64,000 bases of DNA from Nitrospira sp. (lineage in GTDB: Bacteria; Nitrospirota; Nitrospiria; Nitrospirales; Nitrospiraceae), in assembly GCA_016873495.1 (NCBI GenBank), contig VGXC01000009.1, forward strand, positions 1 through 64,000. The letters are read 5' to 3'. The notes under the pieces are model-generated. The model searched no databases. It saw nothing but the letters and a program-made list of their open reading frames with translations, and had not been told where the DNA came from. The translations under genes and the position numbers were made by a program. The number at the start of each line of letters is the position of its first letter. Position 1 is the stretch's first letter. Below, piece after piece: positions 1 through 64,000 of the stretch.

Positions 1-57
1 CCCCCCCACCTCGCCCCCCCCCCCCCACCTCCCCCCCCCTTCCCCCCCCCCCCCCCC
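1..57. repeat. Low-complexity C tract at window edge
   Basis: The first 57 bases are nearly all C, broken only by short acct, tcg and tt interruptions. The following sequence is ordinary coding DNA. On the minus strand this is a run of G at the downstream end of the truncated wzz-like gene. The tract keeps that frame open as polyglycine. Poly-G is the usual failure signal of two-colour Illumina chemistry, so I read this as a contig-end artefact, not biology. A genuine Gly-rich hinge extended by bad calls is possible, because the real sequence just before it is already Gly-rich. Confidence 0.8.
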
Positions 58-279
58 AGAACTCCCGAACGAGATCCCTCCTCCCATCGATTCTTCACGA
101 GCAGGCATAATCGTGGCCTTGGCTTCATAAAGCTTGGTGGCGAAAAACTTTCCGTGGATGCCCGTCAATACGGTCGCCCCCGCCACGAGGCAAGCGATCA
201 GTATACGATATCGGACCAAGACCCTCCAGTAGTCAAATATCGTCATTGGGAGTTGAGGGGCCCGAGAGTGTGCGCTCAT
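1..279 (-). CDS. Wzz-like polysaccharide co-polymerase, N-terminal fragment
   Basis: Chain-length determinant or co-polymerase of the inner membrane, present only as its first ~93 codons because the window ends. The ATG at 279 overlaps the stop of the upstream export gene as ATGA (276-279), so the two are translationally coupled. The fragment begins with a short polar leader, then DYWRVLVRYR and a hydrophobic transmembrane segment at about residues 24-45. It continues with the typical periplasmic entry LYEAKATIMPAREES (about residues 55-69). That N-terminal order (cytoplasmic tail, TM1, YEAxATI) is characteristic of Wzz/BexC/ExoP N-terminal domains. The last ~19 codons lie in the doubtful C/G tract. 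Downstream of a Wza homologue, a Wzz is the expected partner. Confidence 0.7.
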   Translation of the reverse strand, partial: MSAHSRAPQLPMTIFDYWRVLVRYRILIACLVAGATVLTGIHGKFFATKLYEAKATIMPAREESMGGGISFGSSGGGGGEGGGRWGGGGEVGG

Positions 280-1637
280 TTTAAGGTGCTCAGAAACGCG
301 AACATGGAGAACACAAGGCCAGTGACTCCTCCGATGATGCCGACATAGTCTGAAGGCGAGGCGAAGTATTTTTGCTCAATTTGAATTGCATCTCCACTAC
401 GCAAAATTGTGCCCGCACTGAACGGCTCCACCGTTCCATCTGCCCGGCGGATCGTCGAACGCTCTAGGCTCGCTTGCAAGCTCACACCTCCCGCCAACCC
501 AATGTACTCCTCGGCTGTGCGATTAGGCACATAGGTGAAGGCCCCTCCCGTACGGACGACTCCGTTTACAAACACTCGCCGGACATTCGAGGAAATAAAC
601 ACCTGATCGCCATGTTGCAACTCAAAATTCTGGCTCTCGTCCTTATCAAAGAGAAGCCGTCGTGCATCCACTGGAAGCTTCATCGTGCCTTCAGGAGCCT
701 TTATTTCCCTTAAAACATAGACACCTTCTAGGTTCCACCACGGACTCACGGATCCTAATTCGGCCAGCAGATCGGCAATCTTCTCTCCCGGTTTCAACTC
801 GATGTTGCTCGGAGTGGTACTTTCTGAAACCAGCCCTGTCGGTGTAATAGCTACATCGGTCGTGATGACCGAGACGATCAGATGCCTCATTGGAGGTATG
901 TAGACTGCATCACCATCTTGCAGGTACGGATTTGCTGCTTGATCTCCGTGACGAAGAAACGCCGTCAGATCCGCAATTGCCACCACTTGCCCCTCACGCT
1001 GGACTTGAATGTTGCGCCAACTCCCGCCCGACACAACCCCGCCGGCTTGTCCGACAATATCCGACACTCGTTTTACGGGAGTAGCCAAGTATGATCCCGG
1101 AAGTTGAACCGCCCCAAGCACCAATACTTGAAACACTCGAAGTGAGGCGAGAGTGAGTCCGCTCTTGACGTTTCTGTAGTATTTTCTAACCTCCGTCTCA
1201 ACTAACGCTTCTGCCTGGGTTAAACTGAGCCCTTTGACCTTTAAGGTCCCGATCGTCGGGAGATTGACCCTCCCATCAGGGCTCACCTTGACGTCATAGG
1301 CTTCCTCATACTCTCCCCAGAGGTTAATCGTCAGGCCATCGCCCGGCCCGAGAAGGTATTGATCAGGAACTACTGCACGTGACAGCGCTTGCCCGCCCGG
1401 AAGAATTTCTTCCGTCGATGAGAGTGAGATAGTGCCCTCGGCTCCACGAAGATTGGGGGGATCATGAACGTTCCTGCCTCTAGATTTTCGCGGCTGAGAC
1501 TGGCCTGCCCCTGCAGCTGACTGGCCCCCGCCTTTGCCTTGCTTTGACTGAGCCCAAGCCATATAGCTCGGTTCACAGAAGAGCACCATTGCTAGGATCA
1601 GCGCGATCCCCTGAAGCTGTTGCTGATTTTTCATCAT
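276..1637 (-). CDS. Wza-like polysaccharide export protein (SLBB)
   Basis: Outer-membrane or periplasmic polysaccharide export channel component (453 aa). A hydrophobic signal peptide (about residues 8-28) is followed by a Gly/Ser/Gln-rich linker, then a Poly_export domain (about 90-165, with YLLGPGDGL and the SPDGRVNLPTIG loop). An SLBB repeat follows (about 170-245, LGAVQLPGSY), with a second SLBB-like unit near 365-425 (FVNGVVRTGGAFTYVP). A C-terminal hydrophobic stretch (about 430-450) could be the membrane-spanning helix of Wza-type pores. No canonical lipobox is seen, although a Cys lies in the signal region. The ATG at 1637 is chosen over the GTG at 1646 because AGAGAGGT lies about 10 bases upstream. 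A strong sigma-70-like promoter lies upstream. The gene is coupled to the wzz fragment by ATGA. Confidence 0.88.
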   Translation of the reverse strand: MMKNQQQLQGIALILAMVLFCEPSYMAWAQSKQGKGGGQSAAGAGQSQPRKSRGRNVHDPPNLRGAEGTISLSSTEEILPGGQALSRAVVPDQYLLGPGDGLTINLWGEYEEAYDVKVSPDGRVNLPTIGTLKVKGLSLTQAEALVETEVRKYYRNVKSGLTLASLRVFQVLVLGAVQLPGSYLATPVKRVSDIVGQAGGVVSGGSWRNIQVQREGQVVAIADLTAFLRHGDQAANPYLQDGDAVYIPPMRHLIVSVITTDVAITPTGLVSESTTPSNIELKPGEKIADLLAELGSVSPWWNLEGVYVLREIKAPEGTMKLPVDARRLLFDKDESQNFELQHGDQVFISSNVRRVFVNGVVRTGGAFTYVPNRTAEEYIGLAGGVSLQASLERSTIRRADGTVEPFSAGTILRSGDAIQIEQKYFASPSDYVGIIGGVTGLVFSMFAFLSTLK

Positions 1638-1708
1638 GCCTTGCACACCTCTCTGATCAAGGGTCGCCCCTTGCGAGGTTCAACTCCACCAATAAATGCC
1701 CTTAAAAA

Positions 1709-1745
1709 TCTTCTACTTATAGCATCACCCGCCCCATAATGTCAA
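1709..1745 (-). promoter_or_regulatory. Sigma-70-type promoter for the export operon
   Basis: On the minus strand a perfect -35 box TTGACA (1745-1740) is followed after 18 bases by TATAAG (1721-1716), five of six matches to the -10 consensus. The predicted start is near 1709, which leaves a leader of about 70 bases before the export gene ATG at 1637. This is the best promoter match I found in the window. It implies that the wza-wzz pair is transcribed independently of the radical SAM gene upstream. Confidence 0.65.
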
Positions 1746-1963
1746 AGCAAAATCCCAGACGAACACTCAGCCTCATCACTGTGAAGGCCTGCGCAAATCC
1801 CTCGAAAAAGCTTGATCGGATAGGCTAAAAGAGATGTTTCGCGAAGGGACGCGCAGGAAGGCTTTGAAGGGCAGAGTGGGAGGAGCAGAAAGAACAAAAA
1901 AGCGTGGCCGAAAATACTCTCGGAATTGCTCTTAGGCAACCCTATCTGGCCTATCGTGCATCC

Positions 1964-1985
1964 CGGCTCTTCTTAAGAAGAGCCG
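1964..1985 (-). terminator. Perfect hairpin after the radical SAM gene
   Basis: A 22-base perfect palindrome with arms CGGCTCTTC / GAAGAGCCG and loop TTAA begins three bases after the TGA (1990-1988) of the radical SAM gene. Its position fits a transcript-end stem-loop. No run of T follows on the minus strand, so it would be an atypical intrinsic terminator, a Rho-linked RNA-stabilising stem, or a protein binding site. Confidence 0.45.
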
Positions 1986-1987
1986 AG

Positions 1988-3487
1988 TCAAGTGGCCTTG
2001 ACACGCTGAGCGGCGGTCATCTTCAAAATATTGGAGGGGATGGTTCCCTGGCCCATAGAATGCTCGTATCGAACTGCAGGCGCCGCCGTATTATACGGGA
2101 TTCCCATGGCTCCCCGCACATCAGCTTCCAGCCGATCCCGAAGCCGCACGAGTTCTTCAGGGCTCAAGTGATCGGTGTACGTATATGAGGTATACTCGCC
2201 TGGCACCCCCTTGTAATACTCTGCCACCTCCTGATAGTCGACTTCAATGCTATGCAGGCGATCTCCTGTCTTAGCATAGGTATAGGTCCAAACACCTGGC
2301 TTCGTCTCAACAGCTTCGTCAAAGTAGGGGGTGCCTGGATATGTTGTAATGACCGTTGCGTCAAAGTCATCAGGCTTCACGGCCAAGAGCCAATCTCGAG
2401 TGGCCAGAATGGTCTCTTCCGATTCGCCTGGATGGCCTAGTGACATAAGCGCTTTCACCTTAAGATCATGCCGTTTGGCAATTTCCATACACCGAGTGTT
2501 ATCGGCCTTACTGGATTTCTTCTGAATGTTGGCAAGAATACGTTCGTGGCCGGCCTCAAACCCCACAAGTATCCATCGGAATCCGGCACGACGCATGGCT
2601 TCGGCCTGCTCATCGGTGAACAGCTCCGCCTTGATGAACCCCCGCAGGCGGAACTCTACCCCCAGTCGATTTTGCGTATCCGCAATCAAATTCATTAGCT
2701 CCACGATCTTCGGATTGACATTCAGTTCGTCGTCGTAGAGCATGAACCCCTGGAACCCGTAAGCCTCATACAGTCTCACCATTTCCTTGACGATGTTTTC
2801 GGAGGTCCGCATGCGGATGCGCCTGAGGAAGGGGCTCATTCTTCCACCGCAAAAACCACAGCCGAACGGACAGCCCAGTTGCGCGATCATAGAAACGGCT
2901 CGAAATCCATCGATAAAATAGTTGTAGCTAGCCACATCGATCAAATGACGAGCGGGGAACGGAAGCTCCGTATAAGTTTGATTGGTCAGGAAGAGATCGG
3001 TTTTGGGATCGTCTCCATCGACCAGCTTAGGCGACATGTCCTTCAGCGCATGAAAGACCGATATCTCTCCGTCTCCAACCACGATCACGTCGAACATTGC
3101 TTCTAACTGGCGAAACGCAGTCGTAGCTCGCCCTCGTACGCCTCGCCTCTGCTCCATCTTGTAGGCAGCGTGAACAAGCGTGACGTGCGGGCCCCCGATA
3201 ATGATGCGGGCGTCAGGGCGGACAGCCCTGATGGTCCTGAACACCTTCGTCGCGGCAGGCATTTGGGGAGTCGTCGCCGTCAGACCAAAACACGGGGCCG
3301 ATGTGGCCCGAGCATGATCCCTTACTACTTCTTCATAATTCTCCACGCCTGAGAGATCCAGCATTTCAACTTCCACTCCGGCCCGCTCAAGCACTGCGGC
3401 GACTTTGAGGATGCCGAGAGTCATAAATACCCGTTCATCGAGCAAGAAAATCGATGGGGGGGTTATCAGACATATTCGCGTAATCAT
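1988..3487 (-). CDS. B12-binding-type radical SAM protein
   Basis: 499 aa. The N-terminal ~150 residues have a cobalamin-binding-type Rossmann fold (LITPP start, IIIGGPH near 96-101, VIVVGDGE near 134-141). No DxHxxG cobalamin-ligand motif is evident, so B12 binding would be base-off or absent. The radical SAM core starts at Cys206, Cys210 and Cys213 (CxxxCxxC in LGCPFGCGFCGGR) and continues through DDELNVN and GFEAGHERIL to about residue 420. Such proteins perform radical methylations, rearrangements or C-C/C-S chemistry; the substrate cannot be told. The ATG at 3487 has a good site (TGAGGAAAAC before it). The gene stands between two intergenic regions with promoter- and hairpin-like signals, so it may be monocistronic. 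The neighbours suggest a modification of the surface glycan or a lipid. Confidence 0.85.
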   Translation of the reverse strand: MITRICLITPPSIFLLDERVFMTLGILKVAAVLERAGVEVEMLDLSGVENYEEVVRDHARATSAPCFGLTATTPQMPAATKVFRTIRAVRPDARIIIGGPHVTLVHAAYKMEQRRGVRGRATTAFRQLEAMFDVIVVGDGEISVFHALKDMSPKLVDGDDPKTDLFLTNQTYTELPFPARHLIDVASYNYFIDGFRAVSMIAQLGCPFGCGFCGGRMSPFLRRIRMRTSENIVKEMVRLYEAYGFQGFMLYDDELNVNPKIVELMNLIADTQNRLGVEFRLRGFIKAELFTDEQAEAMRRAGFRWILVGFEAGHERILANIQKKSSKADNTRCMEIAKRHDLKVKALMSLGHPGESEETILATRDWLLAVKPDDFDATVITTYPGTPYFDEAVETKPGVWTYTYAKTGDRLHSIEVDYQEVAEYYKGVPGEYTSYTYTDHLSPEELVRLRDRLEADVRGAMGIPYNTAAPAVRYEHSMGQGTIPSNILKMTAAQRVKAT

Positions 3488-3558
3488 GTTTTCCTCATCT
3501 CAACCTTGCCAAAGCGCATAGGCGCGGGCGGCATCACAAAGCCCGCAGGGAGGGCGTG

Positions 3559-3588
3559 AGTTTACACCGGATTGAAAAGATTGTGCAA
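3559..3588 (-). promoter_or_regulatory. Candidate promoter with overlapping inverted repeat
   Basis: On the minus strand TTGCAC (3588-3583) and TAAACT (3564-3559) are 18 bases apart, a weak sigma-70-like pair about 70 bases upstream of the radical SAM ATG. GTGCAA (3583-3588, plus strand) and TTGCAC (3602-3607) form an inverted repeat with a 13-base centre that overlaps the -35 box, which could be an operator. The intergenic space is 3488-3674, relatively AT-rich. A small stem GCGGGC/GCCCGC (3524-3529 with 3541-3546) lies in the leader. Confidence 0.3.
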
Positions 3589-3674
3589 GAATTGCCGCAT
3601 TTTGCACTTATAGCGAGAATGTAATTGGCTCACCCTAACCGGTAGGATTATGGGACTCAATAAGTCGCAGCTCG

Positions 3675-5153
3675 CTACTGACGCCCGCCAACTGAAGTGG
3701 CGAGAGCTTTCTGGTAAGAGAAAAGCCTCGCTTCCAACAAGCCCCGTCCCTCCTTATGGATGATGAGCAGCAGAAACATCAGAAAAAACGGAATCATCTG
3801 AAGTTTATAACGCGCACCAGAACCGAAGTTTCCCAGCACGATGAAGCCATACATCAATGACCAGCCGCACGTGTAAAAGCCCGTCCAAAGCACCAATGCA
3901 TCACGAAAATACACAAGCCGAACTTTTACTAGGGCCCATAAGGAAAGAATCAGCAACAAGGTATTGTCCAATGCAGTGAGCAACACCATGACATTTTTGG
4001 CCTCAAATGGCAACGGGCGGTAGAGACCGGCCAGAAACGCATCGAGCAAATCGACGGACCCATGCGTGAAATCTCCGCCGCTCCCTCCTCCGATAGTCGC
4101 TTGCGTGTCCGTTACCATGCCCTTTGCTCGCTCCTCCAAGAGGTCAAAGACCATTGTTGGATCCGATTTGAGCATGAACGCTTTATTCTGATCCAAATGC
4201 AGCAGTTGCTCGAGTGTTGCCGGGTCGAGCCCTCCGGCAGTGCCCGCCATCGCCAAACCCGCACAGAGGAACGCAAGTCGCTGCCAACGACGGCAGCGGC
4301 CCAATACCGTAGCCAAAACCAACACTACCCCTTCCAGCATGGCAGTCCAGGGACGAAACAAGAAGGAACCATACATACCCACCCCGAGGTAGAGAACCGA
4401 CAGCAATCGCCCTTCAACAAGCCACATGACTGATCCGTACGCATAGAAGCCAAGAAAGAAAAATTGAAGAGGGTCCTTGCCCAAAATGGATGACCAGAAG
4501 ATAACAGATGGGAAACACGCCATCAAGTAGAAAGCCGGATGATATTCTCGCCCCAATGCGGTCGTGATGGCACGATAGAACAACCAGGACCCCATGAGTC
4601 CTGAAAAGGCATACAAGACTTTTTGTGCATGATAATAAGGGCCGGCGAGGTGGCCAACTAGCATAACAGCCCGTAGCCAGTTCTCTATGCTGACCGGGCT
4701 CTTTTCAAACACATCCGCATTGTCACGAAGTGCCTTAAAGGAGGGGATAAATTCTTTTCGAAGATCGCCAAGTTCAGGCCACATGGGCACTGTCCCATTA
4801 ACTGTCACGCCATAATACCAGTAAGCATCGAGTGGATAGTGTTGTTCATAAAACAACATGCCCAGCAACACAACGAGGAATTTGGCGCACCAACCAACAC
4901 TTAATAGCCCTCTATTTTCACCTCCAAAGGCTAAGATTCCGAGTGCAAGAATGCACCACCACAATACCCCCATGGCATAATCCAGGCCGAGGTTTTGTTG
5001 ATGTTCGAGAATCCGGAAGCTCAGAGAAAAAATGTTTCGCCCGATCCACGAGGCAAACAGCAGGAATGGCAGAGCCATAAGGGCCACGGTGGGCCAGGAA
5101 AAGCCCCACCTCGCCACCTCTTCTTCCGTCAAGGATTTTCTCGAGAGCATCAT
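3675..5153 (-). CDS. Polytopic membrane protein, possible polymerase or glycosyltransferase
   Basis: 492 aa, with roughly ten hydrophobic segments spread over the whole length (for example near residues 25-45, 60-78, 88-100, 160-185, 200-215, 255-275 and 400-470). A large polar loop follows the second group (PLDAYWYYGVTVNGT, residues 106-120), and an acidic soluble loop lies near 290-345. The motif FPSVIFWSSILGKDP (about 213-227) resembles a conserved element of uncharacterised exopolysaccharide membrane proteins of the EpsG, Wzy or GT39 type. In context (between export genes and a glycosyltransferase) a repeat-unit polymerase is reasonable, but the family is not certain. ATG at 5153 is preferred over the TTG at 5156; AAAGGTAGG lies 8 bases upstream. 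Confidence 0.6.
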   Translation of the reverse strand: MMLSRKSLTEEEVARWGFSWPTVALMALPFLLFASWIGRNIFSLSFRILEHQQNLGLDYAMGVLWWCILALGILAFGGENRGLLSVGWCAKFLVVLLGMLFYEQHYPLDAYWYYGVTVNGTVPMWPELGDLRKEFIPSFKALRDNADVFEKSPVSIENWLRAVMLVGHLAGPYYHAQKVLYAFSGLMGSWLFYRAITTALGREYHPAFYLMACFPSVIFWSSILGKDPLQFFFLGFYAYGSVMWLVEGRLLSVLYLGVGMYGSFLFRPWTAMLEGVVLVLATVLGRCRRWQRLAFLCAGLAMAGTAGGLDPATLEQLLHLDQNKAFMLKSDPTMVFDLLEERAKGMVTDTQATIGGGSGGDFTHGSVDLLDAFLAGLYRPLPFEAKNVMVLLTALDNTLLLILSLWALVKVRLVYFRDALVLWTGFYTCGWSLMYGFIVLGNFGSGARYKLQMIPFFLMFLLLIIHKEGRGLLEARLFSYQKALATSVGGRQ

Positions 5154-5189
5154 CAAACCAACCGGCCTACCTTTGCGAATGGCGGGTTC

Positions 5190-7028
5190 TCACACATACC
5201 GCATTATTTTATAGTAGACAATGGCGACATATTCATGGACGATCGCGTGCAGGTGCCTTCCTAGCACTTCATGGCCCTCTCCAAAAAACATGCTTTGGGG
5301 AGGGGATACCACAACCTCATTAATGCCGCTGAGGTTGGCTTGAGCGACAAGTGCGGTTCGAGTCGTATTGTATCGCGACGTCACAATCAGGAGAGATCTC
5401 CAGCCCCGGGCACCGGCCATCTGCTTAATATTCCTGAGACTAGCATAACTCCCACCTCCGATTTCATCGAGCACAATTCGGTCTTGCGGCACTCCTAGAT
5501 TGATGGCCAGCGCCCGCATCACCTGCGCTTCTTTGAAGACATAGTGCGCGCCTGAGGAAAAGACCAGCGTATCGGCATAGCCTTGCCGATACAGCTCAAC
5601 GCCGTACTGGACTTTCTCTTGATATGCGTCGCTGGCTTCACCCGATTCTCCCACCCCACCGGCGAGGACAACGATCGCATCAGCCAGCTGTGGGGACTCG
5701 GCAGTTCGCAACGGTTGCGCCAATACCCACACGAAGGGGGTATGAAAGAAGAAGGTGTACAGCAGCGCGCATCCGCCGGCAAGCGCCAGGACTTTTCGTC
5801 TCGTTTGACGGTACACGCCAACTAACGTTTCCTGCCAATTGATTTCGCGAGATTTCGCTTTCTCCTCGAGTTTCGCCGCGATGAGCCGTTGCATGCTCTC
5901 GATCTTCTGCCCCCACGCATTCGCGCGAACTTCTTCGGTCCGCTTGATTCGCAGATCGGCCGTGTCACCATCGATAACGTCTTTCACGGCTCGGACAAAG
6001 TCTTGGGAGTTTTCGGCAACCGTCACGATGCCATGATGGCAGCAATTGAAATACTCGACTTCCGGCAACTTGGTGGATACCACTGGCTTACCAAGTACCA
6101 GATATTCGTTGAGCTTGTTGGGGTACACACTGCGCGTGTAGTCATTGAGTTGATAGGGAATCAGCCCGACATCGAATCGGCTGATATAGGAGGGCAATTC
6201 TTCATACCGCTTTTGTCCTAAAAAATGTACGTTCGGGAGCACCGAGACCGTGCCAACCGATTCCTGGAGCGGCCCAATACAGACCAGCGAATAGGCCGGA
6301 TGGACTTCCGCCACCTGTTTGAGCAGGGCCAAGTCCACATGCTTATGGAGGCCTCCGACATAACCAAGAATCGGGCGAGGAATCCCGGCAAGATCGGCTG
6401 GCTCGGCAGTATCCACCTTGCCAAACACACCCTGGTTAAACCCATATTGAAAGACGTGAACCTCTTTCGCAATCTGCGCACAGCGATCATAGAGGGACTT
6501 CGAATGGGCAAAGACCATATCGGCTTCTCGCAACAGCCTCTCTTCGGATTCTCGCACCCATCGGCTGGTCGCTGAAGTGGCGGCAAAGTTGTCGCAGCAA
6601 TAATAAATGGTCAATTGAGGATCAAAAAACGCTATGAGGTCCAATGCCATGGGGGTGGGAAGCCATGTCCAGACAATCGGGCTATCGAATCGCATAGGTT
6701 TCATCCATTTCCGGAGCGTCCATCGAACAAGCCAGCGATTGATGAGCTGGGCGACACGGGAATAGGGAAACGGAAGCACGAGCGGAGCATAGACGTAGAC
6801 ATTGTCCATCACCTTACGGATACCACCGATTCCTTTTCTCCAGTTCTTCAAACGGCCGCGTAACCTGGGAAAGTCCTTGAACGAAGCTCGGCGTACTCCC
6901 GTATTCTCGATGAACAAGACTCGGTGGCCTTGCCGAGCAAGCGTAGACATGATTTCCTGGTGCCCTTGCCAGACAAAGTCCCAATCGATCGTCGAAATAC
7001 AGACGATGTTTTGCTTATCGTGTTCCAC
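5190..7028 (-). CDS. GT4-like glycosyltransferase fused to DUF218 domain
   Basis: 612 aa in three parts. Residues ~1-390 form a GT-B glycosyltransferase with a typical donor-side half: LGYVGGLHKHVD (221-232), LICIGP-like strand near 250, FDVGLIPY (285-291) and PNKLNEYLVLGKPVVST (303-319). Residues ~412-436 form one transmembrane helix. Residues ~448-605 form a DUF218 (YdcF/SanA/ElyC) domain with IVVLAGG, YGVELYRQGYADTLVFSSG and TSRYNTTRTAL. DUF218 proteins are envelope proteins linked to undecaprenyl-phosphate, vancomycin sensitivity and exopolysaccharide. The predicted topology puts the transferase in the cytoplasm and DUF218 in the periplasm. Start is a GTG at 7028 after AAGGACAGAAGGG. The frame is continuous with no candidate internal start near the junction. 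The gene diverges from the methyltransferase at 7143. Confidence 0.8.
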   Translation of the reverse strand: MEHDKQNIVCISTIDWDFVWQGHQEIMSTLARQGHRVLFIENTGVRRASFKDFPRLRGRLKNWRKGIGGIRKVMDNVYVYAPLVLPFPYSRVAQLINRWLVRWTLRKWMKPMRFDSPIVWTWLPTPMALDLIAFFDPQLTIYYCCDNFAATSATSRWVRESEERLLREADMVFAHSKSLYDRCAQIAKEVHVFQYGFNQGVFGKVDTAEPADLAGIPRPILGYVGGLHKHVDLALLKQVAEVHPAYSLVCIGPLQESVGTVSVLPNVHFLGQKRYEELPSYISRFDVGLIPYQLNDYTRSVYPNKLNEYLVLGKPVVSTKLPEVEYFNCCHHGIVTVAENSQDFVRAVKDVIDGDTADLRIKRTEEVRANAWGQKIESMQRLIAAKLEEKAKSREINWQETLVGVYRQTRRKVLALAGGCALLYTFFFHTPFVWVLAQPLRTAESPQLADAIVVLAGGVGESGEASDAYQEKVQYGVELYRQGYADTLVFSSGAHYVFKEAQVMRALAINLGVPQDRIVLDEIGGGSYASLRNIKQMAGARGWRSLLIVTSRYNTTRTALVAQANLSGINEVVVSPPQSMFFGEGHEVLGRHLHAIVHEYVAIVYYKIMRYV

Positions 7029-7060
7029 GAACTCGTACCCTTCTGTCCTTAGATGACTTC

Positions 7061-7089
7061 TTGCATCATTGGCATTTTCGGACTATCTT
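7061..7089 (+). promoter_or_regulatory. Candidate promoter of the plus-strand pair
   Basis: TTGCAT (7061-7066) and TATCTT (7084-7089), 17 bases apart, form a plausible sigma-70-like promoter in the 114-base divergent region. It would start transcription near 7096 and read through the inverted repeat at 7094-7133 before the methyltransferase start at 7143. Confidence 0.4.
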
Positions 7090-7093
7090 CTAT

Positions 7094-7133
7094 GCTGCGC
7101 GATCTGTGATGGACACCACGCCGATCGCGCAGC
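7094..7133. promoter_or_regulatory. 10-bp perfect inverted repeat, operator or leader hairpin
   Basis: GCTGCGCGAT (7094-7103) and ATCGCGCAGC (7124-7133) are perfect reverse complements separated by 20 bases. They sit in the only divergent intergenic region of the window, right after the candidate plus-strand promoter and 9 bases before the methyltransferase start. The repeat could bind a dimeric regulator controlling both directions, or form a strong RNA stem that covers the translation start. No regulator gene is seen nearby. Confidence 0.5.
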
Positions 7134-7142
7134 GGCGGTTCT

Positions 7143-7844
7143 GTGGACCTTATGCACGAATTTGATCCCCTGGCGTCTCAGTACAAACATTTGCTCGACC
7201 AGAGCATCTCATTTTCGGGGAGCGAGGGCACGTTCTTCGCCGACCATAAGGCACGGCTTATTGCTGAGACTATCGGACACGAATTTAGCGGCACCGCACT
7301 GGATTACGGATGTGGCATCGGTCTCTTAGTTTCGTGTCTGCGTAAGAGACTGCCGTGCGCAATGATCCATGGCTTCGATCCATCGGTGGAGAGCCTGCGC
7401 GTGATCGGCCCAGCTACGCGCAACGGCGAGCTTTTCACATCCGCGGAAGCAGACCTTGCCCCTGCTTACGACCTTGTGGTCATGGCCAATGTCCTCCATC
7501 ATGTCCCGCGAGAGGAACGGCAGCCTCTCGTGTCTCGACTCGCCCGACGCGTACGCGCCAATGGCCATTTCATCATCTTTGAACATAACCCCATCAATCC
7601 GCTCACACGCTGGGTGGTTCAGCACAGCGCGCTCGACAAGAACGCCCTCTTGCTGAAGCCTCACGAAGCCGTCTCGTATCTGCAGGAAGCCTTCTCGGTA
7701 GTCCGCAGGACATATGTGATGTTTTCCCCAGCCCCGCTGCAATGGCTCAACTGGATGGAGCCACGGCTAACCTGGTGCCCGCTGGGTGCTCAATACATGG
7801 TGACCGGGCAGCAACTCACGACGCCCGTGCCTACGCAAGCATGA
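7143..7844 (+). CDS. Class I SAM-dependent methyltransferase
   Basis: 233 aa soluble enzyme. Motif I is ALDYGCGIGLL (about residues 52-62). The acidic post-I strand is HGFDPS (about 77-82), and the VMANVLHHVPREER stretch (about 115-128) is the motif IV region of the UbiE/COQ5-like Methyltransf_11 group. The acceptor is unknown; a sugar, lipid carrier or glycan terminus is suggested by context. The GTG at 7143 is the longest start, with an ATG three codons later (7152) as the alternative. The stop overlaps the next ATG as ATGA (7841-7844), so it is coupled to the GT2 gene. These two are the only plus-strand genes. Confidence 0.8.
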   Translation: MDLMHEFDPLASQYKHLLDQSISFSGSEGTFFADHKARLIAETIGHEFSGTALDYGCGIGLLVSCLRKRLPCAMIHGFDPSVESLRVIGPATRNGELFTSAEADLAPAYDLVVMANVLHHVPREERQPLVSRLARRVRANGHFIIFEHNPINPLTRWVVQHSALDKNALLLKPHEAVSYLQEAFSVVRRTYVMFSPAPLQWLNWMEPRLTWCPLGAQYMVTGQQLTTPVPTQA

Positions 7845-8854
7845 GTCTTTCGATGTCTTCATCCCCTCTAGAACTTTCGATCATTGTGCCCAACTTTAAT
7901 GAACCGGCGTGCCTCGAAGAATTGGCGGGCCGCATCCACGCAACCCTGGCCAGCATCTCGCTTCACGCCTATGAGATCATCTTCGTCGACGATGGCAGCC
8001 AGGATCATTCCCGGGAAATCCTCCGAACGCTCTCAGCAAAAGACTCACGGGTCAAAGCGTTGTTCCTGTCGAGGAATTTTGGCCATCAGTTCGCTATTAC
8101 AGCTGGCTTCGATCATGCCCGAGGCGAGGCCGTGCTGGTCATGGATGCCGATTTACAAGACCCTCCGGAAATCATTCCCGATTTCGTCAAGAAATGGGGC
8201 GAAGGGTTCGACATCGTCTACGGCGTCCGTCTCTCCCGAGCCGGAGAATCGTGGTTTAAAAGATCTTCGTCAGCGGCGTTTTATCGGATGCTTCGAGCCC
8301 TGACGAGAACGAACATCCCGCTTGATTCGGGCGACTTCAAATTGCTCAGTCGGCAAGCCATGAATATGTTGAATCAACTCCGCGAGCGCTCGCGCTTTAT
8401 GCGCGGGCTGGTGAGCTGGATCGGATACCCTCAGGCACCCGTCCACTACCATCGTGCCGCGAGATTCACCGGCGAAACTCGATACCCTGTGCGCAAGATG
8501 GTAAAGCTCGCGCTCGATGCGATTCTGGCCTTTTCCGATCTCCCCCTTCGCATTGCCACATGGGTGGGGTTTACCGGCATCGTCGTTTGCCTGGCTTATC
8601 TCTCGTATATTCTGGCCGTCAAGATCATGCTCGGGACGCCCGTCAAGGGCTGGACGTCTTTGGTCGCCATCACCGTATTCATCGGCTCGGTCCAGCTAAC
8701 GGTCCTTGGGGTCATGGGACAATACGTGGAAAGAATTTACGAAGAAATTAAAGGTCGACCTCTATACATTGTCATGGAGCGCGAGGGCTTCGGAGATGGG
8801 CCGATGGATCCTCCCCTGCCTGGGGCATCGACGGCATCACGCTTACACCCCTGA
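7841..8854 (+). CDS. DPM/ArnC-type GT2 glycosyltransferase with two TM helices
   Basis: 337 aa. N-terminal GT2 domain (LSIIVPNFNEP, FVDDGSQDHS, nucleotide-metal motif VMDADLQDPPE) is followed by two C-terminal transmembrane helices (about residues 235-260 and 275-297). It ends in the family signature GQYVERIYEEIKGRPLYIV. Enzymes of this architecture (ArnC, GtrB, dolichyl-phosphate mannose synthase) transfer a sugar from a nucleotide to polyprenyl phosphate on the cytoplasmic face. The lipid-linked sugar is then used by GT39-type transferases. One such enzyme (8772-10142) is the convergent neighbour, so they may form a donor/acceptor pair. Start at 7841 is fixed by the ATGA overlap. The last 28 codons overlap the convergent gene. 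Confidence 0.88.
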   Translation: MSLSMSSSPLELSIIVPNFNEPACLEELAGRIHATLASISLHAYEIIFVDDGSQDHSREILRTLSAKDSRVKALFLSRNFGHQFAITAGFDHARGEAVLVMDADLQDPPEIIPDFVKKWGEGFDIVYGVRLSRAGESWFKRSSSAAFYRMLRALTRTNIPLDSGDFKLLSRQAMNMLNQLRERSRFMRGLVSWIGYPQAPVHYHRAARFTGETRYPVRKMVKLALDAILAFSDLPLRIATWVGFTGIVVCLAYLSYILAVKIMLGTPVKGWTSLVAITVFIGSVQLTVLGVMGQYVERIYEEIKGRPLYIVMEREGFGDGPMDPPLPGASTASRLHP

Positions 8855-10142
8855 CCCGATCAAGACCCGCCGCAATCCCTTGTGCCGCCAGTATCAGAAG
8901 CAACGGCATGACCAATACGCGGTGGCGCCCTTCCACATAGTTGATGCTGTGCACCAGCGCAAGGCAGACCGGCACAACGAGCAGATAGACGCCGTCATGG
9001 CCCGCCTGTGGACCCTTGGCACCTCTGGCCGACATCGCTCCTAATCCGGCAAGCCCCAACACAACGGCATACCCCAACTTGTAGGCCATCCGGCCCCAAT
9101 CAGAAACCCATTCATACGTCGACATGCCGAATGTCGGAGTGAACCACCAAAAATAATAGGCACGCTTGGCAGCCCTTGTCAGAAATCCCGCCGGATCCGC
9201 TTTAATGAATCGGACCGCTTCCTCGGTCAGCAGCGCATTCTGTTGCAATTCGCTTGCGGCAAAGAGCCTCTCGCGAAATCCTGCCGGAGCGGCTTCGAGT
9301 TGAGAGCGCCCGTCCTCGGTCAAGCTGGTTCCCGTTGCATTGGGATTGTTGCCTCGCCAAAACCATTCCCCTGTCACCGTCGTGAGCAAGACAACCTGGC
9401 CATGGACACGATAATTTCTGATGCTCCAGGGCATGACGATGAGCATGGCCACAACTATCGCTATGGCAGACACACGCAAAATATGGCCTGCCCGCCAGCG
9501 ATCTCGGGCAAGCCACAGAAGCAACAACCCGCCCAATGCCACCAGATCGGGCCTGGTCAGAATACCGACACCCAGCACGACGCCTAGCGCGACCGCCCAT
9601 CGGCCATCGAGCGAGTCAGTTAGCCGGCGGAATAATAGCATACCCAGCAACAACAAGGCTCCGGCCAAAGCCATCACGTCGACCTTATAAGATTGATAAA
9701 TCACCAGACCTGGCTCGACTGCAACGAGGAGGGCTGAAAGGAGGCCTACGCGCTCCCCGAAAAATGACGTGGCAATCGCGTAGGTCAATACCATAATTCC
9801 AGCGGAAACGGCCAAGTGGAAGACATAGTACAATCCCAAACCGTCGCCACCGACAACGTGCAGCAGTGCGCATACAAGAGGAAACACCGGCACTGCGTAG
9901 GATTGGTATGTCGTTCCGTTGAATTCGTACGTGAATCCCTTCCCCGCCAGCAAATTCTTCGCAATTGCTTCGTACTCCCATATCTCGCCCCGCCCTCCAT
10001 GTGCGGCCAAATACACGAGCAAGACGATCAGCCTGAGACCAAGGCCAAGGCACACCATGCCTATCAAGAGTCTGTACCGACGCGATGCGTGCGAAGCCTT
10101 ATCCTTGAGGGATAGGCCAATAGAGTCGTTGTTTAAGTCCAT
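8772..10142 (-). CDS. GT39/ArnT-like membrane glycosyltransferase
   Basis: 456 aa. TM helix 1 (about residues 26-47) is followed by a periplasmic loop with GRGEIWEYEAIAKNLLAGKGFTY, which carries the acidic residues expected in the first loop of ArnT/PMT-like GT-C enzymes. About eight to ten further helices follow (LLSALLVAVEPGLVIYQSY, GALLLLGMLLFRRL, VALGVVLGVGILTRPDLVAL and so on). GT-C enzymes move a sugar from polyprenyl phosphate to a periplasmic acceptor. The chosen ATG is at 10142; an ATG at 10151 is equally possible. Both overlap the end of the deacetylase gene. Its 3' end overlaps the convergent GT2 gene by 83 bases. Confidence 0.75.
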   Translation of the reverse strand: MDLNNDSIGLSLKDKASHASRRYRLLIGMVCLGLGLRLIVLLVYLAAHGGRGEIWEYEAIAKNLLAGKGFTYEFNGTTYQSYAVPVFPLVCALLHVVGGDGLGLYYVFHLAVSAGIMVLTYAIATSFFGERVGLLSALLVAVEPGLVIYQSYKVDVMALAGALLLLGMLLFRRLTDSLDGRWAVALGVVLGVGILTRPDLVALGGLLLLWLARDRWRAGHILRVSAIAIVVAMLIVMPWSIRNYRVHGQVVLLTTVTGEWFWRGNNPNATGTSLTEDGRSQLEAAPAGFRERLFAASELQQNALLTEEAVRFIKADPAGFLTRAAKRAYYFWWFTPTFGMSTYEWVSDWGRMAYKLGYAVVLGLAGLGAMSARGAKGPQAGHDGVYLLVVPVCLALVHSINYVEGRHRVLVMPLLLILAAQGIAAGLDRVRGVSVMPSMPQAGEDPSAHLRSPRAP

Positions 10143-10902
10143 ACCAATCATAATCGCCGCGCACTTTCCGGCAAAAATCCTCCAAATTGTCTTTGCCGGT
10201 AATTTCTGTTCGAGAGAGCAACCAGGGAGAGCGCCCGCGCCTATTGAGACCGATAAAGCTGGTCGCCCCGTAGTCATATCCGCAGGCCTTGGCCGCTTCT
10301 ATCACTTGCGCATTGACCGCACCATGGGGATAGCTCAATGTGGCTACCCGACGCCGTATTACCCCTTCCAACAGAGCTTTGGCCTCCCCTAACTCCGTGT
10401 TTAATTCGAACTGACTCAGGCGCGTCAGGGGGCGATGGGAGTATCCATGCGCCCCAATACTCACCCCAGCGATCTCGGATAATACTCGGAGATCGTCGAT
10501 CGACAGAAACAAAGGGCGCGATGACGGCTGTCGAGTAAGATAGGACGCGGTCACAAACACCGTGCACGGGAGACCGAGCTTACTCAGAAGAGGAGCGGCC
10601 ACAGTGAGGTTGTCGAGGTAGCCGTCATCGAAGGTCACCGCAACGAGGCGTCGAGACGGATTCGCCGAAAGGAGCTGCACGCCAGCTTCAAGCGAGACTC
10701 CTTCGATGTCCGGTTGGTCGCGCAGCCATCTCATTTGCTCTTCGAACTGTTTGACCGAAACAGTCAGACTGTAAGGTGCGGCCGCCAGCGGCGTCCCAAT
10801 GGCATGGTAGAGCAGCACGCGTAACCCTCCTGCCGCCCTGAGGCCGTTGCATAATCCGCTCATCCGCGCCATCCATCTTCCTACAGACCTCCTGATCGAC
10901 AT
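10099..10902 (-). CDS. Polysaccharide deacetylase (NodB/CE4 family)
   Basis: 267 aa. VLLYHAIG near residues 29-36 is the family entry. The metal/base motif TFDDGYLDN (90-98, Asp92 and Asp93) and the GAHGYSHRPL motif (150-159, His152 and His156) complete the CE4 metal triad. LSYPHG near 205 is the third conserved motif. The family removes N- or O-acetyl groups from amino-sugar polymers or intermediates. No signal peptide is visible; the first 25 residues are basic and only mildly hydrophobic. ATG at 10902 has GAGGTGA six bases upstream. It follows FemAB by 11 bases. Confidence 0.88.
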   Translation of the reverse strand: MSIRRSVGRWMARMSGLCNGLRAAGGLRVLLYHAIGTPLAAAPYSLTVSVKQFEEQMRWLRDQPDIEGVSLEAGVQLLSANPSRRLVAVTFDDGYLDNLTVAAPLLSKLGLPCTVFVTASYLTRQPSSRPLFLSIDDLRVLSEIAGVSIGAHGYSHRPLTRLSQFELNTELGEAKALLEGVIRRRVATLSYPHGAVNAQVIEAAKACGYDYGATSFIGLNRRGRSPWLLSRTEITGKDNLEDFCRKVRGDYDWYGLKQRLYWPIPQG

Positions 10903-10913
10903 ATCTCGTCACC

Positions 10914-11936
10914 TCATCTGAGCGCACGAGGCTGCCTCGAGAGAGCCCTCCGTCTCACGCGCAGGGGTACACTGACGAGTCTTCGTAGCCAATCATGGCT
11001 GGCCCAGTCCCATTCCCCCGCATGGGTGACCATCCGGCCGCCCAACCCTTTTTTGAAATGAAAGACGCCGGTTGCACCGTGCGGGTCGGCGCCGCTTAGG
11101 TCATAGATACGAGCGCCCTGTTCCTTCGCCCATGTCAGCATCTTCCACATCAACGGATAGTTGGCGTAGATCCGCCGCCCCTCTGCCGTCACTGCCGCCA
11201 GCAAGTCGTGTGCCCGCTCGCCGATACGCCCAAAGGCCCGTACGGCTGTCACTGCTCCATGTTCGTTCAACGCCACAGCCATGGTCATGGCGTCCCCCAG
11301 CGAGCACCGCAGCGCGTCGAGCGCCGCAAGGCTCATGGCAGGAGAAATTCTTTGCAGCCGACACATCTCCTGATACACGGCATACACAGGGGCCAGAGGA
11401 CGGTGCGGATCCCAAATCTCGATCCGTCCTCCGCGCTCCTCCCCACGCTTCAAATTGTGTCGCCAGTTTGAAGTGAGAACTCCTCGTCTGGTTGTCTCAT
11501 CGCCTGCCAAATCGATGTGAAACGTACCTGGGTATCCCACCGGCACAGTTGCCGGATTCCACCCGGCATGGGCCAGCTCCGTGGTATCGGCCTCATTCAG
11601 CTCGCGTAAGATGTTCATTCGAAGAAAGACGAATCGCGCTTCAAACCGTTGCCGCAGACGCATCCCCGCGTTAAAGCCTTCCGCCATGTTTCCCGCTGCC
11701 CCTCCCGGCACCCACACGAAAAGTCCGCGGGCGAGAGGCCACGTCCGGTAGAGCGTTTGCAGAAGAGTGCCGGGGCGGCCATCGACCGTGATGCTCCCAC
11801 GGAGCACCTGCCATCCTGTCTGCCGCTTGAATTCGCCCCACTCATACGATTGATAGAGATTGTAGTGTGGGAAGGTCATGAGCGCGGCATTCCACCGTGC
11901 CGCGGCTTCCTCATCGGACCATTCCGCCCACTCCAT
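10914..11936 (-). CDS. FemAB/GNAT-type acyl- or aminoacyl-transferase
   Basis: 340 aa. NLYQSYEWGEFKRQTGW (about residues 24-40), NWRHNLKRGEERGG (about 146-159) and the C-terminal YANYPLMWKMLTWAKEQGARIYDLSGAD are the conserved blocks of FemAB-like proteins with two GNAT folds. These proteins use aminoacyl-tRNA or acyl-CoA to acylate an amino group on a sugar or peptide. The family often occurs in exopolysaccharide loci next to a polysaccharide deacetylase, as here. Start at 11936 overlaps the stop of the upstream gene as TGATG. The long upstream extension to 12050 is inside the neighbour and rejected. Confidence 0.8.
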   Translation of the reverse strand: MEWAEWSDEEAAARWNAALMTFPHYNLYQSYEWGEFKRQTGWQVLRGSITVDGRPGTLLQTLYRTWPLARGLFVWVPGGAAGNMAEGFNAGMRLRQRFEARFVFLRMNILRELNEADTTELAHAGWNPATVPVGYPGTFHIDLAGDETTRRGVLTSNWRHNLKRGEERGGRIEIWDPHRPLAPVYAVYQEMCRLQRISPAMSLAALDALRCSLGDAMTMAVALNEHGAVTAVRAFGRIGERAHDLLAAVTAEGRRIYANYPLMWKMLTWAKEQGARIYDLSGADPHGATGVFHFKKGLGGRMVTHAGEWDWASHDWLRRLVSVPLRVRRRALSRQPRALR

Positions 11937-12997
11937 CACCACAGGAACTGGACGAGCATCGTAGTGCGGTAATGAGCCGGCGCGGCGGACGCCACGGCAG
12001 CCGGGAGCGAATCGGGCCAGTTCACGATCGAAAACCCGCGACGCCACCATCGGGTTTGAAAGGACTGGGGATCCGGACCGCGATAGCGAAAGGGAAACCC
12101 CTGGGGTACGACGCCTTCCGGCAGATGATCAAAGAGCGGGTGCACGTCGACCTCGCCCGCAAACACCTCAGCACAGTATCGGTACAAACTGCGCCGCCGT
12201 TCCATTTCTGCCGCGACGTTGCACTGTGCCAGCAACTGCGCCGTCACTGACGAGAACGCCTCGCGAGGCATGGCCGTTTCGGCGTGCTGCTCGTGCCCGT
12301 GCCGGCTTTCGAAAGACTTGAGGGAGCGAATGACCGACACCACCGCCTGCGCGGCGGCACAGGACCCATGCCGCATGACGGCCTTCAAGGCGCTGCGCAG
12401 GCGATAGCGGCGTTCCGCCGCGCGACAGGAGCCGGTGAACCGCCATGTTGCTTGTCCTTCGGGCCGCAGCCGATTATCGACGAGCGCCGCTCCATTGGGG
12501 AGCGACAGGGTTTTTCGAAGACTGAACAAGCCGAGATCGCCGCGTCTCCCCAGAAACGTGCGGCCATCCGCGCTCAAGAACCCGTGGGCATTGTCTTCGA
12601 TCAACGGCACGCCGTGTGTCCGGCTCCAGGCTGTAAACTCCGTCAGGTCCTGGGGAAAGCCAAAGTAGTTCACCGCCACAATCGCGCCGACCCCCATCGC
12701 CAATTGGGCCTCCACCGACCCTCCCGCAGCCCGAAGATCCGGCGCGACCGCATAGTAGCGAGGCTGGGCCCCGATCAATGCCAGACTGCTCAGCACCTCA
12801 CCGCAAATAAATCCGGGGAGCAAGACGCCATCGCCAGGTTTGACACCCACGCGATGGAGCCCCTCGGCCAACGCTTGGCGGCCATAGGCATAAAACGTCG
12901 TCCGTGCCGCCGGCAGGACGGGCTCCAGGCCGGCCCCGTCGCCCCCCCGACATTGCGTGGTGAAAATATTGAGCAGTGCCCGATCGACCGATACCAT
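11936..12997 (-). CDS. DegT/DnrJ/EryC1-like PLP aminotransferase, divergent
   Basis: 353 aa. The fold type I core is visible: RTTFYAYGRQAL near residue 28, VLLPGFICGEV, IVAVNYFGFPQDL, the PLP-pyridine Asp in LIEDNAHG (about residue 133) and the Schiff-base Lys in LGLFSLRKTLSLPNG (about residues 153-167). Sugar aminotransferases of this family aminate 3- or 4-keto sugars on NDP carriers. This copy lacks the usual GTAAL/SGT signature and is clearly diverged, so a different keto substrate is possible. ATG at 12997 lies 18 bases after the upstream stop with AAGGTGG upstream. Forms a coupled chain with FemAB and the deacetylase, suggesting an amination then acylation sequence. Confidence 0.72.
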   Translation of the reverse strand: MVSVDRALLNIFTTQCRGGDGAGLEPVLPAARTTFYAYGRQALAEGLHRVGVKPGDGVLLPGFICGEVLSSLALIGAQPRYYAVAPDLRAAGGSVEAQLAMGVGAIVAVNYFGFPQDLTEFTAWSRTHGVPLIEDNAHGFLSADGRTFLGRRGDLGLFSLRKTLSLPNGAALVDNRLRPEGQATWRFTGSCRAAERRYRLRSALKAVMRHGSCAAAQAVVSVIRSLKSFESRHGHEQHAETAMPREAFSSVTAQLLAQCNVAAEMERRRSLYRYCAEVFAGEVDVHPLFDHLPEGVVPQGFPFRYRGPDPQSFQTRWWRRGFSIVNWPDSLPAAVASAAPAHYRTTMLVQFLW

Positions 12998-13014
12998 GCC
13001 CGCTCGCCGCCACC

Positions 13015-13971
13015 TTACACCCGATTCTGGACAGACCGAAATCGCAGTCCGGCCTGCCGCGCCAGCCCGCTTGCCACGCCGGGAACGTACCGCTCGATCA
13101 TCTGTTCGAGCCATAGCGGGTAGCGCCTCGGCGTCAAGTGAAGATCCGGGTGAAAAAACAGCTCTGAATAGAGGGAGGTCCATTGCGCAAGGCCGGGCCT
13201 AAATCCTGCCCAAACGCCCCGCCACTCTTCCGACGACAGCCGGTGCAATTCCATAGCGCCGACCAAGCCGTGCCGCACAAAATTCTTGCGCAAGAACCAG
13301 TAGAGCCCTCGAAGAATCATGGCTGGGTTGAGATTCCAAATTTCAACGGCCCCGCCGTCACGCACAATGCGATCGACCTCCGCGACGACGGCCGCGCGGC
13401 TTGCTTGGGGCACATGCTGCAGCATTTGCACGCTCCAGACGCCGGCCACGGCGCGCGCGCGAATCGGCAATCGCTTCGCATCGGCTCGAACGAGGATCAG
13501 GCGTGGATGGACGCCGCCCACGAGGAAGTGCGCCACGCGCAGGCTCGCAAGCGACAAATCGATCCCAACCACAAAGGGACCGTCTCGATGGGTCTCCCAA
13601 TGCCAGCCATACCCCACACCCATGTCGAGGATCCAATCGTCGTGTGAAAACGGCGCGAGGAATTCGGCCAGGCGAGCCTTCATGACCGGCGGACAGTGAT
13701 GCCGGGCAATGAGATTCAGGACCTCCTGTTTGGGCTTCCCCACACACGCACCGGCCAGCGCATCGCGCCCTTGTATTTCTCCAGCCTGAGCAATCGGTTC
13801 TCCCCCCGCACAATCGAGCACCCCGTCTTGGATCGGAAAGGTCCGGCGACATGAACGGCAGACGAGACTCTCGGGGAATGTCTCGGCCGACAGTCTTCCG
13901 TGACAGTCCGGGCAAGCCAAGACCTGCTCGGTGGCACGATGCCACGCCGCCGGATCGAGTGAATCCGTCAC
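13015..13971 (-). CDS. Methyltransferase with N-terminal zinc ribbon
   Basis: 318 aa. A Trm112-like zinc ribbon comes first (Cys20, Cys23, Cys38, Cys41; then TFPIQDGVLDC). A class I methyltransferase follows, with motif I ILDMGVGYGWH, FVVGIDLS and VQMLQHVPQASR. The acceptor is unknown. I place the start at the GTG at 13971 because GTGA overlaps the TGA of the upstream GT2 gene exactly. An in-frame ATG at 14022 would overlap that gene by 55 bases and is the alternative. Confidence 0.75.
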   Translation of the reverse strand: MTDSLDPAAWHRATEQVLACPDCHGRLSAETFPESLVCRSCRRTFPIQDGVLDCAGGEPIAQAGEIQGRDALAGACVGKPKQEVLNLIARHHCPPVMKARLAEFLAPFSHDDWILDMGVGYGWHWETHRDGPFVVGIDLSLASLRVAHFLVGGVHPRLILVRADAKRLPIRARAVAGVWSVQMLQHVPQASRAAVVAEVDRIVRDGGAVEIWNLNPAMILRGLYWFLRKNFVRHGLVGAMELHRLSSEEWRGVWAGFRPGLAQWTSLYSELFFHPDLHLTPRRYPLWLEQMIERYVPGVASGLARQAGLRFRSVQNRV

Positions 13972-14909
13972 GCGGCGCGCGCGGTCGTCGAGGTCCTGGG
14001 AAAGAATTGTCTGAATAGCCATTGACCGGCTCGCGCAAGATTTTTGGGATCGACCGGAAAGGTCCCCATCATGCGCCGAATATAGGTTCGTTGGATTTCG
14101 GGAGACTCGTCGTACCCCATCAGTTCGCCGGCCGCGGCCCGATAGAGCGTCGCGAGGCGTCGCGCCAAACGAATCCGATCCCAGAGCCTCGCGCGCGTGC
14201 CAAAGCTGGTGGCGAAATGATCTCTGACGACATGTTCCATGTTGGAATAGTGATAGTGAATTTTTCTGGAGGCACGGCGCTCGACGAGTTGGTAGGCGCC
14301 CAGCACCTGATCCACAAACACGAGGCGTCCGACCCGGCTGAACCGCATCCAAAAGTCGTAGTCCTCGGCCGTATCGAACTGTTTCGCTTCTCGAAAGCCC
14401 CCCAAGGCCAACGCCACCTCGCGTCGAAACACCGTCGCGGAGGGAGAAAGGGCATTGCCCTGGAACAACAATCGCTCGTACATCCGGGAGACGAGCGGCC
14501 CGTTTCGAGACGTCCGCACGATCGTGCCCGCACGTACGATATGCTCGTTATGGCAGACCAGGTCGCACGCGGGATCCCGGTGCAAGACCTCCATGACGAC
14601 GCGCAATTTTGAGGGATACCAGAGGTCGTCATGGTCTAAGAGCGCGACATAGGTGCCTCGCGATTCCCGCATACCGACATTTCTCGCTCCGGCAATACCC
14701 CGATTCTCCTGGCGAACGCACCGCCCTGTGAGGGCATGGCGTGCCAGATACCGGCTGACAATGGCGTGGGTGTCGTCCTGCGATCCGTCATCTACGACCA
14801 CCAACTCATAGTCCCGAAAGTCTTGCTCCCGGACGGAGTCCAAGGTCTGTTCGATAAATGCCGCGGCGTTATACGCCGGAATCACCACAGAGACCGGAGG
14901 CGACGACAT
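13968..14909 (-). CDS. GT2 family glycosyltransferase
   Basis: 313 aa cytoplasmic GT-A enzyme. It shows SVVIPAYNAAAFIEQTLDSV, LVVVDDGSQDDT and ENRGIAGARNVGMRESRGTYVALLDHDDLW (the DxD-type metal site is DHDD, about residues 92-95). Acceptor-side motifs are ALGGFREAKQFDTAEDYDFWMRFS. The ED before FWMR is the usual catalytic base region. No membrane helix is seen, so it probably elongates a lipid-linked glycan at the inner face. ATG at 14909, four bases after the upstream stop. Coupled to the methyltransferase by GTGA. Confidence 0.88.
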   Translation of the reverse strand: MSSPPVSVVIPAYNAAAFIEQTLDSVREQDFRDYELVVVDDGSQDDTHAIVSRYLARHALTGRCVRQENRGIAGARNVGMRESRGTYVALLDHDDLWYPSKLRVVMEVLHRDPACDLVCHNEHIVRAGTIVRTSRNGPLVSRMYERLLFQGNALSPSATVFRREVALALGGFREAKQFDTAEDYDFWMRFSRVGRLVFVDQVLGAYQLVERRASRKIHYHYSNMEHVVRDHFATSFGTRARLWDRIRLARRLATLYRAAAGELMGYDESPEIQRTYIRRMMGTFPVDPKNLARAGQWLFRQFFPRTSTTARAA

Positions 14910-14913
14910 GGGA

Positions 14914-15831
14914 TTACACGCGGACTTGCATACGCTGTTTCATGTCACGCAACCCCGCTTCGAGGCCGAGCGGTTCGATGCCGAGATCCTGTTGCATACG
15001 CTCCGTGACGAATGTCGTGTCTGGCGGCCGCGGAGCAATGGAGGGGAAAAACGCGCTCGATACCGGACGGACGAGCGCAGGGTCCTGATCGAAGACTTTC
15101 GCCACCAGCAATGCGAATTGATCGCGCGTCACGACGTCCCTCCCGGCGATATGAAACGTGCCCTCTGCCCGTCGACGCAGGATCTCCCAGATCGCCAGGC
15201 CGCACTGCCGGTTATAGAGGGGGTTCTCCCTCACGTCGTTGACGACATGCACGACCTCGCCACGCATGAGCTTGCCGAGCATCCACGTGACGGGATTCTG
15301 TCGGCAGATCAAATGATTCCACCCGTACATCAAGATCGGGCGGACGATCGTCGCGGAAGGCACAATCTCCCGGACCAACGCCTCGCACTGCGCCTTCATC
15401 TCGCCGTATTTGTTCACGGGACAGACCGGAGCATCCTCGCGATAGGGCGCCCGCCGACCGTCGAATACTGCGTTGGTCGAAATATAGACCAAGTGGCTCC
15501 CCGCTTCGCGGCACTGCAGGGCCACATTCCGCGTTCCCTCGATGTTCGACGTGTACGCCTCGGCATAGTGACTTTCGGCATAATCGACGCTCCCGATCCC
15601 GGCGGCATGCACGACGGCATCGAACCGCTCGGCCCGAAAGACAGACTCAACGGCCCGTGCATCCCGCACGTCCGCACGAATGTGGGTAGCCCACGGATCG
15701 TCGACGGGATAGTCCCGGAGATGGAGGCTGACGATGCGGCAATCCGCAGGGGCCGTTTCTTCCATACCCTTGCCCAAGAGCCCTGTGCCCCCGGTCATGC
15801 ACACGGACCACGAGGCGGGTGCGGTCGGCAT
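14914..15831 (-). CDS. RmlD-like NAD(P)-dependent sugar reductase/epimerase
   Basis: 305 aa extended SDR. The nucleotide motif MTGGTGLLGKG (about residues 12-22), HAAGIGSVDYAE and the catalytic KYGEMK (YxxxK, about residues 144-149) are visible. SHLVYISTNAVFDG resembles the RmlD signature VYISTDYVFDG. Its length (305) also fits dTDP-4-dehydrorhamnose reductase-like enzymes, but no RmlA/B/C are in the window, so the NDP-sugar substrate is unclear. Real start is the ATG at 15831, five bases after the upstream stop at 15836. The longer frame to 15912 is an artefact. Confidence 0.78.
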   Translation of the reverse strand: MPTAPASWSVCMTGGTGLLGKGMEETAPADCRIVSLHLRDYPVDDPWATHIRADVRDARAVESVFRAERFDAVVHAAGIGSVDYAESHYAEAYTSNIEGTRNVALQCREAGSHLVYISTNAVFDGRRAPYREDAPVCPVNKYGEMKAQCEALVREIVPSATIVRPILMYGWNHLICRQNPVTWMLGKLMRGEVVHVVNDVRENPLYNRQCGLAIWEILRRRAEGTFHIAGRDVVTRDQFALLVAKVFDQDPALVRPVSSAFFPSIAPRPPDTTFVTERMQQDLGIEPLGLEAGLRDMKQRMQVRV

Positions 15832-15835
15832 CGTC

Positions 15836-17776
15836 CTAGGCAAGGCCGATCGCCTCCCGCGTCGAGGAAAACGCGCGCAACGCCGTGGTGACACGTTCGG
15901 CTCCTCGGCCATCGGCTCGATAGAACAGCCGCTCCTCCACGATCGCCTGCTGCTCGGCCGTCGGATAAAAGCGAGCCGGATCGGCGCGAAACGCCTTCAG
16001 TGCCTGCCGCAAGGCCGGGACTGAGGCAAAGCGCGGGATGGGCAAGACTTCTCCCAGCGCGGACCCATGGAACTGCCACGGCAGCCACTGCCAGACCGGC
16101 ATGCCGAGCAGAAACGCTTCCTCGGCCACGGTGGAATAGGTAAAGAGCACCAGATCGGTCGTCCGTATTGCCTCGGCCCACGGCTGCCGGGTCACAGAAA
16201 CGCGACCGCGGAACGGCAGGAAGCCGGAATGCGCTTCGACGGGGCTGAAAGGATGGGAGGTCACGATCAGCTCACAGCTCTCGTCGTCCTTCGTCGCGGC
16301 TGTGACTGCGGCAATCATGTCCAACTCATACTCGACGGCCTGAGACGCCACCAACAAGATCCGCATCCCGCCTTGAGGCGCTCCAAGCCCAGACTGCCTA
16401 ACATGTACCCCGCGCATCCGCACATGGTCGAATCGTGGCGAGCCGGTCGCCACCACCCGATCATCGGCATAGCCGCATTCGAGAAACAGGGACCGCCCAT
16501 ACTCGCCCATGGCAAAGACGACATCCGGATGAGGCACCGCGCATCCGTCCGGAGTCCCGTTGAATTCCCGCTCCGGGGATAACACAAGAAATGTCTTCTC
16601 ATGACTATAGCTGGCATGTTGGATGGTCCAACACAGAATCCGCGGCTTCGCACGCCGGCTCCCCTCGTAGACAGCGCGGGACCGAGGGAAATGCTCGAGA
16701 AAGCAGCCGATGGATGCGGGATTGGCTTCGCGCACAGCCCGCTCGACGGCCAAGGCCATCAATTCCCCGAGGGCAAGGTCAGGGCTAGCCAATCCTTCCA
16801 GCATCCCCCCGGCAACAAGAGGGGCGAAGTCCCAATTCTCATGCTGGCATGCGCGTTGAAACGCCTCGCGACGGGATGACGCCCAGCAGGTCAGCAATGG
16901 CCCCAGGTCTGCCACGGCACGGAAAATATCTCGCCACCGGAGATAGGATTGGAGGACGAGAGTGTTGCGACTGCGTCGCAACGATGCCACGACGTTCGAT
17001 AACACCCGCCCGCGTTTGCCCGGTTCAAAGTCCGGTTCCACCCACAGCATCCAGCCTACCGACTCGCCTCGCGGCTGCGCCAGGAGTTGAGGCACGGCTT
17101 GAAAGTAACGGTCGTACAGTCCTCCGCGTTGTTCATCCCACCACACGCTCCAATCCCAAAATCCCTGCAACAAGACATCGACAGAACAGGACGGCCATCC
17201 CGACGAGGACCCGACGACCCACCGAATACGCACCAGGGTGAAGAGACATCGCATCCTGGCGACGAGCCCTCGAACGAGCCGCGTTCCCATCGAGTCGGCC
17301 TGTGGCACGGCTTGCGTGTCGACGGCAAACGCTTGCCGTAACACCCGCGCGATCGGATCGGGACATCCGACGAGAATCAATCGGCTGGCGCGACGAGTCT
17401 CTGTCGCCGCTTTCACCGTGAAGAGCGCGACGATCGATTGAAAGAGCGGATCCCGTTCGGCGTCCTTGAAGGAGAGAGGATGATACCACCAGCGGCTGGC
17501 CCGTCCGGGAGATCCGAGGGCTTGCCGAAGCGTGACTCCTTCGCGATTCGGCACCGTTCCGATTCGGGCAACAAGGTCCAGATACGCGCGCCTCGCAGCC
17601 TCGCGAACCTTCAAAGAAAGTTCGCGCGCCCGAATCACCGTGATCGATTCGAGGCCTTCAAGCTCGGCTTCTTGGTCGGGCGGAAGGAAACTGAGGACCG
17701 TCGAAGGAATGGGGAAAGGACGAGACGGCCATGCCCAACACACCCATAGCGGCCGATCGAGTTCGGATTCACCCAT
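15836..17776 (-). CDS. Large GT-B-like surface carbohydrate protein
   Basis: 646 aa, family not firmly recognised. The N-terminal half is Arg-rich and helical without clear motifs. The C-terminal half looks like a GT-B donor domain: HASYSHEKTFL, PHPDVVFAMGEYGRSLFLECGY, VVATGSPRFDHVR, ILLVASQAVEY and a TDLVLFTYSTVAEEAFLLGMPVWQW block near the end. The latter resembles the CDP-glycerol/Kdo-transferase and TIGR04326-type surface carbohydrate proteins. Likely a cytoplasmic or peripheral glycosyltransferase, or a transferase of glycerol- or ribitol-phosphate type. ATG at 17776 overlaps the stop of the upstream gene by 8 bases. Confidence 0.6.
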   Translation of the reverse strand: MGESELDRPLWVCWAWPSRPFPIPSTVLSFLPPDQEAELEGLESITVIRARELSLKVREAARRAYLDLVARIGTVPNREGVTLRQALGSPGRASRWWYHPLSFKDAERDPLFQSIVALFTVKAATETRRASRLILVGCPDPIARVLRQAFAVDTQAVPQADSMGTRLVRGLVARMRCLFTLVRIRWVVGSSSGWPSCSVDVLLQGFWDWSVWWDEQRGGLYDRYFQAVPQLLAQPRGESVGWMLWVEPDFEPGKRGRVLSNVVASLRRSRNTLVLQSYLRWRDIFRAVADLGPLLTCWASSRREAFQRACQHENWDFAPLVAGGMLEGLASPDLALGELMALAVERAVREANPASIGCFLEHFPRSRAVYEGSRRAKPRILCWTIQHASYSHEKTFLVLSPEREFNGTPDGCAVPHPDVVFAMGEYGRSLFLECGYADDRVVATGSPRFDHVRMRGVHVRQSGLGAPQGGMRILLVASQAVEYELDMIAAVTAATKDDESCELIVTSHPFSPVEAHSGFLPFRGRVSVTRQPWAEAIRTTDLVLFTYSTVAEEAFLLGMPVWQWLPWQFHGSALGEVLPIPRFASVPALRQALKAFRADPARFYPTAEQQAIVEERLFYRADGRGAERVTTALRAFSSTREAIGLA

Positions 17777-19691
17777 GCGCCGAGAGCCCCTGCGCGGGCG
17801 GGTCGGCGACTTCCAGCAGTACCTTGAGATGCGTCCGGTTGCGCGTCAGGCGCCAGGCTTCCGCGAAATCCTTGAGCGGCAGGACCGTGCGAAGCAGCGG
17901 GGACAGATCCAGCCGAGGCAGGACCGCGAGCGCCGCGTGAAAATCTTCCGCCGTGCTGCCGACGGATCCGATGACGGTCTTGTCATAGCCCACGATCGTT
18001 TCGAAATTGAACGGCCGCTCCGCATAGGGGAATCCGAGCAACACGATCGTGGCGCCCGCGCCGGACTCCTGCAGGACTCGGTGCAGCGCGTCGGGGTTGC
18101 CGGTCGCCTCGATCACGGTATCGAAGGGTCGGAGCGATACGGTCGGATCGCCCGTCGACACCGCCGTTCCCTCGAACAGCGCCAGACGATCCGGACGCGA
18201 ATCGATCACCGTCACCCGATGTCCCTGCAACACCAGCAGTCGCGCGACCAACTGCCCGATGGGACCGCCTCCCATCACCACGCACTGGCGCATAACGGTC
18301 GGCGCACTTCCTATCCGATCCAACCGGCGCAACCCCTTCAACACCACGGCCAGAGGCTCGCAGAGACAGGCCGCCCGCAACTCGATAGAGGGAGGCAGCA
18401 CGTGCAGGAACCGACGCGCGGCCACCACGTATTCCGCATACCCCCCGTCCCGTCCCATCACGCCGACCTCGCAGCGCTCCCGACAGCCAATGGCGTTTCC
18501 CCTTCGACACTCATCGCATTCTCCGCACCCTTGAATACATTCGACCACGACCGGATCGCCCTCTTTCAGATCCGTCACACGGCCCCCCACGGCGGCGACG
18601 GTCCCGGAAAATTCATGGCCCGGGACGATAGGATAGCGCGCGAGTCCTGTCTTGTAATAGCCCAGCGAGCCATCCAGTACTTCCAGGTCCGTGGCACACA
18701 CTCCCTGAAATGCCACCCGCACTAAGACCTCGCTCGGACGGAGCGGCGGCCGTTCCACGAGCCGTAAGGTCGCACGGCCAGGGCCTTCAATGACGACCGC
18801 CTGGTAGGTGCGATCGAAGAGCAGTTGTTGTTTCGTCAATGGGTTCTCCATGAGCGCCCCATCCCAAATCCCACGAACATGCCCCAGCAGCTTTTCCCAT
18901 CGGAATCGCAGGATTTCCCCAGCCGTTTGCCTCAGGCGCCGCTCGCGCAGCGCGGCCATGAAGTCGCCCGCCCCGTGCCTCAACGCCTGGATGACTTCGC
19001 GCGGCACATCCCGGCGGCCGCTGATCCCGATCCATTTAGCCGCCTGCCCTTCCCGATAATACCGACGCCGGACCTGCGTCCAGGTTTCCTGGTGGATGTG
19101 GGACACCCCGGCTTCAGGGACATAGAGCACGCGGTAGCCGCGCTCCATCCAATGTTTGGCCCATTCGATGTCCTCCAGGCCCGGCAGCGTTTCATCGAAC
19201 GGATGGTCGATCCACAACGAACGACGGATAGCGGCATTGGCATTGTTGGCAAACCACCGTGGAGGAGCCATGACGCACCGCTCGAGACCGAAGGTCCGCC
19301 GAAAATCCTGCGCCTCGCTGAACTTCGAGGTTGCATGACCGACCTGCCGTCCATAAACCATGGCGACGTGCGGATCGCGCAGCGCCTCGACAAGGTGGGC
19401 CAGCCAGTCGGCCGAGGTGGGCTCGGTATGGGCGGACACGATCACCAGCAGCGCTCCCGAGCTGGCACGAATTCCCACGTTCAGCGAATGGCCGAACGTA
19501 AAATCTTCGGGCGGCAGGCGCACCAGCCGATCGGCGCGCTCTTCAGCGATCCGCCGGGTCCGATCATAAGAGCCGGAATCCACGACGATGGTTTCATAAT
19601 CGCGGTACCGTTGATGCTCGATGCCGTCCAGCAGCGACGGCAGAAACCGCTCCTCGTTGAAGGCGCGAATGATGATGGAGACGTGCGGCAT
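17769..19691 (-). CDS. GT2 glycosyltransferase fused to zinc alcohol dehydrogenase
   Basis: 640 aa, two enzymes in one frame. Residues 1-~275 form a GT2 (VSIIIRAFNEERFL, VVDSGSYDRT, NANAAIRRSLW, GLEDIEWAKHWMERGYRVLYVPEAGVSH). Residues ~290-625 form a zinc-dependent medium-chain dehydrogenase. It has the catalytic zinc Cys in GVCATDLEV (332), GHEF (359-361), structural zinc CGECDECRRGNAIGC (389-403), Glu446 of CEPLAV and the NAD motif GGGPIGQLVA (474-483). The dehydrogenase would oxidise a sugar or polyol hydroxyl. Met281 at 18851 could serve as an internal start for a separate dehydrogenase; a GGGATGGGG run precedes it. Neighbours (2-hydroxyacid dehydrogenase, KdsB-type cytidylyltransferase) suggest a common sugar-acid pathway. 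Confidence 0.82.
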   Translation of the reverse strand: MPHVSIIIRAFNEERFLPSLLDGIEHQRYRDYETIVVDSGSYDRTRRIAEERADRLVRLPPEDFTFGHSLNVGIRASSGALLVIVSAHTEPTSADWLAHLVEALRDPHVAMVYGRQVGHATSKFSEAQDFRRTFGLERCVMAPPRWFANNANAAIRRSLWIDHPFDETLPGLEDIEWAKHWMERGYRVLYVPEAGVSHIHQETWTQVRRRYYREGQAAKWIGISGRRDVPREVIQALRHGAGDFMAALRERRLRQTAGEILRFRWEKLLGHVRGIWDGALMENPLTKQQLLFDRTYQAVVIEGPGRATLRLVERPPLRPSEVLVRVAFQGVCATDLEVLDGSLGYYKTGLARYPIVPGHEFSGTVAAVGGRVTDLKEGDPVVVECIQGCGECDECRRGNAIGCRERCEVGVMGRDGGYAEYVVAARRFLHVLPPSIELRAACLCEPLAVVLKGLRRLDRIGSAPTVMRQCVVMGGGPIGQLVARLLVLQGHRVTVIDSRPDRLALFEGTAVSTGDPTVSLRPFDTVIEATGNPDALHRVLQESGAGATIVLLGFPYAERPFNFETIVGYDKTVIGSVGSTAEDFHAALAVLPRLDLSPLLRTVLPLKDFAEAWRLTRNRTHLKVLLEVADPPAQGLSAHG

Positions 19692-19694
19692 CGA

Positions 19695-20657
19695 TCAGCC
19701 CGCCTTGACGCTGTGGAGCCGCAGCGATTCCACGAGATGGCGGATGGTGTTGGCATGCACCGCCTCCGCCGCGGCTGGGCTGCTGTTGGCGTTATGCGGC
19801 GCGAGCCAGCAATTGTCGAATCGGCGCAACGGACTCGCCGGCGGCAAGGGCTCTTGTTCGAACACATCGAGCGCCGCCCCCGCGATCAGGCGCCGCTCCA
19901 GCGCGCGCACCAGCGCCGCCTCCTCGACCACGGGACCGCGCGACGCATTGATGAGATAGGCGGACGGCTTCATCCGTGCGAAGGCCCGATCGTTCATCAA
20001 GTGAAACGACGTGGGATTCAAGTCCGGATTGAGCGTCACGAAGTCCGCCGTGGCCAACAGCTCGTCCAGCGGGAGCATGCGGAGGCCCGTGCCGGCCACA
20101 AAAGCGTCGGGCATGGCGACCGGATCGGTGCCCACCACCCGCATCCCGAACGCCACGGCCCGCCGAACGACGGCCTTCCCGCAGTTGCCCACGCCGACGA
20201 CGCCGAGCGTGGTTTCACGCAACGCCACGAGCGGCGGCTTCACCCATCGTCCGGCGCGGATATCCTGATGCATGGCGTGCAGCTGCCGCGCGAAGAGCAG
20301 CACATAGCCCATCACCGTGTCCGCCACCGGGTCGCTGAACGCATCGGGCGTGTTTCGCACCACGATGCCGCGCCGAGCCGCTGCGTCCCGGTCGATGGAA
20401 TCGATGCCGGTCCCCCATTTGGAAATAACCTTCAGGCGGGGCGACGCGCTCAGCACGCGCTCGGTGAGACGATCGTCGCCGCAAATGATTCCGTCCACGT
20501 CTCGGACCAGCGGCAACAGCTCTTCTTCGCTCAATCGCTCGTGCACCGTCGCCACGATCATCTCACAGCCGGCCGCCTCCAACTCCCGGCGATACCGGTC
20601 GAGCACCCCCATCGCATAGGGAGCGGAGACCAATACGCGCCACCGGCCGGCCGTCAC
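19695..20657 (-). CDS. D-isomer-specific 2-hydroxyacid dehydrogenase
   Basis: 320 aa NAD-dependent enzyme. The Rossmann motif GVVGVGNCGKA (152-162), Arg240 in NASRGPVVEE, Glu269 in DVFEQEP and His288 in LAPHNAN form the full catalytic set of the SerA/PdxB/DdlH superfamily. It lacks the C-terminal ACT domain of SerA. It would interconvert a 2-keto and a 2-hydroxy acid. The GTG at 20657 overlaps the upstream stop (GTGA). Sandwiched between the KdsB-type cytidylyltransferase and the GT2-dehydrogenase fusion, it probably serves a glycan-specific acid, not serine biosynthesis. Confidence 0.85.
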   Translation of the reverse strand: MTAGRWRVLVSAPYAMGVLDRYRRELEAAGCEMIVATVHERLSEEELLPLVRDVDGIICGDDRLTERVLSASPRLKVISKWGTGIDSIDRDAAARRGIVVRNTPDAFSDPVADTVMGYVLLFARQLHAMHQDIRAGRWVKPPLVALRETTLGVVGVGNCGKAVVRRAVAFGMRVVGTDPVAMPDAFVAGTGLRMLPLDELLATADFVTLNPDLNPTSFHLMNDRAFARMKPSAYLINASRGPVVEEAALVRALERRLIAGAALDVFEQEPLPPASPLRRFDNCWLAPHNANSSPAAAEAVHANTIRHLVESLRLHSVKAG

Positions 20658-21415
20658 GTCGCCGCTCCGTAGGCCCCGATAAGCGCGTCTTCGCGCATGA
20701 GCCCTTCCACGCGCGCCAGGTCTTCCGGCGTATCCACCGCCTGCGTCGCCCGAGCCGTCCGCACCATGCGCACTCGATAGCCATGCTCCAACGCTCGCAG
20801 CATATCGATAGACTCGGCTTGCTCCAGCGGGGTGGGCGGCAAGGTCGCGAACCGCAAGAGAAAGTCCCTCCGGAAAGGAATCACGCAGACCTGCTTGTAG
20901 GCCGGGGTCTGACCGAACGGCACACGCGCCATTGACGGGATGGGAGACCGAGACATGTACAGCGCATCGTCATTGTCCGCGATGACGACCTTGATGGTGT
21001 TGCGGTCTCGAAAGTCTTCGATCGTCTCGATGCGCGCCGCCAGGTTCACGCATACTACGGACGCATCCTGCCGGAAGGGCGCCAGACTGGCGTCGATCAT
21101 TTCGGGGGTAATCATGGGCTCATCGCCCTGCACCATCAAAATGATGTCGCCGTCCAAGGAACGGGCGGCTTCCGCGATCCGATCGGTGGCCCGCTCGTGA
21201 CGAGAAGACGTCATCAGGACGCGCCCTCCAAAGCCCTTCACGGCGCGCCTAATTTCCTCGTCACAGGTAGCCACGTAGACGGCATCCAATTGGGCGCACA
21301 GCGAGGTCCGCCGGTACACATGTTCGAGCATGGACCGTCCGCAAAGAAGGGCAAGGGGCTTCCCCGGAAACCGCGAGGAGTTCATGCGAGCCGGAATGAT
21401 GCCGATCGTCTGCAT
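20654..21415 (-). CDS. KdsB-type CMP-ulosonate cytidylyltransferase
   Basis: 253 aa GT-A-like nucleotidyltransferase. The start IGIIPARMNSSRFPGKPLALLCGRSMLEHVYRR has the KdsB/NeuA nucleotide loop (PAR...SRFPGKPL), followed by VMTSS-type and DIILMVQGDEPMI (about 94-106, the metal-binding DGDEP-like element). Known members couple CTP to Kdo or Kdo8N to give CMP-sugars. 253 aa matches KdsB. The copy is locus-specific and linked to two dehydrogenases, so the substrate may be another 3-deoxy-ulosonate or sugar acid. ATG at 21415; coupled by GTGA to the 2-hydroxyacid dehydrogenase gene. Confidence 0.82.
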   Translation of the reverse strand: MQTIGIIPARMNSSRFPGKPLALLCGRSMLEHVYRRTSLCAQLDAVYVATCDEEIRRAVKGFGGRVLMTSSRHERATDRIAEAARSLDGDIILMVQGDEPMITPEMIDASLAPFRQDASVVCVNLAARIETIEDFRDRNTIKVVIADNDDALYMSRSPIPSMARVPFGQTPAYKQVCVIPFRRDFLLRFATLPPTPLEQAESIDMLRALEHGYRVRMVRTARATQAVDTPEDLARVEGLMREDALIGAYGAAT

Positions 21416-21428
21416 GGCAGTCAGCTAA

Positions 21429-22391
21429 TCAGGACAGGGCGACGCGGACTTCGCACTCCAACGTCGCGTGCCCCGTGAGCACGGCACAGCGCCCGGACCG
21501 GAAGGCTTCATGGAGATCCTTCGGCATGTTCGTGCAGGGCTCCAAGACGACCGTGTACAGCCCTCGCCACCCCCCGAAACTCATAAACAGCCAGGTGAAC
21601 GGAAAGACTTCAGGTGGAAAGAACAGCCGCAAGGATGCGCCGGTTGAGACCTCGCGCACGCGGCACCAGCCTTCCGGCATATCGCGCACGTAGACGAACT
21701 CCCGGTGCCCCTCGGCTGGGGGCGGCAGACAGCTTAAATCTACCTGCCGCCCGTCGCGATCCGTGGCAACGGGCCACGAAAACGGTTCGGCGCGACCGAC
21801 CCGCGTGCTGAAACCGAGATCAACCGGCGTCGCGCTTCCACCAGGCAGTTCCACCCGGTGACCGGGCGTGACGGCCACCGCAAGATGTTGCTTGAAGAGA
21901 AAATGCAGCGGCTCGGCGCGGCTGTTCGTAATGCGGTAGTGAACGGCCACCTCCGGTTTTCCCTGGTGTACAGTGACCGTTTTCTCACACGCGGTCCCGG
22001 TTGTCGGGCCATCCAGCCGCATGACCACCGTCGCACGGTCAGGACCGTCACGAGCGATCTCCCACCGCCACGGCTGGCTCCACCATTCCCCATGGTCCGG
22101 CAAGTCACGGCCATCAAAGACGCCCGGCGCATCGTTGGGGAACAACTCTTCCCATCCCCCGGCCCAATGATCGTCGTAGGATGCCCCTAATGCGACGCGC
22201 CGAAGTCCGACAGCGGGATTATGCCACAGCCATTGAATGTCGCGCCGCGCATCACAGAGGTTCCAGATTTTCCCGCCGAGCTCCGGCAGCAGGTCGACGC
22301 GTATTCGATCGCTTTCCATCCTGACGCACTGAAATCCATCTATTTTCTCAACGGAATTGACGCGTACCCGCTCTCCTCCTCGATCAGGCAC
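21429..22391 (-). CDS. Galactose mutarotase-like protein
   Basis: 320 aa predominantly beta protein. ESDRIRVDLLPELGGKIWNL at the start and the later FLFKQHLAVAVTPGHRVELP block match the aldose-1-epimerase/mutarotase-like fold (DUF4432/DUF5107-like). His residues in KQHLAVAV and the Glu in TVVLEPCTNMP near the C-terminus are in the positions of the catalytic pair. It may interconvert anomers or bind a sugar of the pathway. GTG at 22391, 23 bases after the FkbM stop with AAAGGGG upstream, is my choice. An ATG at 22469 would overlap the FkbM gene by 56 bases. Confidence 0.7.
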   Translation of the reverse strand: MPDRGGERVRVNSVEKIDGFQCVRMESDRIRVDLLPELGGKIWNLCDARRDIQWLWHNPAVGLRRVALGASYDDHWAGGWEELFPNDAPGVFDGRDLPDHGEWWSQPWRWEIARDGPDRATVVMRLDGPTTGTACEKTVTVHQGKPEVAVHYRITNSRAEPLHFLFKQHLAVAVTPGHRVELPGGSATPVDLGFSTRVGRAEPFSWPVATDRDGRQVDLSCLPPPAEGHREFVYVRDMPEGWCRVREVSTGASLRLFFPPEVFPFTWLFMSFGGWRGLYTVVLEPCTNMPKDLHEAFRSGRCAVLTGHATLECEVRVALS

Positions 22392-22413
22392 CGGCTTCTT
22401 TCCCCTTTCAACA

Positions 22414-23274
22414 TCAAACGGCGGTGCGTACCGAGCCTGGCCGGGGATTCGTCCGATGAAAAATGACATTCTGTGCTTTATCTCCCCGCAACTCCCACAC
22501 GGCACTGCCCTGTTGCGACAAGGTAAACCCACGGCGAGCGAATTCCCGCTCCAACTCGTCAATCGATACAGCATCGCCGTAATTGAACTCGATCAGAACC
22601 GTCCTGACCTGGCCTGACTCCAAGACTCGCCGCGCGCCGGCCAAAATTTTTGCCTCCAGCCCGTCGACATCGATCTTGATCAGTGCGGGATACGGCCATC
22701 CGTATTCCTCGATCAACAGATCCAAACTCAGCGAGACCGCCCCCTGCGTCAAGACGGCCGGACTGGAATCGGCTTGGAATCGACTCACCCCTCCGAAGGA
22801 GTGGAGCGCCGCGCCCTCTTCGAATGTGCTCACATAAAACAGATTGAACTCGTGCCGCTCAGCCATCGGAAAATTGCAGGGAACGATGTTGGAACACTCA
22901 TTCAAAACAATGTTGCGGCACAGACGGGAAAAATTTTGCGATTCCGGCTCGATGGCGAATATTTTCGAGGTCGGTCGGCGTTTGGCCGCATAGAGCGAAT
23001 AGAGGCCAATATTTGCGCCGATATCGACGAACACATCGCCTTCGTGCAAATTTTGATCGAGCCAATCGAGGGTTTCCGGCTCTTTGCTGGCGTAGCTATC
23101 CGCCCGATACTGCTCCACCTCCGACGCCACGCCAACTTTGATCGTCAAGCCACGGACCTGACAGGTCTTGACGCCACGCAACAAGCGGGCAAGACGCCGC
23201 CCCGCGCGTCTGATCGAACGATACAAAATCTTTGCCGGTTCAGGGATCACCACTCTCAGCCAAGCCCGAAGCAT
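22414..23274 (-). CDS. FkbM family methyltransferase
   Basis: 286 aa. A basic, amphipathic N-terminus (possible membrane surface contact, residues 1-35) is followed by motif I GDVFVDIGANIGLYSLYAAK (two halves: VFVDIGANIG and LYSLYAA), FAIEPESQNF, and IKIDVDGLEAKILAGAR, which are the hallmarks of the FkbM domain. Members O-methylate sugars and polyketides. Within this locus it probably methylates a sugar hydroxyl of the glycan. ATG at 23274 with AGGGCAGT upstream. Confidence 0.87.
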   Translation of the reverse strand: MLRAWLRVVIPEPAKILYRSIRRAGRRLARLLRGVKTCQVRGLTIKVGVASEVEQYRADSYASKEPETLDWLDQNLHEGDVFVDIGANIGLYSLYAAKRRPTSKIFAIEPESQNFSRLCRNIVLNECSNIVPCNFPMAERHEFNLFYVSTFEEGAALHSFGGVSRFQADSSPAVLTQGAVSLSLDLLIEEYGWPYPALIKIDVDGLEAKILAGARRVLESGQVRTVLIEFNYGDAVSIDELEREFARRGFTLSQQGSAVWELRGDKAQNVIFHRTNPRPGSVRTAV

Positions 23275-23319
23275 ACTGCCCTATCGGTCGGGTGAGTCAC
23301 CCACGTCCAACGAGCCACA

Positions 23320-25140
23320 TTACGCAACAACCGACGACGGTGCGGCGTCTTGCGCCTTCATGAACTCTGCATAGCGGCCGCCTGAAGCGAGCAACGCGGC
23401 CGGAGCGCCGCTTTCCACGATCCGGCCGGCCTCCAGCACCAGGATGTGATCGACGTCTTTGACTGCCGACAGGCGGTGGGCGGCCATCAACACGGTGCAT
23501 TGGGCTCGAATGTCGCGCAACGCCTGTTGAATGGCCCGCTCAGACTCCACATCGAGCTGACTGGTGGCTTCATCTAAGAGGAGAATCTGCGGATTTCTCA
23601 ACAGCGCTCTTGCAAGGGCCAGCCGTTGTCGTTGGCCGCCCGAGAGGCGACCTCCCCGGTCGCCGACGAACGTTTGATACGCGTCCGGAAGGGTCACGAT
23701 GAACTCGTGCGCATGGGCGAGTGTTGCAGCCTGCCGCACTTGCTCCTCGGAGGCTCCCACCATGCCGCATCGAATGTTGTTTTCTACCGTGTCGTTAAAG
23801 AGAAACGTCTCCTGGCTGACCAGGCCGAGTCCTCTGCGCCAAGACTCCATCCGAAACTCGCGGATATTTTTCCCATCGGCGCGAATCTCGCCGCTGTCCG
23901 GTTCATAGAATCGGGCCAACAGATCGACGAGCGTCGATTTGCCCGATCCGGACCGCCCGATGATCGCCACACTACCGCCAACCGGTAGAGCGAACGTCAC
24001 ATCGCAAACGGTGTCGAAGGATTGTCCTGCATGCCGAAAGCCGACGTGGCAAAATTCGATTCCCTGCGTGAGCCGCTCAAACTCCTCGGTCCCTTCCGAA
24101 GACCGATGCCCAGCGTGCTTCGCCTCCGCCAACAGTGACTGCACTTTATCCATCGCGCCTGCTGATCCCAGCCAGACATGGCGCTGCTCGGTAAACGTGC
24201 CGACACGCGGCGCCAACCGTTGCAACACGATCAAGAAAACGAGCAATGGGCCGAGTGCAAAAGCCTCCCACCTCGATGCGATCAGGATGATTCCCGCAAC
24301 CAACACGACCACGGTGCCTTGATAAGCCAACGCGAATCGGGCGCCGCGTTCCAGCAATTGAAAATCCACTTCTGCGATCGCCCGGGCGGCACGGTCATAT
24401 TGCGCCCGAATCTTGGGGAGGATGCTCAACGCTTTGATCTCCCTGATTCCTCCAAGGCTTTCGGTGGCACTGGTCATGAGCGCATCGTTTTCGTTGGTGT
24501 ACCGAAGCCCCAGCTGATACGACTCGCGCGGCTTCAACAGGACTGAGACGATGCCGAGGACGGGAAATGTCAACAGCGTCAATTTCCAGGAGATCGCCAA
24601 TTCCACAACCGCGTAGGCGAAGAACACGCATCCCGCCGAGGTCATCTCGATCATTGCCCGGAAGGCATACCCCGCTCGATAGGCCTCGGTCACCAACGTA
24701 TTGACCAGTTCTCCGGTCCGTGCGCGTTGGATATAGGCAAGATCACTCCGGAGAAGATAGTCGAAGGCTTCCGACCGCATCGCGAAAACAAGTTGATTTT
24801 CCCACAAGCCGGTCATGCGCTGTCGCCAGTAGGTGCAAACGGCCTGCCCGATCAAGACAGCCAGCGCGACCCCCAACGCAGCCCAGAGGGTCTGCGGCAA
24901 GGCCAAGAGGGTAAACACATGGTCGATCGCGGCGGCGGCGTGATTCGTCTCTTCTGAGGGATTGCGACGCCCTTCGAGTCCGCTGATGACCGGTAGCAAT
25001 AACCCCATGCCCATCCCGTCCAGCAATCCACCGAGGATCGCGAGCGCGGCCAAGACGCCAGCCCGTCTTCCCATTCCAGGCTGACGAAGAAGGGAACGCA
25101 CCTGACGATGCCCTCCGGCGACAACGCTTTCTTGATTCAT
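23320..25140 (-). CDS. ABC exporter/flippase, MsbA/PglK type
   Basis: 606 aa half-transporter with permease and ATPase in one chain. Six transmembrane helices fall in the first ~310 residues. The nucleotide-binding domain has Walker A GRSGSGKST, Q-loop VSQETFLF, signature LSGGQRQR and Walker B ILLLDEAT with the H-loop AAHRLS near the end. MsbA moves lipid A and PglK moves lipid-linked oligosaccharides. No Wzx flippase is found in the window, so this protein is the best candidate for moving the lipid-linked glycan. Start is the ATG at 25140; the longer frame runs into the upstream gene. Confidence 0.88.
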   Translation of the reverse strand: MNQESVVAGGHRQVRSLLRQPGMGRRAGVLAALAILGGLLDGMGMGLLLPVISGLEGRRNPSEETNHAAAAIDHVFTLLALPQTLWAALGVALAVLIGQAVCTYWRQRMTGLWENQLVFAMRSEAFDYLLRSDLAYIQRARTGELVNTLVTEAYRAGYAFRAMIEMTSAGCVFFAYAVVELAISWKLTLLTFPVLGIVSVLLKPRESYQLGLRYTNENDALMTSATESLGGIREIKALSILPKIRAQYDRAARAIAEVDFQLLERGARFALAYQGTVVVLVAGIILIASRWEAFALGPLLVFLIVLQRLAPRVGTFTEQRHVWLGSAGAMDKVQSLLAEAKHAGHRSSEGTEEFERLTQGIEFCHVGFRHAGQSFDTVCDVTFALPVGGSVAIIGRSGSGKSTLVDLLARFYEPDSGEIRADGKNIREFRMESWRRGLGLVSQETFLFNDTVENNIRCGMVGASEEQVRQAATLAHAHEFIVTLPDAYQTFVGDRGGRLSGGQRQRLALARALLRNPQILLLDEATSQLDVESERAIQQALRDIRAQCTVLMAAHRLSAVKDVDHILVLEAGRIVESGAPAALLASGGRYAEFMKAQDAAPSSVVA

Positions 25141-25193
25141 CGATCGGGTCTCATGAATCCGCGGCGCGGATACGTTGCGAGGAGGTCCGGGAG

Positions 25194-26249
25194 CTAGCGA
25201 GAGGCGTACATGCCCTTGACGCACTTATTACACGCATCGTTGGTGGCATACTCACCGCGCTTGTGCAATTGCCGGAGTTCCGTGTACGGACGTCCATGCC
25301 AAATCTCGTACAACGAGGCAGACGCGCTATTCCCCATGGGCAAATAATAGTTCATGAACGAACAACAAGGATGGACATCGCCTTTGGGGCGAATGAACAT
25401 CGCATACCACGGCTGTTCGCAACGGAACTTGCCTGGAATGGTTGCGTCGGTATCCGAATAATAATTGTACCCTCTCGTGTCGATGAGCTCCATGTAGGTT
25501 TGCAGATGCACGTAGTCGGCTCGAGGCGTCCAGTAGTCCACGAACGCCTGGATTTCATGTTCGTTGAGTTTCTGACGGACGAAACTTGTGCGAAACAGTG
25601 GCAGGTCCGCATTCCGCTGACGGCGAATTTCCAGGAATCGATTGCAGTTCTCGACGACCGTTTCATAGTGCCCGCCGACACGGATTTGAGCAAACGTGTC
25701 AGCGCTGAACGCATCCAGGCTGACCATCAGCCTCGTACAGCCCGAATCGATCAACTGGTGACTGAGTTCCTCGGTCAGCAATTCGCCGTTGGTGTGGAGG
25801 TGAATATCGACGAACCCATGTTCGTGCGCGTAGCGTATCCGCTCGATCAGCTGTTCGTCGAGGAGTGGTTCGTTGACCCCGTTGAGCAACATAGACGGCG
25901 TGTCGTATCGTTCGGCCTCGTCGACGATTCGACGGAACGCCTCCATGGACATGATGCCTTGGCGTCCGAACTGCCGTTTGTACTCCGGGATGCCCAGGTA
26001 GCACATGGGGCATTGATAGTTACAGGCATACATCGTCTCGACGATAAGATGGAGGGGGAACGGCAGGTCCACATCCAACGATGCCGTGCGATCGAACGTC
26101 GCCCGATAGGCTTTGAAGCGTGCCGCGCGCGCCGGCGATTGTTTCGACAGGATCGCGTACAACCGTTGATTGATATCTTCTTTGACCGCCGGGTTGGTCA
26201 GCGTCACCCCGAAGTCTCGGGTGGTCGGGTTGGATGGGCTGTTTGCCAT
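25194..26249 (-). CDS. Radical SAM/SPASM protein
   Basis: 351 aa. The radical SAM cluster is Cys76, Cys80, Cys83 (CNYQCPMC). A C-terminal SPASM-type region holds further Cys pairs (GKFRCEQPW, HPCCSF, NDACNKCVKG) that can carry one or two auxiliary iron-sulfur clusters. Members modify peptides or oxidise small alcohols and sugars by hydrogen abstraction. The position between the ABC exporter and a carbamoyltransferase suggests a glycan intermediate. An ATG at 26249 is preferred to the TTG at 26255. Similar in plan to the protein at 48656-49714, though only modestly alike. Confidence 0.83.
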   Translation of the reverse strand: MANSPSNPTTRDFGVTLTNPAVKEDINQRLYAILSKQSPARAARFKAYRATFDRTASLDVDLPFPLHLIVETMYACNYQCPMCYLGIPEYKRQFGRQGIMSMEAFRRIVDEAERYDTPSMLLNGVNEPLLDEQLIERIRYAHEHGFVDIHLHTNGELLTEELSHQLIDSGCTRLMVSLDAFSADTFAQIRVGGHYETVVENCNRFLEIRRQRNADLPLFRTSFVRQKLNEHEIQAFVDYWTPRADYVHLQTYMELIDTRGYNYYSDTDATIPGKFRCEQPWYAMFIRPKGDVHPCCSFMNYYLPMGNSASASLYEIWHGRPYTELRQLHKRGEYATNDACNKCVKGMYASR

Positions 26250-26259
26250 AGTCAACGGC

Positions 26260-28059
26260 CTAGCTCTGGCAGCTCAGGATGTCCCTCGTCGGCGACGACG
26301 CCTTGACGATCAAAAGGGTGTCGGTGAGCACCGCGTCCATTCCGGACTTCACAAACACGTCGTAGGCCTGTTCGACAGTTCTGACGATCGGGGAACCGTG
26401 CAGATTGAAGGACGTGTTTAAAAGCCCGCCACGCCCCGTTCGACGCTGGAATTCCTCCAAGAGCCCGTACAACGGCGGGTTCTGTTCTCTGCGAAGAATT
26501 TGCGCACGCGTGGTTCGATCAGCGGGATGGCAGGCAGCTTTGAGATCGGCGTATCCCTCCGGCGTCGTTTCAAAGCCGATGGTCATGTGCGGAGAGTCGA
26601 TGCCATTGTGATTTTTAAGATATCGACCGGCGCACGAATCCAGAATCACCGGGGCGAACGGCATCCAGAAATCGCGATTTTTGATCATCGCGTTGATCCT
26701 CGGAATGATCTCGGGATTGATGGGATCGGCTAAAATCGAGCGGTTGCCAAGCGCACGTTGTCCAAACTCCATCCGCCCAACACACCGCCCCACCACGGCC
26801 CCGGCCAGGAGCAGGCTCACGATCACGGCATCTGAAGGATCAAGGACGACCGTATGCCCTTCGGCTCGCGCACGGGCGAGAATCGCGTCCCGCGCACCCG
26901 CCGGAGGTCCCAGGTACAATGACGTCACGGCCTTGCCAAGATGCGTACCCTGCTCGGCGGCCAAACACAGCGCTGCGCCCATGGCATTCGATTCGTCCGA
27001 ACTGCTCCCCGCGACAAAGAACCGCCGAATCCACGGCTGCTGTGCGATCCGGCCCATCGCCTTGACGTTCATCGACACGCCGCCGCCAACGACTACGGAA
27101 TCGACATCAAAGTGCTTCACTACATTCCCGATCCATTGCTCCAACGTGAGCTCAACCCATAACTGAAGCCCGGCGGCAACGTGGTCCATCCGGATTCCTT
27201 CGAAAAGGTCTCGAAACGAGAAATAGCTCTCCAGGGGTTTGTTCGGACCAGGAAGAAACTTGATTCCATCCACGGTGAGCGTCCCCTGCAAAATGCTCAG
27301 CACGCGATCCACATCCCGTCCCTTCCCGTAGGGCGCCAATCCCATAACCTTGTACTCGTGTTCGAGCGGCCGCATGCCCAGCAGCAACGTGATAAATCGG
27401 TAATATCGGCCCAACGTGCAGTCTGGGGTACTGTACATTTTGCGCAGTCCGGCGCCGTCGCCTAAAAACGCTGTGGCATTGGCCCCGTCTCCCTGCCCAT
27501 CAACCGTCAACACCAACACAGGCCCATCCTGGAAATCCGATGCGTGTAAAGAATAGCGCGCATGGCACGAATGGTGGTCGAAGCGCCGGACTTTCTCCGG
27601 AGGAAGTCCGAAGTGCTTGCCGACCAGGACTTCCGCATCCGTCTTGAACGAGTTCATCCTGCGCTCATCATTCCCGATTACGGACCAGTAATCTTGGGGA
27701 TACTGGGTCCGATTGACGTAGTCCGGGAAGATATTCCACCGCCGGATGTCTCGCCGCCCCTCGAAGAACCACGGCTTCGAGTACTCGTGCTGTTCTTTCA
27801 CGAAATCAGCCACGGTGAAATTGTTGTAATACTTCAGCAGGTAGAGCTCATAGGTGCGCTCCAGCGTGGCGATGGCGACGCCATCGATCGCGTCAACGCC
27901 TCCCGCAAGCTCCACGCAATAGTTCGCCGCATGCCAGGGGAAGCAACAGTCGTTCTTGACGCCGGAGAACCGCTCTTCCGCCACACACGCGGTAATCTCT
28001 CTTCCCTGCAACAAAGCGACACTGGACAGATGATCCCAATGAAACCCGATGATTTTCAC
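26260..28059 (-). CDS. Carbamoyltransferase, NodU/CmcH family (copy 1)
   Basis: 599 aa. The N-terminal Kae1-like half contains the metal-binding motif DHHSCHARYSLH (about residues 153-164) and the ATP/metal site VLTVDGQGDGANAT. The C-terminal half contains EFGQRALGNRSILADP, RDFWMPFAPVIL and LNTSFNLHGSPIV, which are invariant in the family. These enzymes make carbamoyl adenylate from carbamoyl phosphate and ATP and transfer the carbamoyl group to a hydroxyl (sugars in NodU and NovN, antibiotics in CmcH). The GTG at 28059 overlaps the stop of the upstream gene as GTGA, with GGGGGTAG upstream. Confidence 0.9.
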   Translation of the reverse strand: MKIIGFHWDHLSSVALLQGREITACVAEERFSGVKNDCCFPWHAANYCVELAGGVDAIDGVAIATLERTYELYLLKYYNNFTVADFVKEQHEYSKPWFFEGRRDIRRWNIFPDYVNRTQYPQDYWSVIGNDERRMNSFKTDAEVLVGKHFGLPPEKVRRFDHHSCHARYSLHASDFQDGPVLVLTVDGQGDGANATAFLGDGAGLRKMYSTPDCTLGRYYRFITLLLGMRPLEHEYKVMGLAPYGKGRDVDRVLSILQGTLTVDGIKFLPGPNKPLESYFSFRDLFEGIRMDHVAAGLQLWVELTLEQWIGNVVKHFDVDSVVVGGGVSMNVKAMGRIAQQPWIRRFFVAGSSSDESNAMGAALCLAAEQGTHLGKAVTSLYLGPPAGARDAILARARAEGHTVVLDPSDAVIVSLLLAGAVVGRCVGRMEFGQRALGNRSILADPINPEIIPRINAMIKNRDFWMPFAPVILDSCAGRYLKNHNGIDSPHMTIGFETTPEGYADLKAACHPADRTTRAQILRREQNPPLYGLLEEFQRRTGRGGLLNTSFNLHGSPIVRTVEQAYDVFVKSGMDAVLTDTLLIVKASSPTRDILSCQS

Positions 28060-30023
28060 GCTACCCCCTGATTTTGCCAATCGGTCCCGTATGTCGCGAA
28101 TGTGCTGGCATATCCCGCTGCCGATTGACGTGGCATGGCCTTCTTCGCACGCGAATCAGTCCCCTCCAGCGCCGCATAGACCACGGCTCGGAATCGCGCC
28201 GTTACGCGGCCGTCGAACGCCAATCCGTGACGATGCTGGATGTGTTCGAGGACGGACGGTTCGATAGAGATTCCGTGCCGCATGATCCGATCGGCCGCGG
28301 CATACAACTCCGCCGCCGACCGCGCGACGAGCCCCGCAGCATAGGATGCGTACGGATGTTCGGCCAAACCGGTGGTGTCAAAATACACGACGTGCTTGCC
28401 CGCCATCAGCCCATCGAGTCCGCTGGAAGAGGCTCCGAGGCCGATCACCAGATCCAGTGCCGGCAACAAATCATAGGTACACATGGTTTTTTCCATGACG
28501 ACCTTCTCACCGCCGCGGCTTAACACGTCCCGGAACTCCGGGCTATCCAGTTCATCGCCTTTGGGTTTGAATACGACGACGATATCCGGGTAACGGTGCG
28601 CAAGCGCAACAACCGCCTCGCACCATTCCAGTGCCATGGCGCGATTCATGATGAAGTCTTCGCCGAACGACGTGGTGAAGGCCCCGATCAGTCGTGCTCG
28701 CCGACGAAGCGTCAGGTAGGGCTCCATGATCGTCCCGCTGACTATGCGCTTGTAGGTTTCATCGAGACCGTAAATGCCTGCCCCGATGATGTGCGTGCTT
28801 CTGCAGAAGCGCGCGTTGTGCCTCAACAAATCTCGCTGAAATTCACCCCAGAAGCAAAAATGATGGGCTCCCAGGTAGCTGCTCGCCACGTCATAATACG
28901 TCTCATCACCCTGACTAAATCCAACCGTGACTCCGCCGCGTCGGTCATACACGACGGTGCGCAGCAAATGCGCGAAGGTGGTTTCATCGCGCCCGACGAA
29001 CACGTCTATTTGATGATACAGATCGAGCAGTTCGGCCTTCAGTACCTGGTATGCGACGGTCAAGGCGCTCCACGCGAATCCTCCCCCGCCGCCGCATCGA
29101 ATTTGGTCCACAGCGAGCCGGATGACTCCCCCGAGAAATGTAGGGAGCACACGGCCCGCGAAGTACCCGACAGGGACCGGAAGGCGTTCTGTTTCGACCA
29201 AAGGATAGCCGTTGGTTTGAAAATATCGACGAATGGCTTCGCTGCCGTGCGGGACCACGTGCAAGATTTTTTCCGGGGCCAAGTCCGCTTCGTCATAGAG
29301 AAAGGTCCGGCGGTACGGCCGCCATCGAAGAACCTCGTCGAATATCTGCAGTCCCACGCGCCATCGGCTCGGCGGCCCCGCCGCAAGCACCATTCCCCGC
29401 TTCCACAGGAGTACGCCGACCATCAGCCATGCCACGACGACCTGCCCGAGCGGTTCCAGGCTCGCCTTGATCCTGTTGACGACACGCACAGGCCGTGGGA
29501 TGTAGACGGCTTCGAACGCGGCTCCCAATGGAGTCGGAGCCCACGGTCGCGAATCGATATTGTCTTGCGGAATTAGCAGGATCGCGGCCTGGTTCTGCAA
29601 AAGAGCGCGCAGGAACACCAACAATTTCAGCCGGAGAACCGTGTAGGCATCCTGCGTCTGTCGACGCAGAGCGGCTTCGATGAGGGCATGGTCATGAAAG
29701 CGACGTAAAAAAGCTAGCGCGGGCGCGGCGTGGCTGGTTTTGGCTTCGTCGCAGAAGGCATCGTTGGCTCCCTGACATGCTGTCCGGTGAACCTCGTAGT
29801 ACGATCCCGGAAACTCTTCGTATTGCAACGGCCGCAAACCCGCGAGGAGCTCGACCCATCGTCTCACGCGCTGCGCGCGGAAGGCCTTCGACCACCCCAA
29901 AAAATACCCTCCTCCTTGTCGCCAGGCATACCAGAGCCATAGCGGCAGGGACAGAAGTTCCAATCGTTCCACGATCACCATCGTGCCGCGTTGGTTCAGA
30001 GGACCTGGTGTTTGAGTCGCCAT
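28056..30023 (-). CDS. GT-B-like protein, unrecognised family
   Basis: 655 aa. The N-terminal ~260 residues are rich in aromatic and basic residues with a possible membrane-associated segment (VVVAWLMVGVLLW, about 200-212). The C-terminal ~350 residues look like a GT-B donor domain: IGAFTTSFGEDFIMN, VVVFKPKGDELDSPE and a late block VIGLGASSSGLDGLMAGKHVVYFDTTGLAEHPY that resembles the end of CDP-glycerol/polysaccharide pyruvyl or capsule synthesis transferases. I do not recognise a named family. ATG at 30023 (with CAGG and GGGGG just before) overlaps the upstream gene by 28 bases; ATG 29981 is the alternative. Coupled to carbamoyltransferase 1. Confidence 0.55.
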   Translation of the reverse strand: MATQTPGPLNQRGTMVIVERLELLSLPLWLWYAWRQGGGYFLGWSKAFRAQRVRRWVELLAGLRPLQYEEFPGSYYEVHRTACQGANDAFCDEAKTSHAAPALAFLRRFHDHALIEAALRRQTQDAYTVLRLKLLVFLRALLQNQAAILLIPQDNIDSRPWAPTPLGAAFEAVYIPRPVRVVNRIKASLEPLGQVVVAWLMVGVLLWKRGMVLAAGPPSRWRVGLQIFDEVLRWRPYRRTFLYDEADLAPEKILHVVPHGSEAIRRYFQTNGYPLVETERLPVPVGYFAGRVLPTFLGGVIRLAVDQIRCGGGGGFAWSALTVAYQVLKAELLDLYHQIDVFVGRDETTFAHLLRTVVYDRRGGVTVGFSQGDETYYDVASSYLGAHHFCFWGEFQRDLLRHNARFCRSTHIIGAGIYGLDETYKRIVSGTIMEPYLTLRRRARLIGAFTTSFGEDFIMNRAMALEWCEAVVALAHRYPDIVVVFKPKGDELDSPEFRDVLSRGGEKVVMEKTMCTYDLLPALDLVIGLGASSSGLDGLMAGKHVVYFDTTGLAEHPYASYAAGLVARSAAELYAAADRIMRHGISIEPSVLEHIQHRHGLAFDGRVTARFRAVVYAALEGTDSRAKKAMPRQSAAGYASTFATYGTDWQNQGVA

Positions 30024-31222
30024 TCCCCCGCCTGCTGTTCCCATAAATGAGGAGACCGAAACCGGTCGACGATCTGAAAGAACCGATCTTTCGTCAAACC
30101 GAGATAGTCGAGGATTTCCGCGAAGTATTTCCTGGGAAACTCCCCGTCGAACCGCCGCACCAACGCGACGCCTTCTTCGCGGGTGATATGTCCGTGATGG
30201 ATTTCCTGACAGGCGTCGTACGTGGCCCGGCCCAGCCCGAACTTGACGAAGGCCGTCCAATAGTTGAAACCGTCGATCTTGTCGTCGAGGCTGCTGTACT
30301 TGCTGTAGGTGCCTTCCGACCGCTCCGGGTTGGCCTGGAAGCCCGTGTGTTCGACGGCATAATAGTAGGCCTCCTGGGGAATCCATTTGATGTAGTACCC
30401 CAGAAAATGAAACTCCAGTTTGGCCTCGGCCAAGGCCTTGCCGTCGGCCGGCAGATAGGTCGCGAGATCCGCCATCGAGAGCTTGTGTTCGGCCAGAATG
30501 TGCTCGATCGGCACGCCGCCGAGGTGGAACCGCGTCGCGTCATACCGCAGCCGGAATCCCGGCGCGTCGTCGCTGTCCGTGAAGCCGCTCTGCCGATCCA
30601 CGGGCACACGCTGGCCGTACTGGCCTGGCGATTCACCGTAAAACACCAATTTGATCCCGTGCTTCAAGGCCATCTTCGGCGCAAAGGTCTTTTGCCCGAG
30701 AATGAAGGGCTGGAAGGGATGCAACAGGTTTTCGAAAGCCAGCCGCGTCAACAGGCGATGCACTCGCCCATTCGGCGTGAAGAGGCAATTGTCGAACCCG
30801 CCGACGTGAATCCAGTTCTGGAGATTCTTCCAGCCGATCTCCGTGTAGAGATGCGGCGCCCAGGTGACGGTCAAGGGATTCATCCCGTACTTATATTTGA
30901 GTAGATGGGCCGCCATGCCGCTGTCTTTGCCGCCGCTGCCGGGCACCAGCACATCGTAGCCTCCGTCGCGCCGGCGGTAGCGATCGAGCAACACGAGCAA
31001 TTCTTTTTCCCGTTGTGCCCAGTCAATCTCGCGGTTCACCTTGTCCATTTGACGGCAAGCCAGGCAGATGCCCTCGGCATCGATGGGCAGCGTGTCTTTT
31101 CTCGAGTCCGGTCGATGTTCGTATTCGTTGACTGAGAGCGGTTTCTGGTTGGACAAGACACACCGCCGGCAAAACGTGACCTCGCAGGGGAGCCCCCACT
31201 GTGCCGCGTTTTCACCGGACAT
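29996..31222 (-). CDS. N-acetyl sugar amidotransferase, WbpG/PseA family
   Basis: 408 aa. Two Cys pairs (Cys18-Cys21, Cys53-Cys56) flank an N-terminal metal site. The ATP-pyrophosphatase P-loop PGSGGKDS lies at 94-101. The body continues WAPHLYTEIGWKNLQNW, FTPNGRVHRLLTRLAFEN and LVFYGESPGQYG. In known members (WbpG of Pseudomonas, PseA and PtmG of Campylobacter) the enzyme converts an N-acetyl group to acetamidino using ammonia or glutamine. It therefore suits nonulosonate or diamino-sugar decoration. A HisF-like partner exists at 40076-40945, about 10 kb upstream. ATG at 31222 with CCAGGATC upstream. Confidence 0.87.
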   Translation of the reverse strand: MSGENAAQWGLPCEVTFCRRCVLSNQKPLSVNEYEHRPDSRKDTLPIDAEGICLACRQMDKVNREIDWAQREKELLVLLDRYRRRDGGYDVLVPGSGGKDSGMAAHLLKYKYGMNPLTVTWAPHLYTEIGWKNLQNWIHVGGFDNCLFTPNGRVHRLLTRLAFENLLHPFQPFILGQKTFAPKMALKHGIKLVFYGESPGQYGQRVPVDRQSGFTDSDDAPGFRLRYDATRFHLGGVPIEHILAEHKLSMADLATYLPADGKALAEAKLEFHFLGYYIKWIPQEAYYYAVEHTGFQANPERSEGTYSKYSSLDDKIDGFNYWTAFVKFGLGRATYDACQEIHHGHITREEGVALVRRFDGEFPRKYFAEILDYLGLTKDRFFQIVDRFRSPHLWEQQAGEWRLKHQVL

Positions 31223-31255
31223 GATATCGATCCTGGACGTGCGATAGACCCATTG

Positions 31256-32254
31256 CTAAAAATGATCGATGTGCCAGAGCGCGACCGACGAGAACCGCCG
31301 GCGGATGGACGGATGAAAGAACCGGACATGTCCGAGTTCATCGGGACCGTCTTCCACGGCATTGCTCAAGCTCATTGACGCCAGCCATCGACGCAGCGAG
31401 GGCACCGGCCGCATTGCCAATGCGAACCGACAGCGGTTCTGTTGCACAGCGAGTTGCATCAAACCCCTGTAGACCTGGTCGTGTTGCGACGGCAACGCGC
31501 CATATTCTTCAATCCGAAACTGATCGCCGACGAGACGCGAAACGGCATAGCCGATCGGGCGCCGCCGCGCATCGGTAAAAACCTCCGCCCGCAATCGATA
31601 GACCCGGCGTTTCCACTCCCACACCCACTCATTCCAATACCGGGGCGTCCGGACCACGTGCAACAAATCTTCCGCGCGATTGAAACGGGCATAGATTCGG
31701 CTGACGGCAGGAAGGTCCGCTTGGTTCATGCGACGATGGAGAACAGGTGCGCCGAGCGTTGCCGGCGTGATGCCGCGGAGCGGGATACGGATCACCCCTC
31801 TCGAGAAAGGACGCCATCCCAACTTTCGGTAGAAGGCGCCGTCCCTGGCATACACCATCGCCAAGTCTCTGCGAGACCGCGGGGCTTGCAAAAAAGACCG
31901 CATCAGCGCGCGCCCGTAGCCCTGACGTTGATGCTCGGGTGCCGTCGCCACGTTGCCGATCCCTTCAAGGCGGTAGACGCGTTCCGAGAGCCTGACCGAA
32001 CGGCTGAAAATTTGATAGGTGCTGACGAGCGTGTCGCCGACAAAGAGTCCGACAAGCCGGCCTGCGCGGTGGTGCGGATCATGGGCGAGGTAATCAGAAA
32101 AATATCCTGCGCGACCGTAACTTCCTCCCCACCGAGCAAGAAATGCACGTCGCAGCAGCGTTTCCCACTCCAACACACGAGAACGAGGAATCGTGAGAAT
32201 CGTCCCGCGCAGACGGTGCCCGCGCAGGAGCCCGGAACTGCCCTTCCCGTCCAT
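31256..32254 (-). CDS. GNAT family N-acetyltransferase
   Basis: 332 aa. The acetyl-CoA loop is in LEGIGNVATAPEHQRQGYGRALMRSFL (about residues 95-121, with QRQGYGRA the R/Q-x-x-G-x-G/A signature), and AFYRKLGWRPFSR follows. The Eis-like two-domain length is visible (a second, less conserved GNAT fold in the C-terminal half). It would acetylate an amino group of an amino sugar, consistent with aminotransferases and deacetylases in the locus. Its ATG overlaps the PhyH stop as TAATG at 32254. Confidence 0.78.
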   Translation of the reverse strand: MDGKGSSGLLRGHRLRGTILTIPRSRVLEWETLLRRAFLARWGGSYGRAGYFSDYLAHDPHHRAGRLVGLFVGDTLVSTYQIFSRSVRLSERVYRLEGIGNVATAPEHQRQGYGRALMRSFLQAPRSRRDLAMVYARDGAFYRKLGWRPFSRGVIRIPLRGITPATLGAPVLHRRMNQADLPAVSRIYARFNRAEDLLHVVRTPRYWNEWVWEWKRRVYRLRAEVFTDARRRPIGYAVSRLVGDQFRIEEYGALPSQHDQVYRGLMQLAVQQNRCRFALAMRPVPSLRRWLASMSLSNAVEDGPDELGHVRFFHPSIRRRFSSVALWHIDHF

Positions 32255-33159
32255 TACGTCGTAGCTCGTCTCGCGCGCAGAAGTTTTTCACGCCAATCGA
32301 TCCTCGGCTTCTGGGCCAAAAAGGCACGAATGTGCTCGAGTCGCTCTTTCATTTTATCCACGGAGTTCGGGGCGAGATCGGCGAACTTCGTGGTCCCGCT
32401 GAAGAGCCCTTGCCCGGCGATGTCGTCATAGCGGACGACGACCGACCATCGGGCATAGAATTGATCCTCGAAATCCGGCGACTGATGGAAAACCAGCCGG
32501 TTGATGGCGATCACATCTCCCTCTGATGCGACGGCGGTGCGCACATTCGGGTATTTGTCCTGCAAGGATTTCGGCACACGCTCCAGGTATATTGCCTCAG
32601 CTTCGTCGACGATTTCCTCATGGCGGACCGGGCCTTCGCGATGCGATCCCACCCAGTAGCGCACAGCCGTCTTTTCCGTAAGGGGATGGAGAGGAATCCA
32701 GAACGTGACACTGTTGACCGAATCTAGCGAATTGATGTCTTGGTGACAATCCTGAAAAAACAATTTCTCCCAGGGTAAAAATATCTGGACTTTGGCCTCC
32801 CGCACGCTGGGCTTGGACATGGAAACGGACCGGGCCAGTTGCCGAAGAGCGGCCGCATTGGCCAACGAGTAGAGCGTCGGCACGCGCTGGGCGTAGGTAT
32901 AGAGAAGATTGCGGGTTTTCGGTTCTCGGCAAACAGCCTCCCAGAGGACTTCCGTGGTCCGTTTGGCGAACGGCTCGCCCGACAAACTCCGTTCCATCTT
33001 TGTCCCGCATGCCTCCTCGACGACACCGGCAAGATCATCGCGAATCGCCCGGATGGCATCGGGGTCGATGACGTTTCTCAGTATTGTGACGCCATCTTCA
33101 CGATAGGCGTCGGCCGCCGTCGCCCATTCTCCCGGCGCCATCGTCTGTCCCGTGGTCAT
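32254..33159 (-). CDS. Phytanoyl-CoA dioxygenase-like (PhyH) Fe/2OG oxygenase
   Basis: 301 aa. The 2-His-1-carboxylate iron site is His139, Asp141 (DCHQDINSLDS) and distal His225 (INRLVFHQSPD). Arg237 is a plausible 2-oxoglutarate ligand. The jelly-roll strand pattern is typical of PhyH. Family members hydroxylate small molecules; some act on nucleoside, sugar or phosphonate intermediates. ATG at 33159 has AAAGGAG at ideal spacing. It is translationally coupled to the GNAT gene, so the two probably act on one product. Confidence 0.85.
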   Translation of the reverse strand: MTTGQTMAPGEWATAADAYREDGVTILRNVIDPDAIRAIRDDLAGVVEEACGTKMERSLSGEPFAKRTTEVLWEAVCREPKTRNLLYTYAQRVPTLYSLANAAALRQLARSVSMSKPSVREAKVQIFLPWEKLFFQDCHQDINSLDSVNSVTFWIPLHPLTEKTAVRYWVGSHREGPVRHEEIVDEAEAIYLERVPKSLQDKYPNVRTAVASEGDVIAINRLVFHQSPDFEDQFYARWSVVVRYDDIAGQGLFSGTTKFADLAPNSVDKMKERLEHIRAFLAQKPRIDWREKLLRARRATT

Positions 33160-33204
33160 GCGACGCTCCTTTATGCTGTGGCAGCCCGTCGAGCCGCGCA
33201 CGAT

Positions 33205-33600
33205 TCAATACGCCGTCAGGACATCCAGCAATTTCCCCCGCTCATCGATCAGGGGAATAAGGAAGATATGTTTTTCCTGAAAGATTCCAGGAGCGCGGCT
33301 CCGCTCCGAATCCGTCAACGCAATAAAATCCATGTTCATCACGCGATGCACGGGCGTGGCCAGCAGCCGACCATCCAGCAGGGACTTGCGGATGTCGCCG
33401 TCGCTGACCGTGCCCACCGCGACACCGTGCGCATTCACGACGACGACGCTTCGATGGTCGTTATTCTCGATCGCCATCATTGCAGCCTGGATGGTATCGG
33501 TGTCACTGACGACGAGTTTCGATAGAGAACTCGCCACCGGCCTTGTCTTGGCCGGTCGCTTGGCCGAGGGTGTTGACGTGCGTCCGCGCGCGCGCTTCAT
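33205..33600 (-). CDS. Stand-alone CBS-pair protein
   Basis: 131 aa. A basic 22-residue tail is followed by two CBS units: DTIQAAMMAIENNDHRSVVVVNAHGVAVGTVSDGDIRKSLLDGR (about 34-77) and a second half ending IPLIDERGKLLDVL. The sequence closely follows the CBS N-terminus of PtmE-type proteins, which in nonulosonate loci continue into a nucleotidyltransferase. Here the frame stops where that domain would begin, and none follows in the next gene. It may bind an adenine nucleotide and regulate a neighbour. ATG at 33600 has AAAAGGGGG upstream. Downstream of neuC. Confidence 0.8.
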   Translation of the reverse strand: MKRARGRTSTPSAKRPAKTRPVASSLSKLVVSDTDTIQAAMMAIENNDHRSVVVVNAHGVAVGTVSDGDIRKSLLDGRLLATPVHRVMNMDFIALTDSERSRAPGIFQEKHIFLIPLIDERGKLLDVLTAY

Positions 33601-33642
33601 GCAGCCCCCTTTTCCTCTTTCCCCAAGATCATGCGTAGCCTA

Positions 33643-34791
33643 CTAATAGGTGAGCGATTTCACGAGCAGTCGCTCGTCGATCGCACAGGTGGCCAGAATG
33701 TCCACGATGCGGTCGCTGGCCTTCCCGTCTCCGTACGGATTTTTCATGCCGACGAGCGATTTTTTGAACTCCGGAGACATGGCCCGGCGCAGGGCGCGCA
33801 GGATCTCTCGGCGATCGTGCTCCACGTTGATGACGTTCCGCCCTTGGAGCCGCCCCTGCTGCCGACGGCCGATGTTGACGCAGGGCAATTCGAAGGACGG
33901 CGCTTCCAGCAATCCGCTGGACGAATTCCCCACGATGACGGATGCCACCCGCATCAAGCCGGCGTACAGCCGCCGGGGGACGTTGCGCTCGACGCGGAGC
34001 CAAGGGCCGCGAAACGCGTCAATCTTTTCGCGCACCACCGTGCTGCCCGCATCGTTGTTGGGATAGATGATGACCGTTTGTTCCTTCAATTCCGCCAGCA
34101 CGCTCAACGTCATTTCGATTTGCTCGGCCGCCGACCTGGCCTGCTCCGTGACCGGATGTTGCACCATTAAAATAATCGGCCGATCGAGCGAAAATCGCAG
34201 ATGCTTCGCCACGTCCTTGGCTGACTCATAGTCGGCGCCCAACAGTTCGTCGAGCTGCGGAGCGCCGACATTGTGCACGCGAAAGGCCTCTTCTCCCGAT
34301 CGGCGAAGCCGCTCGACGGCATCGTCGTTGGCGGCAAAATGGATGTGCGCGTACCGCGCGATCGCATGCCGCGTCTGGCCGTCGATATTGCCCGAGACCT
34401 CGCCGGCTTGAATATGCGCCACCGGGATATTGCCGTGCGCGCCGGCAATGGCGGCCATGAGCTGCTCGCCCCGATCCCCCGCCAGCAGAATGATGTCCGG
34501 CTGCACGCGCTCCAGGGTATCCACGAAGGAGGAGAGAAAAATGCCGAGCGACTTGGCCATGGTGGCGTTGGTATAGCCGTCCAAGGCCATGAAGATTTTC
34601 TGATCGACTCGAAAGCCGTCCGCGACGATTTCTCTGAGGCTGGATCCGAATTCGGGCAGCAGGTGCATGTTGGTCGCCACCAACACATAGTCCAAACGAG
34701 GATGCCGGTCGATGCGCGCCAGGACCGGACGGATGTAACCCCACTCGCCGCGCGAACCGGTGACCACCAGAATCTTTCGTGTCGCGCTCAC
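33643..34791 (-). CDS. UDP-GlcNAc 2-epimerase (hydrolysing), NeuC/LegG type
   Basis: 382 aa. The order is VVTGSRGEWGYIRPVL at the N-terminus (about residues 8-23), AHIQAGEVSGNIDGQTRHAI (about 120-140), MVQHPVTEQ and VIVGNSSSGLLEAP (about 290-303), which are the donor and catalytic motifs of hydrolysing 2-epimerases. The reaction releases a ManNAc-type sugar from a UDP- or GDP-linked GlcNAc-type substrate. That sugar feeds the adjacent NeuB-1. GTG at 34791 overlaps the NeuB-1 stop as GTGA. Confidence 0.9.
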   Translation of the reverse strand: MSATRKILVVTGSRGEWGYIRPVLARIDRHPRLDYVLVATNMHLLPEFGSSLREIVADGFRVDQKIFMALDGYTNATMAKSLGIFLSSFVDTLERVQPDIILLAGDRGEQLMAAIAGAHGNIPVAHIQAGEVSGNIDGQTRHAIARYAHIHFAANDDAVERLRRSGEEAFRVHNVGAPQLDELLGADYESAKDVAKHLRFSLDRPIILMVQHPVTEQARSAAEQIEMTLSVLAELKEQTVIIYPNNDAGSTVVREKIDAFRGPWLRVERNVPRRLYAGLMRVASVIVGNSSSGLLEAPSFELPCVNIGRRQQGRLQGRNVINVEHDRREILRALRRAMSPEFKKSLVGMKNPYGDGKASDRIVDILATCAIDERLLVKSLTY

Positions 34792-35819
34792 TGCAAGTCC
34801 TCCCACCGCAGCAACGTGTTGGGCGCGATCCGCTTCCGAGCCGTTTTGCCGATCACGTCGGGGAGACGCTTCGACGGAATGCCCGTGCCGGGCCGCTTGG
34901 TCCATACCATGTCCGGCGTGATCGTCTGCCCGGCCTCGATGGCCGTGAGCGCCACCACGCTGCGGAAGGCCCACTCGCGAATTTGCCCCTCGCGCGAGTG
35001 GACGCGCTTCTCGCTCCCCATCGCTTTCTCGATCTTTCGAATTCCGCAGACCAATTCGTGCAGTTCCGCCATGTCGATGGACACCGACTGATCGGGGCCC
35101 GGCTGGAGCTTGTCGAGAATCACATGCTTCTCGATGATGCAGGCGCCCAACGTCACCGCGGCATAGCAGGTATAGAGGTCCGGCGTGTGGTCGGAATGGC
35201 CGATCGCCAGATCGGGATACCGCGTCTGCATCGTGCGGATCACGCCCAGATTGATGTCTTCGTAGACCGGAGGATATTCGGAGACGCAGTTAAGCAGCGC
35301 GACGGAGGCTCCTTCCTGCCGCAGCGCAGCCGCCGTATCGTCGATTTCCTCCAAGGTGCACATGCCGGTCGACAGGATCATCGGTTTCTTGAATCGCGCG
35401 ATCTTGCGCAACGAGGGGATGTCCGTCATCTCGCCCGATCCGATCTTGAAGGCTGGCACCCCCAGCTCGTTCAACTCCGCCGCCGCCTTGTAACTGAAGG
35501 GCGTGCAGAGATATTGAATCCCGGCGGCTTCGCATGTCCGCATCAGCGCTTCGTGGTCCGCCAATCGCAGCGCATGTTTCTTCAGAAACTCGTAGAGCGG
35601 TTCCTGAAAATTGTCCGACATGGGAATGTCGGGCAGCATTTCTTCATCGGGCAGATGATGTTGGAATTTGATCGCGTCCGCACCCGCCAACTTGGCCGTC
35701 CGCACCATCTCCTTGGCGACGGCCAGATCGCCCAGATGATTGTCGCAGGCCTCGGCCACGATATACACGGGCTGCCCCGGGCCGATCCGGCGTGGTCCGA
35801 TGTGCATCATCGGCGTCAT
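34788..35819 (-). CDS. Nonulosonate synthase NeuB/LegI family (copy 1)
   Basis: 343 aa. TIM-barrel NeuB domain (AEACDNHLGDL 22-32, KFQHHLPDEE 51-60, FKIGSGEMTDIPSL near 127-140, IEKHVILDK near 228) is followed by a C-terminal SAF/antifreeze-like domain (about 285-343, KRPGTGIPSKRLPDVIG). It condenses phosphoenolpyruvate with a 6-carbon amino sugar (from the adjacent NeuC) to a 9-carbon 3-deoxy acid. ATG at 35819, five bases after the carbamoyltransferase 2 stop. The SAF linker residues differ from copy 2. Confidence 0.9.
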   Translation of the reverse strand: MTPMMHIGPRRIGPGQPVYIVAEACDNHLGDLAVAKEMVRTAKLAGADAIKFQHHLPDEEMLPDIPMSDNFQEPLYEFLKKHALRLADHEALMRTCEAAGIQYLCTPFSYKAAAELNELGVPAFKIGSGEMTDIPSLRKIARFKKPMILSTGMCTLEEIDDTAAALRQEGASVALLNCVSEYPPVYEDINLGVIRTMQTRYPDLAIGHSDHTPDLYTCYAAVTLGACIIEKHVILDKLQPGPDQSVSIDMAELHELVCGIRKIEKAMGSEKRVHSREGQIREWAFRSVVALTAIEAGQTITPDMVWTKRPGTGIPSKRLPDVIGKTARKRIAPNTLLRWEDLQ

Positions 35820-35823
35820 CTCG

Positions 35824-37641
35824 TCACGCCGACGGCCCCGATTTGGTGACCAGCCAACGATCCACGATCAGGCCATCGAGCCCGCTCAGGGTGAAGACTC
35901 TGACGGCGTCCGCGGCCGTTTGCACGATCGGCTCGCCGTGCAGATTGAACGAGGTGTTCAGCAGCGCGCCCACGCCAGTTTGGGCTTCGAATGCGGCGAT
36001 AAGATCGTAATAGGAAGGATTCTGCTCCCGCTCGAGGATTTGCGGACGGCAGGTTCCATCGGCCGGATGAATGCCGGCCGCCAGGGCTCGCTTCCCTTCT
36101 TCGCTCGTGGCAAATCCCACGGTCATGTAGGGCGCGCACAGCCTCTTTGGATTCACGAGATAGTCTCCGGCCCGGCTAGCCAGAATCGTCGGGGCAAAGG
36201 GCATCCAGAAGTCCCGGCTCTTGATCTTGTCGTTGATGGTCCGGACCACTTCGGCCTTGCGGGGATCGGCCAGAATGGACCGATTGCCGAGTGCCCGCGC
36301 GCCGAATTCGCTTCCGCCCACGCACCGACCCAGGACATGGCCGGCGGCCAACAAGCTCGCGATGTCTTGTGCCGAGAGATCTTCTTGGACGCGATAGGCC
36401 GGGTTTCCGTGAAACGGTTCGACGGCCCGTTCGGCCTCGGCCCGTTCGCAGGATGGGCCCAGATAGGCATGCGGCAAGGGCTGAAGGACGGTCCGCGGAT
36501 CGATACCGTCCGCCGACAGTCGGTCGTGCATGAACACATAGGCGGCGCCGATGGCCAAAGATTCGTCGGAGGGACAGGGACAGACGAACAAATCCCCCAC
36601 TTCCGACCGTTCGGCGATCCGCATCATGGCCTTGACGTTCATGGCCGCGCCGCCGCCGAAGACCATGTCGCGGGCGCCGGTTTCTTTCAGGCCGTTCACC
36701 GCCCACTGCACCAAGATGTCTTCCGTATAGGCTTGGAGCGCGCCGGCGATTGCATCGAAGCGAAACCCCTCGAGACGGTCTTTGAAATAATAGAACTGGT
36801 CGGTCGGCGTTTCGTGGAACCCAAACTTAAGTCCGTCCACGAATTGCGTATTTCGGAAGACGCGCAAGGGCCCTTGGATATAGTCCGCCTTCGCGTAGGG
36901 CGCCAACCCCATCAGTTTGTACTCGTGTTCGTCCGGCTTCATGCCCAGCATCAAAGTGAGGGAACGATAGAGGCGCGCCACGAGCAGATCGGTGGAGACG
37001 CTGAGTCGGGTAATCCGCCCTCCCTCGGCCAGACTGACCGTGGCGTTGCAGTCCCCTCCCCAGGCGTCGGCGGTCAGAATGAGCGTACGGTCTTTCTTGA
37101 GCGGGCTCCCGTAGTAGGCATGGTAGCCGTGGGCTCGGTGGTGATTGACGAACGTCACTTTGGCCGGATCGATCCCCAAGTGCGACGAGACGGCTTGCCG
37201 GCGGAATTCCTGCCCGACGGCGTCGTGGACTTCGGCCCCCGTTTCATCCAAACCCTTGAGCAGGGCAGCCCAGTCGCCGCCGAACTGCGCGGTGTCCACC
37301 TTGTCGCGAAACACCTCCAGGTAGGCCGGCCTTTTACCTTCACGCAACCGCGGGGACCAAAACTCCCGCTGCTCGCGCAGCCGATCGCCCACGGAGAACC
37401 CCGAATACTTGTGGACCAGCACCGACTTGGCGTCGAATCGAAAGTCGGCAAAGACCACCGCATCCAATTGCTCGGCGCGCAGGCCGGCCATTCGCAGTAC
37501 CGCGTCAATGGCCTGCAAGGGATACCGATCGTCGTTCTTGATGCGCGAGAAGCGCTCTTGGCTCGCGCAGGCCACGATCGCTCCGTCCACCATCGCGGCG
37601 GCTGTCGAATTGGTGCCCCAGTTGATCGCCAAAAGCTTCAT
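35824..37641 (-). CDS. Carbamoyltransferase, NodU/CmcH family (copy 2)
   Basis: 605 aa. Same domain plan as copy 1: MKLLAINWGTNSTAAAM start, NHHRAHGYHAYYG metal motif (about residues 118-130), LTADAWGGDCNATV, then EFGARALGNRSILADP, RDFWMPFAPTIL and LNTSFNLHGEPIV in the C-terminal half. It transfers a carbamoyl group to a sugar hydroxyl. The ATG at 37641 overlaps the stop of the KdnA-like gene as ATGA, so its job is tied to the aminated ulosonate module. Similar to copy 1 but distinct, so the two probably have separate acceptors. Confidence 0.9.
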   Translation of the reverse strand: MKLLAINWGTNSTAAAMVDGAIVACASQERFSRIKNDDRYPLQAIDAVLRMAGLRAEQLDAVVFADFRFDAKSVLVHKYSGFSVGDRLREQREFWSPRLREGKRPAYLEVFRDKVDTAQFGGDWAALLKGLDETGAEVHDAVGQEFRRQAVSSHLGIDPAKVTFVNHHRAHGYHAYYGSPLKKDRTLILTADAWGGDCNATVSLAEGGRITRLSVSTDLLVARLYRSLTLMLGMKPDEHEYKLMGLAPYAKADYIQGPLRVFRNTQFVDGLKFGFHETPTDQFYYFKDRLEGFRFDAIAGALQAYTEDILVQWAVNGLKETGARDMVFGGGAAMNVKAMMRIAERSEVGDLFVCPCPSDESLAIGAAYVFMHDRLSADGIDPRTVLQPLPHAYLGPSCERAEAERAVEPFHGNPAYRVQEDLSAQDIASLLAAGHVLGRCVGGSEFGARALGNRSILADPRKAEVVRTINDKIKSRDFWMPFAPTILASRAGDYLVNPKRLCAPYMTVGFATSEEGKRALAAGIHPADGTCRPQILEREQNPSYYDLIAAFEAQTGVGALLNTSFNLHGEPIVQTAADAVRVFTLSGLDGLIVDRWLVTKSGPSA

Positions 37642-38840
37642 ACGCCACGAGCGGCCTTGATGGACTCCCGAACAGCCTGAGCAATGGACACGATGTTTTC
37701 CTGAGTCATCATCACGTTGACGGGGAGCGCGATGGCCCGCCTCAGCAGCGACGCACAGGCGCAGGAGGGCACGATGCCGTGGCAGGCGCAATTTGCGGCG
37801 GCTCCTGCCTGCCGCGTACCGGCAAAGGCTCCCATCATGTGCCGCCAGGTGCCGGCGAAGTGCCAGTCCAGCGCATCGGGCAGGTTTTTCGTGCCGACGT
37901 TTCTCCGCCCCAATTCTTCGGCCACGGCCAGCGCCTGTTGCTCGGAATCCAGAAAAAAGATCAGTGTGTCCGCGACGTCACCCTGTTCGTCATGCAGAAG
38001 ACGAAACTCCAGGCCGCACCCGTCCAGCCCGCGTTTGAGCGCCGCCTTGTTGGCACGCTGCCGTTCCAGAATCACGGGGAGCTTCTGCAACTGCGCCAGT
38101 CCCACTGCCGCTTGCACCTCGGTCATCCGAAAATTGAACCCGGCTTGTCTCCGCGTATCTTTCCCACGCGGAACGGTCGGATTGTAATCGTGACCATGAT
38201 CATGGAGTGCGCGCGCCCGTTCATACAGGGTCGGATCGTTCGTCACGACGGCGCCGCCCTCGCCCGTCGTAATGTTCTTCGCGAAATCGAAACTGTAGAT
38301 GCCGATGTCGCCGAGCGTGCCGAGCGGTTTCCCCTGATACGACCCGCCGAATCCCTGGGCCGCGTCCTCCAGCACCGCTAGACGATGCTCGCGGGCGATT
38401 CGCAGGATCGCCTCCATGTCGGCTGCGGCGCCGGCCATGTGCACGGGAATGACGGCCTTGGTCTTCGGCGTGATGGCCTTGCGGAAGTACTCGGGGTGCA
38501 GGTTCAAGCTGCGGTCCAGTTCGACGATCACCGGCGTCGCCCCCGCTTCGAGAATCGCTTCGACCGTCGCGACAAAGGTAAACGATTGGGTGATGACCTC
38601 GTCTCCGGGTCCGACGCCGAGCGCGCGGAGGGCGACCAGCAGCGCCGCCGTGCCGGACGAGACCACCTGGGCATGCGCCACACCGACCGTGCGGGCGATC
38701 TCACGCTCGAACTCACGCACCTTGAAGACGCCGTTGCGGCGCGGCCCGAACCCGTGCGCGAAGAGCACGCCGTTGCTGGCATCGAACCACTCGAGAATCG
38801 CCTGGCGCTCTTCCGGACCGATCAATTCGTAGCCGGGCAT
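37638..38840 (-). CDS. KdnA-like PLP aminotransferase
   Basis: 400 aa DegT/DnrJ/EryC1 enzyme. The N-terminus MPGYELIGPEE, then GVLFAHGF (24-31) and KVREFE (40-45), matches what I recall of KdnA (8-amino-3,8-dideoxy-octulosonate transaminase of Shewanella). SSGTAALL (61-68) binds PLP phosphate. LEDAAQ (157-162, Asp159) pairs with the pyridine nitrogen. FDFAKNITTGEGGAV carries the Schiff-base Lys188. Known KdnA aminates an aldehyde generated at C8 of Kdo. The adjacent iron alcohol dehydrogenase would supply that aldehyde. ATG at 38840, 11 bases after the KdnB-like stop. Confidence 0.82.
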   Translation of the reverse strand: MPGYELIGPEERQAILEWFDASNGVLFAHGFGPRRNGVFKVREFEREIARTVGVAHAQVVSSGTAALLVALRALGVGPGDEVITQSFTFVATVEAILEAGATPVIVELDRSLNLHPEYFRKAITPKTKAVIPVHMAGAAADMEAILRIAREHRLAVLEDAAQGFGGSYQGKPLGTLGDIGIYSFDFAKNITTGEGGAVVTNDPTLYERARALHDHGHDYNPTVPRGKDTRRQAGFNFRMTEVQAAVGLAQLQKLPVILERQRANKAALKRGLDGCGLEFRLLHDEQGDVADTLIFFLDSEQQALAVAEELGRRNVGTKNLPDALDWHFAGTWRHMMGAFAGTRQAGAAANCACHGIVPSCACASLLRRAIALPVNVMMTQENIVSIAQAVRESIKAARGV

Positions 38841-38850
38841 ATCGTGCTTC

Positions 38851-40035
38851 CTACGCGCAGGCCGCTCGGACGACCGCCGCGACATCCTCGCGGCCAAAGG
38901 GAACGGGGTTTAGGTCCAGATTGCCTTGCCGCTGCGCGACAGTCAGGTCGGTGAGCCCATCGACCGCCGAAGGGCCGACCTGCCAGCGGCGAAAATTTTT
39001 CGGGGCCTGCACCTGGGCATAGAGCCGCCAAACGGCATCGCGAAATCCCGCCGCGTGCCGGTTCGGCGAAGACAGGCCTGCGGCGTCCACCGGCGCGACC
39101 TTCTCGAACAGCGCGGCATAGCCCCCCGCATAGCCCTTCTCCACATTCGCCGCAATGACAAAGGGCAGCAGGATGCCGCCGGCGTAGCCGTGCGGCACTC
39201 GATAGTGCACGCCCAGGGGATACGAAATGCCGCTCGTCGGTCCACCGGCCGCATGGCCCATCGCGGTTCCGGCCAAAAAACTGGCGAGCAACAGGTCTTG
39301 GCGCGCCTCCAGATCGGCCGGCGCTTCGACGGCCTTGGGTAACGACCGGAAGAGCAACCGAACGGCTTCTGCCCCGAACAAGAGGCTGACGGGATTGGCC
39401 GTCTTGGCTGTGCAAGCTTCGGTGGCATGGACGAGCGCATCGAGCCCGGATCCGATCGTCGCGCCTGCGGGGCAAGTGGTGAGCAATTGCGGGTCCAGCA
39501 CGGCCAAGAAACACCCCACGTGCGTACCGTTGATCCCCAGCTTCGTTTGCGAAGCCACGTCGATGAACGAAGCGGTTGCGCTGACTTCCGAGCCGGACCC
39601 GGCCACCGTCGGGATGACCACGACCGGCACGCCGGGGGTCGGCACCAAATTCATGCCTCGATAGGCGATGCCTCGGCCGGGATTGCGCATGAGGATGCCC
39701 ACGCCCTTGGCCAAATCCATCGTGCTGCCGCCGCCGACGCCAATGATGAGGTCCACCTCAAGAGGTCTGAACGTCGCCGCGACCTGGTCCAAATACTCAT
39801 AGTCCGGCTCGATGCCCGTCCGCGTCGGCATCACGGTGACCGGGGACAAACCTTGCTTGCGCCAACCGGCGAGCATGACCTGAATCGGATCTTGTTGCAG
39901 CACGACTTCGTCCACGATGACGCCGATGCGCGACATCTTGAGTTCCGCCAACTTCGCCGGAAGGGCTTCTGCAGCGCCGGCTCCGCAGACGGCCCGGCAC
40001 TGCAGGCCGATATGAAACACGGCGCCTCCGTTCAT
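38851..40035 (-). CDS. KdnB-like iron-containing alcohol dehydrogenase
   Basis: 394 aa group III dehydrogenase. IIGVGGGSTMDLAKG (97-111) is the NAD motif. IPTVAGSGSEVSATASF (about 154-170) is the conserved family loop. Metal ligands lie in SGLDALVHATEAC (His near residue 207) and GVHYRVPHGYAGGI (two His near 277-283). In the Kdo8N pathway KdnB oxidises Kdo C8 to an aldehyde. Pairing with a KdnA-like enzyme directly downstream supports the same chemistry on a ulosonic acid here. ATG at 40035 with AGAGGAG upstream. The 394-residue length exceeds KdnB (about 360). Confidence 0.78.
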   Translation of the reverse strand: MNGGAVFHIGLQCRAVCGAGAAEALPAKLAELKMSRIGVIVDEVVLQQDPIQVMLAGWRKQGLSPVTVMPTRTGIEPDYEYLDQVAATFRPLEVDLIIGVGGGSTMDLAKGVGILMRNPGRGIAYRGMNLVPTPGVPVVVIPTVAGSGSEVSATASFIDVASQTKLGINGTHVGCFLAVLDPQLLTTCPAGATIGSGLDALVHATEACTAKTANPVSLLFGAEAVRLLFRSLPKAVEAPADLEARQDLLLASFLAGTAMGHAAGGPTSGISYPLGVHYRVPHGYAGGILLPFVIAANVEKGYAGGYAALFEKVAPVDAAGLSSPNRHAAGFRDAVWRLYAQVQAPKNFRRWQVGPSAVDGLTDLTVAQRQGNLDLNPVPFGREDVAAVVRAACA

Positions 40036-40075
40036 CGTGCGCTCCTCTGCATCGTGTGCGACAGGTCCCTACGCA

Positions 40076-40945
40076 TTAGGCGCCCGCGGCACAGGTTGAT
40101 GCCGGGCGGCAGCGCACCTGACGCTGCTGGAGAAAGTCCTTGATGGTCGGAAGGGTAGTGTCGGCGATCCGGCCGACGGACCGCGGCCGGCGAAGAAATT
40201 CCGTGTTGCCTTCGACCATGTCCGGCCCCCCCGCTCCCAGTACCTTCGCGACATGATAATGAAGTATCGCTCCCAGACAGACCGCGTCGGCCTGTCCTTC
40301 CGTCAACACCGCATGGACATGATCGAGCGTTCCGGCGCCGCCACAGGCGATGACCGGCACGCTGACGCGACGCGCGATGGCGCTTGTGAGCGACACGTCG
40401 AATCCCCTCCCGGTCCCTTCGCGATCCACCGAGGTGATCAAGAGTTCGCCCGCACCGAGCTCGGCGGCCCGGACAGCCCACTCGACGGCGTCGAGCCCCG
40501 TCGCCTGCCGCCCATTGTCCGTGTAAGCCGCGTAACGTCCGTCAGGCTGCTTGATCGCTTCGATGGACACCACGATCGTCGAGGAGCCGAACCGCGTGGC
40601 CGCCTCCGTAATCAAGGCCGGGCGCTGCACCGCCGCCGTATTCAACGCGACTCGGTCGGCCCCGGCTTGCAACGCGGCCTGAATGTCTTCCAACGACCGC
40701 AACCCTCCGCCTACCGTCAAGGGAATGAAGATTTCGTCGGCGGTCCGCCTCACGATGTCCAACAGACTGTTCCGTTGATACAAGCTCGCCACGATATCCA
40801 TGTACAGCAGCTCGTCGGCGCCCTGCTCGTAGTAGTGGCGGGCGAAGTGCTCCGGACGGCCCAAGGCTCGCAGCCCTTCCAGGTGAATGCCCTTGACGAG
40901 GCTGGGCCCCTTGATATCGAGGCGCGGGATGATGCGAATCGGCAT
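40076..40945 (-). CDS. HisF-like cyclase/amidotransferase partner
   Basis: 289 aa TIM barrel. MPIRIIPRLDIKGPSLVKG, YMDIVASLYQRNSLLDIV, PLTVGGGLRSLEDIQ, VSIEAI, GELLITSVDREGTGRGFD and VIACGGAGTLDHV are HisF/HisA motifs; the closest kin are HisF2-type proteins of O-antigen loci. In Pseudomonas the WbpG-HisF2-HisH2 trio makes acetamidino sugars, with HisH as glutaminase and HisF as ammonia channel. No HisH is present here. The frame to 41263 is rejected because its first ~106 residues lie inside the LIC12162 gene. The C-terminal tail (RPASTCAAGA) is non-conserved. Confidence 0.84.
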   Translation of the reverse strand: MPIRIIPRLDIKGPSLVKGIHLEGLRALGRPEHFARHYYEQGADELLYMDIVASLYQRNSLLDIVRRTADEIFIPLTVGGGLRSLEDIQAALQAGADRVALNTAAVQRPALITEAATRFGSSTIVVSIEAIKQPDGRYAAYTDNGRQATGLDAVEWAVRAAELGAGELLITSVDREGTGRGFDVSLTSAIARRVSVPVIACGGAGTLDHVHAVLTEGQADAVCLGAILHYHVAKVLGAGGPDMVEGNTEFLRRPRSVGRIADTTLPTIKDFLQQRQVRCRPASTCAAGA

Positions 40946-40958
40946 GGCGTCTGCAGGA

Positions 40959-42773
40959 TTATCCAGCCGGTGCCAGCCCTTTACTGGTGGCCAACTCTTC
41001 TTCCAACGTTTCAGTCCAGCGGTCGAGCCAATCTTCACGGGCCAACGCATAGCGATCGATGAATCGCCGGCGAGCGTCTTGCACCACGGCGCTCCCCCAC
41101 CAACGAGACACCTCGTCGTAGGTCTCGCAGACTTTTGCCGCGGCCTGCCGGGGAGAGTCGAAGAGCATCCCGGCCATTCTGAGAAGATCGAGGGATTCTT
41201 TCGCGTCTGTTCTGGTTTCCCATTGTGTGGGATTCCAAAACGTGATGGTCGGCTTATTGGCAACCAAGGCTTCCAGGAAACTCGTTCCGCAATGATCCAC
41301 GACCACCAGCCGGCATTGTCCTAAGGCGTCGGGAAAGGCTTGGGCACGTTCGTCCCACTTGATCGTCGGAAAGCGGACTACGACGCGCCGCCGAATGTCA
41401 TGTCCGTACTCATGCACATATGGTCGAAATCGCACCACGCCCAACACGTGTGCGGGGAGCACATCGAGAAACTTCATGGCATCTTCGAGATAGTCGGCAA
41501 CTTGGCTGCCGACCGGCCAAGAACTAAAGCGGTAGAGGTACCGTGGGAGTGCGGTCGAGACAAAGAGAATTTCCGCAGGAGCGGACGATTCGGAGGGATT
41601 CGCGTAACGATGCAAGAGCGCGGAGAGGGTCGGATCGGGAAGGGATTGCACGCCCGATCCGTTTCCCTTGCCCCATCCCCACGTATAATACGAATCCGCC
41701 AGGCGCGCCTCATGCTGCTCACAGGCTAACGTACGATAGAGTCCATAGCCTCCGCCATATTGGACAGCCACCATCCGAGCGCCCTGCTCCGATGCCACCG
41801 CTGCTTGATACTTGAATCGTTCGTCAAAGTACCATCCGAACGACGACACGACGACGGAGGGCACGCCGGACATGCTGCGCGCAGCAGCCTGATGCAATAG
41901 GTCGAACCCTTCAAGGTAGAGCGAGGGGAAATTTCTCGAAAGGATTTGCGCGCACACTCGCTCAAACTCCGACACGCTCGGCATCGCGCAGAGACCCCGC
42001 CGCTCGTTGTTGAACGAGAGCGGTACGCTTTTCAATGCCTCCTCCGGCATAAATATTTTCATCGGCAGCACCTCGAATCCGCTTCTCTCCGCAAGCGACC
42101 ATCGTGCCGACCGACTCAGATGGGTGTCGCAGAGCGCGACACGTCCTTTATTAAGGACGTCCCGAACACGTGCTTGGACGAACTCGCCTCCTCGCATGGC
42201 AGCTTTGCGCCAGACCGATAGGGCAGCCCGTTCCCTCTTTGCGTCCCCCGGTTTCGCCTCCAAGGCATCGAAGTCTTTTTCCGGAAACGTTCGTCCGAGC
42301 TCGCACAGCAATTGGGAGAAGAGCTGCTGGTTGAACGGATCGTCAAGGGCTTGTTCGATGAATTCGATCGTCGTGTTGGGGACGCGGTAGGCTGACGGAG
42401 CGAGGACGAATGTGTCGAGATGGTCGTACCGTCTGAACGCCTCGCTGAGGTGTGCGTATCGGTCGTACATAATGTGCAGATAGTGCATCAGCCACGGCCC
42501 GACCAAGATGCGCCAGAATCTCTGCCGGTACGAGACCCGATGCATCGTATTGAGATACTCCGCAAGACACGCCAGCCACCGCTCCCCCAACTCATCGAGA
42601 TAGCGGGCGGCCTCGGCATAGCGCTCGCGATCATCCCATGGATTGGGCATGACCTGGTACTTCAATCCCCGCCATTCCGCTTCTCGATCGGCTCGGAGAC
42701 ACCAGGGTCCGAGGAAGAGGATTTCCTGTTTTTTGTCCCAAAATTCAGGGAGGGCGGTAGTGGCCAGAAACAT
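40959..42773 (-). CDS. LIC12162-type putative transferase
   Basis: 604 aa. It begins MFLATTALPEFWDKKQEILFLGPWCLRADR, the family opening (residues 1-30) of the surface-carbohydrate transferase family first defined in Leptospira (TIGR04331). The middle region is helical, with FDLLHQAAARSMSGVPSVVVSSFGWYFDERFK. The C-terminal third looks like a GT-B donor domain (EILFVSTALPRYLYRFS, VVRFRPYVHEYGHDIRR, CRLVVVDHCGTSFLEALVANKPTITFW). The gene occurs in nonulosonate loci and may transfer the CMP-sugar. Start ATG at 42773; 51 bases from the radical SAM stop without clear signals. Confidence 0.78.
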   Translation of the reverse strand: MFLATTALPEFWDKKQEILFLGPWCLRADREAEWRGLKYQVMPNPWDDRERYAEAARYLDELGERWLACLAEYLNTMHRVSYRQRFWRILVGPWLMHYLHIMYDRYAHLSEAFRRYDHLDTFVLAPSAYRVPNTTIEFIEQALDDPFNQQLFSQLLCELGRTFPEKDFDALEAKPGDAKRERAALSVWRKAAMRGGEFVQARVRDVLNKGRVALCDTHLSRSARWSLAERSGFEVLPMKIFMPEEALKSVPLSFNNERRGLCAMPSVSEFERVCAQILSRNFPSLYLEGFDLLHQAAARSMSGVPSVVVSSFGWYFDERFKYQAAVASEQGARMVAVQYGGGYGLYRTLACEQHEARLADSYYTWGWGKGNGSGVQSLPDPTLSALLHRYANPSESSAPAEILFVSTALPRYLYRFSSWPVGSQVADYLEDAMKFLDVLPAHVLGVVRFRPYVHEYGHDIRRRVVVRFPTIKWDERAQAFPDALGQCRLVVVDHCGTSFLEALVANKPTITFWNPTQWETRTDAKESLDLLRMAGMLFDSPRQAAAKVCETYDEVSRWWGSAVVQDARRRFIDRYALAREDWLDRWTETLEEELATSKGLAPAG

Positions 42774-42824
42774 TTCTTCATCAACTCCGAAAAACTGTCA
42801 CTCGCTCGCAGCACTGTATGAACA

Positions 42825-44579
42825 TTACCGCCCCAATCTTAATGGCATCATCATTGCCTCTGTATTCGTCTTCGGTTTCGGGGCCACATCGCGCATCACA
42901 TGCCGCAACGATCGGTAGTCTCTATGGATTTGACGGGACTTGAACGGCCACGTCACAAGCTCCCACAAGTGAATGAAGAACACCCGCGTGGGGGCACGGC
43001 GATATTGAGACCATAGGGTCCTGGTCCAAATAGCCAATCCTCGGATCGGATACAACGCCTGTAGCAGCAACGGGTGGTGGGCTACGGTTTGACGATTGAA
43101 GTAGCCGCCCTTTTCGTAGTCGGCTTCCAACTCGCGAACTGTTCCGTTAGGAGGTTGCGAGGCACGGCGGTGTACGGCATGATGCCAGTGCACCGTCGTC
43201 TCAAATAGTAATCTTGTTCTCCAACTTTGCACTGCGAGATACGGATACTCTGTAAAATTGATGAATTTTGTATCATCGCCCGCGTCAATGTCGGAGATTT
43301 CGAGCAAATACGCTTCCTCTTCCTGCAAACTAATCCCGATCATGCCTTTGGCTCTCGCATATTCATAAACGGGAGTGCCCGGCAATGCCTGAATATAATT
43401 GACGCTCAAGTACTTGGCCGGCGGCTCGGGCAAAAACTCCGTGATTCGTTTGACCATCTCTATGGTCTCTTCCAGCGTTCGTCGATTCTCCCCGGGCATG
43501 CCTAGGACCAGTTGATAGATGGTCGAGAGTCCCGTTTCGTGCATCCATCGCGCGGCATTGTCATTGTCTTCGAGGTCGAGCTTCTTCTCCATGACCTCGA
43601 GGATATCGGGACTGCCGGTTTCAAATCCGAAGTACAGGGACACGCACCCGGCGTCTTTCATGCGCCGGAGCAAATCCCGATCCACACTGCATACTCGGAC
43701 CCCTCCGACATGCCACAGTATATCGAGTGGCTTGATGAGGCGGATCAATTCCTCCGTGGCCTTTCGGTCCGATCCAAAGTTTTCATCTCCGAACTGGATG
43801 AAGCCGACGTTATAGCGGTTTTTGAGATAGTTGATCCGTTCGACGACTTTGCCCGGTGGAACTTGACGAAACCCCTTGTCCCACCGATGACAGAATGTGC
43901 AGCGAGCCACGCAGCCTTTCGCCGAGACGACCGTCGCCATCTTCTGGCCTTTGCGATGCGGCTCGTGGCTTCGCGGGTCGGCCGCGAAACTTTCGCGTGC
44001 AAACGGATCGGCAATAAAATTACGAATGTTGGAATGGGTCTCCAGGATGGAGAAATCCGGATCGAGCAATTCATGGGCGGGGATTGCGGCCTCATAGCCG
44101 GTGAAGATCATCTCCCCCTTCGGATCAAGATAGGTGATGCCCTTGATCTTCTCCAACTGAGAAAAGTCATCATGCCCCACATGCTCTCGATAGTAACGGG
44201 CCAGATTAACGATGATTCGTTCGCCCTCTCCGATGACACAGACATCGATGTGGCACAGCCGATGCAAAATCTCCGCGCTCGCCGCCAGATTGCCTCCAAG
44301 AACAAGTTTCGTCGAGGGGAGGACCGCTCTGACTGCCTGGCAAAACTTCTTCACATACCCGTATGCCGTGGACACGACCGCGCTGATGCCGATCACATCA
44401 GGAGCTTCGGCCTGCAATCGGTCCAGGACTTGAGCGAACGATGGCCGTAACCCGTCGATATCCAGAAAGACCGGATCGTATCCCGCCTCCCTCAATGCTT
44501 GAAGTACCGCCAGTGAGCCAAACGGAGGGTAGTCGGTCGGCGTCGGACGAATTGGTGTCGTGCAGATGACGATTTTCAT
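42825..44579 (-). CDS. B12-binding-type radical SAM protein (second)
   Basis: 584 aa. N-terminal Rossmann-like region (about 1-150: PPFGSLAVLQALREAGYDPVFLDIDG, VLGGNLAAS, VCVIGEGE), no DxHxxG ligand motif. The radical SAM core has Cys223, Cys227, Cys230 (KGCVARCTFC), then FIQFGDENFGSD and SLYFGFETGSPDILEVMEKK. The C-terminal region (~500-584) is basic. Substrate unknown. The ATG at 44579 overlaps the NeuA stop (ATGA), so it is co-translated with the CMP-nonulosonate genes, suggesting that a sugar of that module is modified. Confidence 0.85.
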   Translation of the reverse strand: MKIVICTTPIRPTPTDYPPFGSLAVLQALREAGYDPVFLDIDGLRPSFAQVLDRLQAEAPDVIGISAVVSTAYGYVKKFCQAVRAVLPSTKLVLGGNLAASAEILHRLCHIDVCVIGEGERIIVNLARYYREHVGHDDFSQLEKIKGITYLDPKGEMIFTGYEAAIPAHELLDPDFSILETHSNIRNFIADPFARESFAADPRSHEPHRKGQKMATVVSAKGCVARCTFCHRWDKGFRQVPPGKVVERINYLKNRYNVGFIQFGDENFGSDRKATEELIRLIKPLDILWHVGGVRVCSVDRDLLRRMKDAGCVSLYFGFETGSPDILEVMEKKLDLEDNDNAARWMHETGLSTIYQLVLGMPGENRRTLEETIEMVKRITEFLPEPPAKYLSVNYIQALPGTPVYEYARAKGMIGISLQEEEAYLLEISDIDAGDDTKFINFTEYPYLAVQSWRTRLLFETTVHWHHAVHRRASQPPNGTVRELEADYEKGGYFNRQTVAHHPLLLQALYPIRGLAIWTRTLWSQYRRAPTRVFFIHLWELVTWPFKSRQIHRDYRSLRHVMRDVAPKPKTNTEAMMMPLRLGR

Positions 44580-45196
44580 GGCGAGTGCCGTTTCATCAGC
44601 ACCTGTTCGGCCAGCCAGAAGTCGAACTCGTCGTCGATCTCGACGTTCTGTTCGCGGTCGAGTTCCATCCGTTCAATGTGTGTCCCGTAGCGATCACCTT
44701 GGCGCAGCAACTCCGCCTTCACCACGTAGATATTGCCGTCGTCGTAGAAGAAGCCGGGAATGTCCTGACGGCGCAACTCGTTCCTCCCGTACTCGGTGAA
44801 CTTGCAGACGAAGCCCGTGGCCAGCGAATCGGCCCGAGTCTCGAGAAAACGGGCGATGCACCGGTCGATCAAATCAGCATCCCGAATCGGCGAGGTGGCT
44901 TGCAGGAGCACGACGACATCGGCCGGAATGTGCGTGAGGACTTGCTGCAAGACGCTGAGGGTCGTGGCTTCATCCGTCGCCAGGTCCTTGGGGCGATCGA
45001 GCACCTCGGCGCCGTAGCGGCGCGCCATGGCCGCAATTTCGGCATCTTCCGTCGAGACGACGAACCGATCCAGCAATTTTGACGACTTGGCGGATTCGAT
45101 CGTCCAGGCGATCAGCGGCTTGCCGTGCATCTCCCGCAAGTTTTTCCTTGGAATCCCCTTGCTGCCGCCCCGCGCCGGAGTGATGCCGAGGATCAT
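44576..45196 (-). CDS. CMP-nonulosonate cytidylyltransferase NeuA/PtmB type
   Basis: 206 aa. The N-terminus ITPARGGSKGIPRKNLREM (5-23) is the CTP-binding signature of acylneuraminate cytidylyltransferases. VVSTEDAEIAAMARRYGAEV and VVLLQATSPIRDADLIDRC follow. No C-terminal SGNH or phosphatase domain is attached. It activates a 9-carbon 3-deoxy acid as CMP-sugar, presumably the product of NeuB-2 or NeuB-1. ATG at 45196, seven bases after the deacetylase stop. Partner of the NeuB-2/PseG-like/LmbE module. Confidence 0.9.
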   Translation of the reverse strand: MILGITPARGGSKGIPRKNLREMHGKPLIAWTIESAKSSKLLDRFVVSTEDAEIAAMARRYGAEVLDRPKDLATDEATTLSVLQQVLTHIPADVVVLLQATSPIRDADLIDRCIARFLETRADSLATGFVCKFTEYGRNELRRQDIPGFFYDDGNIYVVKAELLRQGDRYGTHIERMELDREQNVEIDDEFDFWLAEQVLMKRHSP

Positions 45197-45202
45197 GGCC
45201 GG

Positions 45203-45868
45203 TCATGCCCACTGATCGCGAATGACGGCAAAGGCCTCGGCGGCGGAGAATCCGATTTCCATGCCGCGCTTCCAGGCCGTCACTTCGAGGCCCTTCGCGG
45301 ACCGCGGATGCGGGAAGGCGCGCAACTCGCGGCTGTAGGCTTGCAGCGCCTCGATCTTCTTGGCCAGGAACCCGTCGATATTGACATAATGATTCGGCTG
45401 GAAGGCATACTCCGGAAAGGGCGGCGCCTGATCGGTGGAGGACGGCACTTCGTAACTCAGCAGCCTCGGGACCTTGTGCGACGCGATCACGCGACAGGCG
45501 ACCATCGATGCCTGAAAGACCGCGCGATGGTCCTGATTGGAATCGCCTCGGTGATGGGTATAGACCAGGTCAGGTTTCAGCGAGAGCACGCAGGCTTCGA
45601 GCGGGACGATGATGTCGAGGAGGCGCTCGTCCAGCAATTCGTCGCGCAGATCGAGAAACCGCAGATCCTGATAACCCAAAATCTCCGCCGCGCGGCGCGC
45701 CGCCGACTTTTCTTCTTCCACCACCCGCGGATCGAACTGGTGATTGTAGGCCCGCTTGCAGACGATGCAGGCCGTCACCTGATCGCCCGCCGCCACGTGC
45801 TTGGCGATGGTCCCGCCGACCCCCAGCACTTCGTCATCCATATGTGCGGAGATGACCAGAACCTTCAT
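45203..45868 (-). CDS. LmbE/PIG-L family deacetylase
   Basis: 221 aa. ISAHMDDEVLGVGG (6-19, AHxDDE zinc motif) and HHRGDSNQDHRAV near residue 108 supply the zinc and base residues of the PIG-L fold. The family removes N-acetyl groups from GlcNAc-type sugars and related mycothiol-like compounds. In the nonulosonate module it would unmask an amino group for other acyl or amidino groups. ATG at 45868 overlaps the PseG-like stop (ATGA). Confidence 0.85.
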   Translation of the reverse strand: MKVLVISAHMDDEVLGVGGTIAKHVAAGDQVTACIVCKRAYNHQFDPRVVEEEKSAARRAAEILGYQDLRFLDLRDELLDERLLDIIVPLEACVLSLKPDLVYTHHRGDSNQDHRAVFQASMVACRVIASHKVPRLLSYEVPSSTDQAPPFPEYAFQPNHYVNIDGFLAKKIEALQAYSRELRAFPHPRSAKGLEVTAWKRGMEIGFSAAEAFAVIRDQWA

Positions 45869-46860
45869 ACTCGTGCCACCCCGAGACGAGCCCATCGTTC
45901 TTTAATCAGCGCCGCCACCCTGCTGGATCCACACCCATCGACCAGCGCGCGGCCGCGCAACGACAGGGCCTCGCGCCTCGCCGGATCGGCAGCCAGCGCG
46001 TCGACCGCCTGGGCGATCTGAGGCTCGTGTACGTCCCCGCCGAATCCTAGATTCACCGCTGCGCCGGCCTGTGCCAGGCGATGAGCCGTACCGACTTCAA
46101 ATCGCTCGCCGCACACGACGACGGCCGGTGTCCCCGCACAGGCGAGTTCGAACAGGGTCAACCCGCCGGCGGTGATCGCCAGATCGGCTCGAACCATCAA
46201 TGCCCCCATGTTCGGGGCATTGCGGACGATCGTCAGAGGAACCGGGCAACCGGCAGCGGCTTCGCGCAGATTCTCGTCGTGGCGAAAGGCCGGGCCGAGC
46301 ACGACGGTGACATGCGGCCGGGCGCGAAGATGGGTGAGGCTCCTGACAATCTTCGGCGTAAAGCCGTAGGTGTCGCTGCCGCCTTGCGTCACCAGCAATG
46401 CCTCGACTCGCGGATTCACCGGGCGCGGCAAGCGGTGCAGCGCCTGAAACTCCTCGCGCAATGCGATGTACTCTGGGTCCATGACGGCCCCGGCGACGGG
46501 ATACAGGACGTTGATGGCGAGATCGGCGCATGACGCCCCGTCGCCGTCGTCGTCCATCGTTACCAGCAGCCCACAGCAATCCCTGATCCGCCGCAGGTAC
46601 GACGGATCGTTCCGCAGTTTGTTGACGACGATCACATCGGGACGAAACGCGCGAAGCGCGGCCACCTCGGCATCAAGATCGGGCACAAGAGCGGATCGAT
46701 AGCCGCGGCCGGCAATGACCGCACAGGCTTCGTCGCCGCCGGACAACAAGAATCGCGTCTCGTCGCCACAGCGAGCGAACTCGTCCGCCAAGGCCACGGC
46801 GCCCCAGACGTCGCCCATCCCCTGCTGATGGTTCCCTTCCGTCCGAAAGGCGATGCGCAT
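45865..46860 (-). CDS. PseG-like UDP-sugar hydrolase with altered active site
   Basis: 331 aa GT-B fold. MRIAFRTEGN, then GMGDVWGAVALADEF (14-28) stands where PseG and SpsG have GxGHxxRxxALA. Asp17 sits in the place of the PseG catalytic His17. Later motifs agree with the family: LVTQGGSDTYGFTPKI, VVLGPAFRHDENLREAA, VRADLAITAGGLTLFELACAGTPAVVV. PseG hydrolyses UDP-2,4-diacetamido-2,4,6-trideoxy-altrose to release the sugar for the NeuB-type synthase. Here the substrate or chemistry may differ. The ATG at 46860 forms TGATG with the NeuB-2 stop. A TTG at 46863 is rejected. Confidence 0.8.
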   Translation of the reverse strand: MRIAFRTEGNHQQGMGDVWGAVALADEFARCGDETRFLLSGGDEACAVIAGRGYRSALVPDLDAEVAALRAFRPDVIVVNKLRNDPSYLRRIRDCCGLLVTMDDDGDGASCADLAINVLYPVAGAVMDPEYIALREEFQALHRLPRPVNPRVEALLVTQGGSDTYGFTPKIVRSLTHLRARPHVTVVLGPAFRHDENLREAAAGCPVPLTIVRNAPNMGALMVRADLAITAGGLTLFELACAGTPAVVVCGERFEVGTAHRLAQAGAAVNLGFGGDVHEPQIAQAVDALAADPARREALSLRGRALVDGCGSSRVAALIKERWARLGVARV

Positions 46861-47897
46861 CAATCGACCATATCCCAGGTAATGACTTCGTCTTCCGCAA
46901 TATCGCGTTTCGCCCGACGACCCGCAAGAAGCTCGACGAGCTTCGGGGGCACGCCGGTGCCGGGACGCTTGACGATGAGATCGTCCGGCCTCAACCGTTC
47001 ACCCGCGCGCAAGGCCCGCCGGGCAATCGCGCTCTTGCGCGTCTCCTGGCGCATATCGCGCTCCGAGGGGACTGGACGTTTCACTCCGTCGCCCAACGCG
47101 GCTTCGAGTTCGCGTATCTCCCTGACCAGCGCCGCCAATTCTGCCGGGTCGGCGGAGAAGGGCGCATCGGGAACCGGCAAGCGCTTATCCAGCGTGAAAT
47201 GCTTTTCGATGACGCAGGCGCCGAGGGCCACCGCGCCCAGCGACGCGCTGGACGACAGCGTATGATCGGAAAAGCCGACCGGAATGCCGAACGCCCGTCG
47301 ATAACTCTCGATGACGCGGAGATTGACCGCGCCGAGGTCTCGCACGGGGTAATTCGACACGCACTGCAAGACGACGAGTTGCTCGTTCCCCGTCGCCTGC
47401 AAGCAGGCGACGGCCTCCGCCACCTCCGCCATCGTGCCCATGCCGGTCGAAAAGATAACGGGTTTTTTGCGCTCCCCCACGTAGGCGAGAAAGGGCAGGT
47501 TCGTCAGATCGTCGGACCCGATCTTGTGGAGGGGGACGTTCAATCGTTCGAGCAGGTCGACGTCGTCATAATAGCTGGGCGTGGAGAAGGCCGAAATCCC
47601 GCGTGTCCGCGCATGCTCGAAGAGGAGCCGATGCGCTTCCTCGGAGATTTCGTATTGCCGAAACTCGTCGAATTGATTCGTGGCGCCGGCTTCGGCAGGA
47701 AAGTTCGTCCGGCGCGACGTGACGGTGGCGGCTTTGAACGTCTGGAACTTGACGGCGTCAGCACCGGACTCGACGGCGGCATCGATCGAGGCCTTGCCTT
47801 CTTCGAGGGTGCGGAAGTTATAGCCGATTTCCGCGATCACGAAAACCGGCTGCCCCCCGCCGATCAATCGATCGCCGACGCGAATCGGCTTGCCCAT
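46860..47897 (-). CDS. Nonulosonate synthase NeuB family (copy 2)
   Basis: 345 aa. NeuB barrel (VFVIAEIGYNFRTLEEGKASI near 18-38, KFQTFKAATV, HKIGSDDLTNLPFL, IFSTGMGTMAEV, VSNYPVRDLGAVN, IEKHFTLDK) is followed by a C-terminal SAF domain (KRPGTGVPPKLVELLAGRRAK). Condenses PEP with a six-carbon amino sugar. The motif KIGSDDLTN differs from KIGSGEMTD in copy 1, so the two probably have different sugars. ATG at 47897, eight bases after the WbqC stop. Its product would be activated by the NeuA two genes downstream. Confidence 0.9.
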   Translation of the reverse strand: MGKPIRVGDRLIGGGQPVFVIAEIGYNFRTLEEGKASIDAAVESGADAVKFQTFKAATVTSRRTNFPAEAGATNQFDEFRQYEISEEAHRLLFEHARTRGISAFSTPSYYDDVDLLERLNVPLHKIGSDDLTNLPFLAYVGERKKPVIFSTGMGTMAEVAEAVACLQATGNEQLVVLQCVSNYPVRDLGAVNLRVIESYRRAFGIPVGFSDHTLSSSASLGAVALGACVIEKHFTLDKRLPVPDAPFSADPAELAALVREIRELEAALGDGVKRPVPSERDMRQETRKSAIARRALRAGERLRPDDLIVKRPGTGVPPKLVELLAGRRAKRDIAEDEVITWDMVD

Positions 47898-47904
47898 CCC
47901 ACGG

Positions 47905-48624
47905 TCACTCAAAGACCTGCTCCATGGTGGGGACGCCGATCCCGCGGAGGATATCCCCGCCGACCGGCCCATGATTGAACAGCACATCGACGGCGGCCAT
48001 ACAGGGCAGGAACGGCTCGTGGAGTTGCCGATAGATGGGGTGATGAAATTCCTGGTAACGCACGCCGATGCCGGATCGGGAAAAGGCCGCCTCGTCCAAG
48101 TACGTGCGCCCGGAGATTCCGGACAGGTAGGTCTGCGCCCCGACCGCCTGGCAGAGATTCAGCAACAACTCGCTCCGTTGCCCCGAGACGTGCAGGTCCG
48201 AGGCGCGAAGGATGCGAATCGAGATGTCGAAGGCTTCCAACAGGTAGCCGATGATCCGCTCGTTCAGCTCGCTGAGGCGCGACCATGAAGTCCGGCACAC
48301 GTCTTCAAAAAACCCGGCGTGCGTGTCCCAAAAGGGCGCTTTGCGATACAGGGTTTCCAGACTGTGCCAGTACTTGCCGGCCCAGCGAGGACTGCCGATA
48401 TTGTTGATCTCGACGGTGCGGATCGGTTGCTCGGCGCGGCCCTTCGTGAGAACCGGAACGGTGACCCACACGGCTCCTTGCGGTCCGCGCAAGCGATTGC
48501 GGTTCTGAAAATAATTCTTCCGAAACTGCACCTGATCGAGCAAGACCAAGACGTCTGCTTGAGCGGCCTTGTGCAGGAAACCCAACCACGGCAGATGTTC
48601 CGGCTGATGGATGGTCACGATCAC
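47905..48624 (-). CDS. WbqC family protein
   Basis: 239 aa. IVTIHQPEHLPWLGFLHKAAQADVLVLLDQVQFRKNYFQNRNRL (the family opening) and the later HSLETLYRKAPFWD, FFEDVC identify the WbqC family (PF08889). WbqC proteins are found in O-antigen and pseudaminic/legionaminic loci and are proposed to act in the amino-sugar step. Structure and mechanism are not settled, so I give no reaction. The GTG at 48624 is preferred; another GTG lies two codons further in, and the ATG at 48672 would overlap the upstream gene by 17 bases. Confidence 0.83.
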   Translation of the reverse strand: MIVTIHQPEHLPWLGFLHKAAQADVLVLLDQVQFRKNYFQNRNRLRGPQGAVWVTVPVLTKGRAEQPIRTVEINNIGSPRWAGKYWHSLETLYRKAPFWDTHAGFFEDVCRTSWSRLSELNERIIGYLLEAFDISIRILRASDLHVSGQRSELLLNLCQAVGAQTYLSGISGRTYLDEAAFSRSGIGVRYQEFHHPIYRQLHEPFLPCMAAVDVLFNHGPVGGDILRGIGVPTMEQVFE

Positions 48625-48655
48625 GGAAGAACCGGCTCGGGCTCCCGAAGGGCGC

Positions 48656-49714
48656 TCAACGGCCCACGACATCTGGACGGTTGATCAGCTTGTCCACGGG
48701 TATGTAGGCGTCGCCCATGCGTTCGATGACCCGCTGGGTCTTGCGCGGCAAATAGCAGTGTTTACACGGCTCCAAGGACGCGACCCCTTGATGGCGCCGA
48801 TGAACGGCCCGGGCTTCCTCCATTTTGGGCCCATGCCACACCTCGTAGAGCGATTCATGGTTGGCATCGCCCAGCGGATGCAGGCCCATTTCGTCGTTGG
48901 AGCAGAGCAGGATCTTGCCGTCCGAGCCGATGACCAGCCGTTGATACAGGACGGGGCAGGTGAAGTTCTCCCAATACTCGATATTCTCGTCTTTGCGCAG
49001 ATAGTCGACCAATGGATTGGACGCGATATGGTCCACATACGGCTCGAACAGCTCGTAAAATTCTCGCGCGCATTCTTTGATAGAGGGCCACACGGGTTGA
49101 ATCTTGATGACGGGTTTGACGGAGCCGGCGTCATCTTTGATCCGTTTGTACGTTTTGATCTTCTCGACCGCCTCTTCGAATTTCGCCGGCGCGCGAATCT
49201 CTTCATAGGTCTTGCCCATGCCGTCGAACGAGATCGTGATCCAGTCCAGCCCCACCGCCATCAGTTCGCGAAACATCGCCGGGTTCAACCGCAAGCCGTT
49301 GGTCAGGGTCGAGACTTCTTTGATCCCGGCGCGCTTGGCATAGGCGACCATCTCGACGATGTGCTTGTTGAGGAAGGGTTCGCCGCGCAGACTCAGACGG
49401 ATCGAATAACATCCGTACCGCGCGCATTCGTCCACGATCTTTTTGAAGAGGTCGAAGGACATGAGTTTTTTCGTGACGCTCCGGTCGAACTCCTCGGTGA
49501 TCGTGTAGCACATGGGGCAGGTCATGTCGCAGGCGGCGGAGAGTTCCACGTCCACATGGTCGGGGAACCGGCTGGTGTGGCGAAGCTGGGGATAGACGTA
49601 CCATTTGAAGCGGTTCGCCAGATAGGCCAGTCTGTGCCCGTGGCCGCGGTGCCAATTGAACTGGAACCGCTTCCAACGGGAGAGGTGAATTTGATCCTTG
49701 TTGATCTGCACCAC
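48656..49714 (-). CDS. Radical SAM/SPASM protein (second)
   Basis: 352 aa. Cys62, Cys66, Cys69 (CDMTCPMC) bind the radical SAM cluster. IRLSLRGEPFLNKHIVEM and STLTNGLRLN are core motifs. The C-terminal SPASM region has further Cys (FTCPVLYQR, KILLCSND, PCKHCYLPRK). Similar in plan to the protein at 25194-26249. The gene sits between an NDP-sugar epimerase and the WbqC/NeuB-2 group. The start is a GTG at 49714 eight bases after the epimerase stop, without a clear ribosome binding site. Confidence 0.82.
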   Translation of the reverse strand: MVQINKDQIHLSRWKRFQFNWHRGHGHRLAYLANRFKWYVYPQLRHTSRFPDHVDVELSAACDMTCPMCYTITEEFDRSVTKKLMSFDLFKKIVDECARYGCYSIRLSLRGEPFLNKHIVEMVAYAKRAGIKEVSTLTNGLRLNPAMFRELMAVGLDWITISFDGMGKTYEEIRAPAKFEEAVEKIKTYKRIKDDAGSVKPVIKIQPVWPSIKECAREFYELFEPYVDHIASNPLVDYLRKDENIEYWENFTCPVLYQRLVIGSDGKILLCSNDEMGLHPLGDANHESLYEVWHGPKMEEARAVHRRHQGVASLEPCKHCYLPRKTQRVIERMGDAYIPVDKLINRPDVVGR

Positions 49715-49721
49715 GGGAGGC

Positions 49722-50669
49722 CTATTTCAGACTCTGATCCACGCGGGCCCACTCCGCGTCGGCCGTCGCGACCTTGGCCTTGTACCATTCGACATAGCGC
49801 CGCACGCCTTCTTCGAACGAGACCTTCGGCTCCCAGCCCAGCTCGTTTTTCGCCAACTGGCTGGCCACTTCCTTGCCGCCGAAATCGCCGGGCCGCGCCG
49901 GAACATATTCGATCTTCACGTTGCCGATGACCTTTTGGACGGTTTCGGCGATCTGCTTGATCGTTACCTTCTCCGTGCCGTCCAAGTTATAAATCTTGTT
50001 CTGCGCGACCGTTTTCAACGCCAGGACGTTGCCTTCGGCCAAATCCTCGACGTACACGAATTTTCTGAATTGCGATCCGTCTCCGGCGATGGTGAGCGGC
50101 TCCCCCCTGAGCGCCTTCTGGACGAAGATCGGGACGACCGCGCCGTCGCGCGCGCGCGGGCCGTAGGGAATGCCGTACCGAAGAATCGTCACCGGCACGT
50201 TGTACAGCTTGCTATAGGATTGGCAGTAATACTCGGACGCGATCTTGGTCGCGGTATAGAGGTGCGCGGGCGGATGCAGCGGGGTTTGTTCGTCCACATA
50301 CTGCTCGGTCACCTCGCTATAAACCCAGGTGGTGCTCCCGTAGATGACCCGCTTCACCGCGCCCCGGGACCGCCGGACCGCTTCCAGGACATTGATGGTT
50401 CCCCGCACGTTGATGGCTTCGGACGCATGGGGGTCTTCGAACACGTCTTTGACGTCCGCCACGGCGCCGAGATGGAAGACGTCGGTGATCCCGCTGAACG
50501 CCATGCGGAGCGCCTCGAGATCGAGCAGACTGCCCTGATAGTATTCGATGTCCTTGCGATACGTCGGCATGACCATATCGTACACGCGCACCTCGATGCC
50601 CTTGGCCCTGAGGATATCGACCACATGTGAGCCGATGAAACCCGAACCGCCCGTGACCAACACTTTCAT
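49722..50669 (-). CDS. NAD-dependent NDP-sugar epimerase/dehydratase
   Basis: 315 aa extended SDR. LVTGGSGFIGSHVVDIL (4-20), HLGAVADVKDVFEDP, STTWVYSE and YTATK (catalytic YxxxK, near 143-147) are present. FVYVEDLAEG and GRRYVEWY-like C-terminal motifs follow. The Thr at the second residue of YTATK and GATVADVK-type loop resemble UDP-glucose 4-epimerase and related 4,6-modifying SDRs. NDP-sugar not determinable. ATG at 50669 with AAAGGACAGA upstream. Confidence 0.85.
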   Translation of the reverse strand: MKVLVTGGSGFIGSHVVDILRAKGIEVRVYDMVMPTYRKDIEYYQGSLLDLEALRMAFSGITDVFHLGAVADVKDVFEDPHASEAINVRGTINVLEAVRRSRGAVKRVIYGSTTWVYSEVTEQYVDEQTPLHPPAHLYTATKIASEYYCQSYSKLYNVPVTILRYGIPYGPRARDGAVVPIFVQKALRGEPLTIAGDGSQFRKFVYVEDLAEGNVLALKTVAQNKIYNLDGTEKVTIKQIAETVQKVIGNVKIEYVPARPGDFGGKEVASQLAKNELGWEPKVSFEEGVRRYVEWYKAKVATADAEWARVDQSLK

Positions 50670-50690
50670 GGTTGCTTCTGTCCTTTCTGC

Positions 50691-51677
50691 CTATCGACCG
50701 CCTTCAGGGTTGTAGTACAGCGGCACGCACCAATGGTGTTGCGAGATCCATTCGGCATGCGGGAATGTCCCCGGCCGCTTCATGATGGCATGACACAATT
50801 TGTCGTACACCTTTCCGGTCGACTTCTCGATCGGCTCGAAGACGATGTACTTGTACAGGCCCGACACCATGCCGTCGGGCATCCGCAACCGCTTGGGATG
50901 CTTGGGATTCAGATGCTTCTCGGCGATTTCGTTTTTCCACGCCGTGATCGTCTCCAACCGCTCGGCTTGGACGAGGCCCAGCGCCGCCGTAAATTCCGAC
51001 ATCCGGTAGTTCAAGCCGTCCACCTCGTGCTCGAATTTTCCATAGTTGCGGTATTTCTTGGCAAAGGCGATCAGATCGGGCCGCTGCGAGACCAGCATCC
51101 CGCCTTCGCCGGTCGAGACGGACTTCGTCGCGTAAAAAGAATACGCCCCCGCGTCGCCGAACGTGCCGGGCTTGCGCCCGTTCCACGATGCGCCATGCGC
51201 ATGCGCACAGTCTTCGAGCAACACGATGCCCTTCGCACGGCAGAATTCGGCGATCTTGAGCGTATCGAACGCGATGTGCCCCCCGATATGCACCAGCCAG
51301 ACCGCCGCCAGGTCATGCTGGGCCGCCGCCGACACGACGGCGTCATAGCTCAGACACAAATCTTCGCGATTGCAATCGCCGAAGATCACTTCCCCGCCAG
51401 CCTTCACGACGGACAGCGGCGTGGCCATGAACGTGTTGGTCGGGCACAGCACCTTACGACCGCGAATGTGGAAATACTCGAGGCAGGCCATGGCCGCGCC
51501 GGCCCAGCTCGACATGGCGACGCCGGGGGTCCCATTCCAGGCTTCCCACCTTTCCTCGAACTGCTGCGTGAATTTCCCTTCCGCCCACTTCTGGCTCGCA
51601 AAGATCTCATCCCAATATGCGTGGACCCGTTTTGTGTCCGAGGGATCGAAGCCGATTCGAAAGCTGCTAAAGTCCAT
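50691..51677 (-). CDS. DegT/DnrJ/EryC1 sugar aminotransferase
   Basis: 328 aa. MSSWAGAAMACLEYF (about 53-67, analogous to SSGTAAL), IVLLEDCAHAHGASW (Asp for the PLP nitrogen) and YSFYATKSVSTGEGGML (Schiff-base Lys in ATK) define the sugar-aminotransferase family. It aminates a keto group of an NDP-sugar, probably provided by an epimerase or dehydratase in this locus. The ATG at 51677 is preceded by GGGAGGACA, strong and well placed. The longer frame to 52085 is inside the upstream gene. Confidence 0.87.
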   Translation of the reverse strand: MDFSSFRIGFDPSDTKRVHAYWDEIFASQKWAEGKFTQQFEERWEAWNGTPGVAMSSWAGAAMACLEYFHIRGRKVLCPTNTFMATPLSVVKAGGEVIFGDCNREDLCLSYDAVVSAAAQHDLAAVWLVHIGGHIAFDTLKIAEFCRAKGIVLLEDCAHAHGASWNGRKPGTFGDAGAYSFYATKSVSTGEGGMLVSQRPDLIAFAKKYRNYGKFEHEVDGLNYRMSEFTAALGLVQAERLETITAWKNEIAEKHLNPKHPKRLRMPDGMVSGLYKYIVFEPIEKSTGKVYDKLCHAIMKRPGTFPHAEWISQHHWCVPLYYNPEGGR

Positions 51678-51712
51678 TGTCCTCCCTTCCGTTCTCGCCC
51701 CCGTCACACCGC

Positions 51713-52822
51713 TTAGGCCGCCGGCCTGTTTGCCTGCGCCACCCAGCCGGCCGCGGCGTGGAGTTTGGTGATGTCGATGTCCGTCAGATCGCCTTGCTTC
51801 AACATCTCGATTACGCCTTGCCGGCTGTACCGCACTTCGATGGGCGCACCGAGACGATCCAACAAATCGCCGTGGACGGAAAAGGGCGAGGTGCCGAAGT
51901 TGAAGGGCATCGCGTCGGCGATGGGCCGGGTCGCGCGGAACCGACTCATCGCATGCGCGGGCCACGAAAACAGCAGCACCACGAGAGGCGAGAGGAGCCA
52001 GCAGAGGCCGCTCAACAGGGTCGTCGGGAGTTTGATCGTCAGCCGACGGACGGCCGTGACCGGCTTCAAGGGCCAGCGCTTCCACGGATTGTCCTCGTGA
52101 TCTTCATAAAGGTAGAGCGAGAGCCGGCCGTTCGGTTTCAGGACGCGGACCAACTCGCGCAGCCCCTGATCCGGATCGGTGGTATGGTGCAGGACGCCGA
52201 AGGAGTAGACGAAGTCGCACGACCCGTCTCGCAGAGGCACGGCCAGCACCGATCCTCTTATCACGTGCACGTTCGGCAGCCCTTCTGTCCGTTTGTAGGT
52301 CTGATACACGCCTTCGCTCAGGTCCAAACTGATCAACTCGACATCGGGATGCCGTCCGGCCATCCGTGCGGTGTCCGCACCGGTCCCTGAACCGGCTTCG
52401 AGTCCGATCGCGCCCCGCACGACAGGAGCCTTGAGGGCCCGCTCCATGGGATCGAGGTGGTTCAGGCCGGAGTCAGATGCCGGATACAACTGGTTCCAGA
52501 GGTGGCTGTAGACCTGGACCGTGGCCGCCGTCCGCTCGTCGGCATCCGGGGCCTGGGCGAACAACCAGGGCACGCCGCCCAAAATCGGATAGGTCGCGTG
52601 ACAGTCCGCGCAGGTCAAGGAGCCCGAGATGATCTCCACACCGGCGCACTCCTCGCAGGCCGCCGTGTCGGCGCCGAGCGCCGTTCCCATCCGGGCGCAC
52701 CGCTCCCGGCAGACGAATCGGCGATCGCCGATCAGCGGCGCGGGGCGGGTCTCCTGCACGGTCACCGCAAGCCCTCCCTCGCACCGCACGCAACGCAACA
52801 ATTCGACGAGCCGATACTTCAT
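51713..52822 (-). CDS. Methyltransferase with zinc ribbon and C-terminal membrane segment
   Basis: 369 aa. N-terminal Cys pairs (Cys11-Cys14, CEEC, CADC) form a zinc ribbon ending PILGGVPWLF. Motif I is GLEAGSGTGADTARMAG. FVYSFGVLHHTTDPDQGLREL is motif IV. After the methyltransferase domain there is a hydrophobic stretch of about 30 residues (LLSGLCWLLSPLVVLLFSW) that could anchor it to the membrane. The same plan occurs in the gene at 57048-58328. The acceptor may be lipid-linked. ATG at 52822 with AAGGG upstream. Confidence 0.8.
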   Translation of the reverse strand: MKYRLVELLRCVRCEGGLAVTVQETRPAPLIGDRRFVCRERCARMGTALGADTAACEECAGVEIISGSLTCADCHATYPILGGVPWLFAQAPDADERTAATVQVYSHLWNQLYPASDSGLNHLDPMERALKAPVVRGAIGLEAGSGTGADTARMAGRHPDVELISLDLSEGVYQTYKRTEGLPNVHVIRGSVLAVPLRDGSCDFVYSFGVLHHTTDPDQGLRELVRVLKPNGRLSLYLYEDHEDNPWKRWPLKPVTAVRRLTIKLPTTLLSGLCWLLSPLVVLLFSWPAHAMSRFRATRPIADAMPFNFGTSPFSVHGDLLDRLGAPIEVRYSRQGVIEMLKQGDLTDIDITKLHAAAGWVAQANRPAA

Positions 52823-52831
52823 CGGAATCCC

Positions 52832-54751
52832 TTAGGCATGCACGGCCAGGTTCGCGGCGGCGGCTTCAGCGGCCTGACGACGCATGAGGCGCAGCCACAC
52901 TTCGAACGTCAGCAGGGTCCACAGCCGCAACCCGTGATCTCGCAGACCGGCGACATGTTCCTGCACCAAGCCTTCCACATAGGAAGGCTGGCAATAGTCG
53001 TGACATAAGGCCTGGGACGACAAGAGATGATCGCGCAGATAGTCCCGGAGATCCGTCCGGAACCACGCGCCCAGCGGGACGCCGAACCCCTTCTTCCCGC
53101 GTGTCAAGATTTCGGGCGGCAACAGATCGGCAAAGGCGGCCTTGAGAAGATATTTCGTCGTCCGGCCTCGAACCTTGTAGGTATCGGGCAACCCGGCGAC
53201 ATATTCCGCGAGATGGTGGTCCAAAAACGGCGATCGCCCTTCCAGGCTGTGCGCCATTGCGCATCGATCGGCCTTCACCAGCAGATCGTCCGGCAGGTAC
53301 GTCATGAAGTTCACATACAGCACCTTCGCCAGGGCCGAGTACGCATCGGTGCGCGCCAGCAACTCGGCGGGATAGTCCGCGGGCTGCACCGCGATCCCTT
53401 GCATGATCTCGGGACGGAGCAGCCGATCGAGATCTCGATCGAAGATGGAGATCCATCCCCGCAGACGGGTGAACAGCGGGTTGGCAGCCACCCGGAAGAA
53501 GCGCTGCGCGCGCCGCAGCCAATGGTGGTAGGTTTTCGGCTCGGGCAGCGCGCGCAACGCCCCGTCCAGGGCCTGCACCAATCCACGCGGCAGCCGCTCG
53601 GCCGCCAGGCACGCTTGGAAACGGAGATAGCCGGCGAAGACTTCGTCGCCGCCGTCGCCGTTCAGTGCCACCGTCACATGCTCGCGGGTGAGCCGTGACA
53701 CGATGGAGGTCGGAATGGCCGACGCGTCGCCGAAGGGACCGTCGTGGTGCCAAACCAGCGTTTCGATCAAGTCGATGGCCTTGGGCTCGACGACGAATTC
53801 GTGATGATCCGTCTGAAAATGCTTCGCGACGACCCGGGCAAAGGGCGTTTCGTCCAACGACGGATCGCCGGTGAACCCGATGCTGAACGTCTTGACCGGT
53901 CGATTCAACAGGCGGCTCATGACGCCGACCACGATACTGGAGTCGATGCCTCCGCTGAGGAACGCGCCGAGCGGCACGTCGGCCATCAAGCGTTTACGGA
54001 CGGCATCGGTCACAAGCGACCGGACCCGTTCCCGCGCGTCCGCTTCGGTCGGCGCGGCGCCAGCCGGCGGCGTAAACGACAAGTCCCAGTACCGGCGAGG
54101 CGGCATAGGCCTCCCGGCTTCCACCGTCATCGTATGCGCGGGAGGCAATTGGGCAATACCCCGATAGAATGTCGTGCCTTGGGGCGCATACCCGAACATG
54201 AAGTAGTGTGGGATGACCTCGGCCGCCGGCGCGCCCTCCATCTCAGGATGACGCAAGAGCGCCTTGACTTCCGAGGCAAACACAAAGGCGTCGTCGACGC
54301 GTGCGTAGTACAGCGGCTTTTTGCCGGCGCGATCCCGCGCCAAGAAGAGGCGCTGCCGGGGCTGGTCCCAGATCGCGAAGGCGAACATGCCGTCCAACCG
54401 CTCCACGCACCGTTCCCCCATCGCTTCGTACAGATGCAGGAGCGCTTCCGTGTCCGATTGGGACCGGAACCGATAGCCGCGGCCTTCCAACTCCGGCCGC
54501 AATTCGCGGTAGTTGTAGATCTCGCCGTTGAACACGATCCAGATCGAGCCGTCGTGGTTCGCCATCGGCTGCGCGGCGGCTTCGGATAGATCGATGATCT
54601 TCAACCGTTGATGGCCCAAGGCCACCGGCCCGTCCGCATGGAACCCTGACGCGTCGGGCCCGCGATGACGCAAAGCTCGCGTCATCGTACGGATGAGCTG
54701 CGGCGAGGCGGCCGCCCCGTCCAATCGGACGATGCCGGCTATGCCGCACAT
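52832..54751 (-). CDS. Asparagine synthetase-like amidotransferase (AsnB family)
   Basis: 639 aa. N-terminal class II glutaminase domain with Cys2 (MCGIAGIV), RHRGPDASG and NGEIYNYRELR. C-terminal ATP-pyrophosphatase domain with SGGIDSS (266-272), GDGGDEVFAGY and MAHSLEGRSPFLDH. The full-length AsnB plan is intact. In exopolysaccharide loci such genes are thought to amidate uronic acids or other carboxyl groups of the glycan. It provides a glutamine-dependent ammonia source in a locus that lacks HisH. The ATG at 54751 overlaps the GT4 gene end by 13 bases. Confidence 0.9.
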   Translation of the reverse strand: MCGIAGIVRLDGAAASPQLIRTMTRALRHRGPDASGFHADGPVALGHQRLKIIDLSEAAAQPMANHDGSIWIVFNGEIYNYRELRPELEGRGYRFRSQSDTEALLHLYEAMGERCVERLDGMFAFAIWDQPRQRLFLARDRAGKKPLYYARVDDAFVFASEVKALLRHPEMEGAPAAEVIPHYFMFGYAPQGTTFYRGIAQLPPAHTMTVEAGRPMPPRRYWDLSFTPPAGAAPTEADARERVRSLVTDAVRKRLMADVPLGAFLSGGIDSSIVVGVMSRLLNRPVKTFSIGFTGDPSLDETPFARVVAKHFQTDHHEFVVEPKAIDLIETLVWHHDGPFGDASAIPTSIVSRLTREHVTVALNGDGGDEVFAGYLRFQACLAAERLPRGLVQALDGALRALPEPKTYHHWLRRAQRFFRVAANPLFTRLRGWISIFDRDLDRLLRPEIMQGIAVQPADYPAELLARTDAYSALAKVLYVNFMTYLPDDLLVKADRCAMAHSLEGRSPFLDHHLAEYVAGLPDTYKVRGRTTKYLLKAAFADLLPPEILTRGKKGFGVPLGAWFRTDLRDYLRDHLLSSQALCHDYCQPSYVEGLVQEHVAGLRDHGLRLWTLLTFEVWLRLMRRQAAEAAAANLAVHA

Positions 54752-55836
54752 GCCGCGCGATCCCTCTCCGTCATCCGCAAAATCTCCACCAGGCGAGGCG
54801 CCTGGACCTCCGCCGAATAGCGCGCTTCGACCGTCCGCCGTCCTTCCTTGGCAAACCGGGCGCGCAACGATTCGTCGCGGATCAGTCGCGTCAATTTATC
54901 CACCCATTCCTCCGGGGTCGACGCTAAAAAGCCGTTGTGTCCGTCTTGAATGATGTCTCCGTTCACCCCGACGGGCGACGCGATGGTCGGCACGCCCAGC
55001 GCCATGTATTGCAGCGCTTTCAAGCCACACTTGCCCTTGGACCAGTCGTCGTCGGGCAAGGGCATGATCCCGACGTCGAAGGTCTTGATGTCGTCCGTTT
55101 CCGTCTTGGCGCTCCATGGTCGAGCAGTCACGTCGACGCCCTCGATCGTCGTGTCGGGCGCGCCGACGACCTGCAACCGGAAGTCCATGGTCTTGGCGAG
55201 CGCCTGCAACGGACCGGCCAAGGTCTTCAGGTGCTTGGCCGTGGTCAGGCTGCCGCTCCACCCGATCACGGGACGCCCCGCGATCCGCATCGACTCTTTG
55301 GGCCGATACTGCTTCGTGTCGATCGTGGTGGGGACGACGGAGACGCGGGGCGTGTGGCGATGCGCCCAGGCGGCCAAGTAGGGATTGCCCACCGTCACGT
55401 GCGCGCTCAACCGGCAAATTTCCGCCGTCTTCTGCGGCCACTTCAGCCAGGCCACATGTTTATTGGCGTCGCTGACGTCGGGCAGAAAAATCGAATCGTC
55501 GAAGTCGTACACGAACGGAATCCCGCGCCGGGCGAGCGCCCGTTCCAAGAACGGCGGGCCGATCGGGAGCAATTGCCGGAACAAGAACACCGCATCGTGC
55601 GACGGCCGCAAAGTCTTGACAAACCGGATCTGCCGTCCGATGCACGACAGCAGCGCGAGGATCTTCCGGCCGTAGGCGCCTTTGGCGTACATCACGCGCT
55701 TGAGCTCGGGCGACTCGAACACGGCATAGTCGAAGCGATGGCCTTGCGGCTCAAGCTCACGCACCCATTGCTCGATCCGGAACCGCTGTCCCGGCACCGT
55801 ATCGTACAGATAGGGCATCAACACCAAGACGTTCAT
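54739..55836 (-). CDS. GT4 family glycosyltransferase
   Basis: 365 aa GT-B enzyme. MNVLVLMPYLYDTVPGQRFRIEQW and FVYDFDDSIFLPD at the N-terminal half; VIGWSGSLTTAKHLKTLAGP, FDVGIMPLPDDDWSKGKCGLKALQYMALGVPTIAS in the donor half, which includes the conserved E/K-type acidic block (GLKALQYMALG). The acceptor is unknown. Start at ATG 55836, overlapping the epimerase stop as ATGA. The longer frame to 56676 is rejected. Confidence 0.87.
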   Translation of the reverse strand: MNVLVLMPYLYDTVPGQRFRIEQWVRELEPQGHRFDYAVFESPELKRVMYAKGAYGRKILALLSCIGRQIRFVKTLRPSHDAVFLFRQLLPIGPPFLERALARRGIPFVYDFDDSIFLPDVSDANKHVAWLKWPQKTAEICRLSAHVTVGNPYLAAWAHRHTPRVSVVPTTIDTKQYRPKESMRIAGRPVIGWSGSLTTAKHLKTLAGPLQALAKTMDFRLQVVGAPDTTIEGVDVTARPWSAKTETDDIKTFDVGIMPLPDDDWSKGKCGLKALQYMALGVPTIASPVGVNGDIIQDGHNGFLASTPEEWVDKLTRLIRDESLRARFAKEGRRTVEARYSAEVQAPRLVEILRMTERDRAACAA

Positions 55837-56972
55837 ACGATCAGCTTCTTCTCCGACAACTCCTGGTAACATTGTTCGACACGATCGACCGGCTTGACTC
55901 CCGACTCGACCGACCAGCGGACCAGATCGCGCAGTCCTTCCTCCAGCTTGACCTGCGGCTCCCACCCCAGCAAACGCGTGGCCAGGGACGGGTCGGAGTA
56001 GCAGTGCCGAATATCGCCGGCCCGAAACTTCCCCGCGATGGTCGGCGCGATGGACACGTTCAAAATGCCGGCGAGCATCTGGTAGACCTGCAACACCGAC
56101 ACGGACCGTCCGCACCCGACGTTCATCGCCTGATAGTCCCCGCCCGGCGTCGTCAGCGCCAGGACGTTGGCTCGCGCGATGTCCCGCACGTGGATGAAGT
56201 CCCGGCTTTGCCCGCCGTCTTCGAAGATGATCGGCGGCTTCCCGTTCATCAGCCGCGACATGAAGATGGCTCCGACGCCCGTATAGGGATTGTTCAACGA
56301 CTGCCGAGGCCCGTAGATGTTGAAATAGCGCAGCGCGACGCTCGGCAATTGGTAGGCCTTGCCGAAGCAGAGCACCAATTCCTCCTGCGTTTTCTTGCCG
56401 ATCGCATAGATGGAGGTCGGGACCAGCGGCTTCGTTTCGCCGGTCGGGAGCGGCGTCACGAAGGCCGCACAGCGCGTGCAGCGGATCTCCCACTTGCCGG
56501 CCGACAGGTCTTCGGCCTGCCGCGTTTGCGGATAGACCTCCCCGCAGGTCCGGCAGGCATAGGTCCCTTCGCCGTAAATGCTCATGGACGAAGCGACGAC
56601 GAGTTTGCGGACGGCCGTCTTCGTGTTGACCAGCACGTCCAAGACCTGCGCGGTCCCGACTTCGTTGACCGAACAATAATGATAGGGCTGATACATGGAC
56701 TGCCCCACGCCTACCGCCGCGGCCAAATGCAGCACGGCCTCGACGCCGGCCATGGCCGGCGTCAACACCGCCGCATCGCGGACATCGCCCCGGATGAAGC
56801 GTAAGCGGGCGTTCCGCTCGTGGGCCGCCAAATTCGGCGGGGACCCGCTCACGGTGCCGTGAACCTGCGGATCCAAGTTGTCCACGACGACGACCTCGTG
56901 GCCCTGTTCCAACAAGAGATCCACCGTATGCGACCCCACAAACCCCGCTCCGCCGGTCACCAAGATTTTCAT
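55833..56972 (-). CDS. NDP-sugar epimerase/dehydratase with CxxC insertion
   Basis: 379 aa extended SDR. LVTGGAGFVGSHTVDLL (4-20), HLAAAVGVGQSMYQP, SSMSIYGEG (129-136) and YAIGK (catalytic YxxxK 189-193) are complete. Between SIYGEG and the catalytic Tyr lies an insertion with two Cys pairs (Cys140/Cys143 ACRTCG, Cys165/Cys168 RCTRC), a possible zinc knuckle. Similar Cys-rich inserts occur in a subset of UDP-glucose 4-epimerase-like proteins. ATG at 56972, long spacing (75 bases) to the methyltransferase end. Coupled to the GT4 gene by ATGA. Confidence 0.85.
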   Translation of the reverse strand: MKILVTGGAGFVGSHTVDLLLEQGHEVVVVDNLDPQVHGTVSGSPPNLAAHERNARLRFIRGDVRDAAVLTPAMAGVEAVLHLAAAVGVGQSMYQPYHYCSVNEVGTAQVLDVLVNTKTAVRKLVVASSMSIYGEGTYACRTCGEVYPQTRQAEDLSAGKWEIRCTRCAAFVTPLPTGETKPLVPTSIYAIGKKTQEELVLCFGKAYQLPSVALRYFNIYGPRQSLNNPYTGVGAIFMSRLMNGKPPIIFEDGGQSRDFIHVRDIARANVLALTTPGGDYQAMNVGCGRSVSVLQVYQMLAGILNVSIAPTIAGKFRAGDIRHCYSDPSLATRLLGWEPQVKLEEGLRDLVRWSVESGVKPVDRVEQCYQELSEKKLIV

Positions 56973-57047
56973 GTTCCGCGTCTTTCCCTCATCCCCGGTC
57001 TCCCTCCGATCCCTGCCAGCGGGACCGGAACGCCGGTTGCTAAATGA

Positions 57048-58328
57048 CTACGTCCGGGAGCGCTGACAGCTCCCTCGTGCTCCGTGGGTCATCATCGGAC
57101 CTGCGCCACCGGGGGAAACCGCACGCGCCCGATCACGCCCAGAACCCTCGGACGGCGCCGCAGCGGCTCGCACACCCGATACTTTCCAGTAGGGCGTCGT
57201 ATCGGAAAACCGGACGGATTCGAGATCGGCGGCGGCGAGCATCGCCTCCAACTCGGCACGGCTGTACCGAAACTCCACCGCCGTCGCGAACCGATCGACA
57301 CTGTCGTTGAAGAGGATGCGAAAGGACTTCCCTCCATAAAATTCATAGAGGGGCACCTGTCTAGCGACCTGCGGCAAGCCGATCGCCCGCAACAGGGTGC
57401 CGAGCAGAATCAACGGCCAGTAGACGGTCACCGCGAGGACGAAGCAGAGCCAGCGGGCAAACCAATGTGGCAGCCGAGCGATCACCCGCCTCACGCCCGA
57501 TACGAGAGGCAGCAAGGCACGATAGAAGGCCGGCCGATTATCCAGGGCGTAATAAAAGTAGCCCAAGAACGTTCCCCCGGGCTTGAGATGCCGGGCGACT
57601 TCGACCAATCCGACTTTCGGATCCGGTAGATGATGCAGGACGCCCAGCGAATAGATGAGATCGAACGTCGCGGGGAGGAACGGCGGCCGGTGGACATCGG
57701 CCTGCACCACGTGGCTGTTCGGCAGCCCGTCGAGCGACCGGACCGCCACATCGACCGAAGCCGAGAGGTCGAGGGCGATCAACGTCCCGCCCCGCGCCGC
57801 GGCGTAACGGGCCCACCGACCCATGCCGCAGCCGGCGTCGAGCGTGAGGCCGGAAAAATGGGAGTCCGCGAGCATATCGAAATAGGCACGCGCGATGGGC
57901 TCGTAATCCGGGAGTGTCTCGGAAAAATAGAGCCATTCCTCTCCGAACGCTTGGGCCGTCCGGCGCTGCTGTTCCGTGAAGGCCGTCGCATCCGGTTTGA
58001 TTGTCCGTCCATGCGACGTGATCCAGCTTTCCGGCAAATCGGCTACCAACGATAGGCAGGCATCGTCCAAAATGCGGGGGACGCCGCGTATGACCGGATG
58101 TGCCGGCCCGCCCTCCGCCTGGATCGTCCCTTCCAGCACATCCTCGGAGAGACAACGGCGGCAGGTGTCTGCGTCGATGCCTTCGGCCACCGTGCCGAAG
58201 CGGCCGCACCAGCGCCGGCAGCGGGTCCAGCCGTCCGGCGCAGCCGAGTTCGTCCGCACCGATTCGATCACCCGCATCGGACGTCGGGACTCAGGATCGA
58301 CCACATGATCGAGTAACGAATAGCGCAT
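57048..58328 (-). CDS. Methyltransferase with degenerate zinc ribbon and membrane segment
   Basis: 426 aa. An N-terminal ribbon-like part (Cys37-Cys41, Cys56-Cys59, then HPVIRGVPRIL) precedes motif I TLDAGCGMGRWARYAAARG and LIYSLGVLHHLPDPK. After the methyltransferase domain come hydrophobic helices (WFARWLCFVLAVTVYWPLIL) and a variable tail. Together with 51713-52822 it forms a pair with the same plan. The last ~40 residues are low-complexity and charged, as if the frame extends past the true end of the fold. ATG at 58328, 11 bases after the GT4 stop. Confidence 0.75.
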   Translation of the reverse strand: MRYSLLDHVVDPESRRPMRVIESVRTNSAAPDGWTRCRRWCGRFGTVAEGIDADTCRRCLSEDVLEGTIQAEGGPAHPVIRGVPRILDDACLSLVADLPESWITSHGRTIKPDATAFTEQQRRTAQAFGEEWLYFSETLPDYEPIARAYFDMLADSHFSGLTLDAGCGMGRWARYAAARGGTLIALDLSASVDVAVRSLDGLPNSHVVQADVHRPPFLPATFDLIYSLGVLHHLPDPKVGLVEVARHLKPGGTFLGYFYYALDNRPAFYRALLPLVSGVRRVIARLPHWFARWLCFVLAVTVYWPLILLGTLLRAIGLPQVARQVPLYEFYGGKSFRILFNDSVDRFATAVEFRYSRAELEAMLAAADLESVRFSDTTPYWKVSGVRAAAAPSEGSGRDRARAVSPGGAGPMMTHGARGSCQRSRT

Positions 58329-58338
58329 AGGCCTTGCG

Positions 58339-59541
58339 TCAGGACGCCGCGCGGGTCTCGGCCAAGGTCCGGTACAGACTACGGTACGAGGGCCCGCCGA
58401 CGCCGGAGAGGGAAAATTCTTTCTCGGCGACGAGCCGACACCGCTCGCGGAGCGCCGGGCCTTCGGCCAGCAGCTCGAGGAGGCGGTGCAATCCCGCCCG
58501 AAACGACGCCGGCTCATGATCGGCCAGCACGACGCCGACACGATTGCCTTCCAACTGTTCCAGGCAATCGCCGATGCCCGGACTGGCCAACACGGGGAGC
58601 CCGCAGGACAAATATTCCCCGACCTTGGTCGGACTCGCCCCGCGCAGGGATCGGCGACCTTGCAGCAGCAGCACGCCGAAGCGTCCGCGAGCCAGCACCT
58701 CGGGAATCGACCGGTGTTCGGCGCGGGTAATCTCCACGTACGCGAGGTCTTCGCCCGCCGCGCACAGCGCCTCGCGCAAGGCGGCGGGATCGGTGTGGGT
58801 CACGACAAGCAGTGCAAGATCGGGGAGCAGCTTCCGCGCCTCGACGTAGCATCGCACCAAGAGGTGCAAGGCGTAGCGGGCGCCCAGCGACCCGCAATAG
58901 ACCATGGTCGGCGCGCCGGCTGGGAACTGCGGCGCCGGACGCGGGAAGCGATCCAAATCTACGCAGGTCGGAATGACCGTCGGCACGACGGCGGCATCGG
59001 GAGTCACGTCGCCCGCAAGCGTCCGCGTGAGGACCACCAACGCATCCGCGTCCTTCACCAACTTGGCTTCCGATCGCTTCACCAGCCGAAAGAGCAGTCC
59101 ATCGGGCGCCCACAGTCCCCCGTCCACATACTCATAGGCCATCTGGCCGCGCAGGTCGAAGATGAACCGGCGGCCCAGAAGTTTGGCGACCGGCCAGGCC
59201 ATGGCCGCGGAGATTTGCGACCGCGCATGTAAAACCTCAGCGCGATGCCGCAGGGCCAGCCACCAACTGACGACGTTCCCCACCGCCACGTCCCAGCAGG
59301 TGGACAGGACCGGGGGCTTCTTGTGATACCGCAGCCAGGTCCAGCGGATCCCCGCGCGATCGAGCTCGCCACGCAACGCGCGAATACGCTCCGGCTGCAA
59401 CTCGTTGCCGCGCTCGAAGGACAACACGGCCACCTCATGCCCGTCCTTGCGCAACTCCTTCAGGTAGGGCAGCACTTGGCTCTGCCCCAGGGAATCCAGC
59501 AAGCCGTTGTAAGAGACGAAGAGGGTGCGCACCGGCGTCAC
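58339..59541 (-). CDS. GT4 family glycosyltransferase
   Basis: 400 aa GT-B. TLFVSYNGLLDSLGQSQVLPYLKELRKDGHEV is the N-terminal acceptor half opening; RFIFDLRGQMAYEYVDGG the central region. VYCGSLGARYALHLLVRCYVEARKLL, LARGRFGVLLLQGRRSLRGASPTKVGEYLSCGLPVLAS hold the donor-binding motifs (TKVGEYLSCGLPV is the acidic block). Soluble, inner-face enzyme. Start is a GTG at 59541, 16 bases after the upstream stop; GTG three codons later is an alternative. Confidence 0.86.
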   Translation of the reverse strand: MTPVRTLFVSYNGLLDSLGQSQVLPYLKELRKDGHEVAVLSFERGNELQPERIRALRGELDRAGIRWTWLRYHKKPPVLSTCWDVAVGNVVSWWLALRHRAEVLHARSQISAAMAWPVAKLLGRRFIFDLRGQMAYEYVDGGLWAPDGLLFRLVKRSEAKLVKDADALVVLTRTLAGDVTPDAAVVPTVIPTCVDLDRFPRPAPQFPAGAPTMVYCGSLGARYALHLLVRCYVEARKLLPDLALLVVTHTDPAALREALCAAGEDLAYVEITRAEHRSIPEVLARGRFGVLLLQGRRSLRGASPTKVGEYLSCGLPVLASPGIGDCLEQLEGNRVGVVLADHEPASFRAGLHRLLELLAEGPALRERCRLVAEKEFSLSGVGGPSYRSLYRTLAETRAAS

Positions 59542-59556
59542 GTTAACGTGTCCGAC

Positions 59557-60792
59557 TCACAGATAGTGCGGCAGAGGGATCGGGTGCAGAAACCGCCCTC
59601 CCCGATCCAGATAGGCTTTCTGCTGGCGGAGTATTTCGTCTGCAAAATTCCAGGCGCAGAGCAGCACGACGTCGGGCTGGCGGTCGAGCAAGGCTTGCGG
59701 CGCCAAGATGGGAATGTGCGTCCCGGGCGTCAACCGGCCCTGTTTCAGCTCGCTCTTGTCCACGATAAACTCGACCAGGTCCGGGCCGATGCCGCACCAT
59801 TGGAGCATGACTTGGCCTTTGGCCGCCGCGCCATAGGCCGCCACTCGTTTCCCCTGCCGGCGCAACGTCGTCAATTCCGCGACCAACGCCTCCCGTTGAC
59901 GGATGACTCGATCGGCGAAACCTCGCCAGGCTTCGAGCGTACCGACGCCGACCTCGGCTTCTCGTTGCATGATCCGGGACACGGATGCTTCCTCCGGCCG
60001 CCCCGCACCGGCAGGCTGGGCGAAGGCCAGCAGCGAGCCGCCGTGCATGCCGACCTCGCGCACGGCGAACAACTCCAGCCCGTGCATCGCGAACAGGCGG
60101 CGGAGGACCGTCACGGAAAAAAATCCCAAATGCTCGTGATAGACCTGGTCGTACTGCAACTCCGTGAACATCGGCAACACGTGGGGACATTCGACCACGG
60201 CGGCGCCGTCGTCTCGCAGAACGGCGCGCACCCCGTCGAGAAAATCGTGCAAGCCCGCGACATGGGCCAGGACGTGCCGCCCCAGAAACACATCGGCTCG
60301 TCCGTGTCGTGCCACGATCTCGCCCGCTGTCTGACGCGAGAAAAACGTAGGCCAAGTCTCGACGCCCCGCGCATTGGCCATGTCGGCGATATTCTCGGCC
60401 GGATCCACACCCAAGACGCGCCAGCCGGCTTTCTTGAACAGCGCGAGAATCGTGCCGTCGTTGCTGGCCGCCTCCACGATGAAGGGAGCCGCCTGCCGCC
60501 CGGACGGCAGCACGGCGCTAAGGGATGCGTTCAGCAGCCGGCCATGCTGGTGGACCGCATCGGACGTGCCGGTCACATAGAGATAGTTGCGAAACAGATC
60601 GGCCGGCGGGACTTCTTCGTTGATTTGGAGATGCCCGCAGGCCTGACACAGACACAGCGCCATCGGATAACGAGGCTCCATTGCCGCGGCCGCGGCGTCC
60701 GGCAAGTAAGAGTTGGCGAGCGCGACCGTCCCGAAATCCAACACGTCGGCCAACGGGGCGGCAGCGCACACACGGCAGGCCGTCACGCGCAT
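59557..60792 (-). CDS. TylC/NDP-sugar C-methyltransferase-type enzyme
   Basis: 411 aa with the three-part plan of sugar C-methyltransferases. First is a zinc-binding domain with Cys6/Cys9 and Cys49/Cys52 (CQACGHLQ). A class I methyltransferase follows (EAASNDGTILALFKKAGWRVLGVDPAENIA) with YHEHLGFFSVTVLRRLFAMHG. Last is the C-terminal domain AAYGAAAKGQVMLQWCG. The YHEH motif carries likely catalytic His/Tyr. Known members add a C-branch methyl to 4-keto NDP-sugars. A CDP-glucose dehydratase-like gene precedes it, so a CDP-linked branched deoxysugar is likely. ATG at 60792. Confidence 0.85.
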   Translation of the reverse strand: MRVTACRVCAAAPLADVLDFGTVALANSYLPDAAAAAMEPRYPMALCLCQACGHLQINEEVPPADLFRNYLYVTGTSDAVHQHGRLLNASLSAVLPSGRQAAPFIVEAASNDGTILALFKKAGWRVLGVDPAENIADMANARGVETWPTFFSRQTAGEIVARHGRADVFLGRHVLAHVAGLHDFLDGVRAVLRDDGAAVVECPHVLPMFTELQYDQVYHEHLGFFSVTVLRRLFAMHGLELFAVREVGMHGGSLLAFAQPAGAGRPEEASVSRIMQREAEVGVGTLEAWRGFADRVIRQREALVAELTTLRRQGKRVAAYGAAAKGQVMLQWCGIGPDLVEFIVDKSELKQGRLTPGTHIPILAPQALLDRQPDVVLLCAWNFADEILRQQKAYLDRGGRFLHPIPLPHYL

Positions 60793-60820
60793 CTGTGGTC
60801 TCCGCGTGGCTTCAGCCGTC

Positions 60821-61810
60821 TCAGCCGTTCTTGAGCAGAGTTTCGTACCATGCAATGGTCTCTTTGAGCGCCGCTTCGAGATCCCAGAGGGGCCGCCACC
60901 CCAAGAGTTCCCGCGCTTTTTTCGCCGACAACCGCTGGTGGCGGATTTCATGTGTCGCCTGATTCTGGATCACCGGCTGGAGATCGTCCCGCCCCATCAG
61001 TCGGAGCATGACGCGCACCAGATCCAGCACCGTGTCTTGGCGCTCGTTGGAGAAGTTGAAGCCTTGCCCCACGATTTGCGGAAGTTCTTCCATCTTTTCC
61101 GCCAGCAGGCAATTGGCCGCCGCGCCGTCTTTCACGAAAAAATAGTCTCGGGTGTACAGTCCGTCGGACCGAATGATAGGCCGTTCGCCCCGAAAGACAG
61201 ACCGGACCGTCCCCGGAACCAGACGGCTCCAATTCACGTCGCCCGGCCCGTAAAAATTGCCGCAATAGGTGACGCAGACCGGCAGCCGGTAGGTATGCCA
61301 GTAGGAGTACGCCAGCAAGGCGGCGCAGGATTTGCTCACGTCGTAGGGATTGCGTCCTTCCAGGCGTCCGTTCTCGTCGTAGGGCAAGACCTCTTGCTCG
61401 CCGTAGGCCTTGTCGGACGACGCGACGACGATCTGCGCGATCGTCGGCGTCCGCCGGCAGGCTTCAAGCAGGCGCCAGGTGCCCGCGACGTTCGTTTCGA
61501 AGGTCCCGACGGGATTGCGGTTGGCGACACCCACTTGCGTCTGCGCGGCCAGGTGCAGCACCGTGCGGATTTCATATTCGCCCAACGTCCGCTCCATCAA
61601 GGCCATGTCGCAGAGGTCCCCCTGCACCATGTTGCACCGGGTCGCTAGGCCCGACCGCACGAATTCGGACTGCGGCACCCAGTCGCGCGTCAAGCAGGTC
61701 ACGACGGCGCCGCTCTCTATCAGGTGTTTGACGACCCAGGTGCCGACGAGACCGGTTGCGCCGGTCACGAAGACCGGCCGATCCCGCCAGAACGTGCGTG
61801 CTGTGCTCAT
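60821..61810 (-). CDS. CDP-glucose 4,6-dehydratase-like SDR (RfbG family)
   Basis: 329 aa. [20 protein letters not shown] (6-25) is the RfbG-type opening (FW..K.VlVTGhTGfkG). SSDKAYG (131-137) and YDVSK (156-160) hold the catalytic residues, with Asp/Lys in the dehydratase-specific [18 protein letters not shown] is conserved. The reaction gives CDP-4-keto-6-deoxyglucose. It sits close to a glucose-1-phosphate cytidylyltransferase and a C-methyltransferase. ATG at 61810 has AAGGAGCCTC, a very strong site. Confidence 0.85.
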
Positions 61811-61822
61811 GAGGCTCCTTCC

Positions 61823-62905
61823 TTAGCGCGGGTAGGCCGGTGCCGGTCCGACCGCGTGGCGTTCCTTGAACCAAGCGATGGTGCGGCCGAGCGCGTCGTC
61901 GAGGGACGTGGCGGGGCGGAAGCCCTCGAGCGTCGCGAGGTAGCTGACGTCCGGGGCATAGCGCCGACCCAACACGCCGGCAGGCGGCGCGCCGGCTGTC
62001 GTGACCGTCACCGACTTGCCCAGACACCGTCCGATCCGCTCGGCCAGGTCCACGAAGGACACGGCTTCCCGATCGGAGCCGACGTTGGCCACTTCGCCCG
62101 CCCCGTCGCGCAACAGCAGGCGCCACAGGGCCGCGACGGCGTCCGCAATGTAGCAATAGGAGCGCACCGCCCGCCCGTCGTCGCGGATGCGGATCGTGTC
62201 TCCATCCAAGGCCTGACGAATGAAATCGACGATCGCCGAGGTCGAATTCAAATCTTGATAGGGCCCGACCAAGGCAAACACCCTGGCGATGGTGGATGGG
62301 ACGCCGTGTTGCGTCCGATAGAGCCGGCACAGCAGTTCGGCATAGCGCTTGGCTTCGGCATAACAGGAGCGAGGATCTCGAATATCGGGACCCCCGCAGC
62401 CCTGCTCGCTCAGCCACAGACACTCCGGCGGCTGCTCGCCGTAGACCGCTCCCGTACTCACGAAGAGGACCGCTTCCGTGCAGCTTCCCCTCGCCGCGTC
62501 CAAGACGGCCCGTGTGCCTTGCACGATCGTTTCCGCCGTACCCACGGGATCTTGGAGAAATTGCCGGGCGTCCGACGACGCGGCGGCATGGACGATAAAA
62601 TGCCAGGGGACCGGCGGGAGCGACAGATGCCGCACGTCCCCTTCCACCAGCGTGATCTCCGGGCGGGCCGCCACATGGGGGACCCGTTCGGCGAACCGAC
62701 GCGGGTCCCGCGTGATCGCATAGAGTCGGCACGGTTCGGCCAGGACGGTCTCGTTCAGATAGGCCACGGTTTCCAGGAGGTAGGTGCCCAGGAATCCCGT
62801 GCCGCCGGTGACGAGAAGATTCTTGCCGGCCAACCGCTGCGCGCGCGATCTGATGATATCGGCGATGGCGCGCAGATCCTCTTGGACGACGACCGAGCGG
62901 CTCAC
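61823..62905 (-). CDS. NAD-dependent epimerase/dehydratase
   Basis: 360 aa extended SDR. LLVTGGTGFLGTYLLETV, HAAASSDARQFLQDP, FVSTGAVYGEQ and YAEAKRYAE (YxxxK) with SYCYIADAV. Length and the insertion in the middle suit NDP-sugar epimerase or reductase. Forms part of the CDP-sugar set. The start is unclear: GTG at 62905 gives a natural N-terminus 52 bases after the cytidylyltransferase stop, with a weak GGGCAGGG upstream. The frame continues upstream to 63052. Confidence 0.8.
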   Translation of the reverse strand: MSRSVVVQEDLRAIADIIRSRAQRLAGKNLLVTGGTGFLGTYLLETVAYLNETVLAEPCRLYAITRDPRRFAERVPHVAARPEITLVEGDVRHLSLPPVPWHFIVHAAASSDARQFLQDPVGTAETIVQGTRAVLDAARGSCTEAVLFVSTGAVYGEQPPECLWLSEQGCGGPDIRDPRSCYAEAKRYAELLCRLYRTQHGVPSTIARVFALVGPYQDLNSTSAIVDFIRQALDGDTIRIRDDGRAVRSYCYIADAVAALWRLLLRDGAGEVANVGSDREAVSFVDLAERIGRCLGKSVTVTTAGAPPAGVLGRRYAPDVSYLATLEGFRPATSLDDALGRTIAWFKERHAVGPAPAYPR

Positions 62906-62957
62906 GTGCCCTGCCCTGTGCTCGTCCGACTGTGTGGCACCCGTCTCGTCACGCTCG

Positions 62958-63761
62958 CTACCACACCTTCCAGGGGGCCTTGCCGGAATCCCAGAGTTCT
63001 TGCAGCCGATGCTTCTCGCGGATCGTGTCCATCGGCGCCCAGAATCCCTCATGGCGAAAGGCCATCAGTTGGCCGTCCTTGGCCAGATTCCGCAAGGGGT
63101 CGCCTTCCCAGGGCATGGCATCGTCGCCCAGATAGTCGAAAATGCCCGCCTCGAGCACGAAGAAGCCGCCGTTGATCCATCCGGCTTCGGCCTGCGGTTT
63201 TTCCTCGAACTCCACCACCCGGTCCCGTTCGAACACCAGATTGCCGAAGCGGGCGGGCGGGCGGACCGCCGTGACCGTCGCCAGTTTGCCGTGCGCCCGG
63301 TGAAAGGCCAGCAGCGCGCCGATGTCGATGTTGCCGACGCCGTCTCCGTAGGTCAGCATGAACGTACGATGCTCCGTCCACGGGCGTAGCCGCCTGACTC
63401 GTCCGCCCGTCGCCGTCTGAAGCCCCGTGTCGACGAGCGTCACATGCCAATCCGGCGCCTTGTTGCTGTGGTAGTCAATCTTGCCCGTGGCCAGGTGGAC
63501 GGTGAGATCGCTCGTGTGGGGATGGAAATTCAAGAAATACTCCTTGATGAACTCCGCCTTGTAGCCGAGGGCAAGCAAGAACCGTTTGGCGCCCGACGCC
63601 GCATAAATATTCATGATGTGCCAGAGAATGGGCTGGCCGCCGATCTCAACCATCGGCTTGGGGCGGATGTCCGTTTCTTCCCTCAACCGGCTCCCCATGC
63701 CGCCGCACAGAATGACGACCGGCGGTACACCCGAGGCCCCTTGTTTCGTGATTTTGCTCAT
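62958..63761 (-). CDS. rfbF: Glucose-1-phosphate cytidylyltransferase-like (RfbF)
   Basis: 267 aa. VVILCGGMGSRLREETDIRPKPMVEIGGQPILWHIM (signature of nucleotidyltransferases: GGxGxRL and PKPM) and FMLTYGDGVGNID with FEEKPQAEAGWINGGFFVLE follow the RfbF/CDP-glucose plan closely. It makes CDP-glucose from CTP and glucose-1-phosphate, the entry to the CDP-sugar branch (RfbG-like, C-methyltransferase). Typical length is about 257 aa. ATG at 63761, 11 bases after the partial GT2 stop. Confidence 0.9.
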   Translation of the reverse strand: MSKITKQGASGVPPVVILCGGMGSRLREETDIRPKPMVEIGGQPILWHIMNIYAASGAKRFLLALGYKAEFIKEYFLNFHPHTSDLTVHLATGKIDYHSNKAPDWHVTLVDTGLQTATGGRVRRLRPWTEHRTFMLTYGDGVGNIDIGALLAFHRAHGKLATVTAVRPPARFGNLVFERDRVVEFEEKPQAEAGWINGGFFVLEAGIFDYLGDDAMPWEGDPLRNLAKDGQLMAFRHEGFWAPMDTIREKHRLQELWDSGKAPWKVW

Positions 63762-63771
63762 CGTTGTCTGA

Positions 63772-64000
63772 TCACGCCCCGCGACGGACGTCCCCCTCCG
63801 TGCACCGGTCCATTCCCTGGACACCCTGCTGGGACCGCACGACGTAATAGGGACGGCCCTTCACGTTTTCGAAGATCCGATCCACATACTCGCACACGAT
63901 CCACAGCGAAAACAGTTGGACCGCGCCCATGCCGAGGATAGCGGTCATCACGGAGGCCCAGCCGACGATCGCCACGTTCGAAATGAATTTGGCGTAGAGC
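63772..64000 (-). CDS. GT2 (DPM/ArnC-type) C-terminal fragment
   Basis: Open frame reaching the right edge of the window, about 76 codons. It reads LYAKFISNV at the edge, continues as a hydrophobic helix (AIVGWASVMTAILGMGAVQLFSLWIV) and ends with CEYVDRIFENVKGRPYYVV. That EYVxRIxxxxKGRPxYxV pattern is the C-terminal signature of membrane-associated GT2 enzymes, seen also in the gene at 7841-8854. The N-terminal glycosyltransferase domain lies outside the window. The GTG at 63975 is not the true start. Confidence 0.85.
   Translation of the reverse strand, partial: LYAKFISNVAIVGWASVMTAILGMGAVQLFSLWIVCEYVDRIFENVKGRPYYVVRSQQGVQGMDRCTEGDVRRGA

Follow-up and report, generated by a model that had tools for sequence, protein, structure and literature searches.

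The gene cluster at positions 33643-40035 of the window (the whole 64,000-nucleotide stretch of Nitrospira sp. DNA analysed here) probably directs the synthesis of an amino-nonulosonic acid, with 9-amino-9-deoxy-N-acetylneuraminic acid as the likeliest product. In this scheme, NeuC would convert UDP-GlcNAc to ManNAc by hydrolysis and epimerization, and NeuB1 would combine ManNAc with phosphoenolpyruvate to give Neu5Ac. An iron-family alcohol dehydrogenase (Fe-ADH) would then act on free Neu5Ac, oxidizing its primary alcohol at C9 to an aldehyde, a KdnA-family aminotransferase would turn this aldehyde into an amine, and a CMP-sugar synthetase would activate the 9-amino product for transfer onto a surface glycan. 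Each enzymatic step, the step order and the aminated position (C9 or C8) are predictions that build on gene content, a conserved operon, family membership, trees and the absence of Kdo-8-phosphate synthase (KdsA) from archaeal-phylum genomes.

As the sequence-only reading had described, the five genes of the cluster are tightly packed in one direction, all on the minus strand: Fe-ADH (38851..40035; PF25137/PF00465), the DegT-type PLP aminotransferase of the KdnA family (37638..38840, with its ATG at 38840; the mechanical ORF begins upstream at 38897), a NodU-type O-carbamoyltransferase (35824..37641; PF16861/PF02543), the sialic-acid-type synthase NeuB1 (34788..35819; PF03102 and SAF), and NeuC, of the hydrolysing UDP-GlcNAc 2-epimerase type (33643..34791). 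The ATGA join between KdnA and the carbamoyltransferase and the GTGA join between NeuB1 and NeuC were confirmed, but the gap reported as 11 bases counts as 10, between Fe-ADH and KdnA; by our own count, 4 bases separate the carbamoyltransferase from NeuB1. A stand-alone CBS-domain protein (33205..33600, minus strand; PF00571) belongs to the same gene string, and a CBS-domain gene also comes after NeuC in Methanolobus (L020, 11498-11833, 44% identity) and in L134. About 5 kb from the Fe-ADH/KdnA pair is a CMP-nonulosonate synthetase (44576..45196, minus strand; PseF-like, 125 bits), the likely partner for the aminated sugar. The minus strand also carries a HisF/WbuZ-like protein of acetamidino modification (40076..40946, start approximate; TIGR03572, 263 bits) and the N-acetyl sugar amidotransferase WbuX (29996..31222; TIGR03573, 332 bits, above cut-off); tblastn found no HisH partner for WbuX/HisF on the window's contig. 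In the window, the same sugar may be O-carbamoylated by the product of 35824-37641 and amidinated by WbuX and WbuZ.

A second NeuB (NeuB2; 46860..47987, minus strand), which branches separately from NeuB1 in the tree of NeuB proteins, probably forms a second nonulosonate pathway with the PseG-like (45865-46863), PIG-L (45203-45895) and SDR (49722-50669) genes and another aminotransferase (50691-52085) listed with it, all NCBIfam assignments. Several further sugar pathways are contained in the window and related loci, and the window's genome also carries a CMAS-NeuB-NeuC-CBS string without Leg genes.

The core Fe-ADH-KdnA-(CMP-sugar synthetase)-NeuB-NeuC is found again in Omnitrophota as well as two archaeal-phylum genomes, including Methanolobus psychrotolerans. 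The order is Fe-ADH-KdnA-CMAS-NeuB-NeuC in Methanolobus L020 and in L149-151, and Fe-ADH-KdnA-NeuB-NeuC in L018. Fe-ADH is contiguous with KdnA in all of these loci, and the carbamoyltransferase, which lies between KdnA and NeuB in the window, is absent from their core operons and is a window-specific insertion. HisF-HisH-WbuX comes after the core in L149/L150, and the window synthetase shares 63-68% identity with the one that immediately follows KdnA in L149-151. NeuB or NeuC is found within 10 kb of KdnA in 10 of the 13 loci of the nonulosonate branch, but at none of the 76 remaining KdnA loci (Fisher p = 6e-11), although these loci share ancestry and are not independent. Likewise, a NeuA/PseF-type synthetase lies within 5 kb in 8/13 branch loci versus 0/76 others, while KdsB is that close in one of the 13. 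The basal members of the 13-row branch, L019 and L021, have no NeuB near KdnA; the searches were sampled, several of the contigs from MAGs are short (6.3 kb in the case of L018), and further copies were possibly missed. Since the core is contiguous in other phyla and the linkage is so unequal, the association of KdnA with NeuB/NeuC is, on genomic grounds, not due to chance, and the functional tie of the Fe-ADH/KdnA pair to NeuB/NeuC that the sequence-only reading had proposed is supported. In L158, from a Flavobacteriaceae search, the string is NeuB (64% to 1xuu)-NeuC-KdnA-CMAS-GMC alcohol oxidoreductase, with the GMC enzyme in place of Fe-ADH. L069 combines the same genes, including a GMC enzyme of its own.

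The aminotransferase, which had been called KdnA-like, proved to be a true member of the KdnA family. Its closest solved relative is KdnA itself (5k8b; 298 bits, 44% identity; next best 187 bits), and the trees place it within the KdnA family (100/99) in a nonulosonate branch (100/100), away from the NDP-4-keto-sugar enzymes, an identity that these trees rule out. In the alignment, the PLP lysine K188 falls in an invariant column, as do D159 and other PLP-site columns. Within the family, its sequence places the enzyme outside the Kdo8N subfamily. The loop FYWYxNNWHY of the Shewanella-type subfamily is absent, and in its place is a branch-specific candidate substrate loop, KNLPDALDWH (residues 318-327; 37860..37889, minus strand), which recurs identically or nearly so in L149-151, L158 and L159. 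Pro321 of this loop is present in all 11 aligned members of the nonulosonate branch, whereas all 44 of the Shewanella-type clade have Trp or Tyr.

The dehydrogenase fared differently. It had been described as KdnB-like, but we dropped KdnB orthology on scores and separate clades: it gives 87 bits against KdnB 5k8c (reference class Kdo 8-oxidase, FeADH3 cd08184), versus 156 bits for its best match, and it falls in a 10-member, nonulosonate-linked Fe-ADH clade (100/98) apart from the KdnB clade (100/98 and 100/100 for the separate clades). In the C-terminal metal-site stretch, SGISYPLGVHYRVPH (39190..39234, minus strand), Ser268 occupies the position of a superfamily metal-ligand His, while His282 is kept, as are Asp199 and His203 nearer the N-terminus. 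An alignment across Fe-ADH groups reveals that this His is missing in all ten clade members seen and is kept in KdnB (motif xHAxSYGL), FucO, YiaY, YqhD and Desulfobacterota homologues. Since the clade has lost a metal ligand, the catalytic competence of this Fe-ADH is unproven.

NeuB1 groups with N. meningitidis NeuB (1xuu, the meningococcal Neu5Ac synthase) with support of 96/94 in one tree and more weakly, 92/83 and 92/92, in a further analysis. It is alignable with and 38% identical to this enzyme, and stands apart from the LegB-linked NeuBs. Its TIGR03569 score of 326.6 bits is below the curated cut-off of 399.65, and NeuB1 seems to be a divergent Neu-type member whose specificity is not certain. 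NeuC scores 396 bits (cut-off 236) with TIGR03568, a model that may not tell NeuC from LegG, and forms a clade with L018, L020 and L134 (100/99) apart from the LegB-linked NeuCs (100/100). These Neu-type enzymes and a CMP-sugar synthetase are shared with the bacterial Neu5Ac pathway (NeuC, NeuB, NeuA), to which the window adds the dehydrogenase and KdnA, proposed to act ahead of activation. NeuB/NeuC homologues and amidination genes are also features of the legionaminic pathway (LegB, LegC, LegH, LegG, LegI, LegF). However, neither LegB nor LegC reached the cut-off in the window's genome (G000) or in G396, G640 and G745; the best scores in G000 were 162 bits for LegB (cut-off 475) and 260 bits for LegC (cut-off 420). 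With NeuB1 and NeuC outside the LegB-linked groups as well, legionaminic acid was rejected for the window.

In Shewanella, KdnB and KdnA oxidize and then aminate the terminal primary alcohol (C8) of Kdo. The S. oneidensis Kdo8N pathway (KdnB, KdnA, Kdo8N-type KdsB) resembles the window in that a KdnA-family enzyme adjoins an Fe-ADH-superfamily enzyme with a CMP-sugar synthetase nearby, and the proposed oxidation and transamination of the terminal alcohol of an ulosonic acid would parallel Kdo → 8-oxo-Kdo → Kdo8N → CMP-Kdo8N, one carbon longer. It is nevertheless very improbable that the window pair simply produces Kdo8N and lies among nonulosonate genes by happenstance, even though its aminotransferase is of the KdnA family and the window's genome makes Kdo (KdsA at G000:C18; a KdsB-like gene at 20654-21415). 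The genes linked to the window pair are NeuB/NeuC and one for a NeuA/PseF-type synthetase rather than KdsB, and both the KdnA loop and the dehydrogenase clade of this pair differ from those of Shewanella. Moreover, KdsA is present in all 13 bacterial genomes but missing in both archaeal-phylum genomes that keep the operon (G396, G745), so Kdo is not the substrate in these carriers. Plain Kdo8N was dropped as the main reading because of this absence and the different gene linkage. The sequence-only reading had left the choice between a NeuB-made nine-carbon acid and a Kdo-like acid; since archaea that lack KdsA carry the operon too, the nine-carbon acid is the better option.

Amination of a nonulosonate at C8, where a secondary alcohol would pass through a ketone to the amine, is rather unlikely for the window. 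Ketones are the usual substrates of DegT enzymes, whereas the characterized KdnB/KdnA pair works on a terminal primary alcohol, as the GMC oxidoreductases that replace Fe-ADH typically do. A natural precedent is the 8-amino-3,5,7,8,9-pentadeoxynonulosonic acid known as an O-antigen component in Flexibacter (Tenacibaculum) maritimus (PMC3210612). As a sugar, it shares a side-chain amine on a nonulosonic acid with the product proposed here, but carries it at C8 of a 9-deoxy sugar. C8 is possibly the site in L011/L128 and L012/L127, where the pair sits beside LegC-type, NeuD-type and Leg-type NeuB/NeuC genes, because C9 would normally be a methyl group there. By contrast, NeuB is of the Neu type in the window, L018, L020, L069 and L158, and a free primary alcohol is therefore expected at C9; a 6-deoxy route in G248 and G312 is unproven because no LegB was above cut-off in either.

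The pair could also precede NeuB and modify C6 of UDP-GlcNAc or ManNAc, so that NeuB would condense 6-amino-ManNAc. This order is compatible with the same gene set and the same 9-amino nonulosonate, but we consider it improbable: the characterized precedent uses the free ulosonic acid, and the adjacency of KdnA to CMAS (L020, L011, L012, L149-151, L158) suggests amination directly before activation, as in the Shewanella loci, where KdnA, KdnB and KdsB lie together. A role of the two enzymes in making an unrelated NDP-sugar of the same glycan would fit the other sugar pathways nearby, but it is highly unlikely given that the trees set the aminotransferase apart from WecE, ArnB and LegC-like proteins and that NeuB, NeuC, KdnA, CMAS and GMC are the only sugar genes in the minimal operons of L158 and L069. 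Oxidation and amination of Neu5Ac at C9 remain our preferred reading.

In the open-access literature searched, we found no description of amino-sialic acid biosynthesis and almost nothing relevant on KdnA/KdnB and 9-amino nonulosonates; in the parts of that literature covered, 9-amino-sialic acids appear only in work on synthetic sialic-acid reagents. We regard as evenly balanced the broader proposal of a dedicated 9-amino-9-deoxy-sialic acid pathway, spread horizontally in Bacteria and Archaea, in which the oxidation-transamination pair of Kdo8N synthesis was retargeted to Neu5Ac and at least two unrelated types of alcohol-oxidizing enzyme (Fe-ADH in two clades; GMC) were recruited beside one KdnA branch. 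If true, a natural 9-amino route would explain how microbes introduce a positive charge into a surface sugar that is otherwise acidic, and would show that KdnA chemistry is not confined to Kdo but also reaches nine-carbon sugars and archaea. NeuB, NeuC, a KNLPDA-loop KdnA, a CMP-sugar synthetase and a dehydrogenase would then form a gene signature for such glycans, and these enzymes may offer a way to produce 9-amino-sialic acids for use as chemical handles.

Five genes run in one direction on the minus strand of the window, as the sequence-only reading had described: an iron-family alcohol dehydrogenase (Fe-ADH, 38851-40035), a KdnA-family aminotransferase (37638-38840), a carbamoyltransferase (35824-37641), NeuB (NeuB1, 34788-35819), and NeuC (33643-34791). 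Their joins are ATGA, GTGA, a 10-base gap, previously counted as 11 bases, and a 4-base gap. NeuC is followed by a stand-alone CBS-domain gene (33205-33600), and a CMP-sugar synthetase (CMAS, 44576-45196) is located ~5 kb from the Fe-ADH–KdnA pair. The source contig is 91 kb long, and the genome (G000) is 99.97% complete. Upstream, at 44576-52085, a second nonulosonate-type set in the same direction comprises CMAS, a PIG-L deacetylase, PseG-like, NeuB2, WbqC-like, radical SAM, SDR, and aminotransferase genes. G000 (3.2 Mb) carries eight NeuB homologues and seems to hold a large nonulosonate repertoire.

Among all solved structures, the window aminotransferase best matches Shewanella KdnA (5k8b, 298 bits; runner-up perosamine synthetase, 187 bits), and the N-termini of the two proteins align from residue 1 (MPGYELIGPEE and MPGFELFGPEE). 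A tree was built from 80 loci of the genome-collection scan together with same-phylum relatives, LegC-like proteins, and E. coli WecE and ArnB. In it, the KdnA family splits off at 100/99 with the window protein inside; a rerun after pruning the sampling and adding three loci gave the same placement at 100/100. Since the protein does not group with NDP-4-keto-sugar enzymes, the KdnA reading stands. By sequence, it is a true KdnA-family enzyme of a distinct 13-member branch (100/100), separate from the clade holding Shewanella. The loop K[NI]LP[DESG]A..WH of this branch corresponds to FYWYxNNWHY in the Shewanella-type clade, and Pro321 (11/11 of the branch) to Trp/Tyr (44/44 of the clade). The C-terminal stretch (37750-37840, GTRQAGAAANCACHGIVPSCACA) is apparently longer and cysteine-rich compared with aligned relatives.

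The dehydrogenase had been considered KdnB-like as well. KdnB is classed as FeADH3 (cd08184) (PMC5125639), and its structure (5k8c) ranks low among the solved relatives of the window Fe-ADH, with 87 bits versus 156 bits for methanol dehydrogenase. In two trees, the window enzyme falls in a nonulosonate-linked Fe-ADH clade (7 rows at 98/95; 10 rows at 100/98), and the Shewanella KdnB group forms a separate clade (100/99, 100/100). The metal-ligand His of the superfamily is lost in 10/10 of the nonulosonate-linked clade; the window enzyme has Ser268 and keeps Asp199, His203, and His282. The separate clades and the low rank of 5k8c rule out KdnB orthology, and the lost His also speaks against it. 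The window Fe-ADH differs from KdnB in lineage but may share its chemistry, provided that the altered metal site is competent. Elsewhere, Desulfobacterota-type KdnA (L022-L054, L019, L021) is paired with an Fe-ADH that resembles FucO more closely than KdnB, and a KdsB is often adjacent; this is a second dehydrogenase lineage, for what is probably Kdo8N synthesis.

The module recurs as a contiguous Fe-ADH–KdnA–CMAS–NeuB–NeuC string in the Methanolobus psychrotolerans locus L020, where the CBS gene of the window also follows, as well as in L149 and L150, both from genomes of the phylum Omnitrophota, and in L151, from a second genome of the Methanolobus phylum. The Omnitrophota contig L018 contains Fe-ADH–KdnA–NeuB–NeuC; identities to the window for these four proteins are 57/63/67/66% in L018 and 47/57/61/60% in L020. 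Because the window CMAS is 63-68% identical to those directly behind KdnA in L149-151, it can be tied to the KdnA pathway despite its distance. NeuB/NeuC lie within 10 kb of 10/13 window-branch KdnA loci versus 0/76 other KdnA loci, and a NeuA/PseF-type synthetase within 5 kb of 8/13 versus 0/76; the loci are related to one another, and p-values for these linkages are indicative only.

The substrate had been left as a NeuB-made nine-carbon acid or a Kdo-like one. Both archaeal-phylum genomes (G396, which is Methanolobus psychrotolerans, and G745) lack Kdo-8-phosphate synthase (TIGR01362), which 13/13 bacterial genomes of the same search carry, including Shewanella and G579, where the gene is split over contig ends and hence scores below the cut-off. 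This absence rules out Kdo in those two genomes, and by all indications from sequence the substrate of the module is a nine-carbon sugar, most likely Neu5Ac. In trees, the window NeuB joins the Neu5Ac synthase of the meningococcus (96/94; weaker, 92/83 and 92/92, under other sampling), apart from NeuBs of LegB-containing clusters, and the window NeuC clade (100/99) is separate from LegB-linked NeuCs (100/100). In G000, Methanolobus, G640, and G745, neither LegB nor LegC reached its curated cut-off. A second base module in G000 (L134) reads CMAS–NeuB–NeuC–CBS and contains no Fe-ADH, KdnA, or Leg genes.

The most telling case for Neu5Ac is L158, from a genome of Arenibacter's family, where NeuB–NeuC–KdnA–CMAS–GMC oxidoreductase form one string; its NeuB is 64% identical to N. 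meningitidis NeuB (1xuu), and its KdnA carries a near-identical window-branch motif. An alphaproteobacterium (L069) has the same gene set, with a GMC enzyme 30% identical to that of L158, and L159 combines a KdnB-type Fe-ADH with a window-branch-type KdnA and a NeuB. Retention of KdnA while the alcohol-oxidizing enzyme changes is the outcome predicted by two-step oxidation-transamination. At L010 (627-3873), a nonulosonate-branch KdnA has a PhyH-type dioxygenase and a DAO-type FAD oxidoreductase as neighbours, and the 8.8-kb contig lacks an Fe-ADH; a PhyH gene also occurs in the window (32254-33201). A B12-binding radical SAM protein of the window (42825-44579) has a 43%-identical relative near L159 (18357-20000).

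The family assignments and conserved operons, read by analogy with the established Kdo8N route and NeuC/NeuB pathway, suggest a reaction sequence. NeuC would convert UDP-GlcNAc to ManNAc and NeuB1 would form Neu5Ac, which Fe-ADH would oxidize to the 9-aldehyde and KdnA would aminate to 9-amino-9-deoxy-Neu5Ac; CMAS would then yield the CMP derivative for transfer. The main doubt concerns the aminated position. Amination at C8 is possible in L012/L127 and L011/L128, where the pair is accompanied by NeuB/NeuC genes of Leg type and by LegC-type and NeuD-type genes and C9 is usually a methyl group, and an 8-amino-nonulosonic acid is known from Flexibacter maritimus (PMC3210612). No LegB exceeds the cut-off in those genomes, so that their product is also uncertain. 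Acetamidino modification genes are present: WbuX (29996-31222) and HisF/WbuZ (40076-40946) in the window, and HisF-HisH-WbuX behind the core in L149/L150. By tblastn, a HisH partner turned up neither in the window nor elsewhere on its contig. Amidination and carbamoylation may decorate either the sugar made by this pathway or a different one in the same glycan.

In the open-access papers searched, 9-amino-Neu5Ac appears only in work on synthetic reagents, and the wider literature may differ. The window system would work like the KdnB/KdnA pair, with a true KdnA-family enzyme, but differs in its KdnA branch, its dehydrogenase, and, by all indications, its nine-carbon substrate. The window-type KdnA branch occurs in 2/175 genomes of the window's family, its own and one of the same genus; three further, weaker matches are Shewanella-type KdnA or unplaced. 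This patchy occurrence points to horizontal transfer of the gene.

Follow-up and report, generated by a model that had tools for sequence, protein, structure and literature searches.

The window, by which we mean the whole 64,000-nucleotide stretch analysed here, carries on its minus strand a cassette of eight adjoining genes. In the direction of transcription these encode a DegT-type, PseC/LegC-like aminotransferase that scores below the family cut-offs (50691..52085, with translation probably beginning inside the ORF as listed), an NAD-dependent SDR resembling epimerases and 4,6-dehydratases (49722..50669), a radical SAM/SPASM protein (48656..49714), a WbqC-family protein (47905..48672), the nonulosonic-acid synthase NeuB1 with NeuB and SAF domains (46860..47897), a PseG/SpsG-like GT-B protein of 331 amino acids recognized by its PseG model match and its fold model (45865..46860), a PIG-L/LmbE de-N-acetylase with BshB2/BshB1 as best named models, below cut-off (45203..45868), and a NeuA-like CMP-sugar cytidylyltransferase with a CTP_transf_3 domain and PseF as best named model, again below cut-off (44576..45196). 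For NeuB1, start 47897 was chosen within an ORF open to an ATG at 47987. The PseG-like gene runs from an ATG at 46860 to a TGA at 45867–45865; the ORF lister had started it one codon upstream, at a TTG at 46863, and we judged the ATG the better start. Its start shares one nucleotide with the NeuB stop (TGATG) and its stop shares four with the PIG-L start (ATGA), so the coupling on both sides that had been noted from the letters of the DNA is real.

The unusual feature of this gene lies in codons 14–20 (46801..46821, minus strand), which encode the loop GMGDVWG, with Asp for His17 and Gly for Arg20. Residues 13–20 read Q13-G-M-G-D17-V-W-G20, with GAC at 46812–46810 for D17 and GGC at 46803–46801 for G20. 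A profile of 12 homologues matched Campylobacter jejuni PseG (3hbm) with an E value of 3.8e-22, and this alignment, read jointly with that of the homologues, placed D17 on H17, L82 on Y78 and F254 on N255 (3hbm numbering), with E255 in place of Q256. The codons and the alignment to 3hbm thus confirm the loop as the original prediction had read it, and a His merely displaced by alignment is excluded, as sister proteins have H11 and H17 together. In C. jejuni PseG we take His17 to be the proposed base, and Tyr78 and Asn255 to be residues that line the active site and are important there. The further claim that the rest of the fold is preserved holds, but His17 and the Arg are not alone in having changed: the positions of Y78 and N255 are replaced too.

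By family models, PseG (the equivalog TIGR03590) is the best named match for the window protein (98.4 bits, E value 5.4e-28, residues 1–250), under the NCBIfam cut-off of 153.55 bits. The hallmark GxGHxxR with His17 is absent, D17 and G20 standing in its place, as are the active-site Tyr78 and Asn255, replaced by L82 and F254. Near-full-length homologues at 1e-29 to 1e-38 place the protein in the broad PseG/SpsG-like superfamily. Two other assignments were rejected: MurG/GT28 by sequence (23.4 bits against a cut-off of 250.25; Pfam Glyco_tran_28_C 21.2 against 22) and a NeuC-type hydrolysing epimerase, Epimerase_2 (PF02350) and NeuC_NnaA (TIGR03568) not being among the families that match the window protein. 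An AlphaFold2 model built on 26 alignment rows had a mean pLDDT of 94.9 and placed D17 at the start of a helix (residues 16–30) that follows a strand (residues 2–7). Compared with VIA-align, this predicted structure has a GT-B fold like that of the PseG–UDP complex 3hbn (Z 25.7, rmsd 2.8, 262 residues; model 1–279 on chain 1–279) and lies nearer still to MurG 3s2u with UDP-GlcNAc (Z 31.0, rmsd 2.5, 310 residues). Foldseek likewise ranked MurG first and 3hbm 44th, PseG being shorter at its C-terminus.

Three relatives carry the same substitution. A scan of genome contigs, queried with an alignment of two rows, hit 82 stretches, two of which encode relatives: one in a Nitrospinales MAG (L048; genome G460; 43% identical to the window protein, loop GMGDITG) and one in a Nitrospirae MAG (L049; genome G461; 38%, GMGDVMG). 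The third lies on a tailed-phage-like contig (L046/L047; IMG/VR 3300028840_002691; 34%, GMGDLMG), so that identities to the window protein span about 34–43%; counted alongside the invariance of D17 and G20, the span is 36–43%. Q13, G14, M15, G16, D17 and G20 are invariant in all four proteins of this clade (hereafter D-type), giving a shared loop QGMGDxxG; thus 6 of the 8 residues at 13–20 are invariant compared to 66 of 331 overall (hypergeometric P ~0.001, with a few other 8-residue segments equally high). Towards the C-terminus, glycines 160, 161 and 233 and T235 are likewise kept in 4 of 4 and E238 in 3 of 4, the phage-like protein having Gln at the last position. The original prediction had asked whether a whole clade has kept the change, and it has: both D17 and G20 occur in every member, and with three independent Asp-bearing relatives a sequencing error at this codon is excluded. 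The swap of His for Asp is a real variant, neither an error nor an alignment shift.

Among 50 distinct aligned homologue stretches, which are best matches and not a random sample, positions 17 and 20 read His with Arg in 40, Asp with Gly in 4, Asp with Ser in 2 and His with Pro in 2, with no letter in the other 2. The two His–Pro stretches are probably MurG. Across the 46 PseG-like sequences, the two positions covary without exception, Arg being lost with Asp and retained with His.

The D17/G20 variant is rare in the collections searched. Single-protein searches of the viral contigs and phages returned no close relative of the window protein; the same search of plasmids matched 44 records, all below 60% identity, and the 6 that were inspected all have His (in L035 as the partial loop GHVMR). 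In genome searches across the family and the phylum, no further D17/G20 member appeared in 30 inspected places from a search that matched 47 of 395 genomes, among the inspected loci from 5 of 175 matching genomes, or in 10 inspected places from a search that matched 18 of 176 genomes; a search of 23 genomes gave a single match, to a genome that earlier searches had found. Searching viral DNA for a degenerate pattern of QGMGD hit 98 stretches, where the known contig was the only one to encode a relative, and repeat viral scans with queries A3 and A4 returned that contig and nothing else.

When columns 17 and 20 were masked before tree building, the window protein and its three D17/G20 relatives clustered together (support 91/86, not starred; 93/89 without the long row L036). 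They sit inside a strong clade (100/99) with three His-type proteins, from a Rhizobium plasmid (L033), a Neorhizobium plasmid (L034) and the window's own family (L039). These His-type sisters also have Leu, Phe and Glu at the positions of Y78, N255 and Q256, together with a DTYG motif. Because this His-bearing sister group shares them, the sugar-side positions probably changed first, with His/Arg giving way to Asp/Gly later in one branch; the opposite course, in which His and Arg were regained, would be less parsimonious. Elsewhere, a PseG-like group (L021, L023, L026 and L017) keeps His with Val or Leu at Y78 and Ile-Glu for Asn255-Gln256, and the sugar-side positions of the superfamily vary repeatedly.

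A second pair of Asp proteins, with the loop GTGDLMS, falls in another part of the tree (L040:1301-2290 and L041:7797-8795; the two genomes share a genus, which belongs to the same phylum as the window). The L040 gene is near a NeuB, and no NeuB match was found within 16 kb of the L041 gene. The AU test rejected a single origin of all six Asp proteins (p-AU 0.003, where L040 and L041 form a long branch and the group was named after its residues had been seen). Judged from the trees and this test, Asp with loss of Arg arose twice, separately.

We next turn to gene neighbourhoods, which were compared by phmmer and blastp against the window proteins, Pfam and ORF lists. Around all four D-type genes lie a DegT aminotransferase, a WbqC protein, NeuB, PIG-L and a CTP_transf_3 protein, with a relative of the radical SAM/SPASM protein in three. 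The window order is DegT, SDR, radical SAM, WbqC, NeuB, D-type, PIG-L, NeuA. The Nitrospinales cassette (L048) has DegT, NeuA, PIG-L, a CTP_transf_3/radical-SAM/SPASM fusion, WbqC, radical SAM, NeuB, D-type and a second cytidylyltransferase. The Nitrospirae cassette (L049) has the fusion, DegT, PIG-L, NeuA, radical SAM, WbqC, a short NeuB, D-type and a second cytidylyltransferase. The phage-like cassette (L047) has DegT, an SDR like that of the window, NeuB, WbqC, a second, short NeuB, D-type, PIG-L and a weak NeuA, and no relative of the window radical SAM protein was found in it. The fusions, single proteins with CTP_transf_3, radical SAM and SPASM parts, occur in two phyla (L048:4446-6164 and L049:3292-5013).

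His-type sister cassettes (L033, L034 and L043, the last being the same place as L039) hold SDR, radical SAM, NeuB, a His-bearing PseG, WbqC and PIG-L, with a CTP_transf_3 cytidylyltransferase between NeuB and PseG in L033. As these His-type sisters have the PIG-L, WbqC and NeuB cassette, its assembly predates the change to Asp. Leu or Val at 82, F254 and E255 are found in 7 of 7 PseG-like proteins of such cassettes, a count that excludes the Picosynechococcus plasmid locus L035, where PIG-L, NeuB and a PseG-like protein are present with no WbqC match.

The original prediction had suggested checking for a link to NeuB-2-type synthases. Every D-type gene belongs to a NeuB cassette, but a tie to one NeuB type is not supported and we reject it: the adjoining NeuB is 54% identical to that of the window in L048 and 31% in L049, and in both L049 and L047 it is short (about 290 amino acids). 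The short genes lie at L049:9110-9988 and L047:8797-9648, and no SAF domain was matched in the L049 protein. In both MAG cassettes, identity of the D-type protein to its window counterpart is 38–43%, making it less conserved than NeuA (63–68%) or the radical SAM protein (58–63%); it falls below PIG-L too and is the least conserved member except for the swapped NeuB of L049.

The phage-like cassette occupies positions 10675-31607 of IMGVR_UViG_3300028840_002691, a contig of 105 kb with a viral classification. Elsewhere on this contig, a 1053-amino-acid protein (L165:6141-9302) has hits to families of tail tape measure proteins (6e-8 and 2e-6), and it therefore seems that a tailed phage carries the D-type nonulosonic-acid pathway.

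Other sugar hydrolases in the same genomes bear on what the D-type protein does. NeuC (TIGR03568) had no match in the whole 105-kb phage-like record, itself possibly a fragment, or in genome G460, so that in both of these cassettes the candidate hydrolase is the D-type protein. In G461, NeuC scores over cut-off on another contig, with a weaker match about 30 kb from the cassette on its own contig. The window encodes a bona fide NeuC at 33643-34974 (396 bits, cut-off 235.9), an enzyme that might conceivably feed both synthases; it stands beside another NeuB in a second nonulosonic-acid module (33643-35819). In addition, all three D-type cellular genomes have a canonical His paralogue on a contig other than that of the D-type gene (L002, GFGHLRR, in G000; L053, GFGHLVR, in G460; L050, GFGHITR, in G461). 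The window's cluster also encodes a WbuX-type amidotransferase (29996-31222; above cut-off with 332 bits) and a WbuZ/HisF-like protein (40076-41263; 263.8 bits, below the cut-off of 299.7), which suggests that one of its sugars receives an acetamidino group.

We infer that the D-type protein is a working NDP-sugar hydrolase, with Asp17 as base or amine-binder, in an uncharacterized nonulosonic-acid pathway whose sugar is altered by PIG-L and WbqC, a reading to which we give about an even chance. Hydrolysis is our first choice because of the position of the gene, the residues kept in the C-terminal domain and the cassette. Asp is in principle a competent base. A UDP-sugar or other NDP-sugar would be bound in the GT-B cleft, water would displace the nucleotide at C1 as in PseG, and the freed amino-sugar would be handed directly to NeuB, the product of the overlapping gene. 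Asp17, where the first helix begins, could serve as general base, as holder of a positively charged amine, or both; Arg20 would lie one helical turn away, and its loss would remove a salt bridge and free the carboxylate. The pocket as a whole would have passed from basic and polar (H17, R20, Y78, N255, Q256) to hydrophobic with an acidic character (D17, G20, L82, F254, E255 and also E252), and a fitting substrate would be one from which the adjacent PIG-L has removed an N-acetyl group and to which WbqC has perhaps added an amino acid. Enzymes of the PseG type are described as removing UDP and so feeding NeuB-type synthases (PMC7910423). Of the three options in the original prediction (a different UDP-sugar, a different base or an inactive subunit), we lean towards a changed substrate, with Asp17 functional. 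Counting against hydrolysis, the positions important in PseG are all changed, which fits lost hydrolysis or a switch to transfer as well; the low conservation within the cassette, the Gln of the phage-like protein, the NeuC of the window and of G461, the His paralogues and the top fold match to MurG weigh in the same direction.

An unlikely alternative is that the D-type protein is a glycosyltransferase whose acceptor for the amino-sugar is particular to the cassette and is activated by Asp17 as base, PseG being itself built like a transferase that uses water. The fold ranking of MurG (Z 31.0) over PseG (Z 25.7) and the replacement of all three positions Y78, N255 and Q256 agree with this, as does human UGT2B10, where a His-to-Leu change at the catalytic His accompanies altered acceptor chemistry (PMC7781194). 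MurG's higher score, however, comes partly from a C-terminal part missing in PseG (282 residues), the D-type gene overlaps NeuB in the window and adjoins it in L048, L049 and L047, and no NeuC-type hydrolase was found in the L048 genome or the phage-like record.

It is also doubtful that the protein has lost catalysis and plays a structural or regulatory part alongside NeuB, PIG-L or the canonical PseG paralogue, with QGMGDxxG kept for binding. Such paralogues (L002, L050 and L053) do exist elsewhere in all three D-type cellular genomes, most of the other cassette proteins are better conserved than this one, and its catalytic positions are changed. Yet the loop around D17 is among its best conserved parts (6 of 8 residues invariant), loss of Arg20 accompanies each change of His to Asp, the paralogues lie on other contigs, and the phage-like record (which may be a fragment) shows no NeuC-family hydrolase. 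Finally, simple drift in a PseG copy that is being lost, or a fault of sequencing or assembly, might be suspected from a draft genome of 89 contigs and a PseG score below cut-off (98.4 against 153.55 bits), but is highly improbable given that both substitutions recur in three other contigs from separate sources, a conservation that already contradicts drift or error, and that the frame is intact, overlapped by genes on both sides and predicted with high confidence to fold.

Returning to the working hydrolase, a broader and rather speculative extension is that the cassette makes an undescribed class of nonulosonic acid with a free amine or amino acid, in which PIG-L would deacetylate, WbqC would aminoacylate as a BshC-like ligase, the radical SAM protein would edit the sugar and the acidic-pocket hydrolase would release it, a tailed phage carrying the pathway too. 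We found no description of a nonulosonic-acid cassette with WbqC, radical SAM and PIG-L in the open-access papers searched, nor any such pathway among open-access papers on WbqC as judged by title and start of abstract; a function for the WbqC protein did not turn up in them either. The catalytic His is taken as a hallmark of the PseG/SpsG family, and a replacement of His by Asp that nature has conserved, always coupled to a change at Arg20 and seen in two lineages, offers a ready test of the role of the base in transferase-like hydrolases and of how sugar specificity evolves. The cassette also points to sialic-acid-like sugars beyond the Neu, Leg and Pse schemes in uncultured Nitrospirota, Nitrospinota and a phage-like contig.

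Compared with known systems, the neighbours of the D-type gene recall bacillithiol synthesis, in which the BshB/BshC pair offers an analogy for deacetylation followed by amino-acid ligation by PIG-L and WbqC, as a hypothesis. PIG-L is nearest to the BshB2/BshB1 models but under both cut-offs. WbqC was predicted with confidence in one of five models (mean pLDDT 78.5), which was closest to BshC 4wbd (Z 14.0, 227 of 245 residues; next row 12.2) and also near class-I tRNA synthetase and nucleotidyltransferase folds. However, no WbqC–BshC link and no solved relative were found by sequence, Foldseek returned nothing at E ≤ 0.001 and the BshC model was absent from 245 genomes of the phylum; the modelled resemblance may serve as a lead only.

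The D-type protein itself is like MurG (3s2u, 1f0k; GT28) as its top structural match, the Gly-His of the first MurG helix aligning with the PseG loop, but it is far below the MurG cut-off by sequence and stands in a nonulosonic-acid, not a cell-wall, context. With C. jejuni PseG (3hbm/3hbn, TIGR03590), the UDP-2,4-diacetamido-2,4,6-trideoxy-beta-L-altropyranose hydrolase, it shares a GT-B fold over the whole chain, a GxG loop in the same place and a gene by a nonulosonic-acid synthase; it differs in D17, L82, F254, E255 and G20 for H17, Y78, N255, Q256 and R20 and in scoring below the family cut-off. The sps legionaminic-acid pathway of Bacillus subtilis, as far as the consulted text describes it, similarly joins a PseG-like step (SpsG) to an SpsE/NeuB synthase and an SpsF-type cytidylyltransferase, and the same text names no PIG-L, WbqC or radical SAM step, unlike the window cassette (PMC7439481). 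The His-type cassette L033, with NeuB, cytidylyltransferase and PseG in that order, matches the sps-type set as there described. Human UGT2B10 differs in having Leu for His, in being a transferase and in belonging to an unrelated pathway, but is a GT-B enzyme in which the catalytic His is naturally replaced and which is active on a changed class of substrate (PMC7781194).
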